This document shows positions 1 through 53,228 of a stretch of DNA of 53,228 nucleotides, piece by piece. Source of the stretch: Candidatus Peribacteria bacterium (lineage in GTDB: Bacteria; Patescibacteriota; Gracilibacteria; Peribacterales; Peribacteraceae); assembly GCA_028286915.1 (NCBI GenBank), contig JAQBQQ010000019.1, positions 1 through 53,228 of the forward strand, written 5' to 3'. Under the pieces are notes generated by a model. The model was not told where the DNA came from, ran no database searches, and was given only the letters and a program-made list of their open reading frames with translations. The position numbers and the translations under genes are program-made. Within the stretch, counting starts at the first letter, position 1. Each line of letters begins with the position of its first letter.

Positions 1-465
1 GGCAATAACAGACGAGAGGAGACATGGCACGCCATGGAAGAAATACTGAAAGCGGGCAAGGCCAAAGCCATCGGCGTGTCCAATTACACCGTGGAGCACC
101 TGGAAGAAATGCAGACATACGCCCACACTATGCCGGAGGTGAACCAGATAGAATTTCATCCGTTCTGGTTCCGGAAAGAATTAATGAACTACTGCCATGA
201 GCGGAACATTGCGGTAGAGGATTACAGCCCCCTCGCCCGGGCCAAAAATCTGTCGGACCCTGTTATTGGTGCCATTGCACAAGCTCATGGGAAAACCGCC
301 GCCCAGGTTATGCTTCGCTGGGCCGTGCAGCATGGTAACAGCGTTATTCCCAAATCCATTCATAAGGACCGTATCCGCGAAAATATCGATATTTTTGATT
401 TTGAATTATCTGATGATGAAATGGAACAGCTGAATAATCTGAATGAGAACAGAAGTGCGCTTTGA
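1..465 (+). CDS. Aldo/keto reductase, 3' part only
   Basis: C-terminal portion of an NADPH-dependent aldo/keto reductase that reduces aldehydes or ketones. The frame is open to base 1, so the listed ATG at 34 is internal and the true start lies outside the window. Visible family motifs are IGVSNY, NQIEFHP, a YSPLA strand and the IPKS cofactor-phosphate loop, followed by the usual FELSDDEM helix near the end. The catalytic Tyr/Asp/Lys/His residues belong to the missing N-terminal half and cannot be checked. It converges on the alcohol dehydrogenase gene with only 26 bases between the stops. Substrate unknown; family assignment is secure. Confidence 0.93.
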   Translation, partial: GNNRREETWHAMEEILKAGKAKAIGVSNYTVEHLEEMQTYAHTMPEVNQIEFHPFWFRKELMNYCHERNIAVEDYSPLARAKNLSDPVIGAIAQAHGKTAAQVMLRWAVQHGNSVIPKSIHKDRIRENIDIFDFELSDDEMEQLNNLNENRSAL

Positions 466-491
466 TAAGAATCAATTATCCATTCACGCTT

Positions 492-1664
492 CTACGGTTT
501 TAATACCACTTTTATACAACCGTCTTCTTTGTCACGAAAGGTTTTATACATTTTCGGCGCCTCGGCCAGCGAGACCCGGTGCGTAATAACGAATGACGGA
601 TCAATCTCGCCGTTCTCCACTTTTTCCAGCAGCGGCTTAAGGTAACGCTGTACGTGCGTCTGGCCCATTCTAAACGTAAGCCCCTTATTCATGGCCGGGC
701 CAAACGGCAGTTTATCCACAAAACCGATGTACACGCCGGGAATGGAAAGCGTGCCGCCTTTACGGCAGCACCAGATCATTTCGCGCAGCACATGAATACG
801 ATCCGTCGCCAAAAAGACCGCTGTTTTCATTTTATCCAAAGCGGCATCAAAACTGGCGCCGGCATGCGCCTCGCAACCGACGGCATCTACGCAGCAGTCC
901 GGGCCGCGTCCACCGGTCATTTCCATCAAACGGTCATATACTTTTTCTTCTTCAAAATTAATAATCTCGGCCTTGCCTTCGGCTTCCGCCATCAGCAAAC
1001 GTTCCAATACGCGATCAATGGCAATCACTCTGCCCGCCCCGAGCATCCACGCGCTTTTAATGGTGAACTGTCCCACCGGCCCGCAGCCCCACACCGCAAC
1101 CGTGTCGCCTTTTTCTATCTGCGCATTTTCCGCCGCCATGTAACCGGTCGGAAAAATATCAGACAAAAATAACACCTGCTCATCGGGGAGATCCGATTCA
1201 ATTTTTATCGGCCCGACGTCCGCAAACGGCACGCGCAAATACTCCGCCTGTCCGCCGGCAAAACCGCCCAGCATATGCGAGTAGCCAAACAGCCCGGCCG
1301 GTGACTGCCCCATCACTTTTCGCGCCATTTCGGCATTGGGGTTGGACGTATCGCACAGCGAGTACAGACCGCGCTTACAGAAAAAACACGAGCCGCAGGA
1401 AATGGTAAACGGCACCACGACCCGGTCGCCTTTTTTAAGATTCTTCACGCCTTTTCCCACTTCTTCCACAATCCCCATCGGCTCATGGCCGACAATATCG
1501 CCTTTCTCCATGGTAGGCATGAAGGCATCGTACAAATGCAAATCCGAACCGCAAATGGCCGTGGATGTTATCCTTATCACGGCATCGCGCGGCTCCTGGA
1601 TGACGGGGTCCGGCACTTCCTCCACCCGCATATCTTCCTTTCCGTACCATCGAACTGCTTTCAT
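492..1664 (-). CDS. Zinc-dependent alcohol dehydrogenase (MDR family, formaldehyde-dehydrogenase-like)
   Basis: Medium-chain NAD(P)-dependent dehydrogenase, 390 aa. Catalytic zinc ligands are visible as C38 in ICGSD and the H60-E61 pair of GHE. The four structural-zinc cysteines are C90, C93, C96 and C104. The Rossmann nucleotide loop WGCGPVGQF follows near residue 195. The long form, with a conserved D-C-C-V-D-A-V-G segment and a longer substrate loop, resembles glutathione-independent formaldehyde dehydrogenase/threonine dehydrogenase-like members, so oxidation of a small alcohol or aldehyde is likely but the substrate is not determined. It stands alone, convergent with the reductase. The upstream bases give no Shine-Dalgarno sequence, as for most genes here. 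Confidence 0.92.
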
Positions 1665-1754
1665 AGAATGTAAGGGAATAGGACTATATTGACGGCATAC
1701 GGCTTACTGCTCTTACAAAAAAATTGATGCACAACATTACTTCATGCCGAAATT

Positions 1755-2228
1755 CTAAATCGGTTTACCTGTGAATACGGGTTCGCGGTCATGCCTGGTC
1801 AGCGTCCGGTATTTTTCCGTCGCCGGCTGCGTGAGCATGTAGACATGCGGCTGCTTTTCTTCGTCGTAGACTTTCACCGCCTGAATACCTTGTCCCGGCA
1901 CCTCAAACCAAACACCTTTTTCCACGCCGGAGGCAGCCGGAATAACTACCGCTTCCGGGTGCAGAAAATTCCACTTTCCACTTGATAAGCTTTCCACGCG
2001 GCACCAGCCGGTGTGCGGCAGCCGCGATTCCTTATTATCCCTGTTGCCCCATTCATATATGTCCAGTGAGCCGTCCGTCAGTACCGGCAACAAAGCTTTG
2101 GGCGAACGAAAAAGAAACCGGACTTCCCGCGTGCCGTCACTGTGAACCAGCGTTCTTTCTTCCAGCCGATGGCGCGCAATCGTTTTTTCATCGAACTTTT
2201 CCAGTGGCAACGCAAGACCGGCACACAT
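1755..2228 (-). CDS. Compact SRAP/YedK-HMCES-like protein (abasic-site protection)
   Basis: 157 aa. The start is fixed by ATG-TGT, giving M-C: in the SRAP family (E. coli YedK, human HMCES) the initiator Met is removed and Cys2 forms a thiazolidine crosslink with an abasic site in single-stranded DNA. Further landmarks match in order: a WG turn near residue 75, a CRVES segment equivalent to NARVE, a VWFEV segment holding the catalytic Glu, and a C-terminal HDREPV equivalent to HDRRPL with the active-site His. The Asn of NARVE appears to be Trp, and the protein is about 65 residues shorter than YedK. Homology is inferred from these ordered motifs only. It lies just downstream of the M23 peptidase on the same strand. 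Confidence 0.62.
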   Translation of the reverse strand: MCAGLALPLEKFDEKTIARHRLEERTLVHSDGTREVRFLFRSPKALLPVLTDGSLDIYEWGNRDNKESRLPHTGWCRVESLSSGKWNFLHPEAVVIPAASGVEKGVWFEVPGQGIQAVKVYDEEKQPHVYMLTQPATEKYRTLTRHDREPVFTGKPI

Positions 2229-2279
2229 ACCATGGCTGACGGACGACTGGCGGATATATTTCAGATTACAACGTCACAC

Positions 2280-3335
2280 TCATTCCAAATGGCCATATTT
2301 TTTCACGAACTCAGCCGGGTTCACCACCCGTCTGGCTGCCTGGGTACGCGCCGGCACAATGACGGGATCGTACGGAACATAGGATCCGTCACTCCCCTGC
2401 GCCCTGAGAATTTCCCAATGCACATGCGGCGCCGTTGTCATGCCGGTCATTCCTACCGTGCCAATGTACTGGCCGGCTGTCACAGTATCGCCTTTCGAAA
2501 CCGCTGCCGTGCCCATGTGTCCGTATAACGAATAAAATGTTCCGTCCGTCGGGTGACGATGTTCGATAACCACATGAAGACCAAGCTCAGCATCGCTCTC
2601 CACCGCCAGCACTCTGCCGCCTGCCGTTGCGTGCAGCGGCGTATGCAACGGCAGTTTTAAATCCAGTGCAGGGTGGATGCCGGTGAATTCCCGGGCATTA
2701 TCCAGTTCATACTTTCCAAAAAAGATCGTTGAATAAAAAAGTTTTCGCGTAAGCTCCGCGGTGTTTCGCTCCGGTACAAGGAGTGACGCGACTGTCACAT
2801 TCAGTTTGTCGGTATCATACGCCGGAACATCGACATACGCATGTGCCGGCATATCTTCATACGTTCTGCTCCATTCCTCCGGCGTGGTGAACGCGCCCCA
2901 GTTGGGAATACGCGAAACGGGAAATACCGCACTGCCCATGGCCGGGAAATCCCGCACAGCAGCAACAGACGGTGCACTGCTTTCCGCGGCTGCCGCATGT
3001 ATCGGTTCACCGGGATGTTGTTCAAGATTTTTTTCCGCAAGAATGGCAACGACTGCTTTTGATTTTTTCACGTCTTTCCCGGCCTGGTATTCCGGTTGAT
3101 GTCCCGGTTGGTACCGTAGTTGATACCGTAGCGGAGGCGGTACATGAATATTCTCCCGTCCAGCATCGTACAAATACACGACATGGCCCGGCATTCTGGC
3201 CAACAGGTACGCATCAAACGACAAGCCATACACATGCGGTAATAATGCGGCGAGCACGCCCGACAGCATGACCATGCCATGCGTATGATACGGCTCAAAC
3301 CAGCGACGGAGATGTCGGTGAATGTGTGTGTGCAT
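2280..3335 (-). CDS. M23-family metallopeptidase (LytM type), secreted or membrane-anchored
   Basis: 351 aa. An N-terminal hydrophobic stretch (about residues 20-40) follows a His-rich start and would be a signal anchor. A poorly conserved linker precedes the C-terminal M23 domain. Zinc ligands are visible: H221-x3-D225 (HPALD) and the H304-V-H306 pair, with the typical SLYGHM segment and an AGQYIG strand between them. The family cleaves glycyl or related peptide bridges in peptidoglycan. The gene is preceded by a strong promoter whose -10 ends 8 bases before the ATG, so the mRNA is probably leaderless. Same strand as the sortase and glycosidase upstream, consistent with wall remodelling. Confidence 0.9.
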   Translation of the reverse strand: MHTHIHRHLRRWFEPYHTHGMVMLSGVLAALLPHVYGLSFDAYLLARMPGHVVYLYDAGRENIHVPPPLRYQLRYQPGHQPEYQAGKDVKKSKAVVAILAEKNLEQHPGEPIHAAAAESSAPSVAAVRDFPAMGSAVFPVSRIPNWGAFTTPEEWSRTYEDMPAHAYVDVPAYDTDKLNVTVASLLVPERNTAELTRKLFYSTIFFGKYELDNAREFTGIHPALDLKLPLHTPLHATAGGRVLAVESDAELGLHVVIEHRHPTDGTFYSLYGHMGTAAVSKGDTVTAGQYIGTVGMTGMTTAPHVHWEILRAQGSDGSYVPYDPVIVPARTQAARRVVNPAEFVKKYGHLE

Positions 3336-3343
3336 TTTATAGT

Positions 3344-3372
3344 ATTATAGCTTATTTTATATCTTCTGTCAT
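3344..3372 (-). promoter_or_regulatory. Promoter of the M23 peptidase gene
   Basis: On the minus strand, ATGACA (5 of 6 matches to TTGACA) is followed after 17 bases by a perfect TATAAT. Only 8 bases separate the -10 from the ATG, implying a leaderless or nearly leaderless transcript. Confidence 0.75.
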
Positions 3373-3459
3373 TTATATGATGGGACTGGAAGCCATGCAA
3401 AAGCTCATTTGATGCAGATATCAAGACGTTATGACTAAATCGGCAATTTCCATACATAG

Positions 3460-4074
3460 CTACGGCTGGCGGGAGTAATGAGGATCAAGCGAGGCATAGA
3501 CTACCAGCCGCCGGTCATAGGTTTCCTTTAGCTTGTTCCATTTTCCATAACACGTCACTAAGTTGAGACGTGCGCCGGTGGAAGAACCGAAAATTCTTTG
3601 TAACGGTACATCGTCCATTGCGTAGCTTTGTATATTTTCCACATGGAACCGCAGCTTCGTACCGGCATCATCCTGCACGGTGAGCGCGTCACCCGTATGC
3701 AGCCGGTGCAATGACCAGAAAATTCCGGGCGATCCGTCCATTGCATCCAGATGACCGGCCAGTACCGCGTTGCCGCTTTCACCCGGCCGTACGCCCGGCG
3801 CAAACCAGCCGGCGGTATCGGCAAAGGCCGGCACTTCCATGGCACCGGCATGCGTAAGACGCACAGGAACTACCGGAGCATCCACCGAGAGAGACGGTAT
3901 CTGCAGGCGCACCGGCGTGCCAGGCGGTATCGTCCGCTGTTTCACAAGCAATACTTCGGCCGGTGCCGGCGGACCAGCTGGTACAACGGGACTCACACTG
4001 CGGGGGAAACCTGCCAGTGCAAGTACTGTTGCCAGACATGTGGTAGCGGGCACGTAATAAACAGATAGCCGCAT
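3460..4074 (-). CDS. Sortase, class F-like
   Basis: 204-aa cysteine transpeptidase that would attach or join surface proteins at the outer face of the membrane. The N-terminal hydrophobic segment (about 5-30) is a signal anchor. The catalytic triad is visible as H108 (AGHLD), C175 (LVTCYG) and R189 (YDRRLVVYA). The short beta-barrel and the TC-x-G-x-W layout fit class F-like sortases. It begins 3 bases after the stop of the upstream GH113-like gene, so the two are probably cotranscribed; the glycosidase may be its substrate (inference), although that protein lacks a canonical LPxTG. One of three sortases in the window. Confidence 0.92.
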   Translation of the reverse strand: MRLSVYYVPATTCLATVLALAGFPRSVSPVVPAGPPAPAEVLLVKQRTIPPGTPVRLQIPSLSVDAPVVPVRLTHAGAMEVPAFADTAGWFAPGVRPGESGNAVLAGHLDAMDGSPGIFWSLHRLHTGDALTVQDDAGTKLRFHVENIQSYAMDDVPLQRIFGSSTGARLNLVTCYGKWNKLKETYDRRLVVYASLDPHYSRQP

Positions 4075-4077
4075 GAT

Positions 4078-5901
4078 TTAGAAAGGCTGATAGAAACGAT
4101 GTATGAACCACGCCATCGTACTGAGCGAAAGTATCCACCTCAAAGCCGGTACGTCATGCCGGACGGGCAGCGCACCTCTTCCGGCAGCCGGAGGCAAATG
4201 CGGAATAACAGGACTGCTTCCGCCGCCAAAGGCCGGCGGTGCAATACCTGCAGTAGTTGGCGCACCGGCCGCACCGCTGGCTGCCCCGCTGCCGGGTGAG
4301 CCGGACGGTAAGCCGCCACCGTAGCCCGGCGGTGCCACGCCACCGGACGAACTGCCACCTGCGCCTGAACCGGGTGACACTGGTGACGAGGCTCCCGGGC
4401 CACCCGGGCCTGAACCATTTGAACCGCCCGAACCGCCTGTACTATTTCCATTACCGCCGGATGGTGCCACTGAAGTATTGGACGATAAAACGCCAGAGGA
4501 CACAGCGGCTGATGAAGAAGCGGACGACTCACTTCCACCGCCGGCCCCTCCGCCGGATCCGCCGGTGGAAACACCGGAACCGGATTTATTGCTGCCGGCT
4601 GCCGACGAAGATGATGATGATGCGGCTCCGCCGCTTGCATGACCCGATGACGATTGTATGCCGCCACCCTCCGAAGAACTGCTGCCGGTACCTGTAACCA
4701 AAGGTACGAAAGCCGCCGGACTCAGGGACGATGAAGACGAGTTGCCCATAAACGACGAGCTGTTGCCTGCCGATGCGAATGCCAGACACGCCGCGCCTGC
4801 GTTACTGCCCGTGCCGTCATGCGCGGCGGCCGGATAGACGGTACCGGAACGAAACCAATGCGTAATGAGCCGTTGTGCCGGCTTGCTTTGCGGTGTGAAA
4901 TCGGTGTTGCCGTCACCACCGGCATGGGGATCTGTTTTCCAGTCCCACAGAACCACGCCCTGCATATGGGGATCCGTATTCCAGTACGAAAAAAGCGCAT
5001 CGTAATCGCGAACCTGCTCTGCAGGGTCGTAACAGCCGCCACGGCTGTATTCCCACGGATCTTTATGCGCCGCCGTAACGCTGCGATACCCGACCTCCGT
5101 GAATAATATCGGCTTATTGTATTTTTGCTGCAACGGTTGAACTTCCGTCTTATTCCATGTATCCCATTCCTCTTTCATGGTTTCCACAGATGCTTCGTTA
5201 TTTTGTGACAACGGATGGTAAGCGGAAATACCAATAGAGTCCAAGTCAGCCCAGAAACCAATGGCGTCCTTTTCATTCGTAATACCGCTGCCACCGTGGT
5301 TGGCGCTGTAGGTGAGCGCACCCGAAAAACGGCTGCGTACGTCGGCAATCATGTCTTTCCAGTGCTGCGTGTTTGTGGAATCCACCGCCGCCGATGACAT
5401 GCCAATCAGCTCCGTGCCAATCGTCATCTGTTCCACGCCGTGTGTCTCGCCAAGCGCGGCGTAGGCATTCAGAATACCTGCATAATTTGTAAACCAGGCA
5501 TTGCGGTCGGCAGGGCTGATTTCCGCCCGCCAGAAACCATCATGACTTTCCACATGAATATTAAGCGCCACTGCAAGGCCCAATTCATGCGCCGCATCAA
5601 TGGCACGTATGAGCGCACGGTCTGAAGGCGTATTCCAGCCACGCTGAATATCTACCGAATGAATAGTGTCTTGGTGGTACGGAATGGTGAGACTCACCAT
5701 ATTGGCATGAGCGTTCACCAATTGCCGCAACGACTCGCGAAAAGCCGCACTGCCAAAATCTTCCGGACTGGTGGGGTTCATACTGGCACCTTTTTCCCAG
5801 CCTGTTACGGCGGCACCGGCGGCGGGCACGTTTCCGACACTGTAAGAGCACACAACTATGAGCGTAATAACAACACGGGATAAAGGAGGGTGAGAGCGCA
5901 T
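4078..5901 (-). CDS. Secreted GH113-like glycoside hydrolase with Ser/Gly/Pro-rich stalk
   Basis: 607 aa from the chosen ATG, which is followed directly by a signal peptide ending near AAGAA; the ORF-track start 28 codons earlier is less likely. Residues about 40-310 form a TIM-barrel hydrolase: GTELIG carries the probable acid/base Glu and LFTEVGYRS the probable nucleophile Glu, as in family GH113 (beta-mannanases and relatives). A terminal VVLWDW strand completes the barrel. Roughly 230 residues of Ser, Gly, Ala and Pro repeats follow as a stalk, then a short tail with LPVRHD, a hydrophobic stretch and the end YQPF. That tail resembles a wall-sorting signal in position but not in sequence. 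Directly upstream of a sortase gene. Confidence 0.82.
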   Translation of the reverse strand: MRSHPPLSRVVITLIVVCSYSVGNVPAAGAAVTGWEKGASMNPTSPEDFGSAAFRESLRQLVNAHANMVSLTIPYHQDTIHSVDIQRGWNTPSDRALIRAIDAAHELGLAVALNIHVESHDGFWRAEISPADRNAWFTNYAGILNAYAALGETHGVEQMTIGTELIGMSSAAVDSTNTQHWKDMIADVRSRFSGALTYSANHGGSGITNEKDAIGFWADLDSIGISAYHPLSQNNEASVETMKEEWDTWNKTEVQPLQQKYNKPILFTEVGYRSVTAAHKDPWEYSRGGCYDPAEQVRDYDALFSYWNTDPHMQGVVLWDWKTDPHAGGDGNTDFTPQSKPAQRLITHWFRSGTVYPAAAHDGTGSNAGAACLAFASAGNSSSFMGNSSSSSLSPAAFVPLVTGTGSSSSEGGGIQSSSGHASGGAASSSSSSAAGSNKSGSGVSTGGSGGGAGGGSESSASSSAAVSSGVLSSNTSVAPSGGNGNSTGGSGGSNGSGPGGPGASSPVSPGSGAGGSSSGGVAPPGYGGGLPSGSPGSGAASGAAGAPTTAGIAPPAFGGGSSPVIPHLPPAAGRGALPVRHDVPALRWILSLSTMAWFIHRFYQPF

Positions 5902-6031
5902 TATCAAGTGGCGGTTATGATGCGAATGATGACGTTTTTGATCGACAAATATTGCACCACGTTCGTATGGCATATTGCGCAGCATAAAAGAACTGATATA
6001 ACGCAGGTGCGGCTCATTGCCCCGAAACCCG

Positions 6032-6280
6032 TTACCAGCCGGGTGTCATTTTAAAAATCTCCCATTCATGGCTGGGCTGGGCAATACCCAGTTCCATAAA
6101 ATGCTCCTTCACAAACGCATTTGCCTCCTCCTGCGTGTCAAAAGTCTTATCTTTCCACTGCACCACTTCAATTTTCTTGCGTCCTTTATATTTGATGGCA
6201 CCCGGAACAAACTTGCCTGTCCGTACAACTTTGCAGGTATCAATAAGATACGAATCGTATTCAACAACGGGTGATTTCAT
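6032..6280 (-). CDS. Hypothetical protein, 82 aa
   Basis: Unrecognised small cytoplasmic protein. The start is placed at the internal ATG (MKSPVVEYDS...), 7 codons after the ORF-track start, because the residues before it are not protein-like. It has a basic central strand (KYKGRKKIEVVQW) and a C-terminal helix reading EEANAFVKEHF, a pattern seen in small single-domain proteins of unknown role. No signal peptide or membrane segment. It is divergent from the ABC-F gene, with about 240 bases between. Coding potential is supported by balanced composition and by the absence of a competing frame. Confidence 0.6.
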   Translation of the reverse strand: MKSPVVEYDSYLIDTCKVVRTGKFVPGAIKYKGRKKIEVVQWKDKTFDTQEEANAFVKEHFMELGIAQPSHEWEIFKMTPGW

Positions 6281-6460
6281 ACGGAAGAAGGAATGAAACA
6301 AAGATCCGATGCAGTAACGTGAAGTACCATGTGGATAATTAGTTGACGATTATAAAAGGCTAACCTTACGATAAAAGGTGTCTTTATCCGCGATACCGGC
6401 ACTCTTTGCGGCTATGTGTCGTATCAGCTGTATGGACAGGTAATTTCATGGTCAATCAGC

Positions 6461-6489
6461 TTCCAAAAAGCCATGTGATGGCCTATAAT
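6461..6489 (+). promoter_or_regulatory. Promoter of the ABC-F gene
   Basis: TTCCAA, 17 bases, perfect TATAAT (6484-6489). The expected transcript starts near 6496 and has a leader of about 28 bases that is almost entirely pyrimidine (ctatttctcctctcttttttc) up to the ATG, without a Shine-Dalgarno sequence. Confidence 0.65.
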
Positions 6490-6523
6490 CCCGCGCTCCC
6501 GCCTATTTCTCCTCTCTTTTTTC

Positions 6524-7975
6524 ATGGACCACGGTGAAGTTATTCTACGGTTTCAGGACGTGACGTTTCATTACGATCACAAGCGAACAATTCTAGAAGA
6601 AGTGAGTTTTCCCGTGCGCGAGAACGCCAAGCTTACTATTATGGGACAAAACGGCGCCGGGAAAAGTACGCTCTTTAAATTGATCACGGGAGAATTGAAA
6701 CCCAGCGAAGGACAAATTCACACCAAGCGCGGCACGACTATCGGCATTGCCCGGCAGGTGATTCCGCACAATGACCTGGAAAAAACCGTGTATGAATTTT
6801 TTGAAGGCGCGTTCACGGATAAGAAATATGATCTGGAAAAACACATTGCCAAGGTACTGGACGTGGTACACCTAAAGGCGGACCCGGATAAAAAATTGAA
6901 AAGCTTTTCCGGCGGACAGAAGGCGCGCCTGCTGCTCGCTTTCGCGCTTATACAGGAACCGGACATTCTGCTGCTGGACGAGCCGACCAATAACCTGGAC
7001 ATGGCGGGCATCGATCATCTGACAAATTTCCTCATTATGTACGAAAAAACCGTTATTGTCATTTCCCACGATGCGGCATTCCTGAACTGCTTCACGCACG
7101 GCGTGCTGCACCTGGATACGCACACGCACAAAGTGGACCAGTACGTGGGTGACTACTTTGACGTGGTGGAACAGATACAGGCACAGATAGAACGCGAACA
7201 GCGACAAAACGCCCGCATGCAGAAAGACATTCAGGATCAGAAAGACAAGATCAACTTTTTCTCCCATAAAGGAGGAAAAATGCGCAAACTGGCCAGTAAA
7301 ATGCGCGATGCCGTAGAGGAAGCCGAGGATAATAAAGTGGATGTACGCCGCGAAGATAAAACCATTGCGCCGTTCACCATTGATGCCGAACCGTTCCCGA
7401 AGCCGCTGGTGGATATCCATTCGGTACACATTATGAAAGATCACAAACTGGTAAAGAAAAAGGTGGAAGTCACCGTGCGTCGCCGTCACAGACTCCGCAT
7501 AACGGGGCCGAACGGCATCGGTAAAACATCTTTATTGGAAGCGCTGGCAACCGGAGCCGAAACAGGCGCCGTTCTTACGCCCGGCGTGAAAGTGGGTTAC
7601 TACCGGCAGGATTTCTCCGGCCTGCCACTGGATAAAACCGTGTATGAAATTCTGGCGGCCGAACTGGATATGGAAAACAAGCAGCTTATTTACGCCACGG
7701 GCGCACGGTTCCTGCTGAGCGGCGACAAAATGCAGTCACATGTCGCGTCGCTGTCCGAAGGGCAAAAAGGCCTGCTGTGCTTTGCGCGCTTTCTGCTGCA
7801 AAAACCGACGCTGCTCATTCTGGATGAGCCAACGAACCACATTAACTTCCGTCACTTGCCGGTGATTGCCGAAGCGCTCAGCGAATACGACGGCGGCATG
7901 ATTTTAGTAAGTCACGATCAGGACTTCGTGAATCAAATTGAGATCAGCGAGCAGCTGGATCTGGGGGCTTTGTAA
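6524..7975 (+). CDS. ABC-F family ATPase (ribosome-associated type)
   Basis: 483-aa soluble protein with two ABC ATPase domains and no membrane segment, the ABC-F layout of ribosome-associated translation or antibiotic-protection factors. Domain 1 has Walker A GQNGAGKST, signature SFSGGQ and Walker B LLLDEPTNNLD. A charged helical linker of about 80 residues (P-site interaction region) runs from about 220 to 300. Domain 2 has Walker A GPNGIGKTS, signature SLSEGQKG and Walker B LILDEPTNH. In domain 2 the usual D-loop LD is replaced by IN, and the signature has Glu instead of Gly. A pyrimidine-rich leader precedes the ATG. Which subfamily (EttA, Uup, ARE) is not resolvable by eye. Confidence 0.9.
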   Translation: MDHGEVILRFQDVTFHYDHKRTILEEVSFPVRENAKLTIMGQNGAGKSTLFKLITGELKPSEGQIHTKRGTTIGIARQVIPHNDLEKTVYEFFEGAFTDKKYDLEKHIAKVLDVVHLKADPDKKLKSFSGGQKARLLLAFALIQEPDILLLDEPTNNLDMAGIDHLTNFLIMYEKTVIVISHDAAFLNCFTHGVLHLDTHTHKVDQYVGDYFDVVEQIQAQIEREQRQNARMQKDIQDQKDKINFFSHKGGKMRKLASKMRDAVEEAEDNKVDVRREDKTIAPFTIDAEPFPKPLVDIHSVHIMKDHKLVKKKVEVTVRRRHRLRITGPNGIGKTSLLEALATGAETGAVLTPGVKVGYYRQDFSGLPLDKTVYEILAAELDMENKQLIYATGARFLLSGDKMQSHVASLSEGQKGLLCFARFLLQKPTLLILDEPTNHINFRHLPVIAEALSEYDGGMILVSHDQDFVNQIEISEQLDLGAL

Positions 7976-7989
7976 AAAATACAAAGAAT

Positions 7990-8718
7990 TCAGGATTTTT
8001 TCTTTTTCTTTTCTTCTTTTGGAAAAGAAAATTTGATCGGGAGATATGTTTGTATGGAATCAAAATCATTTTTGAAAAAATCGACAACTTTCAAAGACTC
8101 CGCCTCTGGTTCGTTTTGAAGATCAATCAGTTTTGGCCCAAGCTCAGTGGATATATTATCGGCAAGTTCCAGAAAAAATATATCAAACACGCTGTCGTTA
8201 ACAGCTTCCGAATCCAATTCACGCCACAAATCGGCAACAGTAGCATCCGGTTTTAGCGACAAATAGTTTCTTTTCCGCTTCTTCGGCTTCTTGGATTCTT
8301 CCAGCTCCTGTAATTCACGGATTTTTCTTTTTTCTTCCAATTCTCTTCGTTGAACATCGAGTAATGTCTGGAAATATGCAATATCTTCAGCCGTGCCAAT
8401 ATTCATGTTCGTCATGAAGCGTACAATAAAACCATAATCTTTTCGTTCTATTTCCAGGGCAATAATGTGATACGCAAATTGCTGGATATACACCTCGGGG
8501 ACATTTGCTTCTCTGGCTTTAGTAACTGTATAGGCAGGATTTTTCCCATGCTCGGCAAGAATACGCGTAAAGTTTACCAAATCGGGATTGTCAGAAAGAG
8601 ATGCATTCAAGACATCCGCAGAAGCGGCTCTGACCAGATCCATTGGCTCCCGAATGGCTAACTCCGTCTTTTTTTCTTTCTGTGGACCATCATCCTGTGG
8701 CTGCTCATGTTCGCTCAT
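7990..8718 (-). CDS. Hypothetical protein with charged coiled segment and Lys-rich tail
   Basis: 242 aa from MSEHEQ, chosen because a perfect TATAAT sits 7 bases upstream; the 12 earlier ORF-track codons overlap that promoter. No signal peptide or membrane span. Order of features: acidic Gln/Glu/Lys-rich N-terminus, a helical region (about 25-125), a coiled-coil-like stretch reading RRELEEKRKIRELQELEE, a basic KKPKKRKR patch, a second helical domain, and a run of lysines at the C-terminus. I do not recognise the family. The basic patches could bind nucleic acid, but that is only a guess. It converges with the ABC-F gene (15 bases apart). Confidence 0.72.
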   Translation of the reverse strand: MSEHEQPQDDGPQKEKKTELAIREPMDLVRAASADVLNASLSDNPDLVNFTRILAEHGKNPAYTVTKAREANVPEVYIQQFAYHIIALEIERKDYGFIVRFMTNMNIGTAEDIAYFQTLLDVQRRELEEKRKIRELQELEESKKPKKRKRNYLSLKPDATVADLWRELDSEAVNDSVFDIFFLELADNISTELGPKLIDLQNEPEAESLKVVDFFKNDFDSIQTYLPIKFSFPKEEKKKKKS

Positions 8719-8725
8719 ATCTAGC

Positions 8726-8754
8726 ATTATACGATATAAAATATATTTATACAA
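8726..8754 (-). promoter_or_regulatory. Leaderless-type promoter of the 242-aa gene
   Basis: Minus strand: TTGTAT, 17 bases, perfect TATAAT, then 7 bases to ATG. Transcription should begin at or next to the start codon. Confidence 0.75.
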
Positions 8755-8844
8755 GGCTGACCGGATTTTTGTATACTACTTCTGTTTATTGTCCTCCATG
8801 CTATGAAAAGCAAGGAGGACAATATAAATAACTGATCACATTTT

Positions 8845-10575
8845 TTATTGCTCATCCACAGAACACTCAACGGCCAACCCGATGGTGCGCTCGGCAGAAG
8901 CGCCGCTGTCGGCACCTTTGGCGCCAACAATAAAGCTGTGAGAATCACCACCGGTTTTGGGAGCTTTGACTGTGAATGCGACAGCGCCTTCATTGTCGGC
9001 GGTTGCGGTAGTCATTACTACGCCATCCACCAGGCCCTGAACGGATTCACCGGGCGCAAAACCCTGGCCTTTTACTTTTACTGCTTTTTTAGGTGGTACG
9101 TACCAACTGTCAGGATCAATGAAGGCATCAAAGCCACCAAGGCCCAGAGACAATGTGGTGGAAGCTTTACTGGCATCACCGGTAAATGTGTAATCCAGAC
9201 TGCCTTTTGCATTTAACGGAATTTTGATGGCGTCCGGTGCCTCAAATGCGCCAAGGCTGTCTGCGGTAAAATCCATAATGAATGTTCCCGCACCATTGGT
9301 GAGTTTCACTTTCTCATCCGGCGCAAAACCGGTCCCGCTAAAGCCGATTTTCTGACCGGGCAACGCCCAAAAAGTGGATGGCGTAATGCCGGGTGAAAAC
9401 CCGCCGACGGAAATGGAGAATGAAACCGTGGCGCCGCTGGTCATGCCTTTCAGGCGGAAATCCTGCGCACCTTCGGCGCCGAACGGCAGCTTGATGGCAT
9501 TGTCAGCCGACACGTTGCCCTTGCCATCAGCCGTAAAACTGAAGAGCGTGGCATCGGTCGCGCTTAGTAATGTAACTTTCTCATCCGGCGCAAAGCCACT
9601 GCCAGAAATACCGATTGTCTGTCCCGGCACGCCAAAGTACGCGGACGGAACGACGCCGGGCGAAAACCCGCCGATAGAAATGGAGAATGACGCAATGGCG
9701 CCGCTGGTCATGCCTTTCAGCCGGAATTCCAGCGAATTTTCCGCACCATACGGCAGCTTTAGGGCGCTATCAGCCGAGACATTGCCCATGCCATCAGCCG
9801 TTACAGTAGAGAGTTCCGTACCGGCGGCATTTATCAGTTTTACTGTTTCACCGGGCGAAAAGCCGCTGCCCGATACGCCAATAGTCTGGCCCGGCACGCC
9901 AAAATAGGCGGACGGAACGGCGCCGGGGAAGAAGCCTCCCACAGTGACAGTGAATTCTGTTACCGAGCCGCTCATCTGGCCCGTAAGGTGGTACGTAAGA
10001 CTATTGCCTGCGGCACTTAATGGAACAGTAACGGCGCCGGCCACACTAAAACTGCCGGCCTTATCGGCATGAAGCGTGGCGATTGATTCACTGGAGCCGC
10101 CTACCGTGACAAAGATATCTTCATTCGGCGCAAAGTTGGTACCGCTCAGGCCAAGCTTCTGGCCCGGAAGCAGCCACCACTCGGACGGCGACGCGTCGGG
10201 CGAGAAACCATTGATATAAAAAGCAGTGCGCACGTCCGTACCACCGGGAATGGCAGCTATGACCGGGTAGGAACCGGCCGGCCGCTGGGGCACGGTAATC
10301 GCCGGACTGGTGAATGAGCCATCTTCCGCAACCGTGGCATTCACAGTCACGCCCTGGAGCGTAACGGGAATACTGTCGCCGGCGTGAAAGCCGGAACCGG
10401 TTACCGTTAGTCCGCTACCCGGGCTGCCCGAATACACATCCAATACAATATATTCTCCTGCGGCATATGCCATGTGAACCGCGGAGGTAGCAGCGGTGCC
10501 GACAGTCGTGCAAAAAATAATAGTCGCCATAGCCCCGGCGCGCAGCCTGGCTGGCCGCCAAACATTCTCAAACAT
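8845..10575 (-). CDS. Secreted protein of tandem ~89-aa Ig-like (IPT/TIG-type) repeats
   Basis: 576 aa from MFENVW, chosen because a signal peptide ending in AYAAG follows; the 74 earlier track codons are unlike protein. The rest is about six tandem modules of roughly 89 residues, each carrying GGF-x-PG, a P-S-x-(Y/F)-x-x-x-PGQ turn, G-x-SG-x-GF-x-P-x-E and a TADG-x-G-x-x-S strand. This resembles the IPT/TIG or bacterial Ig fold common in surface proteins. Two central modules are nearly identical at DNA level, pointing to recent duplication. No sorting motif or membrane tail is seen; the end is acidic (ECSVDEQ). Probable cell-surface or matrix protein of unknown partner. It is divergent from the histidine kinase gene. 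Confidence 0.82.
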   Translation of the reverse strand: MFENVWRPARLRAGAMATIIFCTTVGTAATSAVHMAYAAGEYIVLDVYSGSPGSGLTVTGSGFHAGDSIPVTLQGVTVNATVAEDGSFTSPAITVPQRPAGSYPVIAAIPGGTDVRTAFYINGFSPDASPSEWWLLPGQKLGLSGTNFAPNEDIFVTVGGSSESIATLHADKAGSFSVAGAVTVPLSAAGNSLTYHLTGQMSGSVTEFTVTVGGFFPGAVPSAYFGVPGQTIGVSGSGFSPGETVKLINAAGTELSTVTADGMGNVSADSALKLPYGAENSLEFRLKGMTSGAIASFSISIGGFSPGVVPSAYFGVPGQTIGISGSGFAPDEKVTLLSATDATLFSFTADGKGNVSADNAIKLPFGAEGAQDFRLKGMTSGATVSFSISVGGFSPGITPSTFWALPGQKIGFSGTGFAPDEKVKLTNGAGTFIMDFTADSLGAFEAPDAIKIPLNAKGSLDYTFTGDASKASTTLSLGLGGFDAFIDPDSWYVPPKKAVKVKGQGFAPGESVQGLVDGVVMTTATADNEGAVAFTVKAPKTGGDSHSFIVGAKGADSGASAERTIGLAVECSVDEQ

Positions 10576-10787
10576 ACAAAAGTGGGTAAATAATGAAGAG
10601 TGAATACTCACTGGGGACGCAATGTCTGTATAATCATTACCGCGATTCGTTTGCCGAACAATAAAAAGCGGTTCAGAACCGTAACTGAAACAGACAGACA
10701 GAGCATGCCGGCCCGGACCGGCCAAAAAATAAAAAATACGGCAACCGAATACCCGCTCCAGGCTTAGAACCAAGCCATATTTGCTGA

Positions 10788-10816
10788 TTCCATACAACGT
10801 AAAAATATGCTATAAT
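10788..10816 (+). promoter_or_regulatory. Extended -10 promoter of the histidine kinase
   Basis: TTCCAT, 17 bases, perfect TATAAT preceded by TGC (extended -10). The ATG at 10827 lies 10 bases after the -10, so the mRNA has at most a few leader bases. Confidence 0.75.
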
Positions 10817-10826
10817 AGTTAGATTT

Positions 10827-11621
10827 ATGACAGATATCACTCTTATCCTGTTCGCCATCGTTATCGGCTTTCTGCTCGTGGTCGTTGCCATAGAGCGATC
10901 AGCTCATCAGCGGTTAAAGCGGGAAAGCGTCGATAACAACATGATGGTGGCCCTGCTGTCGCACCGTTTGCGCACGCCGCTTGGGAGTATCAAGTGGCAT
11001 GTGGAAATGCTGCTCGACAGCAACTTTGGCAAACTGCAGATTTCCCAATTGGAATTATTGAATCAGATTAACCACGGCATAGGCGACGCCATCGGCATTC
11101 TCAATGTATTTCTTGAATCGGCACGCATAGAGCGCGGTGCCATAAGCGCCAACAGCAAGTCGGTGGATTTATGGAAAGCCGTTGATACCACCGTTTCAAA
11201 CCTGGAGAAAACAATGAAAAAGAAACACACTGTTATTCGTGAATTTGATACGTCCAAGCTGACAATCGTCCAGATGGATCCGCTGCTGCTGCATATGATT
11301 CTGGAAGTGATACTGCATAACGCAATTCTGTACACGCCGGAAAACGGCACCATTACCATTGCGAGCAAGGAGCAGGCGCACAGTATTGTTCTGTCCGTAC
11401 GCGACACGGGAATCGGCATGACAGCCGACGAGCAGAAACACTTGTTCAGCAAATTCTTCCGGGCTAAAAAGGCACAGGCAATAGATACTAATGGCAACGG
11501 CCTGGGGCTGTATCTGGTAAAAGAAGTTCTGCTGCATGCCGGCGGTTCTATCCGCTGCGAATCAGAAGCAAATGCCGGAAGTTGCTTTATTATCGAATTC
11601 CCCAGCGCCGTCGAAGCATAA
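10827..11621 (+). CDS. Membrane sensor histidine kinase
   Basis: 264 aa. One N-terminal membrane helix (about 3-22) is followed directly by the dimerisation/phosphoacceptor domain, with H46 in LLSHRLRTPL. The catalytic domain shows the N box (HNAILYTPE), G1 (DTGIGM), F box (FSKFFRA) and G2 (GNGLGLYLVKE). There is no extracytoplasmic sensor domain, so the input must come through the membrane helix or partner proteins. No response regulator is encoded on the same strand. The closest candidate partner is the stand-alone receiver gene that converges on it (11688-12053). Adjacent to the che operon, so crosstalk with it is possible (inference). Confidence 0.92.
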   Translation: MTDITLILFAIVIGFLLVVVAIERSAHQRLKRESVDNNMMVALLSHRLRTPLGSIKWHVEMLLDSNFGKLQISQLELLNQINHGIGDAIGILNVFLESARIERGAISANSKSVDLWKAVDTTVSNLEKTMKKKHTVIREFDTSKLTIVQMDPLLLHMILEVILHNAILYTPENGTITIASKEQAHSIVLSVRDTGIGMTADEQKHLFSKFFRAKKAQAIDTNGNGLGLYLVKEVLLHAGGSIRCESEANAGSCFIIEFPSAVEA

Positions 11622-11687
11622 ACAAACCGGCTGTTACGCTAAGCGGAAATGATGCATGGCAGGCATACCGAAGTCCGGCGTACGTTT

Positions 11688-12053
11688 TCAGGCCGGTAAA
11701 TACTTTGATACCATTGCTGCCAGTCCTTCCAAATCCGTGCTGCTTTTATTGTAAAAATCCGTCGCACCCAAAGCCCGGCATTTTTCCTGATCGACCGTGC
11801 CGCCTACATTGGACAGAATGATGATGGGGAAATGACATCCTTTGTCTTTCAGCTTCTGCAACACGCCAAACCCATCCAGTTTCGGCATGAGCAGATCCAG
11901 CACCAGTATGCCCGGCTCGCCTGCCTCCACGGCAGCCAGTACAGCTTCTCCGTCGTGGTAAATTTCGACTGCGCGGTCCGGCCCGTTGAGCGTAAGGCGG
12001 TACATCTGTGTGAGGAATTCATCGTCATCAACAATAAAAATGCGGTTTGTCAT
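11688..12053 (-). CDS. Single-domain response regulator (CheY-like receiver)
   Basis: 121 aa from MTNRIF; 19 ORF-track codons upstream are dropped because they run into the pyrimidine-rich leader (TTTTCCTTCTTTTCTT) of this start. Receiver landmarks: acidic pair in VDDDEF, phosphoacceptor D53 in LVLDLLMP, switch Ser in IILSN, and the conserved Lys in YNKSS. No output domain. It lies 33 bases downstream of cheD on the same strand, so it may be the last gene of the che operon, and it converges on the histidine kinase. Partner choice between CheA and that kinase cannot be decided from sequence. Confidence 0.9.
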   Translation of the reverse strand: MTNRIFIVDDDEFLTQMYRLTLNGPDRAVEIYHDGEAVLAAVEAGEPGILVLDLLMPKLDGFGVLQKLKDKGCHFPIIILSNVGGTVDQEKCRALGATDFYNKSSTDLEGLAAMVSKYLPA

Positions 12054-12085
12054 AAGAAAAGAAGGAAAATAGAAATCAGAAACTA

Positions 12086-12550
12086 TTACATGTGGGTTTC
12101 TATGGAACAAATGCCTGAGGCCAGATCAAAACGTACCGAACGTCCCACGCTGCCGCCGGTTTCTTCCGCCGTCAACGTGATGCCCTGTTCATGCAGAAGC
12201 TCGCGGGCTTTGGCAATATTTTGCGCGCCGATTCCGTGTTCGGCATCGCCGAACAGCGAAAACATATGTGCGCCGCCGGCAATTTTTGCAACCAACCGGT
12301 CACGCCTGGCGCCGGTGCCGATGAGATCATGAATCAATGCGGTAATGGACGTATCCACGTAACGAAAACCGCCATCATCGGACGCGGTAGCGGGCTTGCT
12401 TGGCAAAATGGCATGAACCATGCCGCCTGTTCTGGTAACCGGATCATAAATAATCACCACAACGCACGAGCCGACGCCAACCGTCTCCAGCACTTCGGGT
12501 GCGGAAGCGATTTTTAGCTCGCCCATGGAGATGGAAACGACGTGATTCAC
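12086..12550 (-). CDS. cheD: CheD chemoreceptor glutamine deamidase
   Basis: 154 aa. CheD deamidates glutamines on chemoreceptors and, in Bacillus-type systems, is a partner of the CheC phosphatase. The catalytic Cys is visible in GVGSC, followed by the active-site His in VHAILP. Other family marks are a KIAGGAHMF segment and an IGAQN turn. Its ATG overlaps the cheC stop by the ATGA arrangement, so the two are translationally coupled, matching the known CheC-CheD complex. The presence of CheC and CheD places this system with the Bacillus/Thermotoga/archaeal type of adaptation rather than the E. coli type. Confidence 0.93.
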   Translation of the reverse strand: MNHVVSISMGELKIASAPEVLETVGVGSCVVVIIYDPVTRTGGMVHAILPSKPATASDDGGFRYVDTSITALIHDLIGTGARRDRLVAKIAGGAHMFSLFGDAEHGIGAQNIAKARELLHEQGITLTAEETGGSVGRSVRFDLASGICSIETHM

Positions 12551-13152
12551 GGTATGAGTTTTGTAGTGGCATCCAGAATTTTCTGCGTTGAAGACGGGTC
12601 GAACAGAAAGAAAATCTTTCCATCGGCATCCAATTCTTTAATCATAAAATTCACTTCCGATATCAGCACTTTTTCGGATGATTTGCCGATTTCAGCGAGC
12701 GCACTGGTGATAAGCGCTCCGGCCATGTCTGTCGCCGCATTGGGCACGGACTGAATGAAACTCATTTTCAAAAAATTACCGAGTGATGTAAGGCAGGAGC
12801 CGGCCAGCACATTCCCCACTTCGCGCAGGGCGGCGCGATCAATCTCTGTTAAGAGGGCATGTTCTTTACGCATCAAAAGATAGGCGATTTTTAAGGCGCT
12901 TTCACGCGGAAACATAAGCAGCATGACTCCCGGCGCATCGCCAAGAACCTGCACAAGCACGACCGACATAATGTCATCCGGCTTGCCGGTGAATACCGAA
13001 ACCGCTTCCACGCGAATGAGCTCCAGACGCGGCGTGGAAATATCCACCTTCATGTCCGTCATTTGAGAAAGCGCGTTGGCCGCATGGCCGGCGCCGATAT
13101 TCATGGCTTCCATGAGAGCATCTTTACCGAGGGGAGAAAGGGTAACTTCCAT
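12547..13152 (-). CDS. cheC: CheC-type CheY-P phosphatase
   Basis: 201 aa from MEVTLS; the 37 track codons before it overlap cheA and are rejected. Two CheC active-site helices are present. The first, D-x3-E-x2-N with Pro exactly 22 residues later, matches the family rule fully (DALMEAMN ... P). The second keeps E-x2-N and the Pro spacing (EVGN ... P), but its first acidic/Ser position is Ala. CheC proteins hydrolyse CheY-P and bind CheD, which is encoded immediately downstream with an ATGA overlap. The leader before the ATG is pyrimidine-rich (ATTTCCCCCATTTT). Confidence 0.93.
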   Translation of the reverse strand: MEVTLSPLGKDALMEAMNIGAGHAANALSQMTDMKVDISTPRLELIRVEAVSVFTGKPDDIMSVVLVQVLGDAPGVMLLMFPRESALKIAYLLMRKEHALLTEIDRAALREVGNVLAGSCLTSLGNFLKMSFIQSVPNAATDMAGALITSALAEIGKSSEKVLISEVNFMIKELDADGKIFFLFDPSSTQKILDATTKLIP

Positions 13153-13168
13153 AAAATGGGGGAAATGG

Positions 13169-14770
13169 TTATGTAACGGGAATAGAAAAAGCATGCTGTA
13201 TGAGAGCGGGTACGTCCAGTACAAGCGCAATCTTTCCATCGCCCAGCGGCGAACAGCCGGCATACAAATTCGCGGAGCGTAACGGCGACGTAAGCGGCTT
13301 CATCATCATTTCCTGATTGCGGATAATTTCGTCAACCGCAATGCCAAACCGGCGATTGCCGTCACTCAGTACCAAAACAGACCGCGGCTCCTCGATGGCT
13401 TCTGTATCCTTATGAAGAAGCGTGGCCAGCGAACGAACCGGTAACGGCTGGCCCTCAATATCCAACACTCTCTTTCCCATCATATGCATGGTATCTGCAG
13501 AAGATAATTGCAAAAGACGATCCACATGAACGAACGGCACGCCGTAGACGCCTTCGCCTACCCGGACAAGAATGATGGGAATAATGGAAAGCTGCAACGG
13601 CAACGCCAGCTCGAACCGCTTGCCGCCCGCTTGCCGTACAAGTGATAAATGACCGCCCAGACCATCGGTTATCTGCTTCACGGCGGACAGCCCGACGCCG
13701 CGGCCGGATACCATACTCACCGTCTGGCTGCTGGAAAAGCGGGAGGAACACAGCAAATCAAGAATGGTTTCTTCGGTTATACTCTCAATTTCATCGTCGC
13801 TGAAGCCGCGATTTTTTGAAAGTTTCTTCAGCTCATTAAGCTCGATTGCCTGGCCGTCATCTTCCACGCTCACGACGACAAAACCTGTCTCGCCGCGAAC
13901 CGAAAGCGTAACCGTTCCCTGTTCCGGCTTGCCGGCTTTCAGGCGCTCGGCCGGTGTTTCAATGCCATGATCAACGGCGTTGCGAAGAAGATGCACCAGC
14001 GGAGTCACCAGATGATCCACAATTGATTTATCCAGTGAAATATCCGTCCCCTGCATGGTGAACGTGACTTCTTTGAGCTGGCTTCTGGCCGTATCGCGGA
14101 CAAGGCGCGGCAGACGGGCAAACGCCTGATCCAATGGAATAAGCCGGCTTTCATTTACCTGGATGAGCAACTCCTGCGTATTCTTTTCCAGGCGGGAGAC
14201 AAGCGGATCCAAATCCAGAACATACTGCGGCTGATCGGCCAGTGTACGGAACTGCTGACGTAACAACGAAAGCTCGCCGGCCAGATCCAGAAGAAAGTCC
14301 AGCTTGCGGGCATCCACGCGGATATGAGGGAGCATGGAAAGCTCATCGGTGACGGCCTGCTCCGCTGCCGCCGGCGCGGCTTCTTCGGTATGGCCGCCGC
14401 TTGCGAGCACATGAAGATCCGGCAGTCCTTCAATGGTTTGGGGTTCGGCATTATTTTCTTCTACGTAGACGAGTGATTGCCGGAGAGCATCAATAGAACG
14501 CAGCGCCATATCAATGGCCGATGCATCAAGCGCGATTTTTCCGTCGCGCGCCGCACTAAAAACATCTTCCAGCAAATGAAACGCATCGGTAAGACGCACA
14601 AACTGCATGGTGGCCGCGGCGCCCTTGCATGAGTGACACAGACGCATGACTTCGGCATAACGGTTACTCGTTACGCCGTCTCTTTCCATAGCCAACAGCT
14701 GTTCTTCCACGGCCGCGCAATTATCGCGGCACTCCTGGAGAAACAATGAAAGATAGGGTGAGGTATCCAT
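13169..14770 (-). CDS. cheA: CheA chemotaxis histidine kinase without P2 domain
   Basis: 533 aa. P1 Hpt domain at the N-terminus, phosphoacceptor H46 in CHSCKGAAATM. A Gly/Ala/Glu linker of about 35 residues replaces the P2 CheY-docking domain. P3 dimerisation helices begin near 150. P4 has the N box (HLLRNAVDHG) and a good G2 motif (SGRGVGLSAV), but the G1 motif reads DDGQAI, lacking the second Gly of DDGxGI. P5 CheW-like domain follows (about 395-533). It phosphorylates CheY and CheB in the receptor array. Sits between cheB (3 bases) and cheC (16 bases) in the operon. The odd G1 may lower ATP affinity (inference). Confidence 0.95.
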   Translation of the reverse strand: MDTSPYLSLFLQECRDNCAAVEEQLLAMERDGVTSNRYAEVMRLCHSCKGAAATMQFVRLTDAFHLLEDVFSAARDGKIALDASAIDMALRSIDALRQSLVYVEENNAEPQTIEGLPDLHVLASGGHTEEAAPAAAEQAVTDELSMLPHIRVDARKLDFLLDLAGELSLLRQQFRTLADQPQYVLDLDPLVSRLEKNTQELLIQVNESRLIPLDQAFARLPRLVRDTARSQLKEVTFTMQGTDISLDKSIVDHLVTPLVHLLRNAVDHGIETPAERLKAGKPEQGTVTLSVRGETGFVVVSVEDDGQAIELNELKKLSKNRGFSDDEIESITEETILDLLCSSRFSSSQTVSMVSGRGVGLSAVKQITDGLGGHLSLVRQAGGKRFELALPLQLSIIPIILVRVGEGVYGVPFVHVDRLLQLSSADTMHMMGKRVLDIEGQPLPVRSLATLLHKDTEAIEEPRSVLVLSDGNRRFGIAVDEIIRNQEMMMKPLTSPLRSANLYAGCSPLGDGKIALVLDVPALIQHAFSIPVT

Positions 14771-14773
14771 GAA

Positions 14774-15835
14774 TTAAAAAAGAGAAACAGCGGAAGCAAC
14801 GCCGTGGGCCAGCTCATCGGGTGTCACTATACTATCAACGGTGGTCTGTCGTAACGCCGCCTGCACCATGCTGTCCACGACACAGGTCTGCGGGTCCTGA
14901 ACGATAGTCGTTCCGCCGCAGTTATGAATGGCAGCCATTCCCTCGGCGCCGTCCTCCCCCATGCCTGTTAAAAGAACGCCGACGATGGGGCCTTTATAGA
15001 CCCGGCTCGCGCTGGTCATGAGCGCGTCAATAGACGGCCGCATGCCATGGATCGGCTCGGTTTGAGACAGCCGCACGACTGGAATCTGGCGGTCATCTTC
15101 CATTTCCAGCACGACACGCATGTGAAAATTCCCGGGAGCAACCAGCGCAAGACCCGGCTTCAGACGCTCGCCATCCTGTGCCTCTTTTACTTTCATACAG
15201 CTGATACGGTCGATGCGGTCCGCCATGGTAGCCGTGAAATGTTCCGGCATGTGCTGTACGACAAGAACCGCGGCCGGCAAAGGACTGACAAGATCTGCAA
15301 AAAATTCTTCCAGAATCGGCGGCCCGCCGGTGGAGGCACCCATAAGAACCAACGGACATTCACCGGACCCCGGCCTGACAGACACAGTCTGCACTGGCTC
15401 ACGGAGAGGGCGGTTTCTTTTGAGCGCATCGCGACGGGATGAAGCCGCCGCTTTCACTTTGGCAATCATTTCTTTCTTCACTTTTTCCAAATCCAGTGAT
15501 AGCGGCCCGGATGGCTTGGTGACGCAATCAAAGGCTCCGGCATGCAGGCATTCCAGCATCATTTCCGCCTGATCCCGGCCGAATGCCGAGACCATCAGCA
15601 CAATCGGACGTGAATCACTGCCGTGCATCAAATGCCTGGTTGCCTCCAGGCCATTCAGCTTTGGCATTTCCAGATCCATGGTAATAACGTCCGGTTGCAG
15701 GCGCTTTGCCTCGGCGATTACCTGCTCTCCGTCACTCACCGAACCCACGACACGAATGTCCGGGTCCGACGATAAAATATCGCCGATAACCTTGCGCATG
15801 AGGAATGAATCATCGGCAATGAGTACGGTTATCAT
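14774..15835 (-). CDS. cheB: CheB receptor methylesterase/response regulator
   Basis: 353 aa. N-terminal receiver with the DD pair in IADDS and phosphoacceptor D54 in ITMDLEMP; about 40-residue linker; C-terminal methylesterase with Ser in MGASTGG, His in VVQHMPEHF and Asp in LLTGMGEDGAEG, a complete catalytic triad. It removes methyl groups (and can deamidate) on the chemoreceptor after phosphorylation by CheA. The counteracting methyltransferase CheR is not found anywhere in this window, so either it is encoded elsewhere or methylation is not used in the standard way. In the operon between cheY and cheA. Confidence 0.96.
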   Translation of the reverse strand: MITVLIADDSFLMRKVIGDILSSDPDIRVVGSVSDGEQVIAEAKRLQPDVITMDLEMPKLNGLEATRHLMHGSDSRPIVLMVSAFGRDQAEMMLECLHAGAFDCVTKPSGPLSLDLEKVKKEMIAKVKAAASSRRDALKRNRPLREPVQTVSVRPGSGECPLVLMGASTGGPPILEEFFADLVSPLPAAVLVVQHMPEHFTATMADRIDRISCMKVKEAQDGERLKPGLALVAPGNFHMRVVLEMEDDRQIPVVRLSQTEPIHGMRPSIDALMTSASRVYKGPIVGVLLTGMGEDGAEGMAAIHNCGGTTIVQDPQTCVVDSMVQAALRQTTVDSIVTPDELAHGVASAVSLF

Positions 15836-15847
15836 GGCAGAAAAAGG

Positions 15848-16207
15848 TTACACGCCCATGGCTTTCGTGACCGTATCAATCACCTGCTTCTCATCAAACG
15901 GCTTTACGATAAATGCCAAAGCGCCAAGACTCATGGCTTCCTGGATTATTTTATCCTGGCCAAGCGCGCTGATAATAATAACCTTTGCGGCTTTCAAGGC
16001 GCCGGTTTCGCGAAGCACTTCTATACCGCCTTTTTCCGGCATGACCAGATCCAGCAGCAGGAGATCAGGCTGATGCTCATGCCAGAGGCTCATGGCCTGA
16101 ACGCCCGTGCTCGCTTCAAAAAATTCAGTGCCCGGAAAAGCTTTTTCCAGCATGGTGCGGAGGATGGTCCGCATGAATTGAGAGTCGTCTGATAAAAGGA
16201 TTTTCAT
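15848..16207 (-). CDS. cheY: CheY chemotaxis response regulator
   Basis: 119 aa, receiver domain only. DD pair in LSDDSQFMR, phosphoacceptor D53 in LLLDLVMP, switch Ser in IIISALG, invariant Lys in IVKPFDE. The FMR and A-x-G-Q-D-K segments are typical of CheY of the Bacillus/Thermotoga type. It follows the 7TM gene by 17 bases and precedes cheB, so it is the obvious CheA output of this operon. With no flagellar gene seen, the target may be a type IV pilus motor (inference only). Confidence 0.93.
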   Translation of the reverse strand: MKILLSDDSQFMRTILRTMLEKAFPGTEFFEASTGVQAMSLWHEHQPDLLLLDLVMPEKGGIEVLRETGALKAAKVIIISALGQDKIIQEAMSLGALAFIVKPFDEKQVIDTVTKAMGV

Positions 16208-16224
16208 AATATGGGCAGAAAATA

Positions 16225-17070
16225 TTACGCGGCGCTACGGCTGACAAGCCTGTAGAGACGCAGGAAAGCAAAAGCGAACAGAACGTACGATGGTACGACA
16301 AAAATCAGTTCGACCTGTTCAATCATACTGGAAGGAATAGGAATCACTTTCCAGCTTTCAACAAGCAGCTCCCATAAGTGCTGGAGCGACATGAATCCAA
16401 TGGCAATAAGAAGCGGTGTCGATAATACTTTCGTCACGGCACCTACTTTGGTTCGCTGGAAAACGTAAAATGCGGCAATGCCGGCAAGCAGGAAGGCAAT
16501 AAAATGAATGATACCAAAAGCCTCCAACGCGGTTCCGCCAAAAATTTTCATATATGCCTCATCAATCTGCGCGGCAAATATAAAAACCAGCAAGGTGACG
16601 ACTGCGACAATGACGCTCCAGATAAGAATAATTTTATTGGTCACGGCGGACTGGCCTTCTTTTGACAATGTTACGAGTGACCGCGCGCCCATAATGAACG
16701 TGATCATGGCCAGATAGAAAATAATATGCCAACCCATGGCCATGCCGTCATCGGATATATGGATGATCCCGTTATTCACAAAAACAATAAAGAGCCGGCA
16801 TGCCCCCAGAAGAAGCGCCGCAACAATGAACGAGGAAAAAATAGTGCTCAATTCAGACGCACCATAACGGCCGATGACCAGTGCGAGAATAATAACGGAC
16901 GCGGCAATCATGGCCAGGTTCAGGACATCAACACCCAAAAACAGAAGATGATCCACTGACATTCCTCCTGTGTCGGCCATACCAGGCATCTCACTGGCAA
17001 ATGCAGGAATAGCGGTAAGCAATGCCGTAAGTCCCGAGAGAGAAAGAGACAGAGTACGAACGATTTTCAT
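16225..17070 (-). CDS. Signal peptide plus seven-helix membrane protein in the che operon (candidate sensor)
   Basis: 281 aa. A signal peptide (about 1-25, cleavage after AFA) and a Met/Gly-rich stretch (EMPGMADTGGM) are followed by seven hydrophobic segments of 20-28 residues, near 43-65, 73-98, 113-135, 147-170, 182-206, 217-240 and 251-275. Histidines lie within predicted helices in GWHIIF, IIHFIAF and SLQHLW, possible ligands for a metal, heme or quinone. The last helix has no Lys, so it is not a retinal rhodopsin. I do not recognise the family. It sits between a 95-aa unknown and cheY in the operon whose only receptor lacks a sensor domain, making it the best candidate for signal input. 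Confidence 0.8.
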   Translation of the reverse strand: MKIVRTLSLSLSGLTALLTAIPAFASEMPGMADTGGMSVDHLLFLGVDVLNLAMIAASVIILALVIGRYGASELSTIFSSFIVAALLLGACRLFIVFVNNGIIHISDDGMAMGWHIIFYLAMITFIMGARSLVTLSKEGQSAVTNKIILIWSVIVAVVTLLVFIFAAQIDEAYMKIFGGTALEAFGIIHFIAFLLAGIAAFYVFQRTKVGAVTKVLSTPLLIAIGFMSLQHLWELLVESWKVIPIPSSMIEQVELIFVVPSYVLFAFAFLRLYRLVSRSAA

Positions 17071-17098
17071 AAGAGTGAAGTAAATGGGTGGATAATAA

Positions 17099-17386
17099 TT
17101 AGGACAAAATAGTCGGAAGAAGCAGGTCGGCGTGAGCTTGACGCGTCACAGCCGAGGCTTGCTTGCAAAACTCTACGCCCATGGAACCGGAAAGTGCCTT
17201 GTACTGTTCAACAATTCCTTCCAGAATAGGAATCGCATTCGCCGGCATGGCTGTCACTTTGCCTGCATCATCGATTTCCAGACCGGCAACATTGCGCGCC
17301 CTGCGAATGGCTACCGGCAAACCGAGAACGGTTGCCTGCTTGGTAATAATCTGCTCGACGAGCTCGTAATAAGGATTCGTTGCCAT
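17099..17386 (-). CDS. Hypothetical 95-aa protein of the che operon
   Basis: Small soluble protein with no signal peptide. N-terminal helix (YYELVEQIITKQ), then ALGLPVA-like and VAGLEID strands, a central acidic turn, and a C-terminal helix pair reading LEGIVEQYKALSG and FCKQAS. The arrangement, with a single Cys in the last helix, looks like a complete small domain. Similar short proteins occur as add-on domains in regulatory proteins, but I cannot name this family. It lies between the MCP and 7TM genes with 21 and 28 bases of spacing, so it is almost certainly cotranscribed and may be an adaptor for the MCP or the 7TM protein. Its leader is a pyrimidine tract. Confidence 0.75.
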   Translation of the reverse strand: MATNPYYELVEQIITKQATVLGLPVAIRRARNVAGLEIDDAGKVTAMPANAIPILEGIVEQYKALSGSMGVEFCKQASAVTRQAHADLLLPTILS

Positions 17387-17407
17387 AAGAAGGAAGAGAA
17401 AAAAGTA

Positions 17408-18652
17408 TTACGCCGCGTGCGACGCAAAAGAAGGTGAGAAATGATCCGTGTTTTTCTGCGGTACATCTGCAGAACGCGTTGCCGCCTGCATTTCGCGCTG
17501 CATTTCATGCGCCGTGCCATGCAAGGAACCCGTAAGCTGCTGCAGCTGCTCCGCCAGCGCTTTTAATTGCTGGGACGCAGCGGATATCTGTTGGTTGGCG
17601 GCGCTCTGTTGCTGCACCGCGGCTGCAACCTGCTGTGAAGCGGATGCATTTTGTCCGGCCACGTGCGCAATGCCATCCATGGTCTTGGCAATGTCGGATG
17701 TAGAGGTATTCTGCTGCTGTACGGCAGAAGAAAGCTCCTGCATATTGTCGGATAAGCGGGAAATACTGGCTGCAATATCCTGCAGGTAGCCGAGTGTCTG
17801 CTTGATGGTTTCGGTACCGCGGCTCAAAATATCGCCGCCTGCCTCCACGGCGGAAGACGCATCTTCCATAAGACCGGACATGCCTTTCACAATACCTTTT
17901 ATATCCTGGGCGGCCTTGGACGATTCTTCCGACAACTTGCGCACTTCATCCGCTACCACGGCAAAACCGCGGCCTGCTTCACCCGCGCGAGCCGCTTCAA
18001 TAGCAGCATTCAGCGCCAGCAAATTCGTCTGGCCGGCAATGGCGTTAATCGTCGATACGATTTCGTTAATCTGCATCGAACTCGAAGAAAGCTGTTTTAC
18101 GATTCCGACAGTATTGGAGAAGACGGCGTGAATGGTAGTAAGATCGTTATTGGATTTCTCGGCACCTTCACCCGCCTTCTGCGTAAGCTGCGATGTTTGC
18201 GTGGCGAGTGACGCAGCCTGCTGGGTGGCCGAGGACATTTGCGTCACAGCCGAGGACATTTTTAAGAGCATGTCAGAAATTTCCGCTGATTGCTTGCTCT
18301 GCTGGGTAGCACCGGCTGCCAGTTGCTGCGAAACTGCGGCATTCTGCTCGGCGGCAGATGATGCCTGTTCGGTGGATAACGTCATAAGGCTGGCCGTCTT
18401 GCTCAGCTGATCGCAGGCATCTTTAATGGGACGTAAAACGGAGGCCGGAATAGTACGCGCGAGCAGCGCTCCTGTAGCAACGGTCATAATGCTCACAATA
18501 ACCGCAATGGTAAGCAGAATTGTCACCTGCGAACCATGCATCTGGGATGCCGCGTACACAATAGTCGCCACCATAGTGCTTGCCAGCAAACCGAGTGCCA
18601 GAAAGAGCTGATGGGCAATGGACTGCCTGTGGAAATAGGTATTTTTCATCAT
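17408..18652 (-). CDS. Methyl-accepting chemotaxis protein lacking a ligand-binding domain
   Basis: 414 aa from the ATG one base after the cheW stop; the 29 earlier track codons overlap cheW. Two membrane helices (about 13-35 and 43-65) are separated by only some 8 residues (SQMHGSQ), so there is no periplasmic sensor domain and at most a vestigial HAMP. The long signalling coiled coil follows, with the conserved hairpin tip [18 protein letters not shown] and [14 protein letters not shown]. Many Gln/Ala/Ser heptads could hold methylation or CheD deamidation sites. No NWETF tether. Two-helix receptors of this form resemble archaeal Htr transducers that read a separate 7TM protein; a 7TM gene lies two genes downstream. 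Confidence 0.93.
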
Positions 18653-18653
18653 A

Positions 18654-19157
18654 CTATGATCGGGAAATAGCGGTAAGAGGAGCGAGCATATTCTGCAGGG
18701 AGAGTATAAGAAGAAGCACTGGCACCGTCTTTGCGTCATCCGTTCCGTTACTCATAACGGCACTGTCAATGTACCCGGCCGGAACACAACTGTCCGCCAG
18801 CTCCGGCATTGCCTTGGCGTCATCGGCGGCAATATGCCGTACGCCGGTTACGCTTTCTACCAGGAATCCGAAAAGCTCTTTTCCTTTTTCCACCACAATA
18901 ATGTCCTGTTTTTTTTCGGCCGTATCAGCGGTACCAAGAAATGCCGCCAGATCAATAACGGTCAAAATCCTTCCGCGCAAATTCATAATGCCTCGTACAT
19001 AGAGCGGAACACCGGGAACAAGCGTCACGTCTGACATGCGGATAATTTCACGCGCATCGGTAAGGTGAAACGCGAACTCTTCGTTGGCCGCCCGGAATAC
19101 AAGGAGCTGTATCTCCTTTTGCGAAGCCGTAGCAGACAGTGTGCTATTTGCAGTCAT
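18654..19157 (-). CDS. cheW: CheW receptor-kinase coupling protein
   Basis: 167 aa. A single CheW-like SH3 double barrel from about 15 to 160: [13 protein letters not shown], the VPGVP turn, [16 protein letters not shown] (the most conserved CheW motif) and a [13 protein letters not shown] strand. It bridges the receptor and CheA P5. First gene of the operon; its ATG is about 29 bases downstream of an extended -10 promoter. The MCP start follows its stop after one base. The N-terminal 12 residues are Ser/Thr/Ala-rich and probably disordered. Confidence 0.95.
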
Positions 19158-19185
19158 CGGTATGAATGTGTGTGTTAACTGCTTT

Positions 19186-19214
19186 AGTATAGCAGAAAAT
19201 GCGTTTTAAGCCAA
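19186..19214 (-). promoter_or_regulatory. Promoter of the che operon
   Basis: Minus strand: TTGGCT, 17 bases, TATACT preceded by TGC (extended -10). It lies just upstream of cheW and, because spacing in the operon is short throughout, probably serves all genes down to cheD. Confidence 0.72.
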
Positions 19215-19254
19215 GATACCCGGGAAAACCGTGCCTGCTCCGGGCTGAACCCTC

Positions 19255-19593
19255 TTACAGGCCACAGGATACCTGGTTTTGTATGGCCTGCAGACCATTC
19301 CGGATAGTTTCCACCGCCTGTACGGCATGCTCACGAAGCGTGTCTTCCGTCATGGACTCCGATTCATACAGCGTCTTGAAAACATGCTCCTGCTCCTGGC
19401 ATGTCTGCGACATGTCGGCATAGCCCATCATGGCAGAGGCGCTCTTTATGGAATGAAAAAGCCGCATAACTTCAAACAAGGCGTCGTGATCGGCCGGCTT
19501 GTCCGCCAAATACATAAGAGCACTGCGGATATTCTCTACTGATGCGTACGCATCGCTGAGAAAGGCATCCCGGTAATGGCTCATGTCTGTCAT
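19255..19593 (-). CDS. Stand-alone Hpt (histidine phosphotransfer) domain protein
   Basis: 112 aa, a helical bundle of the CheA-P1/Hpt type with phosphoacceptor H47 in RLFHSIKSASAMMG, matching the H-S-x-K-(S/G) rule. No kinase or receiver domain. Its start overlaps the stop of the upstream receiver gene by the ATGA arrangement, so the two are coupled and probably exchange phosphate. The short motif order is much like P1 of CheA encoded nearby. It ends about 40 bases from the che promoter region and is transcribed in the same direction, so it could feed into the che pathway (inference). Confidence 0.9.
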   Translation of the reverse strand: MTDMSHYRDAFLSDAYASVENIRSALMYLADKPADHDALFEVMRLFHSIKSASAMMGYADMSQTCQEQEHVFKTLYESESMTEDTLREHAVQAVETIRNGLQAIQNQVSCGL

Positions 19594-19964
19594 GCTTTTG
19601 GAATCGGGGCGAATACTTTTACAAGCTGCACGAGCTCATCAATATTCATGCTTGTCTTAAGAAAATATTCTTTTACGCCCAGCTGCACCGCTGTATCGCG
19701 GTCCTTCTGATCATCCACATTCGTAAGCATGATGACAGGCGTACTACCGAGAAGGCCGGCAGCCTTCGCGGATTCCAGCATATGAAATCCGTCCATGTGC
19801 GGCATTAGCACGTCACACAAAATAAGATCGAATGTCCGGGCCTTCAATTTTTCCAGTGCCAGCAGACCGTCTTCCGCGCACGTTACCGCATATCCGGCCT
19901 GCGTAAACTGGTCGGTATATACCTGGCGCAAAAAGTCGTCGTCTTCTGTAAGGAGGATGTGCAT
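19590..19964 (-). CDS. Response regulator receiver protein
   Basis: 124 aa, receiver only. Acidic residues in LTEDDDF, phosphoacceptor D51 in LILCDVLMPHMDG, switch Thr in IMLTN, conserved Lys in YFLKTS. First gene of a two-gene unit with the Hpt protein (4-base ATGA overlap). Transcription starts from a TGC-TATAAT promoter only 8 bases before the ATG, so the message is leaderless or close to it. Together with the Hpt protein it forms a phosphorelay module without its own kinase; CheA or the adjacent histidine kinase are possible donors. Confidence 0.93.
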   Translation of the reverse strand: MHILLTEDDDFLRQVYTDQFTQAGYAVTCAEDGLLALEKLKARTFDLILCDVLMPHMDGFHMLESAKAAGLLGSTPVIMLTNVDDQKDRDTAVQLGVKEYFLKTSMNIDELVQLVKVFAPIPKA

Positions 19965-19972
19965 TTCCTCAT

Positions 19973-19981
19973 ATTATAGCA
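19973..19981 (-). promoter_or_regulatory. Extended -10 promoter of the receiver-Hpt pair
   Basis: Minus strand TGC-TATAAT, 8 bases before the ATG; a TTCCTG lies 17 bases upstream of the -10. Same TGC-TAT-x-x-T form as the histidine kinase, che and queA promoters. Confidence 0.72.
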
Positions 19982-20073
19982 GAAATACGCACATGCAGGA
20001 ACTGCATTTTCCAGACGGGCGTTATGTGCCCGGAAATAAAACGCCGTATCAGCCTTTCCGTTGTCCTGCCTGT

Positions 20074-20424
20074 TTACAGCGCAACTAATTGCTTTTCTTT
20101 TGCCGCATTGGTCCGCTCCAAATGAGTGCTTCCCCACTTGCCGAGTGATTCAATAATCGGATTCAGCGTGCGACCATAGGGCGTTAACGAATATTCCACT
20201 TTAGGCGGCACAACCGGGTGTACTGTCCTATTCACCACGCCATCGCGTTCCAGTTCGCGCAGTTGCTGTGCCAGCATTTTGGGCGTAATGCCTTCAATAT
20301 CGCGCATCAGCTGGCTGTAACGGCGCGTCTCATCCTGCAAATACCATAGAATAAGTAACTTCCATTTACCGCCAATAACATCGAGCGTCACGTTGACGGG
20401 GCAGAATTTATCACACGGAGACAT
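20074..20424 (-). CDS. HxlR-family transcriptional regulator
   Basis: 116-aa winged-helix DNA-binding protein of the HxlR (MarR-like) family, whose members often sense reactive aldehydes, quinones or oxidants through an N-terminal Cys. Family marks are visible: an early C-x3-C pair (CDKFC), VIGGKWKLLILW, RYSQLMRDIEGITPKMLAQQLRELERDGVV and the wing ending in EYSLTPYGR. Divergently transcribed from a nitroreductase gene, the classic arrangement of an HxlR regulator and its target. Its leader contains a C/T tract (CTTCCCCCTTTTTCT) before the ATG. Confidence 0.93.
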   Translation of the reverse strand: MSPCDKFCPVNVTLDVIGGKWKLLILWYLQDETRRYSQLMRDIEGITPKMLAQQLRELERDGVVNRTVHPVVPPKVEYSLTPYGRTLNPIIESLGKWGSTHLERTNAAKEKQLVAL

Positions 20425-20449
20425 AGAAAAAGGGGGAAGTTTTACACTA

Positions 20450-20490
20450 TATTTTAGTATAGTACATTACTCTTCAGTATGTACTTGTTA
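20450..20490. promoter_or_regulatory. Candidate HxlR operator between the divergent genes
   Basis: Two similar AGTAT-(A)GTAC-(A/T)T elements (agtatagtacatt and agtatgtacttg) lie about 20 bases apart in the HxlR/nitroreductase intergenic region. The first overlaps a minus-strand TATACT that could be the HxlR -10. Direct repeats with GTAC cores are the kind of site that dimeric HxlR proteins bind. Confidence 0.4.
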
Positions 20491-20541
20491 AAATTATATC
20501 ATAAGATTAGACTCGACCAGTATTTATTTCCAACTTTTCCC

Positions 20542-21177
20542 ATGTCTACCTATACCGATAACCTGCTCTGGCGCTATGCCACGAAAGAATTTGATACCGA
20601 AAAAAAAATTCCAGATGATATTTTGCACGAGCTGCTGGAGGCAACGCGCTTAACGCCTACGTCTTACGGCATTCAGCCTTATCATTTCCTGGTTGTTACG
20701 AACGCAAAGTTGCGCGAGGAACTCAAGGCACATTCGTGGGGACAGGGCCAGGTTACCGATGCGTCACACCTGGTTATTATGTGCACCAAAAAAATACTTG
20801 GCGAAGAAGATATTGATGCCTACATCCGGGATATGGCCACCACCCGCGGCGTTACCGTGGATACCCTCAAGAATTTCCGCGATATGATGGGCAACACTGT
20901 CAGCCGTATGACGCCGGAAGATATGGAATTGTGGAGCAAGAAGCAGACGTATATCGCGCTCGGCTTCCTGCTGTCCGCCGCGGCCCAGCACCATGTGGAC
21001 TCCTGTCCCATGGAAGGTTTTAGTGCGCCGGAATTTGATCGCATACTCGGGCTGGCCGAAAAAAATCTAACGGCAACCCTTATCTGCCCGCTTGGTTACC
21101 GCTCCGCAAACGATACATCAGCAAGCTATAAGAAAGTGCGTTTCCCAATGGAGGAGTTATTTGAGTTTAAGGCATAA
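20542..21177 (+). CDS. Nitroreductase family protein (NAD(P)H-dependent FMN oxidoreductase)
   Basis: 211 aa from MSTYTD; 21 track codons upstream are dropped because this ATG directly follows a pyrimidine tract (atttccaacttttccc). NfsB/DrgA-like: RYATKEFD near the N-terminus (FMN phosphate contact), LTPTSYGIQPYHFLV, a helical dimer interface, LGFLLSAAAQHHVDSCPMEGF and a C-terminal LGYRS-x-NDTS segment. The family reduces nitroaromatics or quinones and may recycle NAD(P)+. Regulated in all likelihood by the divergent HxlR protein. It converges on the CHRD gene across a hairpin. Confidence 0.92.
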   Translation: MSTYTDNLLWRYATKEFDTEKKIPDDILHELLEATRLTPTSYGIQPYHFLVVTNAKLREELKAHSWGQGQVTDASHLVIMCTKKILGEEDIDAYIRDMATTRGVTVDTLKNFRDMMGNTVSRMTPEDMELWSKKQTYIALGFLLSAAAQHHVDSCPMEGFSAPEFDRILGLAEKNLTATLICPLGYRSANDTSASYKKVRFPMEELFEFKA

Positions 21178-21208
21178 CCATAAAGACCGGCTTTTCGCTT
21201 TCACTCTA

Positions 21209-21232
21209 AACCGGGGGCTCAAACCCCCGGTT
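21209..21232. terminator. Hairpin between convergent genes
   Basis: AACCGGGGG - CTCAAA - CCCCCGGTT, a perfect 9-bp stem with a 6-base loop between the nitroreductase and CHRD stops. No long T-run on either strand, but position and symmetry fit a bidirectional terminator. Confidence 0.55.
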
Positions 21233-21252
21233 ATACAAGATAAGCGTACGTA

Positions 21253-22509
21253 TTATTTGCGCAGCTGCAATTGGCTTCGTATCTCGCCGCCGGGGTGCAG
21301 AACCGTATGCACGTTCACATATATGTTGCCCGCCAGCAGATCGGCAAGATCCTGCCGGGTAAGACCAACCCACGTTCCGTTTGCCTGCGTACCCTCAAAC
21401 GCAATAGGCTGAATAATGACGCCCGTAGACCCGGCGGCACCCCTGTGAAAATGTGCAGCCGTAATGGCGCTCGACAAATCATGAACATGAATCATATACA
21501 GGAGCGACGTGCCGCTGAGGGTAAATAATGCATCGCCGCTGCCGGATGACGGAACCGGCGGAACTTCACTGTTGCCGCTCAGCATAACCGTAAAGTGCTG
21601 AAGACCGGTTACCGAACTGTTGAGAGATACAGTGGTTTCACCGGACCCGGAAGCCGCAGCCATGCTTCTTACGGATAAACCGGAGCCAGTTGTAACCAGG
21701 CTGGTACCGGAGCCGCCGCCGGAAGATGTACCAATGGATGAAACCGACGAAACGGACACCGGAGAGCCGGATGCGGAACTACCAACAGGGCCGCTGCCCA
21801 TAAAATTATAAACGTGCAACATAACCATATGATCGGTATCCGGATTGGTGTTCATGAAAACCGCGCCATTGGCAGGATATGTCTGGAGCAATGAAGCAGT
21901 ATCATTTGCATTACCAAAAGCGGCCGGCGTCAAACGAAGCGTCCCGAACCGGGTTCCGGCCGGCGGCGTTTTTTCCAATACGGTTACGGCTCCGGTTGGC
22001 ACCGTAAACGCGTCGTGAGAGATATCCAGACATGTGTCGGCGGAAATAGTGCCATCGCCGTTGGCATCCAGATGCACATCGGATTCACAGAGTGCCTGGG
22101 CCGAGAAGACGCCTTCGGACCAGGGGTGAATGACGCCGTTCCTGTCCAATACATCAAAAGCAAATGGCGTGGCAGGCCCGGCAACAGCACCTGTTGCAGT
22201 ACCTGCAACAGGCTCGTTGCCCGGGTTACGAACAGTGGGGCAGGCCAGTACGGTTTGTACCAGTGCATCGACAGGGTTGCCGTTGGCCTTGGCTTCCACA
22301 GCCTGGAAATCAGCTTCCGACTGAATGGATGCATTGCACACATGGGTCATGACCATCACCTTGGTGGAGCCGGATGCAAATGTAGAATCTACAGGCGACA
22401 AGACGGGCAATAGTGAACCGGATGTCCGGGCATATGTCGGCAGACCGGAAAAAGCCACGGCTCCCGCGGCTCCCGCCACCATGGCTGCCAAAGATAAAAA
22501 TTTACGCAT
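21253..22509 (-). CDS. Secreted CHRD-domain protein with Ser/Gly linker
   Basis: 418 aa from MRKFLS, chosen for its signal peptide (cleavage near TYARTS); 29 upstream track codons are rejected. An N-terminal domain (about 35-250) contains a D-x-N-x-D-G calcium-loop-like segment (DANGDGTIS) and paired cysteines; I do not recognise it. A Ser/Gly/Val linker (about 255-300) leads to a C-terminal CHRD domain: GNSEVPPV, HVHDLSSAITAAHFHRG and the terminal NIYVNVHT-x-x-HPGGEIRSQL, the family signature. CHRD domains are extracellular and of unclear function. The His-rich motif could bind metal (inference), and the DUF305 lipoprotein gene starts divergently 146 bases away. Confidence 0.85.
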   Translation of the reverse strand: MRKFLSLAAMVAGAAGAVAFSGLPTYARTSGSLLPVLSPVDSTFASGSTKVMVMTHVCNASIQSEADFQAVEAKANGNPVDALVQTVLACPTVRNPGNEPVAGTATGAVAGPATPFAFDVLDRNGVIHPWSEGVFSAQALCESDVHLDANGDGTISADTCLDISHDAFTVPTGAVTVLEKTPPAGTRFGTLRLTPAAFGNANDTASLLQTYPANGAVFMNTNPDTDHMVMLHVYNFMGSGPVGSSASGSPVSVSSVSSIGTSSGGGSGTSLVTTGSGLSVRSMAAASGSGETTVSLNSSVTGLQHFTVMLSGNSEVPPVPSSGSGDALFTLSGTSLLYMIHVHDLSSAITAAHFHRGAAGSTGVIIQPIAFEGTQANGTWVGLTRQDLADLLAGNIYVNVHTVLHPGGEIRSQLQLRK

Positions 22510-22655
22510 ACAATAGAAAGTTACTAAATAAACATGTGAAGACAAGAGTCCAGACGCCTGCCTGCCGACTCTCTTACTAAAAAAAGCCCGATTCACTTTG
22601 GCAGAATGTATTCGTCTGCCTATGCTATGCTCACATTCTCATCCTTCTCCCGCCC

Positions 22656-23030
22656 ATGAAAAAAACAACTCCGCTGCATACAGGCATACTCATCGCGATG
22701 TCTGTAACCATTGCGGCCTGCACTGCGTCCTCACCGGCCAACGTACCCGCCGATACAACCCCTCACAGCAATTCGATGGGAACAGGCAGCGACACATCCA
22801 TGACCATGAACCAGATGACGCAGGTTTTGCAGGGCAAGACCGGCAACGCGTTCGATAAAGCCTTTATCGACGCCATGATCGTGCACCATAACGGTGCCAT
22901 CGCCATGGCCAAACTCGCCCAGCGAGATGCAGGACACGAGGAAATCAAGCGCCTGGCCGGTGATATTATCGCCGCCCAGCAGAAAGAGATAAACCAGATG
23001 AAAGAGTGGCAGAAGGAATGGAAATATTAA
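22656..23030 (+). CDS. DUF305-family lipoprotein
   Basis: 124 aa. Lipoprotein signal peptide with lipobox IAAC near residue 21, then a Thr/Ser/Met-rich spacer and a helical DUF305 domain: FDKAFIDAMIVHHNGAIAMA, the His-His signature, and HEEIKRLAGDIIAAQQKEI. DUF305 proteins are often found in copper- or metal-response loci; this one is shorter than most, holding a single helical pair. The leader is pyrimidine-rich (cacattctcatccttctcccgccc). Other copper-type genes lie about 10 kb away, so a shared role is possible but not shown. Confidence 0.9.
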   Translation: MKKTTPLHTGILIAMSVTIAACTASSPANVPADTTPHSNSMGTGSDTSMTMNQMTQVLQGKTGNAFDKAFIDAMIVHHNGAIAMAKLAQRDAGHEEIKRLAGDIIAAQQKEINQMKEWQKEWKY

Positions 23031-23041
23031 ACGGAAGCACC

Positions 23042-23110
23042 AAGCACTAAATCCTAAGCTCTAAACGTCTTCGTTCTATCAGTAAGTACATTGTTTAGGA
23101 TTTAGTGCTT
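23042..23110. repeat. 16-bp perfect inverted repeat with 7-base periodicity
   Basis: AAGCACTAAATCCTAA at 23042-23057 and TTAGGATTTAGTGCTT at 23095-23110 are exact inverse complements separated by 37 bases. Both arms read as 7-base steps with a TTTAG-type core (ctaaatc-ctaagct-ctaaacg; tttagga-tttagtg-cttagaa-tttagaa). Lies between the DUF305 gene and proS and may act as a terminator-like hairpin. Confidence 0.7.
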
Positions 23111-23174
23111 AGAATTTAGAATTTTATGCAAGTCATTGGTTTTATTGTATGATCCATTTCACTCACCTCCCCCT

Positions 23175-24428
23175 ATGAACCTTTCCCAGCTCTTTGCCAA
23201 AACGTCCAAGGATTCCCAGTCCGATGCCAGCAGTAAAAATGCCGATCTTCTGGTACGCGCCGGATTCATAAGTAAAACCATGGCCGGCGTGTACTCGTAC
23301 CTACCGCTGGGCTTACGCGTACTCAAAAATATCGAGCAGATTGTACGCGAGGAAATGGATGCCATCGGCGGACAGGAAATACTGATGTCGGCGCTGTCGC
23401 CAAAGGACTACTGGGAGAAAACCGGCCGCTGGGAAACACTGGACGTACTCTTCCGTTTACCCGCCGCCAACGACACGGAATACGCACTCAACCCGACGCA
23501 CGAGGAAGTGGTAACGCCCATTGTGAAACAGTTCATCAATTCGTACCGCAACATGCCGTTCGCGGCATATCAGATACAAACAAAATTCCGGAACGAACTG
23601 CGCGCCAAGTCCGGCATTCTGCGCGGCCGCGAATTTTTAATGAAAGACTTGTATTCTTTCCACGCCAGCCAGGAGGATCTGGACCGTTATTATGAAATTG
23701 TTCAGGCAGCATACATGCGCGTCTTCGAACGTATGGGACTCGGCGAACTGACGTACCTTACCTATGCCTCGGGCGGGAGCTTTTCGCAGTATTCGCATGA
23801 GTATCAGATACTGCTGCCAAACGGCGAAGATGTTGTATATGTGAGTGTGGAAGCCGAAAAAAAAGGCCAGCGCATTGCCATTAACAAAGAAATTTATGAG
23901 GATGGCGTCACGGTATGTCCGCTTACGGGCGGCAAAGAATTCCGCGAAGAGAAAGGTACCGAAGCGGGAAATATTTTCAAGCTCGGCAATAAATTTTCAT
24001 CGGCATTCGGCCTGCAGTTCACGGGCAGCGACGGCCAGCTGAAAGACGTCATTATGGGCTGCTACGGCATAGGTATCTCCCGCCTTATGGGCATAGTGGC
24101 CGAAGCCATGTCCGACGATGCCGGCCTTGTCTGGCCCGAGGCCATTGCGCCGGCTCATGTGCATATTGTTCCCATTTGTAAAACAACTGATGATGGCGCA
24201 TTCGTGAAGGCCAGAGAGCTGGAGAAAGCGCTGCTGGCACGCGGCAAAAAAACAATATTTGATGACCGCCTGGACGGCTCCGTCGGCTCGCGCCTGGCCG
24301 ATGCCGATTTGTTCGGCCTACCTGTCAGAATAGTCGTATCACCAAAGACGCTCGCGGAGGGAAATGTAGAAGTGAAGAACAGAAAGACGGGAGAAGTGGT
24401 CATGATGAAGCTTGATGAATGCACCTAA
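23175..24428 (+). CDS. proS: Prolyl-tRNA synthetase, short form without editing insert
   Basis: 417 aa from MNLSQL; 13 track codons are dropped because this ATG follows a C/T tract (cactcacctccccct) and matches the family start. Class II core: motif 1 around GLRVLKNIEQIVREEM, motif 2 in FRNELRAKSGILRGREFLMKD, motif 3 in GCYGIGISRLMG, then an anticodon-binding domain. E. coli ProS has about 570 aa because of an inserted editing (INS) domain between motifs 2 and 3; here that insert is reduced to about 60 residues, as in other short bacterial ProS. Ala-tRNA(Pro) editing would then need a separate protein. Convergent with queA. Confidence 0.97.
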   Translation: MNLSQLFAKTSKDSQSDASSKNADLLVRAGFISKTMAGVYSYLPLGLRVLKNIEQIVREEMDAIGGQEILMSALSPKDYWEKTGRWETLDVLFRLPAANDTEYALNPTHEEVVTPIVKQFINSYRNMPFAAYQIQTKFRNELRAKSGILRGREFLMKDLYSFHASQEDLDRYYEIVQAAYMRVFERMGLGELTYLTYASGGSFSQYSHEYQILLPNGEDVVYVSVEAEKKGQRIAINKEIYEDGVTVCPLTGGKEFREEKGTEAGNIFKLGNKFSSAFGLQFTGSDGQLKDVIMGCYGIGISRLMGIVAEAMSDDAGLVWPEAIAPAHVHIVPICKTTDDGAFVKARELEKALLARGKKTIFDDRLDGSVGSRLADADLFGLPVRIVVSPKTLAEGNVEVKNRKTGEVVMMKLDECT

Positions 24429-24567
24429 TACGTAGTACGTAGTACGTAGTACGTAGTAAGTAGTAAGTAGTAAGTAGTAAGTAGTACGAAATCTATTATT
24501 ATAATACGTAATACGTAATACGTAATACGTAATACGTAATCCGTACTACGTAATCCGTAATCCGTAC
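24429..24567. repeat. Heptanucleotide tandem arrays filling the proS/queA junction
   Basis: Array A: four TACGTAG units followed by four TAAGTAG units (24429-24484), starting at the proS stop. Array B: five TACGTAA units plus four degenerate TCCGTAC/TACGTAA/TCCGTAA copies (24505-24567), ending at the queA stop. The arms are roughly inverse to each other and TACGTA is itself palindromic, so the RNA can fold. Exact 7-base period throughout. Confidence 0.92.
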
Positions 24568-25607
24568 TACACAATCAACATCGCATCGCCAAACGAAAAC
24601 AGTCTGAATTTTCTTTCGATCGCCTCACGATAGATAGTCAGTATCTCTTCTCTTCCGGCAAATGCCGATACCAGCATGAGCAGGCTTGATTGCGGGACGT
24701 GGAAATTGGTAATGAGACCGTCGACCATGCGGAACGTATAACCGTCGCGAATAAATAATTGAGTTGTGCCGCTTGGGCGTGCAATCTTTCCGGCTTCATC
24801 GGCAGCTGATTCCAATGTACGCGCGGCCGTAGTTCCAACGGCAATAATTTTCTTTCCGTCCGATTTCGCCCGCTCGATTATTTTTTTATTTTCTTCATCA
24901 ATCGAATAATATTCGGCATGTAATGTGCCTGTCTCCCATTGCTCGAGCGTAAGCGGCGAGAATGTTCCCAAATGAACATGCAGAGTAACGTACGCAATGT
25001 GTATTCCGCTCTGCTGCAGTTGATCCAGTAATTCTTTCGTAAAATGCAGCGATGCCGTGGGTGCCGCAATGGAGCCGGGTTCTTTGGCAAAAACTGATTG
25101 ATATTCCTCTTTCAACTCGTCACGCGTGAGCGGCGAATGCTTAATGTACGGCGGCAACGGCATGACGCCGAATTCTTCCAAAACAGACGGCAACTCATCC
25201 AGAGGGCAGGACGGCCGTATCAGCCATTCTTTTTCGTTCCGCCCGATGACCGTAAATGAAATACAATCGTTCAGCTGCAACACTTCATTGTCTCGTAACT
25301 TTTTATTGGCAAAGACACGAATACAATCATTGGCAATTCCCAGGTACAGCACATCTACCTTACCGCCCGTTGACCGCGCCAGCCTCAGCCGTGCCGGAAT
25401 TACTTTGGTCTGATTCAATACCAGTATGGAATGAGGCGGCAGAAAATTTCCGATTGTATCAAACGTGAGCCAATCGGTTTTTTTTGATGCACGGTTGAAT
25501 ACAACCAGCCGGGCACTGTCGCGCGGGCTGGCCGGTGACTGTGCAATCAGCTCGGGAGGAAATGCAAAATCAAAGGGCCGGAGAATGTCATCAAGCAGGT
25601 CGGACAT
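24567..25607 (-). CDS. queA: S-adenosylmethionine:tRNA ribosyltransferase-isomerase
   Basis: 346 aa from MSDLLD, the ATG 6 bases downstream of a TGC-TATCAT promoter; 17 upstream track codons are rejected. QueA transfers the ribosyl part of SAM to preQ1 in tRNA during queuosine synthesis. Family motifs: FDFAFPPELIAQSP, ARLVVFNR, VLNQTKVIPARL, the long PPYIKH segment, GSIAAPTASLHF, HVHLGTF, a VGTTAARTLES loop and LITNFHVPQSSLLMLVSAF. No other queuosine gene is in the window, so preQ1 is probably scavenged or made elsewhere. Leaderless mRNA is likely. Confidence 0.97.
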   Translation of the reverse strand: MSDLLDDILRPFDFAFPPELIAQSPASPRDSARLVVFNRASKKTDWLTFDTIGNFLPPHSILVLNQTKVIPARLRLARSTGGKVDVLYLGIANDCIRVFANKKLRDNEVLQLNDCISFTVIGRNEKEWLIRPSCPLDELPSVLEEFGVMPLPPYIKHSPLTRDELKEEYQSVFAKEPGSIAAPTASLHFTKELLDQLQQSGIHIAYVTLHVHLGTFSPLTLEQWETGTLHAEYYSIDEENKKIIERAKSDGKKIIAVGTTAARTLESAADEAGKIARPSGTTQLFIRDGYTFRMVDGLITNFHVPQSSLLMLVSAFAGREEILTIYREAIERKFRLFSFGDAMLIV

Positions 25608-25613
25608 GGCTTT

Positions 25614-25622
25614 ATGATAGCA
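25614..25622 (-). promoter_or_regulatory. Extended -10 promoter of queA
   Basis: Minus strand TGC-TATCAT, 6 bases before the ATG, so transcription should begin on or next to the A of the start codon. No good -35 box; extended -10 promoters can do without one. Confidence 0.65.
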
Positions 25623-25764
25623 AAAATCGTTGTATTCGGGGCAATTTTTATGTTTCATCGCTATATGTTCAGCTTATCGACAAACAAGCATAGCGACTAA
25701 TGATGACAGAATGTGCAGATGACGGATTGCAAGAAAAATCTTACAAAAAAAGTGCCTCTTTTCA

Positions 25765-25793
25765 TTGTCTGACTCGCTGATGCCCTTTATAAA
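25765..25793 (+). promoter_or_regulatory. Promoter of the sortase-LPNTG-sortase cluster
   Basis: TTGTCT, 17 bases, TATAAA. The predicted leader (about 25800-25820) is almost pure pyrimidine (ctcctgcacctctctttactt) and runs to the ATG of the first sortase. Confidence 0.65.
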
Positions 25794-25820
25794 GGCTGTC
25801 TCCTGCACCTCTCTTTACTT

Positions 25821-26495
25821 ATGTTTTCACTGTTTCTGCGATCCATCGGCTCGGCTGCCGCAATCTTTCTGGCTTTACCTGTATTCATGCCTGTTCATAC
25901 CGTTTCGACTCCTGTTTTCGTGCCCGAACCGGCGCTGGCCAAAAGCTACCGGCCGAACATTGTACAAAAAGAACCGCCTGTCACGAAGGCAGCACAACCA
26001 ATTACCGGCAACAGCGTGCCCGGCGTGGGCGAACCGAACCGGCTTAGAATTCCATCCATTCAACTTTCCACCCTTACGGAGCGTATCAGTCTGTTACCCG
26101 ATGGAAAACTGGATGTGCCCGTAAACCCGCTTCAACTCGGCTGGTACTCGCTGGGTGTAAAACCGGGCGAGCAAGGCAACGCCGTTATTGACGGCCACAA
26201 AGATACCGCTGCCGGACCGGCGGCATTCTGGAATTTAAAAAATGTACAGGCAGGCGACACCATCTATGTCACCGATGCGAATGGAACGGAACGATCTTTT
26301 GCTGTACGCGCGACGGCTGTATATGACGTGGATAATGCGCCCATGGAACAAATTTTCGGTAAAGCCGATGGCGCGCACTTAAACCTTATTACATGTGCCG
26401 GCGTCTGGAGCAAAAAATGGAATCACTACGACAAGCGCCTCATTATTTATAGCGATCTGGTCACCGACATGCACGTGGCGGTTGCAGAGCAATAA
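25821..26495 (+). CDS. Sortase, class F-like
   Basis: 224 aa. Signal anchor (about 5-28), Pro-rich linker, then a sortase barrel. Catalytic residues H126 (DGHKD), C192 (LITCAG) and R206 (YDKRLIIY) are all present. It resembles the other two sortases of the window in the GWYS/GW-x-APG strand, the GD-x-x-x-V turn and the HLNLITC strand. It sits 175 bases upstream of the LPNTG-protein gene, which in turn precedes a third sortase, so the LPNTG protein is the natural substrate candidate. Position suggests surface display or polymer assembly rather than housekeeping anchoring (inference). Confidence 0.93.
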   Translation: MFSLFLRSIGSAAAIFLALPVFMPVHTVSTPVFVPEPALAKSYRPNIVQKEPPVTKAAQPITGNSVPGVGEPNRLRIPSIQLSTLTERISLLPDGKLDVPVNPLQLGWYSLGVKPGEQGNAVIDGHKDTAAGPAAFWNLKNVQAGDTIYVTDANGTERSFAVRATAVYDVDNAPMEQIFGKADGAHLNLITCAGVWSKKWNHYDKRLIIYSDLVTDMHVAVAEQ

Positions 26496-26670
26496 TCCGT
26501 ACAACTTTCCATTCGCTTTTACCGCTTAAAAGAGTATTTCAAGGCACCAGCATTGTATGTGCACAACGTAGCCGCACTCGTGCCGTAAAACTCGTCCGGA
26601 AAGTTGCGAAAGACATGCCGGCGTATCCCGTCACAGAGAGTGCTTCTATTTATTATTTACCCAATTTCCT

Positions 26671-27000
26671 ATGAAGAGAGCACTTTCAATCGCAGCCGTG
26701 GCGGCAAGTCTGAGCTTGGCATTGCCGGTTATGGCGCAAATGACCACCGGCTCGTCATCATCATCCGTCAGCAGTATAAACGGCACCATCGGCACCTCAT
26801 CCAGCAGCTCTTTTTCTTTGAATAATACAACAACGTCGTCCGTAGGTGGATCTTCTCTTTCCTCGGGCAGTATGACATCCGGAACCGCTGCGAGCGGCAT
26901 GATGAGCGCAAGCGGTACCGCAGGCAGCTCCATGAGCGGCAAAACCAGCTCTATTCCGACACGTCTCCCTAATACCGGTGGCGGAGGAATGGCGCAGTAA
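26671..27000 (+). CDS. Small Ser/Gly/Thr-rich secreted protein ending in LPNTG
   Basis: 109 aa. Signal peptide (about 1-22, cleavage after VMA) and then about 70 residues of Ser, Thr, Gly and Met in no fixed repeat. The C-terminus reads IPTRLPNTGGGGMAQ: an exact LPxTG motif, but only six residues follow, without the hydrophobic helix and basic tail that normally hold sortase substrates in the membrane. It is flanked on both sides by sortase genes on the same strand. It could be a soluble sortase substrate or surface adhesin/matrix protein. Low sequence complexity is real and not a shadow: the frame has a clean signal peptide and stop. Confidence 0.82.
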   Translation: MKRALSIAAVAASLSLALPVMAQMTTGSSSSSVSSINGTIGTSSSSSFSLNNTTTSSVGGSSLSSGSMTSGTAASGMMSASGTAGSSMSGKTSSIPTRLPNTGGGGMAQ

Positions 27001-27021
27001 TATTTTTGCACTACTTACCGG

Positions 27022-27051
27022 GACGACCTGTAACGTACGTTACAGGTCGTC
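27022..27051. repeat. 30-bp perfect palindrome between the LPNTG and sortase genes
   Basis: Two 15-base arms (GACGACCTGTAACGT / ACGTTACAGGTCGTC) with no spacer. It lies 22 bases after the LPNTG-protein stop and 16 before the next ATG. No T-run follows on either strand, so it could be an operator or an RNA hairpin for attenuation or stability rather than a simple terminator. Confidence 0.85.
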
Positions 27052-27066
27052 GGTCTATACATTGCC

Positions 27067-27696
27067 ATGAACCGCTCACGCGTCTTTGCCGGCGCCGCTA
27101 TGACCTTACTGCTTGCCGCAGCCTCGTTTATTGCGTCGGCAACCGCATGGCAGGAAACCAGTTCCACGCCCCAACCGGTCTCTGTCTCCGGATCTACCGC
27201 AGGCATAAGCCCGGGTATGGCGCAGACATTCCAAAGCAGTGACATTCAGGCAGGATTTCCGATCCGCCTGCGCATTCGGAACATTCATGTGGATGCCGCA
27301 GTGGAACAGGTTGGCACGAATGAAAACCAGGAAATGCAAACGCCAACCGAATGGAATAATGTCGGCTGGTACGCACCGGGGCCCCGGCCCGGCCAGCAAG
27401 GCACGGCGGTTATGGCAGGACACCTGGATAGTAAAACGGGCAAAGCCGTGTTTTGGGACCTTCAAAAACTGAAGCCCGGCGATACCGTGGATGTAGTGGA
27501 CTCCGCCGGCCACACGCTCACCTTCACTGTCAAGCACAAGGAAACCTACACCGATACAACGGCACCGATGCAGAAAATATTCGGACAAACAGATGGCATA
27601 CATTTAAATCTAATCACCTGCGGCGGAACATGGAATAAAACAGCAGGGCGCTATGAGGAGAAGCTGGTGGTGTACACGGAGCTTGCTCCGGATTAA
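27067..27696 (+). CDS. Sortase, class F-like, with altered catalytic Arg position
   Basis: 209 aa. Signal peptide/anchor (about 5-27), linker, sortase barrel. H119 (AGHLD) and C185 (LITCGG) are present. The Arg that the two other sortases carry in YD-x-R-L is Lys here (K199 in YEEKLVVY); R195 lies four residues earlier and might substitute. The start codon has TATAC 6-10 bases upstream, so an additional promoter after the palindrome is possible. Third gene of the sortase-LPNTG-sortase set. The change may alter substrate choice or activity (inference). Confidence 0.9.
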   Translation: MNRSRVFAGAAMTLLLAAASFIASATAWQETSSTPQPVSVSGSTAGISPGMAQTFQSSDIQAGFPIRLRIRNIHVDAAVEQVGTNENQEMQTPTEWNNVGWYAPGPRPGQQGTAVMAGHLDSKTGKAVFWDLQKLKPGDTVDVVDSAGHTLTFTVKHKETYTDTTAPMQKIFGQTDGIHLNLITCGGTWNKTAGRYEEKLVVYTELAPD

Positions 27697-27792
27697 GAAG
27701 GCGAAAACTCTTCTGGAGCTTTATAAAGTATTATGGGATATGTATTATGGGAATTTCCATACTACATACTACATTCCCCCTACCCCATACGT

Positions 27793-27978
27793 ATGGAACT
27801 AGAACACACCTTTGCCTGTCCGTATTGTGGCGATACCGTGTCCGTCCTGCTGGACCTGTCCAATGACGGGGACCATAACTATGTGGAAGATTGCGAAACG
27901 TGCTGTAACCCTATTGAGCTGTTTTTCAGTGTCCGTAACGGCACTATGATCACTTTTGATGCGGATGTGGTGACGTAA
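27793..27978 (+). CDS. CPXCG-motif cysteine-rich protein
   Basis: 61 aa from MELEHT; 20 track codons before it are rejected as they cross repeat-like sequence. Zinc-ribbon-like small protein of the CPXCG family: CPYCG near residue 9-13, a LDLSNDG turn, then EDCETCC-x-PIE, the hallmark paired cysteines, and a basic-to-acidic end. Function unknown; the cysteines surely bind a metal. Just upstream are imperfect 7-base steps (tactaca-tactaca) and a C-rich tract (attccccctacccc) similar to other leaders here. Confidence 0.88.
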   Translation: MELEHTFACPYCGDTVSVLLDLSNDGDHNYVEDCETCCNPIELFFSVRNGTMITFDADVVT

Positions 27979-28040
27979 AGTGCTGCTGTTTTCATGCCTG
28001 GCTTGTTATTAGTTTATTTCTCTCGATTATTTTGAATTAA

Positions 28041-28072
28041 GTATTGCAATTGTAATACTATTGCATTAATAT
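28041..28072 (+). promoter_or_regulatory. Promoter and possible operator of the csp-fur pair
   Basis: TTGCAA (28044), 17 bases, TAATAT (28067-28072). The -35 is embedded in an 18-base imperfect palindrome GTATTGCAATTGTAATAC (28041-28058), which could be bound by the Fur-like protein encoded two genes downstream. The 5' leader would be about 60 bases long, ending in a T/C tract. Confidence 0.5.
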
Positions 28073-28138
28073 ACGCGTGGATTATGAGGCCGGGTAGCCG
28101 CCCATCCTCAAAAATCCATTTTTCTTCCCACTTTTTTT

Positions 28139-28336
28139 ATGGCAAACGGCGTTATCAAAAAGAAAATGCAGGACAAGGGTTTCGGTTTTATTTCCATGGA
28201 AGGTGCCAGCGATATCTTCTTCCATATCTCCGCTACAGACGGACAGTTTGACTCGCTCCGCGAAGGACAGGCTGTAACGTTTGATATCGAAGATAGCCCA
28301 AAGGGCAGCCGCGCAATCAATGTGCAGGTAGCGTAA
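28139..28336 (+). CDS. Cold-shock domain protein
   Basis: 65 aa, a single OB-fold cold-shock domain. RNP1 KGFGFI and RNP2 DIFFHIS are intact, and the family-typical EGQAVTFDIEDSPKG follows; the first strand is NGVIKKKMQDKGFGF rather than the usual KWFN. It binds single-stranded RNA or DNA and can act as RNA chaperone. The long predicted leader (about 60 bases), unusual for this window, is in keeping with post-transcriptional control of csp genes. It ends 22 bases before the Fur-family gene and is probably cotranscribed with it. Confidence 0.95.
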   Translation: MANGVIKKKMQDKGFGFISMEGASDIFFHISATDGQFDSLREGQAVTFDIEDSPKGSRAINVQVA

Positions 28337-28358
28337 TAACTCTTTCATCATAGAAGAC

Positions 28359-28784
28359 ATGAATACCACTTCTTCTATTGCTCACCTACTAAAAGCGCAG
28401 GGGTTGCGCGATACGCAGCCCCGGCGCATGGTGATGCAGGCACTCATCCACATACAATCCCCCGCCTCACCGTACGACATCCAGAAATGGATCACCGCAC
28501 AGGAAAACACGATCAATACCGTGACCGTCTACCGCGTGCTGGAAGTATTTGAATCACTCGGACTCGTGCACCGCCACCCCAGTAGCGGGCTTTATTTCCC
28601 ATGCTCCATCCCGGAGATAAAGGGTCATCATGGTTTTTTACATTGCACCAAGTGCCATCTTGTTGAAGAGTTTCATAATCCGGAACTGTGTGTCATAGAA
28701 AATGCCATCGCCAAAAAGGCAGGATTCAAAGCAAAAAATCATCTGAGTGAGATTGTGGGAGTGTGCAAAGGGTGCGTATTGTAA
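28359..28784 (+). CDS. Fur-family metalloregulator
   Basis: 141 aa. N-terminal winged helix with RDTQPRRMVMQAL, the SPYDIQKW helix and NTVTVYRVLEVFESLGLV recognition region; C-terminal dimer domain with HHGFLHCTKCHLVEEF and the second C-x2-C pair (CKGC), so a structural Cys4 zinc site is complete. The HH-x-F-x-C-x-x-C region fits Fur/Zur/PerR equally; the cognate metal cannot be named. Probably cotranscribed with the cold-shock gene and possibly autoregulated through the palindrome over their promoter. Copper and metal genes are encoded some kilobases downstream. Confidence 0.93.
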   Translation: MNTTSSIAHLLKAQGLRDTQPRRMVMQALIHIQSPASPYDIQKWITAQENTINTVTVYRVLEVFESLGLVHRHPSSGLYFPCSIPEIKGHHGFLHCTKCHLVEEFHNPELCVIENAIAKKAGFKAKNHLSEIVGVCKGCVL

Positions 28785-28946
28785 TTGAAAATTGAGAATG
28801 ACAGATCTCCGCTCTTCATCAAAACGATATCTGTATGGTTAATAGGGGAAAGATGCCATTCACTTTGAATTCGAATACTAATACTTTTCAAGCATATACG
28901 CTGCAGGTTAAGAGATTATTTGAACACAATGCGTTAGTATTGCTTC

Positions 28947-30731
28947 ATGCCTGCCGAAAAAAAGAAGCGTGCATCACTTGGCCGTATATTTCTTACATAT
29001 CTGCGCATTGCGCGGCGGTACCCTTGGTCCGGAATTCTTGTATTCCTCTGCTACGGCATTGGCGTCATAATGGGCGACATTCTGCTGAAGTATTATTATA
29101 AGCTGATATTTGACCGCATTGCCGGCGTGGATCCGCATCAGATTGCATGGATGGACTTAAAGCCGCTGTTTCTCATGGTGGTATTTTTCATCATCACCTT
29201 TAATCTTTTTTTCCGCATTGCGGATTTTTGTATCGTCTATCTGCAGTCCAACATGATGCGTGAACTGCAGAATTATGCGCTGGAAAAACTGCAGCGTCAC
29301 TCCTATAACTTTTTCGTCGGCAGTTTTACCGGCGGACTGGTGGCCAAAGTAAAACGCTTCACGCGTGCGTTTGAAACCATTCATGACAAACTTGTCTTTA
29401 ATTTCTGGTTTACCGGGCTGAATCTTATTGGCGTTTTTATAGTGCTGCTGATTACCATTCCATTCCTTGCGTGGTTCTTCGCCCTCTGGTGTGTTGCGTA
29501 CCTTGTAGTAACGACTCTCTTTGTACGGTACCGGATGCGCTACGACCTGCTGGAAGCCGAAGCCGATTCCGCTGTTACGGGACAGCTGGCGGATATCATC
29601 ACCAATATTTTAAACCTGAAAGTTTTTACATCCGGCAAACGTGAGCTGCAACATTTTGCCGGATACACGCAAAACGAATACAAAGCCCGCACGCGTGCCT
29701 GGTACCTGGGAAACAGCTTCTACGCTTTGCAGGCGACTGCCATGGGTATTCTGGAAATTGTCGGTATCTATACGACACTGCATTTATGGCTGGACGGGAA
29801 AATTACAGCCGGTACCGTCATCTTGGTGCAGACATATTTTACGACTGTGAGCATGAAGATATGGGAAATAGGCCGGGCGCTGGGTGACACATTCAAAGCC
29901 TTATCCGATGCCGAAGAAATGGTTTCTATTCTGGAGCTCCCGCTGGAAGTGCAGGACCCGGCTGTGCCCAAAAAGTCCCGCATGAAGAAAGGACACATCG
30001 CCTTTAAAAAATCTTCCTTCGGTTACAGCACGCAAAAAAATGTGTTTGATGCATTCACTCTGGATATTCCGGCCGGACAACGAGTAGGAATTGTGGGTCA
30101 TTCGGGCGCCGGTAAATCCACACTGTTCAAATTACTTTTAAGATTTCTGGATGTTACCGGCGGCAGCATTACTGTCGACGGACAGGATATCCGCACCGTC
30201 ACACAGGATGATTTGCGGACATGCATGAGCTATGTGCCGCAGGATCCTATTTTGTTCCACCGGAGTCTTTTAGAAAATATCGCCTATGCCAGAGCCGGCG
30301 CAACACCGGAGGAAGTAATGGAGGCTGCCAGGCGCGCTCATGCCCATGATTTTATAGAAAGTCTGCCGGCGGGTTACGACACTCTTGTCGGTGAGCGCGG
30401 TGTAAAACTGTCCGGCGGCGAGCGCCAGCGTATTGCCATAGCACGGGCAACGCTTAAAAACGCACCGATTCTTTTACTGGATGAAGCCACGAGCTCGCTG
30501 GATTCACTCAGTGAAAAATATGTACAGGAACAACTGGCGGAATTAATGCGAGGCCGCACCACGCTGGCCATTGCCCACCGCATTTCCACCATCCGCCAGA
30601 TGGACCGTATTCTGGTTATGGACAAAGGCGCCATTACGGAAGACGGCACGCACGATGAACTGCTGACAAAAAACGGGACGTACGCATCACTCTGGATGCA
30701 TCAATCACAGGGATTTTTGACAGAGGAATGA
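28947..30731 (+). CDS. ABC exporter half-transporter (fused membrane and ATPase domains)
   Basis: 594 aa. Membrane domain of about six helices (residues 20-320), preceded by a short basic N-terminus (MPAEKKKRA). The nucleotide-binding domain has Walker A GHSGAGKST, Q-loop YVPQD, signature LSGGERQRIAIARA, Walker B ILLLDEATSSLD and H-loop AIAHR. This is the MsbA/lipid- or peptide-exporter type; it would act as a homodimer. Substrate unknown. A TAGTAT box ends 6 bases before the ATG, suggesting a leaderless message. Followed by a strong terminator at 30875-30904. Confidence 0.95.
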   Translation: MPAEKKKRASLGRIFLTYLRIARRYPWSGILVFLCYGIGVIMGDILLKYYYKLIFDRIAGVDPHQIAWMDLKPLFLMVVFFIITFNLFFRIADFCIVYLQSNMMRELQNYALEKLQRHSYNFFVGSFTGGLVAKVKRFTRAFETIHDKLVFNFWFTGLNLIGVFIVLLITIPFLAWFFALWCVAYLVVTTLFVRYRMRYDLLEAEADSAVTGQLADIITNILNLKVFTSGKRELQHFAGYTQNEYKARTRAWYLGNSFYALQATAMGILEIVGIYTTLHLWLDGKITAGTVILVQTYFTTVSMKIWEIGRALGDTFKALSDAEEMVSILELPLEVQDPAVPKKSRMKKGHIAFKKSSFGYSTQKNVFDAFTLDIPAGQRVGIVGHSGAGKSTLFKLLLRFLDVTGGSITVDGQDIRTVTQDDLRTCMSYVPQDPILFHRSLLENIAYARAGATPEEVMEAARRAHAHDFIESLPAGYDTLVGERGVKLSGGERQRIAIARATLKNAPILLLDEATSSLDSLSEKYVQEQLAELMRGRTTLAIAHRISTIRQMDRILVMDKGAITEDGTHDELLTKNGTYASLWMHQSQGFLTEE

Positions 30732-30739
30732 TGGATGAA

Positions 30740-30771
30740 CAAAAACCGCCTCCACCCGAACAGAGTGGAGG
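30740..30771 (-). terminator. Minus-strand intrinsic terminator
   Basis: Read on the minus strand: CCTCCAC, 9-base loop, GTGGAGG, then CGGTTTTTG. A 7-bp stem with T-run; it implies a minus-strand transcript in a region with no annotated minus-strand gene. Confidence 0.6.
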
Positions 30772-30874
30772 AGAATGTTCTCTAGCCGTAATATCAGCGC
30801 CATGCCGCCCAACCGAGCACGGCGAGCAGAATGACGAAGAGAAGCTTCCTGGTGAATGAATAACTGAGACTATG

Positions 30875-30904
30875 CCGCTTTCCCTTCGGGGAAGGCGGTT
30901 TTTT
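30875..30904 (+). terminator. Intrinsic terminator of the ABC exporter gene
   Basis: CCGCTTTCCC - TTCG - GGGAAGGCGG, a 10-bp stem (one T-G wobble) with a stable UUCG loop, followed by six T. The 30732-31072 gap of 341 bases otherwise holds the minus-strand terminator, an AT-rich stretch and the next promoter. Confidence 0.88.
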
Positions 30905-30992
30905 GTTCTATCTGGTAGAAATATATTAGAGCTATATCTTGATGGTTTGCTTAAACCTAAGCCAAAAACTTTGGTTGTACCTATTGATTTTA

Positions 30993-31020
30993 TTGACAGT
31001 ATTTTATATTATTATATAAT
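30993..31020 (+). promoter_or_regulatory. Fully consensus sigma-70-type promoter
   Basis: Perfect TTGACA, 16 bases, perfect TATAAT, in an AT-rich stretch. It drives the G+C-rich gene at 31073. Predicted leader about 45 bases with a GAGG ribosome-binding site. Confidence 0.85.
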
Positions 31021-31072
31021 AGTAATTAAGTCTATTTACCCTGTTCTTTTAGGCAATGTCTGAGGTCTGAAC

Positions 31073-31333
31073 ATGACGGAGATCATGATCACCCCGCTCG
31101 TCGCAAGGATCACCAAGACCGTCGGCCGCCGCCGAGGCCACGTCAACTCCCGGCAGGTCGGATGTCTCACTAAGGTGAGGCAACACACCCGAGGGAGCAG
31201 GGTGACCCCCGGCCAGATCAACCTCCTCGCGTCGCGCGACGAATGGGAAGAGATCGCGGATCGGCTGGAAACCCGCCGCCCCCGAGGCGGCATGAATGCG
31301 GTCCGGCTGAGCTTCTACAAGAACGGAATGTAG
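31073..31333 (+). CDS. Small basic protein, foreign-looking transcription unit
   Basis: 86 aa, rich in Arg/Lys (RRRGH, TRRPRGG), no signal peptide or membrane segment, not recognised. It has a real Shine-Dalgarno sequence (GAGG, 7 bases before ATG), a fully consensus promoter and two hairpins after the stop. Third codon positions are strongly G/C (ATC, GTC, CGG, CTC), unlike neighbours. Central segment RVTPGQINLLASRDEWEEIADRL looks like a folded helix pair; the basic N-terminus could bind nucleic acid (guess). Together these traits suggest recent transfer of a self-contained gene. Opposite-strand ORFs over it are shadows. Confidence 0.68.
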   Translation: MTEIMITPLVARITKTVGRRRGHVNSRQVGCLTKVRQHTRGSRVTPGQINLLASRDEWEEIADRLETRRPRGGMNAVRLSFYKNGM

Positions 31334-31340
31334 ACTTCCC

Positions 31341-31394
31341 GCCCGAAACGTTCGGGCAACCGGCCGCTCGCACATCTGTGCGAAGCGGCCGTTT
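31341..31394 (+). terminator. Tandem terminator hairpins of the 31073 gene
   Basis: GCCCGAA-ACG-TTCGGGC (31341-31357) is followed by CGGCCGCT CGCACA-TC-TGTGCG-A-AGCGGCCG (31361-31391) and GTTTC. The second stem has 14 bp with a one-base bulge. Confidence 0.78.
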
Positions 31395-31426
31395 CAATAT
31401 GCACTATAAAAATTTATCTCATACGA

Positions 31427-31456
31427 TTGTACGACGCCGACAAAACGCAGTATTCT
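31427..31456 (+). promoter_or_regulatory. Leaderless-type promoter of the YibE/F gene
   Basis: TTGTAC, 18 bases, TATTCT, then 6 pyrimidines (ttcccc) and ATG. The message should have no leader or only a base or two. Confidence 0.5.
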
Positions 31457-31462
31457 TTCCCC

Positions 31463-32659
31463 ATGAAACCACGCCATTTTTCTCTTGTCGCATTTACCGC
31501 CATCAGCCTTGTTTTTACCATGCCTTCTATTTTGCAGGCACAGAACGATCCATTGAACTCATCCTCAGCCGACAATGCATCAGCGGCGCTAAGCCAGCCC
31601 AAGAGTGAATTCGAACGCGGCAAAGTATTGGCCATTACCAAGGAAGTGCCCGACAATTTTGCAGGGATCGACCGTACGGTACAAACGGTCCATATAAAAA
31701 TAACGGCAGGGCCGGATACAGGAAAAGAGTTCGATTTGGAAAATGGAGTTCTGGGCAACCGTAATGATATGCGCCTGAGCGTAGGTGAAACAGTAGTTTT
31801 GGAAAAGCTGGAAAAATCCGATGGAAATATTGAATATCAGGTACGTGAAAAATACCGTCTGCCAGCCGTCCTCTATCTTGGACTTTTCTTCGTCGTTCTT
31901 GCATTCGCATTCGGCGGCATTACCGGCCTTACCTCGTTGCTCGGGCTGGTAGTGAGCGTGTTTATACTCATGTTCTTTGTGATACCAAAAATTGTAGCCG
32001 GCTCCGATCCTCTTACCGTGTGCCTCATTGCCTCTTTCGCCATTGCCTGCACATCGCTATATCTGGCACACGGCTTTCATAAGCGCACGACTGTAGCTCT
32101 TATCAGCACCCTCGTAACGCTTGCTATCTCCGCCATTCTGGCCGTGTCATTCGTGCATATTGCCAAGCTGTTTGGCATGGGCAGCGAGGAATCCATGTTC
32201 CTGCAGTACGGCGTGCTGGACAAAGTGGATCTGCGCGGGCTGCTGCTGGGCGGTATTATTATCGGCTGTCTGGGCGTACTGGATGATGTGACCACGGCGC
32301 AAACCGCGGCCATAGATGAAATCGGCAAAGCCAACCCCAATATGTCGTATCATGATTTACGCAAGGCAGGCATGTCCGTCGGCAAAGAGCATATTGCCTC
32401 ACTTATTAACACACTCGCACTCGCGTACGTGGGCGCCTCACTTCCGCTGCTTTTACTGTTCAAAGTACAGGCCGATTCACCCGCGTGGGTTGTGCTCAAC
32501 AGTGAATTTTTGGCCGAAGAAATTATCCGCACGCTGGTGGGAAGTTCCACGCTTCTGTTTGCCGTGCCTATCTCCACCTGGCTCGCCGCTTATCTACTGC
32601 GGAATGACCGGAATAAAAAATTTGAAGGACGCGGGCATTCGCATCATCATGGACATTGA
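31463..32659 (+). CDS. YibE/F-family membrane protein
   Basis: 398 aa from MKPRHF; 12 track codons upstream overlap the promoter. Signal peptide (about 1-26, QAQ), an extracytoplasmic beta domain (about 40-135; RGKVLAITKE, KITAGPDTGKEFDLENG), then about seven or eight membrane helices with GGIIIGCLGVLDDVTTAQTAA, the most conserved YibE/F segment, and an EEIIRTLVGSS helix. The C-terminus ends in a His-rich tail (GHSHHHGH) that could bind metal. Family function unknown; suggested to be a permease. A heptad array follows its stop. Faces the CopC-CopD gene convergently. Confidence 0.93.
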   Translation: MKPRHFSLVAFTAISLVFTMPSILQAQNDPLNSSSADNASAALSQPKSEFERGKVLAITKEVPDNFAGIDRTVQTVHIKITAGPDTGKEFDLENGVLGNRNDMRLSVGETVVLEKLEKSDGNIEYQVREKYRLPAVLYLGLFFVVLAFAFGGITGLTSLLGLVVSVFILMFFVIPKIVAGSDPLTVCLIASFAIACTSLYLAHGFHKRTTVALISTLVTLAISAILAVSFVHIAKLFGMGSEESMFLQYGVLDKVDLRGLLLGGIIIGCLGVLDDVTTAQTAAIDEIGKANPNMSYHDLRKAGMSVGKEHIASLINTLALAYVGASLPLLLLFKVQADSPAWVVLNSEFLAEEIIRTLVGSSTLLFAVPISTWLAAYLLRNDRNKKFEGRGHSHHHGH

Positions 32660-32666
32660 GGTGAAG

Positions 32667-32698
32667 TATGTAGTACGTAGTAAGTAGTATGTAGTAAG
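32667..32698. repeat. Heptad array after the YibE/F stop
   Basis: Four to five 7-base steps of GTA-N-GTA form (gtatgta-gtacgta-gtaagta-gtatgta-gtaag), 7 bases after the stop codon. Same unit type as the array after proS. Confidence 0.85.
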
Positions 32699-32725
32699 AA
32701 TATTTTTAATTTTCACTTCCATTTT

Positions 32726-32833
32726 ATGACCGGCATTTTTGATTTTGATGGCGAATATACTGAAATAAAAACAACACCCGCGGACAACAACCCACTCTGT
32801 TTTATAAAAATTTTTCACGATCAACAGGACTAA
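32726..32833 (+). CDS. Possible 35-aa protein between two heptad arrays
   Basis: Too short for the ORF track. ATG to TAA encodes 35 residues, starting MTGIFDFDGEY and ending FHDQQD; acidic, no membrane segment. The ATG follows a pyrimidine-rich stretch (ttttcacttccatttt) like native leaders. Against it: isolated position inside a repeat-bounded convergent junction, no visible promoter. It could be a remnant. Confidence 0.3.
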   Translation: MTGIFDFDGEYTEIKTTPADNNPLCFIKIFHDQQD

Positions 32834-32836
32834 CCC

Positions 32837-32892
32837 TTAATACTTAATACTTAATACTTAATACTTAATACTTAATACTTAATACTTAATAC
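32837..32892. repeat. Eight perfect TTAATAC heptads
   Basis: Eight exact tandem copies of TTAATAC, ending 4 bases before the stop codon of the CopC-CopD gene. On that gene's coding strand the unit reads GTATTAA, directly downstream of its stop, mirroring the array after YibE/F. Confidence 0.95.
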
Positions 32893-32896
32893 GTAT

Positions 32897-35758
32897 TCAT
32901 TCCACCTTTAGCAAAAACTTCACCGGATGAATGACGCCTTTATCATTAAATTCAGCGAAGACGGCATATGTTCCGGCAACGGGGAATGCAACAGTGACAT
33001 GTATATCCGGGCCGAACGAATCCGGCAGGTAACCGTGCAATTTTTCGGCTGGCGTTGCCAGGAGGTTGTCTGGAAAATTCGGCAGCAAGTAGCCGTGCGT
33101 ATGCTGGAACTGACGGAGCGTGGTATCTAGTACGGCCAGGTGCATGGCGGCACTTAAATATGGCTGCAGACTGGTGACAGGTTTGCCGTCGCGCTCCATG
33201 TGATACGCCATATCCACCGGTTTGCCGGCACGAATATGCGCGGGCGCCGTAAGAGCAATGGTATAACCATGCAGCTCTTTGGTGCGTGAAAAATCCGGTT
33301 GTGCCTGGGTTACAACATGCGTAGAACCGCTGACAGACACGTAGAATAGTTTACGAATCAATTGAGACCGGACAGTGGCATCCACGGCGACCATGTATTC
33401 ACCTGCGCGTGGGAACGTGTACGCCAATGGAAACGTGGCCCGCTGCTTCATATCGGCCGTCACCGATGTTTGATCCTCCACATGTACGTGATTGAAGACG
33501 CCGAAATCCTGGCTAATGACAATAATATGCAGAATGCGATCATGATCGCGGCTCAGGTCCGTGACCGGTTTGCCCGCGCTGTCGCGGACAGAAAATTGCC
33601 AGGCAACCGGCTTGCCGGCCACAGGTTCCGGCGTATCGGTAATCATGGAAATGGCCGCGTCTGACGGACGCGTGAAATAGGCGTATTCATTTTGATACGG
33701 AAAATGAAACGCACCGGCACCCATGCCGGTCATGCAACCCGGCAATGCCAGTGCGGATGTCGCCAGCCCGTCGCGCATGGGAACACTCTCGTGCCACAGG
33801 TGACCGTTCTGTTCACACTGCCGCTGGAACGGTGTCATCATACTATGATGGTGCAACATGTAAGCCACATACGTAAAAAGAATAACCTGCACGGCGACGG
33901 CCAGTATGCATGGACCCGGCGGCAAAAGGATGAGGGAACCGAATGCGGATTGATTTTTATGATCAATTTTTGTATTCAATTTTTTACTCTTACAATAAAG
34001 ATATAAAGCCAGAAAAAATAAAACTAAAGCACTAGCGATAGATACCGGCAACAGGCCGCCATCAGTATGGGTAAAGTGGGCAGGAAAGAGCGATGCGGTA
34101 TCCACGGTAAAATGTCCGACTACGTCATACTCACCGCTGCGCTGGCCGGTGACATTCACCGTCCATACGCCGGCCGGCGATAATGATGCAACCGGGAAGA
34201 CGTACTCGCCCGGCGCGCGCTCCACCGCCGCCACCGCAATCGGCCCGACATTGGCATTTGTATTGGTAAGCGAGACTGCGAGTGAGGTGGTATCTATGAG
34301 TTGATGCTTTGCATCCTGCAGAGACACCATAAGCGACGATTCTTCCAGCGGATGTCTGGTGAGCAATACCGTCCCCGGCAATGAAGCACTCGTAAGGACA
34401 TCGTACGACGGAGGGGAAACCGGCGGCGTGGTGATAATTAAAAAGCCGGAAATGGTGAGCACTGCAGCACCAAGAATGCTTTCGGTAAGCAGCGTAAACG
34501 GCAGAGATATCCATCGTTCGGATGGTTTGGTAACAACGCCATTCGCCATGGCAACGGCTTCGGCATCAGTATAAAAAATATGATACATACGGATGCCAAG
34601 CAGCGCGAATGCAAATACGGTGAGCACAGCGCACTGCATACCCCAGTGCGTGGCCAAAAGATTGTGCAGCGACTTTAGGTGCAGCCAGACGATGTAACTG
34701 CCGGTCACGCCTCCAATGGCCAGCGCAACGGAGATAAGCATGGATAACCGGGTAAGAAGCGTGGCAGTGAGCCTGCTGTCTTTGGAGAGCGCCAGTGCCG
34801 GCAGCACAATACCGACAAACACGGCAACGGAGCCGATCCACACATCTTTTCCGGCCACATGTACAAAGTTTATGAAAACAGACAACAGCGGATGAAATGA
34901 CGAAGCGGCGGCATGGCTGATGTAGGCGCGCACATAGAGCATGACCAGAATACCAACGGCAATGCCGGTCCACGAAACAGTACGTATACGTTTTTGCCTG
35001 GAGCCGATGAAAAAAAACGGAATCAGCAACAAGATGGCGAGTATGCCGCGCACCAAGGCGGCGCCACCGGCAGACGTGGAACTGTATGTCCCAACCGCCG
35101 ATGCAAAACTGAAGGCATTTGCGGCGCGCAAGTCATTGGCTCCAATAGTAATAGTAAACGCCGTACCAACGACAATCATGCCGATGGACAGGAACGCCAG
35201 CCGTCTGCCGTGCTTTGCTACACGCATCCGTACGTCTTCCGGAGTGGGCCGCATGAGCCAGAGCAGACAGGCAAGAATGCCAACTAATAGTGATTGTCCG
35301 AAGAGTTCTACAACAATGGCGCTGCCTTCGTCGTAGCGGGTTTCGTGCCGTATCTGGAACCGGGCGTTGCCGCCAAGTGGCGTGGTATCCGATACTGTGC
35401 CAACCGAAAAACCGTACGCGCCGTTGGTAAAGTGACCGTCATCAGCAGAAACAACCTGCCAGGAAACAGTATACGTTCCGGTACCGGTACTACTGATTGG
35501 TGCCGTCAAACGCCGCGGCTCGCCGGGACTGACGGTTACCTGCAGGCGCGTACTTTCACCCTGTGGCGTAAACAGCATTATACTGCTGGCTGCAGGTTCA
35601 ATGCGCTCGCTAAAATCTATGGTTACGTTTGACGGCATGGCGGCCACGACAGATGTTGCCTCCGGCTGATACGCAACAGGCGTCGCATGAGCGGATGCGC
35701 GTCCGGCCCAGAGGCCGGAACCCATGACAGCCAAGGATACAAGCAATACACGTATCAT
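32897..35758 (-). CDS. CopC-CopD copper protein fusion with extra C-terminal domains
   Basis: 953 aa from MIRVLL, chosen because it overlaps the upstream stop (ATGA) and opens a signal peptide. Predicted cleavage after RASA leaves mature N-terminus HATPVAY, the CopC copper site with His1. CopC beta domain (about 25-125; the SADDGH segment is typical) leads to a CopD domain of about eight helices (about 150-430) with H-rich loops (HVAGKDVWIGS). Then comes an extracytoplasmic region, a further membrane helix near 585-605, another near 635-655, and two C-terminal beta domains with LHIIVISQDFGVFNHVHVE and MHLAVLDTTLRQFQHTHGY, resembling YtkA/FixH-like metal or heme-associated modules. Copper uptake or tolerance at the cell surface. 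Confidence 0.88.
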   Translation of the reverse strand: MIRVLLVSLAVMGSGLWAGRASAHATPVAYQPEATSVVAAMPSNVTIDFSERIEPAASSIMLFTPQGESTRLQVTVSPGEPRRLTAPISSTGTGTYTVSWQVVSADDGHFTNGAYGFSVGTVSDTTPLGGNARFQIRHETRYDEGSAIVVELFGQSLLVGILACLLWLMRPTPEDVRMRVAKHGRRLAFLSIGMIVVGTAFTITIGANDLRAANAFSFASAVGTYSSTSAGGAALVRGILAILLLIPFFFIGSRQKRIRTVSWTGIAVGILVMLYVRAYISHAAASSFHPLLSVFINFVHVAGKDVWIGSVAVFVGIVLPALALSKDSRLTATLLTRLSMLISVALAIGGVTGSYIVWLHLKSLHNLLATHWGMQCAVLTVFAFALLGIRMYHIFYTDAEAVAMANGVVTKPSERWISLPFTLLTESILGAAVLTISGFLIITTPPVSPPSYDVLTSASLPGTVLLTRHPLEESSLMVSLQDAKHQLIDTTSLAVSLTNTNANVGPIAVAAVERAPGEYVFPVASLSPAGVWTVNVTGQRSGEYDVVGHFTVDTASLFPAHFTHTDGGLLPVSIASALVLFFLALYLYCKSKKLNTKIDHKNQSAFGSLILLPPGPCILAVAVQVILFTYVAYMLHHHSMMTPFQRQCEQNGHLWHESVPMRDGLATSALALPGCMTGMGAGAFHFPYQNEYAYFTRPSDAAISMITDTPEPVAGKPVAWQFSVRDSAGKPVTDLSRDHDRILHIIVISQDFGVFNHVHVEDQTSVTADMKQRATFPLAYTFPRAGEYMVAVDATVRSQLIRKLFYVSVSGSTHVVTQAQPDFSRTKELHGYTIALTAPAHIRAGKPVDMAYHMERDGKPVTSLQPYLSAAMHLAVLDTTLRQFQHTHGYLLPNFPDNLLATPAEKLHGYLPDSFGPDIHVTVAFPVAGTYAVFAEFNDKGVIHPVKFLLKVE

Positions 35759-36285
35759 GATTGTTTTTTGCGCGAAAATAACAGATCGTAGAACAGGTAC
35801 AGCGGAATCCAGCACGCCAGAATAACGGCACCGATTAATAAAATTTCGCGGATACCGAATTGCCAGCCGCCGCCGACCGGGATAGGAAAGGACGCATCAA
35901 CAGTTTTACCGTTCTGCAAAACATACTCCACCAATAACGTATATGTCCCCGGTTTTTCAAACGAATAACCCATGAGTGTCCGCCCGGTGTCCGGACTGGT
36001 TCGCACCGTCTCCTGGTGCTCTCTGTGCGAGCCGAGCTTCAGCTCCACATCAATATGATGGAAATCGACCGCCGGATAGGGGAGCTTGTCTTCCAGTAAA
36101 AAGAAATCAAACACCACCCGCTGATGCGGCTGCAGCGTAATAGCATCGTACCCGATGTCTATAAGATAGTTATCCACCGCCTTCTCCAGTGACTGACCGT
36201 AGCTGTGGGCACCTGCCACAGAAAGGAAACTCACATTCATGATGGCAATGCAGCCGATGAGAAATGATCGGGAGTAATTGAGCAT
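35755..36285 (-). CDS. Secreted membrane-anchored protein with predicted N-terminal His
   Basis: 176 aa. Signal peptide (about 1-25) with cleavage after AGA, giving mature HSYGQSLEKAV. One beta-rich domain (about 40-140; PHQRVVFDFFLLEDK, VDFHHIDVEL, PGTYTLLVEY) is followed by a membrane helix (about 148-170) and a basic end (FSRKKQS). Its ATGA overlap with the CopC-CopD gene puts the two in one operon. Free N-terminal His is the key copper ligand of CopC, LPMO-type and related proteins, so copper binding is plausible. Not assigned to a named family. The FHH pair may add ligands. Confidence 0.8.
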   Translation of the reverse strand: MLNYSRSFLIGCIAIMNVSFLSVAGAHSYGQSLEKAVDNYLIDIGYDAITLQPHQRVVFDFFLLEDKLPYPAVDFHHIDVELKLGSHREHQETVRTSPDTGRTLMGYSFEKPGTYTLLVEYVLQNGKTVDASFPIPVGGGWQFGIREILLIGAVILACWIPLYLFYDLLFSRKKQS

Positions 36286-36344
36286 TACCTGCCTATTGAA
36301 GCATGGAGCGGGGGTTTATAAAAGAAGGTAACGCTCAAAATAGC

Positions 36345-36380
36345 CATGGTAGCCGGGGAATTAATTCCCCGGCTACCATG
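36345..36380. terminator. 36-bp perfect palindrome, probable hairpin terminator
   Basis: CATGGTAGCCGGGGAATT and its exact inverse complement, no spacer, 36 bases after the stop of the pilin-like gene (minus strand) and 60 before the next ATG. No T-run, but very stable as RNA. Confidence 0.6.
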
Positions 36381-36416
36381 AGCGCCAGGGATCGGCGTGC
36401 CAGTTGGTAAAGTAAC

Positions 36417-36926
36417 TTACCGTGTCACTGTAAAAGGCCCATGGTTCTCATAATGCGGCGCATCAACCGTGACAGTTCCGTCTGCATTACGACGGACAGT
36501 ATACCCTGTATAAGCGCCGGATGTTGTCGTGCAGCCAACGCCACAGGATACCGGCGTTGTATTCCCGGACCACCATTTTGGATCTCTAGGCATACTAACG
36601 AGATAGCTTCCCGTAAGACTGGATGCCATAAAAACAGAATCCGAAGAGGCGCAACCGCCCGGTGCATCAGCAATCATGGTAGCGCAGATATGATAGGTCG
36701 TCCCCGGCTTCACATTCTTGAGGCTGTCCGGTAAGGCTTTGTTATCAGTTGTATATTGATAGATTGCATTTGCAGTTGTATTCACATCTGAAAGACGCTG
36801 CCCATCTCTGCTCATATGCCAACTACAATCCTGGCAGTTGGATACTGTCAGCCAATGAAAAATCAGAAAACCGATAATAAGAAAGGTTGCTGCAATTAAA
36901 ATTCCAACTTTATACCGGGTTTGCAT
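36417..36926 (-). CDS. Pilin/pseudopilin-like membrane-anchored protein
   Basis: 169 aa. Short basic start (MQTRYK) and one hydrophobic helix (about 7-27). The extracytoplasmic part has the layout of type II secretion pseudopilins and type IV pilin heads: RDGQRLSDVNTTANAIYQYTTDNKALPDSL, then YHICATM, a Cys-rich loop and a terminal strand set. The usual prepilin peptidase site (G followed by F-T-L-x-E) is absent, so the helix would stay as an uncleaved anchor. Six or more cysteines suggest disulfides. Role unknown. Could be a minor pilin-like surface protein. No other pilus gene is nearby. Confidence 0.7.
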   Translation of the reverse strand: MQTRYKVGILIAATFLIIGFLIFHWLTVSNCQDCSWHMSRDGQRLSDVNTTANAIYQYTTDNKALPDSLKNVKPGTTYHICATMIADAPGGCASSDSVFMASSLTGSYLVSMPRDPKWWSGNTTPVSCGVGCTTTSGAYTGYTVRRNADGTVTVDAPHYENHGPFTVTR

Positions 36927-36974
36927 GCAGAGAACTTTATCGATTTCCTATTGAATGATCAAACACTAAAAACT

Positions 36975-37091
36975 GTCACCCTTCGATACATCCCGCGTGT
37001 CACACTGAGTAGTCCTGAGCTTGGCCCAAAGGGTTCCCTTTGGGGTCGAAGGACGTATCGAAGTGCGAATAGCGGGATTACTCAGGGTGAC
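36975..37091. repeat. 117-bp imperfect palindromic element (MITE/REP-like)
   Basis: Outer arms GTCACCC ... GGGTGAC; inner matching pairs TTCGATAC/GTATCGAA, TCCCGC/GCGGGA and CCTGAG...; centre AAAGGG-TT-CCCTTT. The whole element can fold into a long hairpin. The wording (CTGAG, TTCGA, AAGGGTGAC) resembles dispersed palindromic elements seen in many bacterial genomes. Located between the pilin-like gene and the next minus-strand gene. Confidence 0.75.
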
Positions 37092-37116
37092 GCTCATATA
37101 AGTACACTTTGTCTTT

Positions 37117-37857
37117 TTACTTTCGCTTCTTCATATGTGCACCGGCGCCGACGGCGAGTGCGACTATACTAATGAGAAGGCTCCAGACGCCCAGACCCGT
37201 CGCAGATAAATCCGTTGTCGGTGCCAGCCCGGACAATGTGGTTGTAATATCGGCAAGCGTCGTAGATGGTTCCGGAAAGCCCATTTCTGCCTTGCCATAC
37301 GGACAACCGAAAGCGCCGGCCTTGTCTGTCCGCGTCACGCCATCGGATATTTTCACTTCTTTTTTATCTTCCGGCGTCTGCGTATGTCCCGTCGGGTTGC
37401 ACGAAAACGTAACGTTGACCGGCGTGTTATTCAGCGTACCAAAAAAACGGTACGAGTACGTTGTCTGCACTGTCGGATAAAAAACCGCCTCATATGTACC
37501 GGGCGTTCCGTATGCGGGGCTCAAATCAAATACTCTTTTCTTGTCTCCGGCCGCCACTTCCACTTTGAGTGTCTGCTGCAAATTTTCCACCGGAACGCCT
37601 GCGGATTCACTGTTGCCGTCTCCATCACTGGCCGGCTTTACCGCGCCGGGCACACCAAGCTGCGACACCATGAATTCCACACCTGATTTGTCGTCCACCA
37701 CTACCGGTTCATTCAGTGAGCCAACAGTGAAAGAATAGGTCTTGTCACCAATTTTAAAAGTCTGATGTTCGTGAGCCGATGCGGCAACGGGCAAAAGAAA
37801 GAGAGCAGCTGACACCGCCGCGACGGGGAAAGAAAGGCGCCTCATGTGAAAATTCAT
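37117..37857 (-). CDS. Secreted membrane-anchored protein, predicted mature N-terminus HEH
   Basis: 246 aa from MNFHMRR, whose ATG follows a long C/T tract (CTTTCTTTCATCTTCTTTCCTTTCCAT); the ATG four codons later is an alternative. Signal peptide with ASA cleavage leaves HEHQTFKIGDK. A beta-rich domain of about 170 residues (YSFTVGSLNEPVVVDDKSG, GTYEAVFYPTVQTTYSYRF) is followed by a Gly/Thr linker, a membrane helix (about 215-240) and a basic KKRK end. Similar secreted proteins occur beside CopC-type genes, so a metal role is likely; the His-Glu-His start would fit copper binding. Two cysteines lie in the last third. Family name not known to me. Confidence 0.8.
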   Translation of the reverse strand: MNFHMRRLSFPVAAVSAALFLLPVAASAHEHQTFKIGDKTYSFTVGSLNEPVVVDDKSGVEFMVSQLGVPGAVKPASDGDGNSESAGVPVENLQQTLKVEVAAGDKKRVFDLSPAYGTPGTYEAVFYPTVQTTYSYRFFGTLNNTPVNVTFSCNPTGHTQTPEDKKEVKISDGVTRTDKAGAFGCPYGKAEMGFPEPSTTLADITTTLSGLAPTTDLSATGLGVWSLLISIVALAVGAGAHMKKRK

Positions 37858-38122
37858 ATGGAAAGGAAAGAAGATGAAAGAAAGACAAAGATACAACTGA
37901 CAATTTCCGTACGCAAGCGCCGTGGCGCCGCAACATACAGCCACGCGGCAAGAGAATTATGATAGTGTGTAGCGATGAAATTTCCATGAGGGAGTATGAT
38001 TGCAATCGTACGGCATATACTGTGCATCCTATATCTGTCTCCGTGTAACTTTTTCCCAGCCGTGTCGTAGTTATACTCAGGAATCGATCGATTATATTTC
38101 CCTGTGTTCTTTCTTCTCTTGT

Positions 38123-38695
38123 ATGGCCACCACTGACGAACAGTCTCTTATTGCCTCGTGCCAGGCCGGGAATCTGGAAGATTTTGATCCACTGTACCGG
38201 ACGTATATTCAGCAGATCTATGGTTTTATTTATCGGCGTACGCTTGTGCGCCAGACCGCCGAAGATCTTACCAGTATCACGTTTATGAAAGCGTTGCAGA
38301 AAATAGACAGTTACTCCGGCGACAAAGGCGTATTTGCCGCCTGGTTGTACCGCATTGCGCGCAATACGATAACGGATTACTACCGAACCAATCATGAGCA
38401 TACCGATATAGAGACTGTCTGGGATCTTTCCGAAGACAACCGCATGAGTGAAACGCTAGATGACAAGCAGGCATACCTGCTTGTGCGCGGTGCGCTGCAA
38501 AAACTGGAACCGGAGAAGCGAGATATTGTCATGCTGCGAATGTGGGACGGACTCAGCTATAAAGAAATTGCCGTCATCACCGGTAAGACTGAAACAAATT
38601 GTAAAGTTATTTTTTCCCGCAGTTTGGACTGGCTTCGCAAGGAAATTCCACTGGCCGCTTTCCTGCTCCTCCTTTTTTCCCCCATCCGACTATGA
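38123..38695 (+). CDS. ECF RNA polymerase sigma factor
   Basis: 190 aa from MATTDE, the ATG after a pyrimidine tract (tgttctttcttctcttgt); 41 upstream track codons are rejected. Region 2 (YRTYIQQIYGFIYRRT, AEDLTSITFMKALQKI, GVFAAWLYRIARNTITDYYR) binds the -10; region 4 (LEPEKRDIVMLRMWDGLSYKEIAVITGKTETNCKVIFSRSLDWLRK) binds the -35. The downstream gene overlaps by ATGA and encodes its likely anti-sigma factor. Upstream, TGTAACTT followed about 16 bases later by CGTAG resembles an ECF-type promoter and might be autoregulated. A hydrophobic tail (AAFLLLLFSPIRL) is unusual for an ECF factor. Confidence 0.94.
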   Translation: MATTDEQSLIASCQAGNLEDFDPLYRTYIQQIYGFIYRRTLVRQTAEDLTSITFMKALQKIDSYSGDKGVFAAWLYRIARNTITDYYRTNHEHTDIETVWDLSEDNRMSETLDDKQAYLLVRGALQKLEPEKRDIVMLRMWDGLSYKEIAVITGKTETNCKVIFSRSLDWLRKEIPLAAFLLLLFSPIRL

Positions 38696-40209
38696 GCAAA
38701 TCACCACTCGACTCCCTTCTGGCAGAACTGTATGCCATAGACCCCGAGCTACAAACCCGCGAACAGGAACTCATTCCTTTGCTGCAAACGCTGTTGGAAC
38801 ATCAGCCCGATGCCACGCCGTCCAAGGCATTCGTGGCGCGGCTGCGGTCCGAACTCAAAGCCAAAGCGCGCGCCATGGAAACGGAGCATGCCGGTGTTTC
38901 CCGGTCTTTCTTCTCTGTTTTTTCCGGTTTCAAATTTTCCTACGCCGTACTGGGCGTGGTACTGGGCGCAATTATTACCGCTCCCACGGTCTATTACGCT
39001 TTGCACTCGCCAGGTTCACCGGGCTCCATGGCGCAGCACACCGACGCCAAACCACTCTTCGCCTATTCCATTATCAAGCGACCGCAAAATGCTTTTGGTG
39101 ATCTTTCCACGATCAGTCTGCAGCCCAGCGGCCGCGGTGGCGGAGGAGGAGGACTGGGAGGCGATTCTGCAACAGCAGCTCCGAGTACCGGCAAAATGAT
39201 GGCACCTGCAGGTAGCGGTGGTGGTGCAACGAGCGATCTTATGCCGTATCCGCAGGAAATAACTCAGTACGAATACAGCTTCAGCGGAAGCCTGCCGCCA
39301 CTAACCAGTCCCACAGTACCGGTTCTTAAGCGCGAGAAAAGCAGCGCCCGCATAGATCTTGGTGCCATTGCCGGCAATTTTGATTTGGGCGCGCTGAACA
39401 TACGGTCTTTTCCCGGTGCGCGCGTGGATAACCTTACCTTCACGCAGGACACGCAGTACGGCTATATGGTGAATGTGCAATTAGCCGAAGGCATGGTATC
39501 CATTAACCAGAATTATGCCCAGTGGCCGCAGCCGACAGCCAACTGCAAAGACGAAGCCTGTTATCGGGCTCAGCAGGTGAAGATCAATGAAATCCTGCCG
39601 GACGCGACAGTCATTCATCTCGCATCAGCTTTCGCCAAAGAACATAACTTTGACATGTCTCACTACGGTGAACCGGAAGTGGATAACTCCTGGAAGACTG
39701 ACTACGAACGTACGCCGGACAAGAGCAGCTATTACATTCCCGATGTACAGCGCGTCACGTACCCGCTTCTCATAGACGGCAAGCCTGTGTACGACGAAGG
39801 CGGCGGCAAGGCGGGCATACAAATCGGCGTGAGTGTCCGCGAAAAGAAAGTAACCGATGCATGGGGGCTCATGAACCAGAATTATTTGCGCAGTGATTAC
39901 GCCGCCGTACAGGGCAGTGGCAGCATTCTGAATTTCCTGAAGAACTTTGAGCAGACGCCAAAGGAATTCATGAGTAAAGATGCCAAAGTCCGCAGCGTGA
40001 AGATCGAACTTGGTGAGCCGACTCTCGGCTACACCCGCATGTACAACTACACCAACATGCAGAGTGATGAACTGGTGGTTCCAGCTCTCATTTTCCCGGT
40101 CGCTCATGTGCCGAACGGCGACTATTACTACCGGAAATTCATTGCCGTACCATTGGCCAAAGAACTGTTTGACCGCATGCAAAACCAGGGCAGGCCGATG
40201 CCGCTGTAG
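38692..40209 (+). CDS. Anti-sigma-factor-like membrane protein with large ectodomain
   Basis: 505 aa. Cytoplasmic N-terminus of about 80 residues (LDSLLAELYAIDPEL, TPSKAFVARLRSELK, typical of anti-sigma factors) followed by one membrane helix (about 82-104). The outside part of some 400 residues has a Gly/Ser-rich linker (GRGGGGGGLGGDSA) and then a folded domain with YGYMVNVQLAEG, a Cys pair (CKDEACYRAQ), and YEYS strands. Overlaps the sigma gene by ATGA, so they are coupled. Probably holds the sigma factor until an envelope signal is sensed; the ectodomain type is unrecognised. Followed by a 17-bp-stem terminator. Confidence 0.82.
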   Translation: MSKSPLDSLLAELYAIDPELQTREQELIPLLQTLLEHQPDATPSKAFVARLRSELKAKARAMETEHAGVSRSFFSVFSGFKFSYAVLGVVLGAIITAPTVYYALHSPGSPGSMAQHTDAKPLFAYSIIKRPQNAFGDLSTISLQPSGRGGGGGGLGGDSATAAPSTGKMMAPAGSGGGATSDLMPYPQEITQYEYSFSGSLPPLTSPTVPVLKREKSSARIDLGAIAGNFDLGALNIRSFPGARVDNLTFTQDTQYGYMVNVQLAEGMVSINQNYAQWPQPTANCKDEACYRAQQVKINEILPDATVIHLASAFAKEHNFDMSHYGEPEVDNSWKTDYERTPDKSSYYIPDVQRVTYPLLIDGKPVYDEGGGKAGIQIGVSVREKKVTDAWGLMNQNYLRSDYAAVQGSGSILNFLKNFEQTPKEFMSKDAKVRSVKIELGEPTLGYTRMYNYTNMQSDELVVPALIFPVAHVPNGDYYYRKFIAVPLAKELFDRMQNQGRPMPL

Positions 40210-40226
40210 ACAGAAAAAGGAAGAAT

Positions 40227-40265
40227 ACAAAGAAAACGAGGATTGTATATCCTCGTTTTCTTTGT
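40227..40265 (+). terminator. Intrinsic terminator after the sigma/anti-sigma pair
   Basis: ACAAAGAAAACGAGGAT, 5-base loop TGTAT, ATCCTCGTTTTCTTTGT: perfect 17-bp stem with T-rich 3' arm. Nearly symmetric, so it may work in both directions. Confidence 0.8.
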
Positions 40266-40369
40266 TCGGCATGTCATCTCCATCCTCTTCCAGCTCATCT
40301 TTTTTCGTTTCTTCTGTCCTGTGCTACTATCCCCAGAATAGCGGGCGCCGTCCGTTCATCCTCCTTTTT

Positions 40370-43300
40370 ATGCCTGCCAATTCTTCAGATCAACAGACAG
40401 ATGCACAACTGGAAAAACAAGAGCTTCGCCTGAATGGTTTTGCCACTCTCCGGACCGGCCTTATTGTTCTGGCTGTTATTCCGGCCATGCTGCTGCTCCT
40501 TGGAAGAGCGGCCCTGGAAATTTCCAACATTATGGGAGCCGTCGGGCTTATCGGTTTGTTTATTACAAGCAAGGGCCTGGAAACTATCCGCCAGTCTTTT
40601 GACGGCGCCCTGGAAAGCAAAGTATTTGTCCGGGCAAACCAGAATATCTTCGTGCCGGGATCAGTATCAGCCAGAAAACAACCGGACATGCAGACGCAAG
40701 CGGAGCCACTGGAACCAGCCACCATGTCGGCAGCCGATGGCATGGACTATCTTTCCGGAAAAACAGCAAAGCCGGCACAGCCCATGCGCGAAGCAGATGC
40801 CCGGCCAAAGACCGCGGTAAAAACGGCACCTGTCATACAGAACGGACCGTCACTTATGGGTTCCATTGATTGGGAAGAATGGGTGGGCAAGAAACTCTTA
40901 CAGAAAGCCGGCGTGCTTATTGTCCTCATTGGTATGATCGTCTTTTTGAAGTACTCGTTTGATAACCATATCATTCGCGAGCTCGGCCGCATTATATTGA
41001 GCGTCCTTGCCGCGGCGCTGCTTCTTGGCGCCGGCGAGTGGTACCGCAAACAGTTCCCGCTCTGGTCGCATGCGTTTACCGGCGGCGGTTTTGCATTGTT
41101 CTATTTTACGGTGTGGGTGGCGCACGTACTGTATGCGCCGGCACTTTTGGATCAGCACGGTTTCCAACTGCCGTCTTCGGTAGCGCTGGTGCTGTACAGT
41201 CTTATTACACTCTTTGCCGCACTGGCATCCATTCGTCACAAAGGGCAAACCATTGCGTGGTTCGCGCTCATTGGCGGGTACCTCACGCCACTGCTCATTC
41301 CGGCACCGGACATGGGGCCGTGGATTTTATCAGTATATCTCTGCATTCTTACGGCCGGGCTTGTCGTTCTGTCATGGCACCAGACATGGCGCCGGCTCAC
41401 ACTGGCTGCGTTCGGGCTTACTCAGCTTTTCCTGTTCGGCAAAATATACGCCGCTGATCTTTCGCTGGTTCCGGATTCCGGACAACTGCTGATTGCCGGC
41501 ATTTTCTTCTCGCTCTTTGCCGCTTCCCTACTGCTGTCACAATTTAAACTGAAAGCCAAAACCGATGAGCAGGATATTGTCCTGGTGAGCGCCAACGCCG
41601 CACTTACGTTCTTTGCGTTCACCGATGCAATGGGCGGTTTCACCGGTATGTGGGTGTGGCTGACGGCGCTGCTTTTCGGCGCGCTCTTTCTGGTATTTGC
41701 CGGCATTGCCTTGCGTCTCCGCAGCGATGACGATCCGCTCATTGATACCTACCACATTATTTCCATCATCTTCATAACGCTCGGCATGTGGCTTAAGCTG
41801 AAGCATGACTGGGTTGCCGTTGCACTGGCGCCATTTTCACTGCTGGTGCTTTGGGAAGGAGTATCGTTGCGCCGCAAATCACTTGTTCACTGCAGCACGC
41901 TGCTTATTGCTCTGTCGCTGCTTCTGTTGTTCTTCAACCTGCCGGTCTTTAATCCGTCCGACAAATGGCTGCCGTTTCTCTCGCCGTGGTCCATTCAAAA
42001 TTATGTCGTCAGCGCCTGTTTAATTGGCTGGGTTTTACTGTCTACACGGGTCACCGAACTCATGAAAAATGAAGGCATGAACTTACAAATATTCCGTCAT
42101 GTCATGCATGGGGTTTTGGCATTCCTGTTTTTTGCCTCTATAAGCATAGAAACAACCGGCGCGCATATTACACCCACATTACCGCTGGCCATCGGCTATC
42201 TGTTCTTTGGCGCCGCCGCTATTACTTTATTTTTCCTTATCGGCGAAGTGGTGTGGCTGGCCGCCGCCATGGTGGCGCAGGTACTGGTTTTGTATTTTGC
42301 ATTCGTCAGCGGCAATGGCACGACGCTTAATATTTTCACTTCGTCGTCCGCCGCATTGTTCCAGCCGTGGTCCGGCATTTCGGTACTGTCGCTGTTCCTC
42401 ACCATGGGAATATTTGTCGCCATCAACCGCGGGAAAAATACCATGTTCGGCACGCTCGGCATGCGGTCGCTGCTTATTGGCGTGGGCGTAGTGCAAGTAT
42501 GGCTGCATGTGTCGGTGGAATTACTGCATCTTTCCGCACAGCTCGAGTGGTCGTTTATTCTCTTGCAACGCTCACTTACCGCCTGGTGGCTGGCAGTTGG
42601 CATCAGCTGCATGCTGGCATCTTTGCGTTTCAGGCACTCGCGGCTTATCTACGGCGGACTGGTTTTTGTATGGCTGGCAGTAAGCAAAGATATGCTGCTG
42701 CTTCTGGCAAACAGACTGGATATCGGCTTCACCGGCCTGTGGACGGTTCTGCCTTTTGCCGCCATTATTATCGGCACTGTTTTCCCGCGGCGCATTCTGC
42801 TTACCAATGGCATGCTCATGTTCTGCGTGGCGCTCATTGTGGACCTAGTGCGGCATATGACCATGGCGGATTCCCTGCAGGTCACTCTCTGGTGGTCGGC
42901 CGCCTCGCTGCTCATTTTAAGCTGGGGCATCTGGAAACGCGATGATTCTCTCGTACTCGCCGCGACCGGTTTTCTGTGCATCACGCTGGCGCATGATTTA
43001 TTGCTGATGCTCATATACCCGCTGCCGTTTTTCTACGCTATTTTCTGGACAGTACTCGCACTCGGCATTGCCAGTGGCGGAAAATTCCTCCGGAAAAAAC
43101 AAATGATGACACTGGGTCTGCTGATGCTCATCGCACTGGCGGCCGTGGACATGTTGCGCCACATTGCCAGCGACGCAACACTGGTCCGTACCATCTGGTG
43201 GTCTGTCGTCGCGCTCATTACCATGCTGCTCGGCTTTGCCATGCACGAGAAGCTATTCCGCCAGGTTGCCATCGGCTTCTTTGGCGCCACGGTTATCAAA

Positions 43301-43441
43301 TTGCTCATCTTCGATTTCGCCACGCTGTCCACCGGCGTCCGCATTGGCGCATCCATTTTGACCGGCTTACTGCTGATTGGGGCGTCGTATCTGTACCAAC
43401 GATTTGACGCGATGTTTAAAGAAGAAGCCAAAGAGAAATAG
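40370..43441 (+). CDS. Giant DUF2339-family membrane protein
   Basis: 1023 aa from MPANSS; the ATG follows tcatcctccttttt, and the 120 earlier track codons overlap the anti-sigma gene. Two N-terminal helices, a cytoplasmic-type linker rich in Ala/Pro/Lys (about 85-165), a WEEWVGKKLLQKAGVLIVLIGMIVFLKYS entry segment and then about 25 further hydrophobic helices, the DUF2339 layout. Motif FTGGGFALFYFTVW is characteristic. Function unknown. Such proteins are common in CPR genomes. Composition matches neighbouring native genes. Terminator at 43488-43524. Confidence 0.92.
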   Translation: MPANSSDQQTDAQLEKQELRLNGFATLRTGLIVLAVIPAMLLLLGRAALEISNIMGAVGLIGLFITSKGLETIRQSFDGALESKVFVRANQNIFVPGSVSARKQPDMQTQAEPLEPATMSAADGMDYLSGKTAKPAQPMREADARPKTAVKTAPVIQNGPSLMGSIDWEEWVGKKLLQKAGVLIVLIGMIVFLKYSFDNHIIRELGRIILSVLAAALLLGAGEWYRKQFPLWSHAFTGGGFALFYFTVWVAHVLYAPALLDQHGFQLPSSVALVLYSLITLFAALASIRHKGQTIAWFALIGGYLTPLLIPAPDMGPWILSVYLCILTAGLVVLSWHQTWRRLTLAAFGLTQLFLFGKIYAADLSLVPDSGQLLIAGIFFSLFAASLLLSQFKLKAKTDEQDIVLVSANAALTFFAFTDAMGGFTGMWVWLTALLFGALFLVFAGIALRLRSDDDPLIDTYHIISIIFITLGMWLKLKHDWVAVALAPFSLLVLWEGVSLRRKSLVHCSTLLIALSLLLLFFNLPVFNPSDKWLPFLSPWSIQNYVVSACLIGWVLLSTRVTELMKNEGMNLQIFRHVMHGVLAFLFFASISIETTGAHITPTLPLAIGYLFFGAAAITLFFLIGEVVWLAAAMVAQVLVLYFAFVSGNGTTLNIFTSSSAALFQPWSGISVLSLFLTMGIFVAINRGKNTMFGTLGMRSLLIGVGVVQVWLHVSVELLHLSAQLEWSFILLQRSLTAWWLAVGISCMLASLRFRHSRLIYGGLVFVWLAVSKDMLLLLANRLDIGFTGLWTVLPFAAIIIGTVFPRRILLTNGMLMFCVALIVDLVRHMTMADSLQVTLWWSAASLLILSWGIWKRDDSLVLAATGFLCITLAHDLLLMLIYPLPFFYAIFWTVLALGIASGGKFLRKKQMMTLGLLMLIALAAVDMLRHIASDATLVRTIWWSVVALITMLLGFAMHEKLFRQVAIGFFGATVIKLLIFDFATLSTGVRIGASILTGLLLIGASYLYQRFDAMFKEEAKEK

Positions 43442-43487
43442 ACAGTTGGATGTTGCTCATGCCAATACTATGGAAAATGAAGTTCAT

Positions 43488-43524
43488 GAGGAAGACGAGG
43501 AAAACAGGGTTCCTCGTCTTCCTC
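43488..43524 (+). terminator. Intrinsic terminator of the DUF2339 gene
   Basis: GAGGAAGACGAGGAA, 7-base loop, TTCCTCGTCTTCCTC (15-bp perfect stem) and then a T/C tract (gctttctttatcttcttcc). Confidence 0.82.
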
Positions 43525-43559
43525 GCTTTCTTTATCTTCTTCCTGCACGCCCAATATAC

Positions 43560-43589
43560 TTGACATAATAGACATTTAATATTTAAATA
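43560..43589 (+). promoter_or_regulatory. Promoter of the 43662 gene
   Basis: Perfect TTGACA, 18 bases, TAAATA (with overlapping alternatives in the AT-rich stretch). Native promoters here rarely have a full -35 match. Confidence 0.65.
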
Positions 43590-43594
43590 TGACA

Positions 43595-43661
43595 CTAACC
43601 TCCGGTTAGGTCCTCGCAAGAGGAATGTTCTCTGGCGGCTGTCTCTGTATGGGAGGATCCC
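43595..43661 (+). promoter_or_regulatory. Structured 5' leader with Shine-Dalgarno sequence
   Basis: Two small hairpins, CTAACC-TCC-GGTTAG (43595-43609) and TCCTC-GCAA-GAGGA (43611-43624, GNRA loop), precede GAATGTTCTCT and a strong GGGAGG ribosome-binding site 5 bases before the ATG. The 11-mer GAATGTTCTCT recurs at 30773-30783, again directly after a hairpin. Confidence 0.5.
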
Positions 43662-43907
43662 ATGCGGAAGATCATGCTAGTCTCGTCTCTGGCCTTAGTC
43701 GGCCTCAGCTGTCACGGTTGCAGTGCATGGCGCATGGAAGTAAGCGCCTGCGTGACAACGGACAAAATTCCTCTTCACATCGCCGACGGTAAAACTGACG
43801 GCGTCGGCAGCGGGAAGGTTCAAGTCACATTCGTCCGTGAGGCTGACAAGAAAACCTCACCCGTCGTACCGGACAAATCCGTCCCTCCGGAGAAAAAAGA
43901 GAAATGA
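43662..43907 (+). CDS. Small lipoprotein-like secreted protein, foreign-looking unit
   Basis: 81 aa. Signal peptide with Cys-containing cleavage region (LVGLSCHGCSAW), so either a lipoprotein with C17/C20 modified or a plain secreted protein. Short mature part of about 60 residues with one more Cys, a Gly/Asp loop, a strand (KVQVTFVRE) and a Pro/Lys-rich end (PPEKKEK). Not recognised. It has a canonical Shine-Dalgarno sequence, its own promoter and its own palindromic terminator, and G/C-biased third positions, in contrast to the native genes on both sides. Probably acquired with the same kind of source as the 31073 gene and the PEP-CTERM gene (inference). Confidence 0.68.
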   Translation: MRKIMLVSSLALVGLSCHGCSAWRMEVSACVTTDKIPLHIADGKTDGVGSGKVQVTFVREADKKTSPVVPDKSVPPEKKEK

Positions 43908-43930
43908 GCGGCCTGCCGGACTACAACTAA

Positions 43931-43954
43931 GGAACCATCGCATGCGATGGTTCC
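43931..43954 (+). terminator. Palindromic terminator of the 43662 gene
   Basis: GGAACCATCGCATGCGATGGTTCC, a 24-base perfect palindrome, followed by TACATTTTT. A second small hairpin (ATGTATG-CGC-CATACAT) lies at 43964-43980. Confidence 0.78.
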
Positions 43955-44089
43955 TACATTTTTATGTATGCGCCATACATGCATATAGTGATTGAAATCC
44001 ATATTTTGACTGGTTCCAGCTTTTTATGAGGATCTGCGGCCACAAAGAGCCACTTTCTGTGATGCAATGGTAATCACCAAAAAACCCTC

Positions 44090-44095
44090 TATAAT
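44090..44095 (+). promoter_or_regulatory. -10 box of the capA-like gene
   Basis: Perfect TATAAT 8 bases before the ATG, so the mRNA is predicted to be leaderless. No clear -35 box. Confidence 0.55.
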
Positions 44096-44103
44096 CCGCC
44101 ACT

Positions 44104-45096
44104 ATGGTTAACCGCATATTCTTTCTGCTCGTAAGCCTTACCGCTTTGCTTATAATAACGGTGGCAACCACTATTGCCCTCTTTCTGCAGCCGTTCCATG
44201 CCCGGTTCTTTACGCCGGCCGAAGCGCGGTCCACAGTTACGCTTATTGCGGTTGGCGACATTATGACCTCGCGCATGGTGGCAAGACAGATAATTAAACC
44301 ACCGACAGAAAATTATCCATTTACGCATATACAAGATTATCTGGCGACAGCGGATATTATTTTCGCCAATCTGGAAACACCGGTTGTAGAAGGCGATATG
44401 GTTTCAACGACAACCATGCAGTTCCGGTCGGACCCGGTTGTGGCAACACTGTTACATGCCGCCAATATTTCCCTGGTCTCGCTGGCCAATAACCACATGC
44501 ATGACTACAAAAAGAAAGGACTGATGCGGACCGTGGAGCTTATGAAGGAGAACGGCATACAGGCCGCCGGTGCCGGAGTAAACACACACGATGCCTATGC
44601 ACCGGTATACGTTGAAAAGAATGGAATCACCGTTGCCCTGCTCGCCTATATAGACCCCGGTCTGGCGCCGGCCAATGCTTACCCGACCGACACCCTGCCG
44701 GGCGTTGCCGTGATGAATATGGATAAACTGAGAGACGGAATACTGGAGGCAAAAAAGCACGCGGATGTTGTCATAGTCTCCATGCATGGCGGACGGGAAT
44801 ACACGAGGGAGCCGACAGCAACCCAGAAAAATTTTGCCTACGCCGCCATAGACGACGGTGCAGATATTGTCCTTGGCCACCACCCGCACTGGGTACAAAC
44901 CGTGGAAGAATATAAAGGCAAAACCATTTTCTACAGCCTGGGAAATTTTGTGTTTGATCAATTATGGTCCAAAGAGACCCGCAACGGGCTCACGGCAAAA
45001 ATTACCATGACCAAAGAAGGCATTACACAGGTGGAGCAGATTCCGATTTATATAGACGAGACGTATCAGCCGACCATTGTACAAATGGATAATTAA
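44104..45096 (+). CDS. CapA-family protein (poly-gamma-glutamate synthesis type metallophosphatase fold)
   Basis: 330 aa. N-terminal signal anchor (about 5-28), then a calcineurin-like metallophosphoesterase domain of the CapA/PgsA type: VGDIMTSR, FANLETPVV, LANNHMHDY, VVIVSMHGGREYT, VLGHHPHWVQ and YSLGNFVFDQ, the full motif series with metal ligands Asp, Asn and His. CapA proteins take part in poly-gamma-glutamate or capsule handling at the membrane, but many homologues are of unknown role; no other pgs/cap genes are visible. Monocistronic. Faces the PEP-CTERM gene across a strong hairpin. Confidence 0.93.
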   Translation: MVNRIFFLLVSLTALLIITVATTIALFLQPFHARFFTPAEARSTVTLIAVGDIMTSRMVARQIIKPPTENYPFTHIQDYLATADIIFANLETPVVEGDMVSTTTMQFRSDPVVATLLHAANISLVSLANNHMHDYKKKGLMRTVELMKENGIQAAGAGVNTHDAYAPVYVEKNGITVALLAYIDPGLAPANAYPTDTLPGVAVMNMDKLRDGILEAKKHADVVIVSMHGGREYTREPTATQKNFAYAAIDDGADIVLGHHPHWVQTVEEYKGKTIFYSLGNFVFDQLWSKETRNGLTAKITMTKEGITQVEQIPIYIDETYQPTIVQMDN

Positions 45097-45098
45097 AA

Positions 45099-45125
45099 AG
45101 GCCCCGCTCATGGAGAGCGGGGCCT
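45099..45125 (-). terminator. Intrinsic terminator of the PEP-CTERM gene
   Basis: Minus strand: AGGCCCCGCTC - TCCAT - GAGCGGGGCCT followed by TTTTAATT. Perfect 11-bp G+C-rich stem with T-run; on the plus strand no T-run follows. Confidence 0.9.
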
Positions 45126-45153
45126 AAGGAGAGTTGCTGATGTCAACAGGGCA

Positions 45154-45864
45154 TCAGCTATTGTTGCTCTTCTTCTGCAGCCGGCGACGGCTACGAAGAC
45201 CCAACGTTCCGATGGTCAGTACTCCCGTAACCAGGAGACTGATGGAGCCGGGCTCGGGCACCGTACGGATCTGGCCCGTGGGAGCGAACGACTTTTCCGT
45301 GGAAGTCGCGCCGTTGATGACGGCAAGACTCCCGAGCATGTAGCCGGTGGCGTTGGTCCGGAGCATAAGCTGTAACGATGCCATGCCGGGCAGGACGCCG
45401 TTATTGCTAATCATATCCGGAGGAAGGAAATCGAACCCGATATTCTTGCCGTTCAGGGAACGGTCGAAGGAAATCGGCTTGATGGTTCCGCCGTACACGC
45501 CCGGTCCGCCGTAATTCACGCTGACGGCATAGGCTCCGAACGACCGCCACACGCCGCGGTATAACGAGTCCTGGCTGAAGGAATCGTTCTTCAATTCCAC
45601 GACGAAGGTAAGCCCGCCGAGCGCGTTGTGGGCCAGGTCCTCCTGGTACACACGCGACAGGACCTCACCACTAAAGAGCACGTCGCCCAGGGCATCGACA
45701 CCGCTGAGCGGCTGACTCAGCGAGTCCAGAAGCGTGGCCCCGGGATCCAGCACCGACGCGGATGCCAGGACAGACTGACCCGAGAGGATGAAATCAGCTT
45801 TGGCCGCAATCGGCGAGGCGGTCGCCAGCATGGCGATGGCGAGAAGCAGGAAACGGCGCTTCAT
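45154..45864 (-). CDS. PEP-CTERM sorting-signal protein, foreign-looking unit
   Basis: 236 aa from MKRRFL, the ATG 7 bases after GGGAG; 33 upstream track codons are rejected. Signal peptide (cleavage near AKA), a beta-rich domain (about 25-205) unlike any I can name, then a textbook PEP-CTERM tail: VPEPGS, hydrophobic helix (about 208-226) and Arg-rich end (RSRRRLQKK). Such tails are cut and processed by exosortases, known mainly from Gram-negative polymer-forming bacteria; none is encoded here and the host looks monoderm with sortases. G/C-biased codons, a strong Shine-Dalgarno sequence and a self-contained unit suggest horizontal origin. Confidence 0.85.
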   Translation of the reverse strand: MKRRFLLLAIAMLATASPIAAKADFILSGQSVLASASVLDPGATLLDSLSQPLSGVDALGDVLFSGEVLSRVYQEDLAHNALGGLTFVVELKNDSFSQDSLYRGVWRSFGAYAVSVNYGGPGVYGGTIKPISFDRSLNGKNIGFDFLPPDMISNNGVLPGMASLQLMLRTNATGYMLGSLAVINGATSTEKSFAPTGQIRTVPEPGSISLLVTGVLTIGTLGLRSRRRLQKKSNNS

Positions 45865-45897
45865 CAACGTACTCCCAATGCAAAGGAACAGACGATA

Positions 45898-45915
45898 CCG
45901 TGCAACGTTGCACGG
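45898..45915. repeat. 18-bp perfect palindrome in the PEP-CTERM leader
   Basis: CCGTGCAAC/GTTGCACGG, 34 bases upstream of the ATG. Could be an operator or a leader hairpin. A smaller palindrome (AGCATTTAATGCT) lies about 35 bases further upstream. Confidence 0.75.
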
Positions 45916-46000
45916 CAGATCTTCCCGCAAACGGCAGGAAGGCACCAGTATGGCAGATAGCATTTAATGCTGCAACATATAATTTATAAAAAGCAATAAG

Positions 46001-46024
46001 TTAAAAAGGCGCCTGAGCGCCTTT
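46001..46024 (-). terminator. Intrinsic terminator of typA
   Basis: Minus strand: AAAGGCGC - TCAG - GCGCCTTT followed by TTAACTT. 8-bp stem with T-rich tail, 20 bases after the typA stop. Confidence 0.85.
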
Positions 46025-46043
46025 CTATCAGCCAGATCCATAT

Positions 46044-47843
46044 TTATCTTGTCCGCTTGCGCTCGTTTTCGTCCAGAATCTTTTTACGCAGACGAATACT
46101 GCTGGGAGTCACTTCCACCAATTCATCATCACCAATGTACTCAAGTGCCTGCTCCAGCGTCATTTCGGCAATCGGCGTGAGCGTGAGCGCTTCGTCGGTT
46201 CCGGATGCGCGCACGTTGGTAAGCTTCTTGTTCTTGGCGGCATTCACTACAAGATCCTCACTCTTGGAACTCTCCCCGATAATCATACCGGCGTACATTT
46301 TGGTCTGCGGCCTGATGAACAGGCGGCCGCGCTCCTCCAGTTTCCACAACGAGTACGCCATGGATTCATCGGTTACCATGGAAATCATGGAGCCGCGCGT
46401 GCGGCCGGGCATGCTTCCCTTCTCCGGTTCGTAGGCAATAAAAGAGTGGCTCAGAATTCCCTCGCCGCGCGTCTCGATAATAAATTCGCCGCGGAAACCG
46501 AGCAGTCCGCGCGTGGGCACCTTGAACTCCATGCGCGTGTGACCGTTTTCCGTCTTCATATCCACCATTTCACCTTTGCGCTGAGACAAAAGGTTGATAA
46601 TCGTTCCGGAGTTCACTTCCGGCACATCAATAATCACCTGTTCAATCGGCTCCATTAATTTACCGTCAATCTGACGCATAATTACCTCCGGGCGCGAGAC
46701 CTGAATTTCATATCCCTCACGACGCATGCTTTCCAGCAGCACGGACAAGTGCAGCTCTCCACGGCCGGATACCCGGTAGGCCTCGGTATTCGGTACTTCC
46801 TCCACCTGCAAACCGACGTTAGTTTCCATTTCCTTCTCCAGACGCGACTTAATATGACGCGTGGTAACCAGCTTTCCCTCGCGGCCGGCAAACGGTGAAT
46901 CGTTCACCAGGAAGGTCATGGTGACGGTCGGCGGATCAATTTTGATGGCCGGGAGCGGCTCGGCATTCGGATCATTGGTAATAGTTTCACCCACGAAAAT
47001 ATCCGGAATACCTGCCAGAGTGACAATATCACCGGCTACAGCCTCCGGCGCCTCGCGCTTGTGGAGCCCTTCGCTCAGCAGAATTTTCGTAATCTTTCCA
47101 TTGCGCGGCGTGCCGTCAGGCTTTTTGACAGTCACCTGGTCGCCCACCTTCACCACGCCTTCGTACACACGCCCAATCGCCAGGCGTCCCAGGTAATTAT
47201 CGTACGCCAGTGCGGAAGGCTGCATACGGAATGCTGCCGTCATATTCTGCTCGGCCTCGGGAACCGTTTCCATAATAAGGTCGAAAAGCGGTGTCAGATC
47301 CGTGGATTCCTGATCCAGCGTTTTCTTGGCAATTCCTTCACGCGCTATGGCGAAGATGTACTTAAAATCGGCCTGCTCGTCGTTGGCACCCAGCGTAATG
47401 AACAAATCGAATACCATGTCCACAACCGCCAGCGGGCGGGCGGCGGGCTTATCAATTTTATTAATAACCACAATCGGCTTTAAACCCAATTCCAATGATT
47501 TCTTGAGCACGAACTTGGTCTGCGGCATAGGGCCTTCCTGGGCATCCACCAGCAGCAAAACACTATCTACCGTCCGCAGCACGCGTTCCACCTCCGAACC
47601 GAAGTCTGCGTGACCGGGCGTATCCACAATATTGATCTTGCAGTCTTTATAGAAAATAGACGTATTCTTGGCATAAATAGTAATACCACGCTCACGCTCC
47701 TGATCGTTACTGTCCATAATGAGTTCCCCCATGGACTCCGATTCATGAGCCGCAAAGGCTCCACCCTGCTTAAGAAGCGCGTCCACCAGCGTCGTTTTGC
47801 CGTGGTCCACGTGGGCGATAATGGCGATATTGCGGATCTTCAT
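46044..47843 (-). CDS. typA: Translational GTPase TypA/BipA
   Basis: 599 aa, full family length. Ribosome-binding GTPase of the EF-G class, involved in ribosome assembly and stress adaptation. G1 [10 protein letters not shown]2 RGITI, G3 DTPGHADF, G4 NKID and an SAL-like segment identify the GTP domain. Domains II, III and V follow, and the characteristic C-terminal domain ends in [20 protein letters not shown]. The ATG overlaps the TGA of the upstream zinc-ribbon ORF, and no Shine-Dalgarno sequence is present. Followed by a good terminator. Confidence 0.97.
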
Positions 47844-48112
47844 ACAGATAATGGGAATAGGCCCCGGACATAGGCAAAAGCCACTTTGTCCAGGAAAGTG
47901 CGCCTAGTATGGGGATTTTTGGTGTTACGGCAAGGGAAAGTGGGAGATTTTATTGAATAAATCCAATTAACAGAAACCACTACACTTGGCATCACCGCTT
48001 TTTGTGCGTGCGGGTTCGTACCACAGTTGTAACAACTGGCGTCATGTTTAATCAGCCGGAGATTACAGCTCAGGCATTTCATAGATTGAATTAAAAAAGT
48101 GTTATTCGTCAT
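47840..48112 (-). CDS. Possible zinc-ribbon small protein upstream of typA
   Basis: About 90 aa from MTNNTF (alternatives MNQN 4 codons earlier, MKCLSC 10 codons later). N-terminal Cys4 zinc ribbon ([17 protein letters not shown]), then a stretch of about 50 residues of ordinary but unrecognisable sequence. Its start overlaps the stop of the 160-aa gene and its stop overlaps the typA ATG, which favours translational coupling; on the other hand the second half is poor in protein-like pattern, so part of the frame may be chance read-through of the typA leader. AT-rich region. Confidence 0.42.
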
Positions 48113-48584
48113 ATTTTGGTTCACCTTCTATTTTTCTTCTATTTAATTCCTTTTGAAAAATATCTCGCATATTGGTCATCATCGCCTTAGCTTCGTCCCA
48201 TGATTCAATCCTAAATTTCCATCCAATTGATAACATAAAATTCATCGTATCATCTCCATCTTCAAAATGTAATTCTAGTATTCGATTCAAATCTGTCACA
48301 TAACCTTCTAACCTCTCGGTTGCAGATCCAGCAACTTTTTCAATAATTTTTGGAATTAATTTTTTTTGTGCTATAAAAGCTTTCTTTTTCTCATCATCTG
48401 TCTGCTTCCTAAACTTATATGTATTTTCTTCTATTTCAATTTCTGGAAAAAATTTTAAAAGTTTTTTCTCTTCTTCGGTATCAGCTAAATCCCAAAATTG
48501 ATGAGGGTATGTCTCGTAAAAGAAAGCACCAAATAGATCGCTTACCCACCAATATTCTTCAGTTGGCTGATAATCAATTTTCAT
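48102..48584 (-). CDS. Hypothetical acidic protein, 160 aa, in AT-rich islet
   Basis: Unrecognised soluble protein with many Glu, Lys, Ile and aromatic residues (EYWWVSDLFGAFFYE, DTEEEKKLLKFF, AQKKLIPKIIEKVAG). No signal peptide. AT-rich codons (AAA, GAA, ATT, TTT) differ sharply from neighbours. It starts 2 bases after the stop of a truncated open frame (48587-48715). Small acidic proteins directly after a gene that ends in a variable C-terminal fragment are the usual layout of toxin-immunity pairs, so an orphan immunity protein is one possibility, with no direct support. Confidence 0.65.
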   Translation of the reverse strand: MKIDYQPTEEYWWVSDLFGAFFYETYPHQFWDLADTEEEKKLLKFFPEIEIEENTYKFRKQTDDEKKKAFIAQKKLIPKIIEKVAGSATERLEGYVTDLNRILELHFEDGDDTMNFMLSIGWKFRIESWDEAKAMMTNMRDIFQKELNRRKIEGEPKYDE

Positions 48585-48586
48585 AA

Positions 48587-48715
48587 TTATTCAAGGGTAC
48601 CTGTTAGTAAAATTAATGGCCCATTTTTACTTTTAGATAAAGTAAATGTAGCTTCCTTAACATTATAATCAAGAGCTGTTGAACCTTTTACAAGTTTATA
48701 TCCTTTATGATTTCC
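48587..48715 (-). pseudogene. 3' remnant of a lost gene
   Basis: No start codon, too short for the ORF track. The minus-strand frame reads GDRSGNHKGYKLVKGS, then ALDYNVKEATFTLSKS, ends LLTGTLE and a TAA. AT-rich and protein-like (alternating strands with Lys/Thr), it is open only back to a TGA at 48752-48754, where it runs into the 92-aa gene in another frame. The upstream part appears to have been cut off at the junction with the more G+C-rich sequence. It precedes the 160-aa gene by 2 bases, as in an operon. Confidence 0.5.
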
Positions 48716-48983
48716 CGACCGATCCCCAAAGGTACCCGATCCCCACGCCCATCATGAGTATTCCGCCGAATATCAGAAAACCCAAAAGATACAGCCAGAA
48801 ACGGTTCAGAATATTTTTAAGCTCCAGATCCTTTGCTTCCGCGTGCAGCTTTCTGGCTTCCGCACTGTCTTTGGCAGCAACGGCATCGCGTTCTTTTTCA
48901 TTACGTTCGTAGAGCACCAGCGGCCGGCCGGCCTCGATGGTAGTCCCCAAAAGCCGGCGATCTATATCGGTTTGAGCCGTCAT
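48705..48983 (-). CDS. Small membrane protein, 92 aa
   Basis: Charged N-terminal half (DRRLLGTTIEAG, a helix RNEKERDAVAAKDSAEARKLHAEAKDLELKN) followed by one strong hydrophobic helix (about 62-87, Gly-rich: GFLIFGGILMMGVGIGYLW) and a very short tail SVGKS. Type II single-pass protein with a predicted cytoplasmic coiled coil. Not recognised. It begins one base after the ImmA/IrrE gene ends, so they are cotranscribed. The last few codons lie in the junction with the AT-rich islet, so the original C-terminus may have been changed. Confidence 0.68.
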   Translation of the reverse strand: MTAQTDIDRRLLGTTIEAGRPLVLYERNEKERDAVAAKDSAEARKLHAEAKDLELKNILNRFWLYLLGFLIFGGILMMGVGIGYLWGSVGKS

Positions 48984-48984
48984 C

Positions 48985-49518
48985 TTACTCTTCGGCGGCC
49001 AGAACGTGGTAACCCAGGTTTCGGAGCCGCGTCACCATGGCCAGCGGTGACACATTGAATTTTTTCGCCAGCTGTACCACGTCTTCCTCCCGCGGTGTGC
49101 GGTCATCCAGATAGTCGCGCAGACGGGCCTCCGGCATAATGAGACTGCCAGCAAATTCATTGGCTTCCAGTTCCTGCCCGGTGTACTTGTCTTCTTCATC
49201 GCGCATAATGAACAGACTGTCCACAAACTGATCCTCCTCGTCCCGATGCATGAAGTAATGCCCCAGTTCGTGAGCAATGGTGAAGAGCTTCCGGGTAAGC
49301 GAGTCCTCGCGGTTTACGTAAATGGCCCACTTGCCGTCTTCTTTTTTAAGAATGCCGGAAATGTCGTACAGATCACTTTCCTTTAATTCAATATCTTCAT
49401 CCCGGGCGATGGCCTGCAACAGCAATACCGGATCGCGAAGCCGCTTATGCTTTTCCAAGACCTGATTCGCCCGACGTTGTATATCTTCTTTGGAAGGATA
49501 AGAAACGAGCGCGTTCAT
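48985..49518 (-). CDS. ImmA/IrrE-family zinc metallopeptidase
   Basis: 177 aa from MNALVS, close behind a TACTGT-type -10. Zinc motif HELGHYFMH with the third acidic ligand in EANEFAGSLIMP, both hallmarks of the family. ImmA/IrrE peptidases cut repressors of mobile elements or DNA-damage responses, and are usually encoded next to an XRE repressor; none is seen here. C-terminal helices follow (VVQLAKKFNVSPLAMVTRLRNLGY, which itself resembles a helix-turn-helix). Cotranscribed with the small membrane protein, possibly a substrate or anchor (inference). Confidence 0.9.
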   Translation of the reverse strand: MNALVSYPSKEDIQRRANQVLEKHKRLRDPVLLLQAIARDEDIELKESDLYDISGILKKEDGKWAIYVNREDSLTRKLFTIAHELGHYFMHRDEEDQFVDSLFIMRDEEDKYTGQELEANEFAGSLIMPEARLRDYLDDRTPREEDVVQLAKKFNVSPLAMVTRLRNLGYHVLAAEE

Positions 49519-49708
49519 GCATACAGTATCCTGCAAGATTTTTGCGAGAGCAATGAGTTTCGACGTTTATTTTGCACAATGTTTGTTCGCTCGTGTATGT
49601 GTTTATAGTTTTTCGTTTCTATCATCACCTGTACACGAAAAACAAACCAACGATAAAAACTAACAGTATCAGTATTCAAGCAACCACATAACCAATCAAC
49701 TGGTTGTC

Positions 49709-50212
49709 TTACTCCTTCGTCCACTCGCCACTGGAAATCCGCTCCTCGTGTTCCAGAAGCCACTGTTTGCGGTGAACGCCGCCGGCATAGTTCCCAAGGC
49801 GCAGCGTGGATGGCACAATCCGATGACACGGAACAATAATGATAAAACGATTGCGGCGGCAGGCCGAGCCAACCGCACGAACAGCTTTCTCCCGGCCCAC
49901 CTCCTGCGCCAGCCCGCTGTAGGTGGACACTCTGCCGAACGGTATTTGACGCAGCTTATGCCATACCATCCACGAGAAAGGCGATGATTCAAACGACAGC
50001 AGAACATCTTGGAATTCTTTCCGCCGGCCATCAAAATATTCTTCCAGCTGCGTGGCGCAATCCTGCAGATGAGACAATGCGGAGTCCGGGCCCGTGGGTG
50101 CCTCCTCTACAAACATAATATCCGTCACCGCCTGTTCGGTTCCGGCAACCTGCAGCAGGCCGATAGGCGTAGCTATGGTGATATGATGCTGTGCGGGAGT
50201 GAAAGACTTCAT
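49709..50212 (-). CDS. Methylated-DNA-[protein]-cysteine S-methyltransferase
   Basis: 167 aa, Ogt/MGMT family. Suicide repair protein that moves the alkyl group from O6-alkylguanine to its active-site cysteine C129 in IIVPCHRIV. The DNA-binding helix-turn-helix (QIPFGRVSTYSGLAQEVG, with the Arg finger region RAVGSACRRNRF) and the LGNYAGGVHRKQWLLEHE segment are standard. The N-terminal domain is short but recognisable. The start overlaps the stop of the upstream unknown gene by ATGA, so both are in one operon. Confidence 0.96.
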   Translation of the reverse strand: MKSFTPAQHHITIATPIGLLQVAGTEQAVTDIMFVEEAPTGPDSALSHLQDCATQLEEYFDGRRKEFQDVLLSFESSPFSWMVWHKLRQIPFGRVSTYSGLAQEVGREKAVRAVGSACRRNRFIIIVPCHRIVPSTLRLGNYAGGVHRKQWLLEHEERISSGEWTKE

Positions 50213-50973
50213 AAAGGAGAAAGAGGAGATACGGTACGAAGTAATACTGGAGGAGGAAACGATATGGCGTCCATGAAAATATCGACATCTTTCCTGAGCA
50301 GTATCAACCTGATATCCGTCTGTATGTTTTCTGTTTGCCGCAGAATATCAGCCAGCAAAGCAGCACCGCTTGCCAGGTGATCGGGCTGTATATCACTGAT
50401 ACCGGATTCTTCCCAGTATGCATGAACCACGGGAAACGGCTCTTTCTTATCTCTTCGGCCGGTATAGCTCAGTAAACCCATGGCCCATTCGTCTGGCTGA
50501 ATGCTCTTATTCGCATCTTCGCCCGGTACGGCATTCGGTTTTTGCCCGTACCTCAGCATACGCTTATAAACCAGGCGCTTCCGGACAATCCCCAAATCGA
50601 CTGCATCAAAATCGTACCTGGGTAACAGTGCCCGAAAAGGCTCCTGCAACTGCGGCTCCACATCGGCCAGCGTCAGGTAGCCGCCGTTTAAAGAGTTCTG
50701 TATCAGCCGCGGCGGATCCTGTGTTGTATCCAGTAATGGTGGCACGAACTGCTCCATAAAATTACCGTCATGCTCCACAACCATATCCAGCCGGATCAAT
50801 GCTGATCGCACACTTTGGGCGAGCATAAGTGCCTGTTCCAGTGCCCGCTGTTGGAAATTGACCGCAAAGACAGGGCCTTCAGCCGTCTCGGTACGCGTAA
50901 ACCGTGCAGCTCCGCCCAGAATGGCAACAGCTGCATATCTCCTCGCCGGTTCTGGCGCATCTTCCATCATCAT
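50209..50973 (-). CDS. Hypothetical protein coupled to the MGMT gene
   Basis: 254 aa, no signal peptide or membrane segment. N-terminal basic helix (EPARRYAAVAILGGAARFTR), a region of helices and strands (QQRALEQALMLAQSVRSALIRLD, LTLADVEPQLQEPFRALLPRYDFD), a basic KRLVYKRMLRYGQK and an acidic Asp/Glu stretch; the end is Pro-rich (FPPPVLLRTVSPLSPL). Not recognised. ATGA overlap with the methyltransferase gene suggests a related function, perhaps DNA repair, but nothing in the sequence proves it. Confidence 0.68.
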   Translation of the reverse strand: MMMEDAPEPARRYAAVAILGGAARFTRTETAEGPVFAVNFQQRALEQALMLAQSVRSALIRLDMVVEHDGNFMEQFVPPLLDTTQDPPRLIQNSLNGGYLTLADVEPQLQEPFRALLPRYDFDAVDLGIVRKRLVYKRMLRYGQKPNAVPGEDANKSIQPDEWAMGLLSYTGRRDKKEPFPVVHAYWEESGISDIQPDHLASGAALLADILRQTENIQTDIRLILLRKDVDIFMDAISFPPPVLLRTVSPLSPL

Positions 50974-50984
50974 GCAAGGTAGAA

Positions 50985-51533
50985 TTAACGCTGATACGTA
51001 GTCAGCAGTTCGCCTTTCGCCAGCACGCGGCTGAGCATAGCCCGCTTGAACTGCACCCGGGATGGACTTGTCTTAAAAGTGAGATCACTGTTTAAGGCAT
51101 ACACACTAATAACATAACGATGCGCCTTACCCGGCAACGGACACGGACCGGTATAGCCTTTTACGCCCTGGGAGTTGAGCCCGATCACCGCGCCCGTAAG
51201 TGAGCGCTCACCGGCAATCTGCGTAAATGCCGGAGACAGATTCCAGATCATCGCCTGGACGGCAATGCCCTTTGGCGCATCCAGATCATCCATTAAGATC
51301 GCCAGCGACTTGGCATCTTTGGGCACGCTGCCAAAACTCAGCGGCGGCATGATATTCGTACCTTCACAAGTATAATCCTTGGGCAGAGCAGTTCCGCTGG
51401 TAAAAGCCGTACTGGTTACGGAAAGAGCCGGCGGCTCATTGCCTTTGGATCCACAGGCGGTAAAAAGAAGGCATGAAACGGCCAGAGCCGCGGCGCCTGT
51501 CTGCCGGAAACGCAAGCAACGAGTGAGTGACAT
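50985..51533 (-). CDS. YbhB/YbcL-family (PEBP-like) lipoprotein
   Basis: 182 aa from MSLTRC; 48 upstream track codons are rejected because this ATG follows a C/T tract (CATCCTTTTTTCACTCTT) and opens a lipoprotein signal with lipobox FTAC. The phosphatidylethanolamine-binding-protein fold follows: FTSGTALPKDYTCEG (ligand pocket), PPLSFGSVPKDAKSLAILMDDLDAP, MIWNLSP, GPCPLPGKAHRYVISVYAL with the catalytic-like His/Arg pocket. Family proteins bind small anions or lipids; role in bacteria is unknown. Located at the outer face of the membrane. Confidence 0.94.
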   Translation of the reverse strand: MSLTRCLRFRQTGAAALAVSCLLFTACGSKGNEPPALSVTSTAFTSGTALPKDYTCEGTNIMPPLSFGSVPKDAKSLAILMDDLDAPKGIAVQAMIWNLSPAFTQIAGERSLTGAVIGLNSQGVKGYTGPCPLPGKAHRYVISVYALNSDLTFKTSPSRVQFKRAMLSRVLAKGELLTTYQR

Positions 51534-51690
51534 AAGAGTGAAAAAAGGATGTGATAGTAGCGGAAAGACTCTGTATAGCCAAAGAAAATTCTCCAATTCC
51601 GGCTCTTTGCCTGGCTGCTCAAAAAAACCCGGCTCCACGTTGGCAGATACCGGGCTTTTCTTACTTATAACAAACAATCAACATGGGGGA

Positions 51691-53208
51691 CTAATCACTG
51701 ATATTCAGAACGGCCGTATAAATAGTGCCCAATGTCATAGGACCCACCGGGTTGGACAGCAGTAGATTCACGGTTTCCGTACCTTCGGATACGGTGTCTT
51801 TTACAATCGGAACCTCAATCGTCTTCACGATTTCCTGTGGCGCAAACGTAAGCGTACCGGACACAGCCGTGTAATCATTCAAGCTGGCCGTGCCGCTATT
51901 TGAGGTGTACTGCACACTGACTGTGCCATCAACATTACCCAGACGCTGGACAGTAATATAGGCAATCTGCGCACTTTCCAACACCGTAAAGCTGGTATTA
52001 CTGAACTTGAAAGTACCGCTGCCGCTACTTGCGTTTTCATTATCGATGATTGTTACCTGACCGGTGGATGGCGTGGCCAGAGACGTACCGGAACTTGGCG
52101 AACTGAGCGTGATAATGAATGACTTGTTGCCATCAATTGTCTGGTTGTCAGTGACACCCACCGTGAAGGTTTTGGTGGTATCACCGGCTGCAAAGCTAAG
52201 CGTGCCACTGGTGGAAATATAGTGTGTACCGGCAGTAGCGCCGGCATTGGATGTAGCGTAGTTCACTGTACCGGCAGACGATGTGGAGCCAGTGCGCTTT
52301 ACCGTGACCGTGACGGTGCCACCGTTCTCATTAACGCCAAATGTATTGGCCGTAAACGAATACTGCGGCGTATTGGCTGCCACGCTGGAAGACGAACCGC
52401 CAGATGTGGATGATGAAGACGAGGACGTGGAGGAAGATGAAGACGTACAATTGGTTGTACAACCGCCGTCGTTATCCAGAATCGTGAGTGTCGCCGTGCT
52501 AGGCGCAAGAAGCACCGTACCGCCGGTCGGGCTGCTCAGCACCAAATTGAGCGTCTCATTCGGCTCGCCGATTTTGTCATCAATAATAGTGGCAGAGAAT
52601 TTTTTCACAGTTTCTCCGTCTCCAAAAGACAGTGTACCGGTTGCTTGGTTATAATCTTCGTTTTCCGTAGCTGTTCCGGCTACAAGCTTATACTGCACCG
52701 TCGCGCTGCCTTTTTTCCCCTTGGCTCGAATGACGGCTACTTCAAATTTCTTGGACCCCTCACCAATCTGGAATTTATCCAACGAGAACTGGAATCCACC
52801 GGCATCACCGGCCGTGGCAACGGATGATGACGATGAGCTGCTGGAGGATACGCTGGATGAACTCACGGAACTGGAACTGGAACTTCGCGATGAGGATGAA
52901 ACCGGGCTGGGAGCGGGTGATACCGAACCGCCGTTATTCATAGTCTGTGCAAAACGCTGAAACATGACCGCCATCTGACCACGCGTAATATAATCATTGG
53001 CATGAAATTTGCCGTCATCAAACCCCTTCATAATACCAAGCCTGTTCATTTCCCCGGCTGCCTCGTCGTAATACGACCCCTGCGGGATATCCGGAAAAAT
53101 GGAAGAACCGAGTGTGCCGGCGGCAATACCGGTAGCCACGCTGCCAAGTGACACACCAATAAGAAACGGCGCCGAGAGGACAAGTGTCCTAAGCGAACCT
53201 TTGGGCAT
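51691..53208 (-). CDS. Surface protein: SLH domain, poly-Ser linker, three Calx-beta domains
   Basis: 505 aa. N-terminal signal segment (about 8-32) followed by one S-layer-homology repeat (IFPDIPQGSYYDEAAGEMNRLGIMKGFDDGKFHANDYITRGQMAVMF), the usual wall- or polymer-binding domain. Ser-rich linker (about 95-130), then three Calx-beta domains of about 105 aa (about 138-250, 285-390, 398-505) with their VNENGGTVTVTV, GTATENEDY and TLTILDND marks; calcium binding is expected. A second Ser tract separates domains 1 and 2. Long surface adhesin-type layout. Leader is TTTCCTCCTCTTTT immediately before ATG. The 20 bases after it (53209-53228) hold only this leader. Confidence 0.94.
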   Translation of the reverse strand: MPKGSLRTLVLSAPFLIGVSLGSVATGIAAGTLGSSIFPDIPQGSYYDEAAGEMNRLGIMKGFDDGKFHANDYITRGQMAVMFQRFAQTMNNGGSVSPAPSPVSSSSRSSSSSSVSSSSVSSSSSSSSSVATAGDAGGFQFSLDKFQIGEGSKKFEVAVIRAKGKKGSATVQYKLVAGTATENEDYNQATGTLSFGDGETVKKFSATIIDDKIGEPNETLNLVLSSPTGGTVLLAPSTATLTILDNDGGCTTNCTSSSSSTSSSSSSTSGGSSSSVAANTPQYSFTANTFGVNENGGTVTVTVKRTGSTSSAGTVNYATSNAGATAGTHYISTSGTLSFAAGDTTKTFTVGVTDNQTIDGNKSFIITLSSPSSGTSLATPSTGQVTIIDNENASSGSGTFKFSNTSFTVLESAQIAYITVQRLGNVDGTVSVQYTSNSGTASLNDYTAVSGTLTFAPQEIVKTIEVPIVKDTVSEGTETVNLLLSNPVGPMTLGTIYTAVLNISD

Positions 53209-53228
53209 AAAAGAGGAGGAAAGAGTAA

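Follow-up and report, generated by a model that had tools for sequence, protein, structure and literature searches.

How do genes with canonical Shine–Dalgarno (SD) sequences come to stand in a genome that otherwise makes little use of them? The question is raised by three genes, here called c1, c2, and c3, with starts at 31073, 43662, and 45864 of a contig from a Candidatus Peribacteria bacterium (the window; 53,228 nucleotides, contig 22 of the genome). We analyzed stretches amounting to ∼752 kb (∼52%) of this genome, a 1.43-Mb bin of 48 contigs with an estimated contamination of 1.56%, and 101–200 kb from each of eight relatives, with genes in the sampled sequence called by a home-made codon model. 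Labels with G and L denote genomes and stretches, respectively; G000 is the genome studied, and L056 is its contig 41. The features of the three units are as follows.

30993..31020, + strand: perfect sigma-70-type promoter of c1, TTGACA-16 nt-TATAAT, the only 12/12 match within 30500-46100
31062..31066, + strand: SD of c1, GAGGT, 6 nt upstream of the ATG at 31073
31073..31333, + strand: c1 coding sequence, 86-aa orphan protein, GC3 0.84
31341..31391, + strand: paired G+C-rich hairpins 3′ of c1, GCCCGAAACGTTCGGGC and CGGCCGCTCGCACATCTGTGCGAAGCGGCCG, predicted from sequence
43560..43565, + strand: TTGACA, perfect −35 hexamer 5′ of c2, with a good −10 absent at 15–19 nt
43651..43656, + strand: SD of c2, GGGAGG, within the short palindrome GGGAGGATCCC, 5 nt upstream of the ATG at 43662
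43662..43907, + strand: c2 coding sequence, 81-aa small secreted or lipoprotein-like orphan, GC3 0.63
43930..43955, + strand: terminator-like hairpin of c2
45099..45125, − strand: terminator-like hairpin common to c3 and the convergent PGA_cap gene
45154..45864, − strand: c3 coding sequence, 236-aa secreted protein, GC3 0.77
45872..45876, − strand: SD of c3, GGGAG, 7 nt upstream of the ATG at 45864

The three SDs are canonical and well spaced, as a preliminary description of this DNA had reported. The other signals that it listed stood up unevenly. Both perfect TTGACA hexamers are present, at c1 and c2, but the second lacks a good −10, and because promoter-like sites in the region do not exceed chance (12 observed, 16.4 expected), only the c1 promoter is convincing. 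It implies a leader of ∼46 nt, unlike those of native genes. Terminator hairpins had been assigned to each gene; those of c2 and c3 were recovered, the latter shared with its convergent neighbor, but the strong hairpins of c1 are followed by a weak T tail without a full T run and were not scored as terminators. G/C-rich third codon positions, claimed for all three genes, are extreme in c1 and c3 (100th and 99th GC3 percentiles; genome median 0.565), whereas c2 is near-normal in composition and deviates only mildly (90th percentile). Between an ABC transporter gene and c1, we also observed a tiny ORF (30744-30900, + strand; ATG at 30775, 19 codons) with GGAGG as its SD and a terminator hairpin. 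Its AATGTTCTCT (Met-Phe-Ser) recurs in the c2 leader, within a possible upstream ORF at 43625, and these are the only two copies in the 752 kb.

The c2 product has a hydrophobic N terminus followed by a Cys. In c3, a signal peptide (judged by eye) is combined with a C-terminal PEP-CTERM motif at residues 201-227, the tail noticed earlier; it passes the TIGR02595 profile (17 bits; cut-off 16), while PF07589, also at 17 bits, stays below its cut-off of 20.7. A search of G000 for exosortase (PF09721) returned no match. Exosortase-like proteins above the Pfam cut-off occur in 6 of 74 family genomes (G064, G058, G001, G077, G078, and G004), and PEP-CTERM sorting may be patchily present in the Peribacteraceae.

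The genome around these genes, described earlier as non-SD, proved to be SD-poor. SD-like words of at least four bases precede 11% of called starts, compared with 22% of out-of-frame internal ATGs, and AGGA occurs at −16..−5 in 3% of starts, a frequency not exceeding that further upstream. Genome-wide, pyrimidines prevail and G is scarce in the last 12 bases upstream of the ATG. Among native first genes of G000, TANNNT begins exactly 12 nt upstream of the ATG in 14.8% of cases against a background of 2.6%, and an enrichment at −12 was found in all seven relatives profiled; counted at −15 to −12, the box precedes 124 of 371 native first genes and 39 of 371 at a control position. A −10 box at this distance from the start codon is the signature expected of leaderless mRNAs, and the lineage is predicted to begin translation mostly on such transcripts. 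The scarcity of SDs follows from this leaderless type of native gene together with a 16S rRNA tail that lacks CCUCC. One relative, G034, requires TGA as a sense codon, a trait that in combination with the 16S tail indicates Gracilibacteria/Peregrinibacteria.

The 16S rRNA gene of G000 (L056 7914-9382, − strand) is a full-length bacterial small-subunit gene (RF00177) and the single match in the genome, which argues against a second ribosome with a canonical anti-SD. Its tail, without the CCUCC anti-SD, is GGAACAUUUCCUUACCAGGGAA (also given as GGAACATTTCCTTACCAGGGAA), and the 3′ end reads ...GGAUGGAACAUUUCCUUACCAGGGAA in place of ...GGAUCACCUCCUUA. A tail of the form GGAUGGAAC(A/G)YYUCCUUACCAGGGAR is present in 27 of 30 retrieved family loci, once with an extra A, and beyond R the sequences diverge; the motif was not obtained from the other three, one of which (G001 L236) retains CCUCC after a changed GGAACA. 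The inner Y and the R pair without exception (C-G in 6 and U-A in 10 of 16 distinct sequences), so UCCUU is able to fold back on GGGAR. This evidence for a short predicted hairpin formed by the residual UCCUU is suggestive only, since one of the five pairs varies. The hairpin may be confined to the precursor.

Leaders with an SD pair at a mean of −8.2 kcal/mol with the canonical anti-SD and −6.7 kcal/mol with the tail of this genome, compared with −3.4 to −3.5 kcal/mol for native genes, values that are in part circular because SD motif and composition had partly guided the selection of the SD-led catalogue. At the −6.7 kcal/mol mean of the class, AAGGAG could still pair with UUCCUU to some extent. 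The bS21 protein of the genome gave a weak profile match only.

The three genes had been thought to be the only ones led by an SD. We found instead ∼33 such units in the 752 kb, spread genome-wide on >20 contigs rather than concentrated in the 15 kb around c1–c3, and mostly with called genes on both flanks. All 33 are monocistronic, compared with 357 of 509 host genes (70%), and none has the leaderless −10 box that precedes 124 of 371 native first genes (p = 5e-6). Besides orphans, they encode small membrane or secreted proteins and, in a few cases, accessory proteins (Ham1, NUDIX, GH6, an M23 peptidase, a DUF11 surface protein, and two CsrA). Because the list was selected by SD and partly by composition, its own composition is not evidence; the genome-wide GC3 test is. 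In it, 9 of the 17 genes above the 97th GC3 percentile proved to be SD-led, compared with 42 of the remaining 559 (odds ratio 14, p = 2e-6).

Relatives of c1, c2, and c3 were absent from the 73 other family genomes. About 6 of 24 SD-led orphans have family relatives, compared with, among the matches listed, at least 6 of 8 non-SD genes of matched length (p = 0.03); the queries were pooled and thus less sensitive, eight of the ten proteins drawn for the control were queried, and the control figure could only be higher. In the A+T-rich relative G020, the homologue of one SD-led gene is SD-led as well, and its GC3 of 0.46 exceeds the 99th percentile of that host (0.40). The same genome has, at L129 6900-19200, a block of SD-led genes of higher GC3 that looks like an acquired operon and encodes, among others, subunits A and D of a V/A-type ATPase. 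The L054:4672 family has SD-led members in three genera (G000, G014, and G070), whereas its members in nine other genomes carry the leaderless −10 box, a pattern to be expected if acquired leadered genes were later converted or if the two types were separately acquired. Two SD-led families retain the SD across several genera; the L052:5664 family does so in at least three other genera. Since these families and csrA keep their SDs, the signals are not simply decaying, and their retention would reflect either frequent movement of the genes or selection on the SD or on a CsrA-bound GGA.

CsrA binds GGA in leaders, and csrA itself belongs to the SD-led class:

L038 8859-9149, − strand: csrA copy
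L038 9349-9558, − strand: csrA copy

Further copies lie on L059–L068. The gene occurs in 15 of 24 genomes of the family (G000 included) and in none of 16 from the other families of the class. Every readable copy (eight, from seven genera) is SD-led, with a spacing of 7–9 nt and without a leaderless −10 box. GGA is present at the SD of most SD-led leaders by construction of the class, c1 having GAGG instead. Across eight relatives, we found no relation between the presence of csrA and the number of SD-led genes or the SD excess. Multidomain or tandem CsrA-like proteins, with three and four CsrA domain matches, were observed at L119 13230-13541 (G013) and at G010:C50:4022-5059.

On balance, c1, c2, and c3 are probably horizontally acquired accessory genes that keep donor-type leaders. 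We favor this origin because of the missing family relatives, the PEP-CTERM tail in a genome lacking exosortase matches, the G020 homologue, and the L054:4672 family, along with the association of SD and high GC3, the monocistronic layout without a leaderless box, and the stronger pairing of the leaders with a canonical anti-SD. Weighing against it are the near-normal composition of c2 and the SDs that persist across genera in two families and in all eight csrA copies. The genes would have arrived as complete single-gene units, each with promoter, leader, canonical SD, coding sequence, and terminator, from SD-using bacteria into a mostly leaderless, Peribacter-like recipient lineage (Gracilibacteria/Peregrinibacteria) without the CCUCC core, so that a leader with a canonical SD would be a visible mark of foreign origin. 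We infer the direction of transfer, and we envisage that the genes are weakly translated with the help of the UCCUU left in the 16S tail and that they entered as free DNA, taken up by the cell and integrated by illegitimate recombination. The different donor proposed in the preliminary description accords with canonical SDs and leaders, GC3, the absence of relatives in 73 genomes, the lack of exosortase, and the single-gene arrangement.

A single scan of genome contigs for the donor gave only a spurious 36-residue match. Among SD-led or high-GC3 proteins, LExR-type N termini (L043 8866-11868 and L052 14984-16288), CsrA, and Clp_N repeat proteins, with further examples of such N termini or domains at L042 647-1234 and L111 9465-14480, may recall Planctomycetota, a candidate donor group. 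Plasmids, phages, and defense systems were considered as sources and set aside. No plasmid relative of c3 was found, and among ten SD-led proteins, the sole plasmid match was the L054:4672 membrane protein (Paraburkholderia/Rhizobium plasmids, 23–28% identity). Against PHROGs, the best E value for c1 was 0.079, and ten other SD-led genes gave nothing at 0.01; c1 matched neither a phage record nor a viral contig, and c3 matched no viral contig. A PADLOC match was absent. The neighborhood of TypA, where an empty site for c3 was sought, is conserved in no relative, and an empty-site comparison is therefore impossible.

The strongest competing account holds that the SD-led genes are native and form a selected second tier of translation, with leaders read through the residual UCCUU once it is freed from the hairpin, as for rpsU in Flavobacteria, and/or controlled by CsrA. 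The retention of SDs in csrA, confined to the family in the genomes compared, and in the L052:5664 family, together with the residual pairing, makes a separately controlled tier of leadered genes our second reading. UCCUU is also invariant in the 16S tail, the hairpin pair covaries perfectly, the SD-led genes are without exception leadered and single, and native leaderless mRNAs provide no GGA leader site for CsrA. However, most of the SD-led genes are orphans whose GC3 resembles that of a donor, SD-led genes are present in the csrA-less relatives G014 and G020, the SD excess in the eight relatives is unrelated to csrA, and the hairpin may exist in the precursor only; we consider this account unlikely. 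A shade less likely still is a combined scheme in which native genes would be leaderless and acquired SD-led genes would be read only when a hairpin-locked anti-SD is freed and/or through control by CsrA. The high-expression class suggested earlier was unsupported in that form, although a regulated leadered class is conceivable given that csrA is always SD-led. Codon bias and SDs that simply reflect the expression level of native genes would explain why GC3 and SD increase together, yet no ribosomal protein, elongation factor, or other high-expression gene was recognized in the SD-led lists, and c1–c3 and most others are orphans missing from relatives, so that this is the least probable of the explanations weighed here.

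Two further explanations concern how the DNA came to lie where it does. The earlier suggestion of a mechanism that inserts small genes found no backing in flanking repeats, in integrases among nine window proteins, in phage-family matches, or in the genome-wide spread of the units. Delivery by one particular mobile element, for instance an integron or small transposon, would suit small, complete, single-gene units with hairpins, and the only copies of an 11-mer, GAATGTTCTCT, in the 752 kb lie close to c1 and c2. This sharing is, however, close to chance expectation; the borders have no common family, no attC-like shared ends were found, the nine window proteins scanned include no transposase either, and the units are not clustered in arrays, all of which makes such delivery improbable. 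Assembly chimeras or contaminating DNA, for which one could cite the 48 contigs and 1.56% estimated contamination of this metagenome bin, are slightly more improbable again: native genes surround the three units inside a single contig, others of the kind sit on >20 contigs with genes mostly at both flanks, and further bins of the family have SD-led units too.

If horizontal acquisition is right, the type of start signal marks acquired genes in this lineage without the need for a donor genome. Gene flow into tiny host-dependent bacteria would then be readable from sequence, and the donors, perhaps partner organisms, could be sought. It also raises the question of whether a CCUCC-less ribosome reads canonical SD leaders or whether acquired genes first need conversion to leaderless form, for which the L054:4672 family, with SD-led and leaderless members, offers natural before-and-after cases. 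If instead the two-tier scheme is true, the SD-led, family-specific CsrA would act on incoming DNA as a xenogeneic regulator at the level of translation.

Several known systems resemble parts of this picture. Integron gene cassettes are likewise small, single-gene, promiscuous acquisitions, but c1 has its own promoter, and there is no array, recombination site, or integrase (the last among nine window proteins). PEP-CTERM/exosortase secretion shares with c3 the signal peptide and the C-terminal motif; it differs in that exosortase was not found in c3's own genome. In Flavobacteriia, whose ribosomes are also mostly SD-blind and in which an exceptional SD-led gene (rpsU) is under regulation, bS21, bS18, and bS6 hold the tail (PMC9976891), whereas the present lineage has a mutated core and a predicted hairpin in the tail. 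A further parallel is offered by the SD-scarce organisms without CCUCC, few of whose genes are SD-led; Peregrinibacteria are named among them, and Ca. Peribacter riflensis is listed in class iv (PMC10783764, Table 4). That Ca. Peribacter riflensis has lost CCUCC is thus already published; the remainder we did not find described. In that survey we found no description of the leaderless promoter signal of the lineage, the family-wide tail and hairpin, or the minority of single orphan genes with canonical SDs and high GC3, and a search of a limited literature collection gave no report of such a promoter signal in Peregrinibacteria. The leaderless genes of other bacteria and archaea likewise have a −10 box immediately ahead of the start codon, and two start modes coexist in one genome there too (PMC3160421, PMC5397173); here, in contrast, it is the genes with leaders and SDs that form the exotic minority, and the core of the anti-SD has itself been lost.
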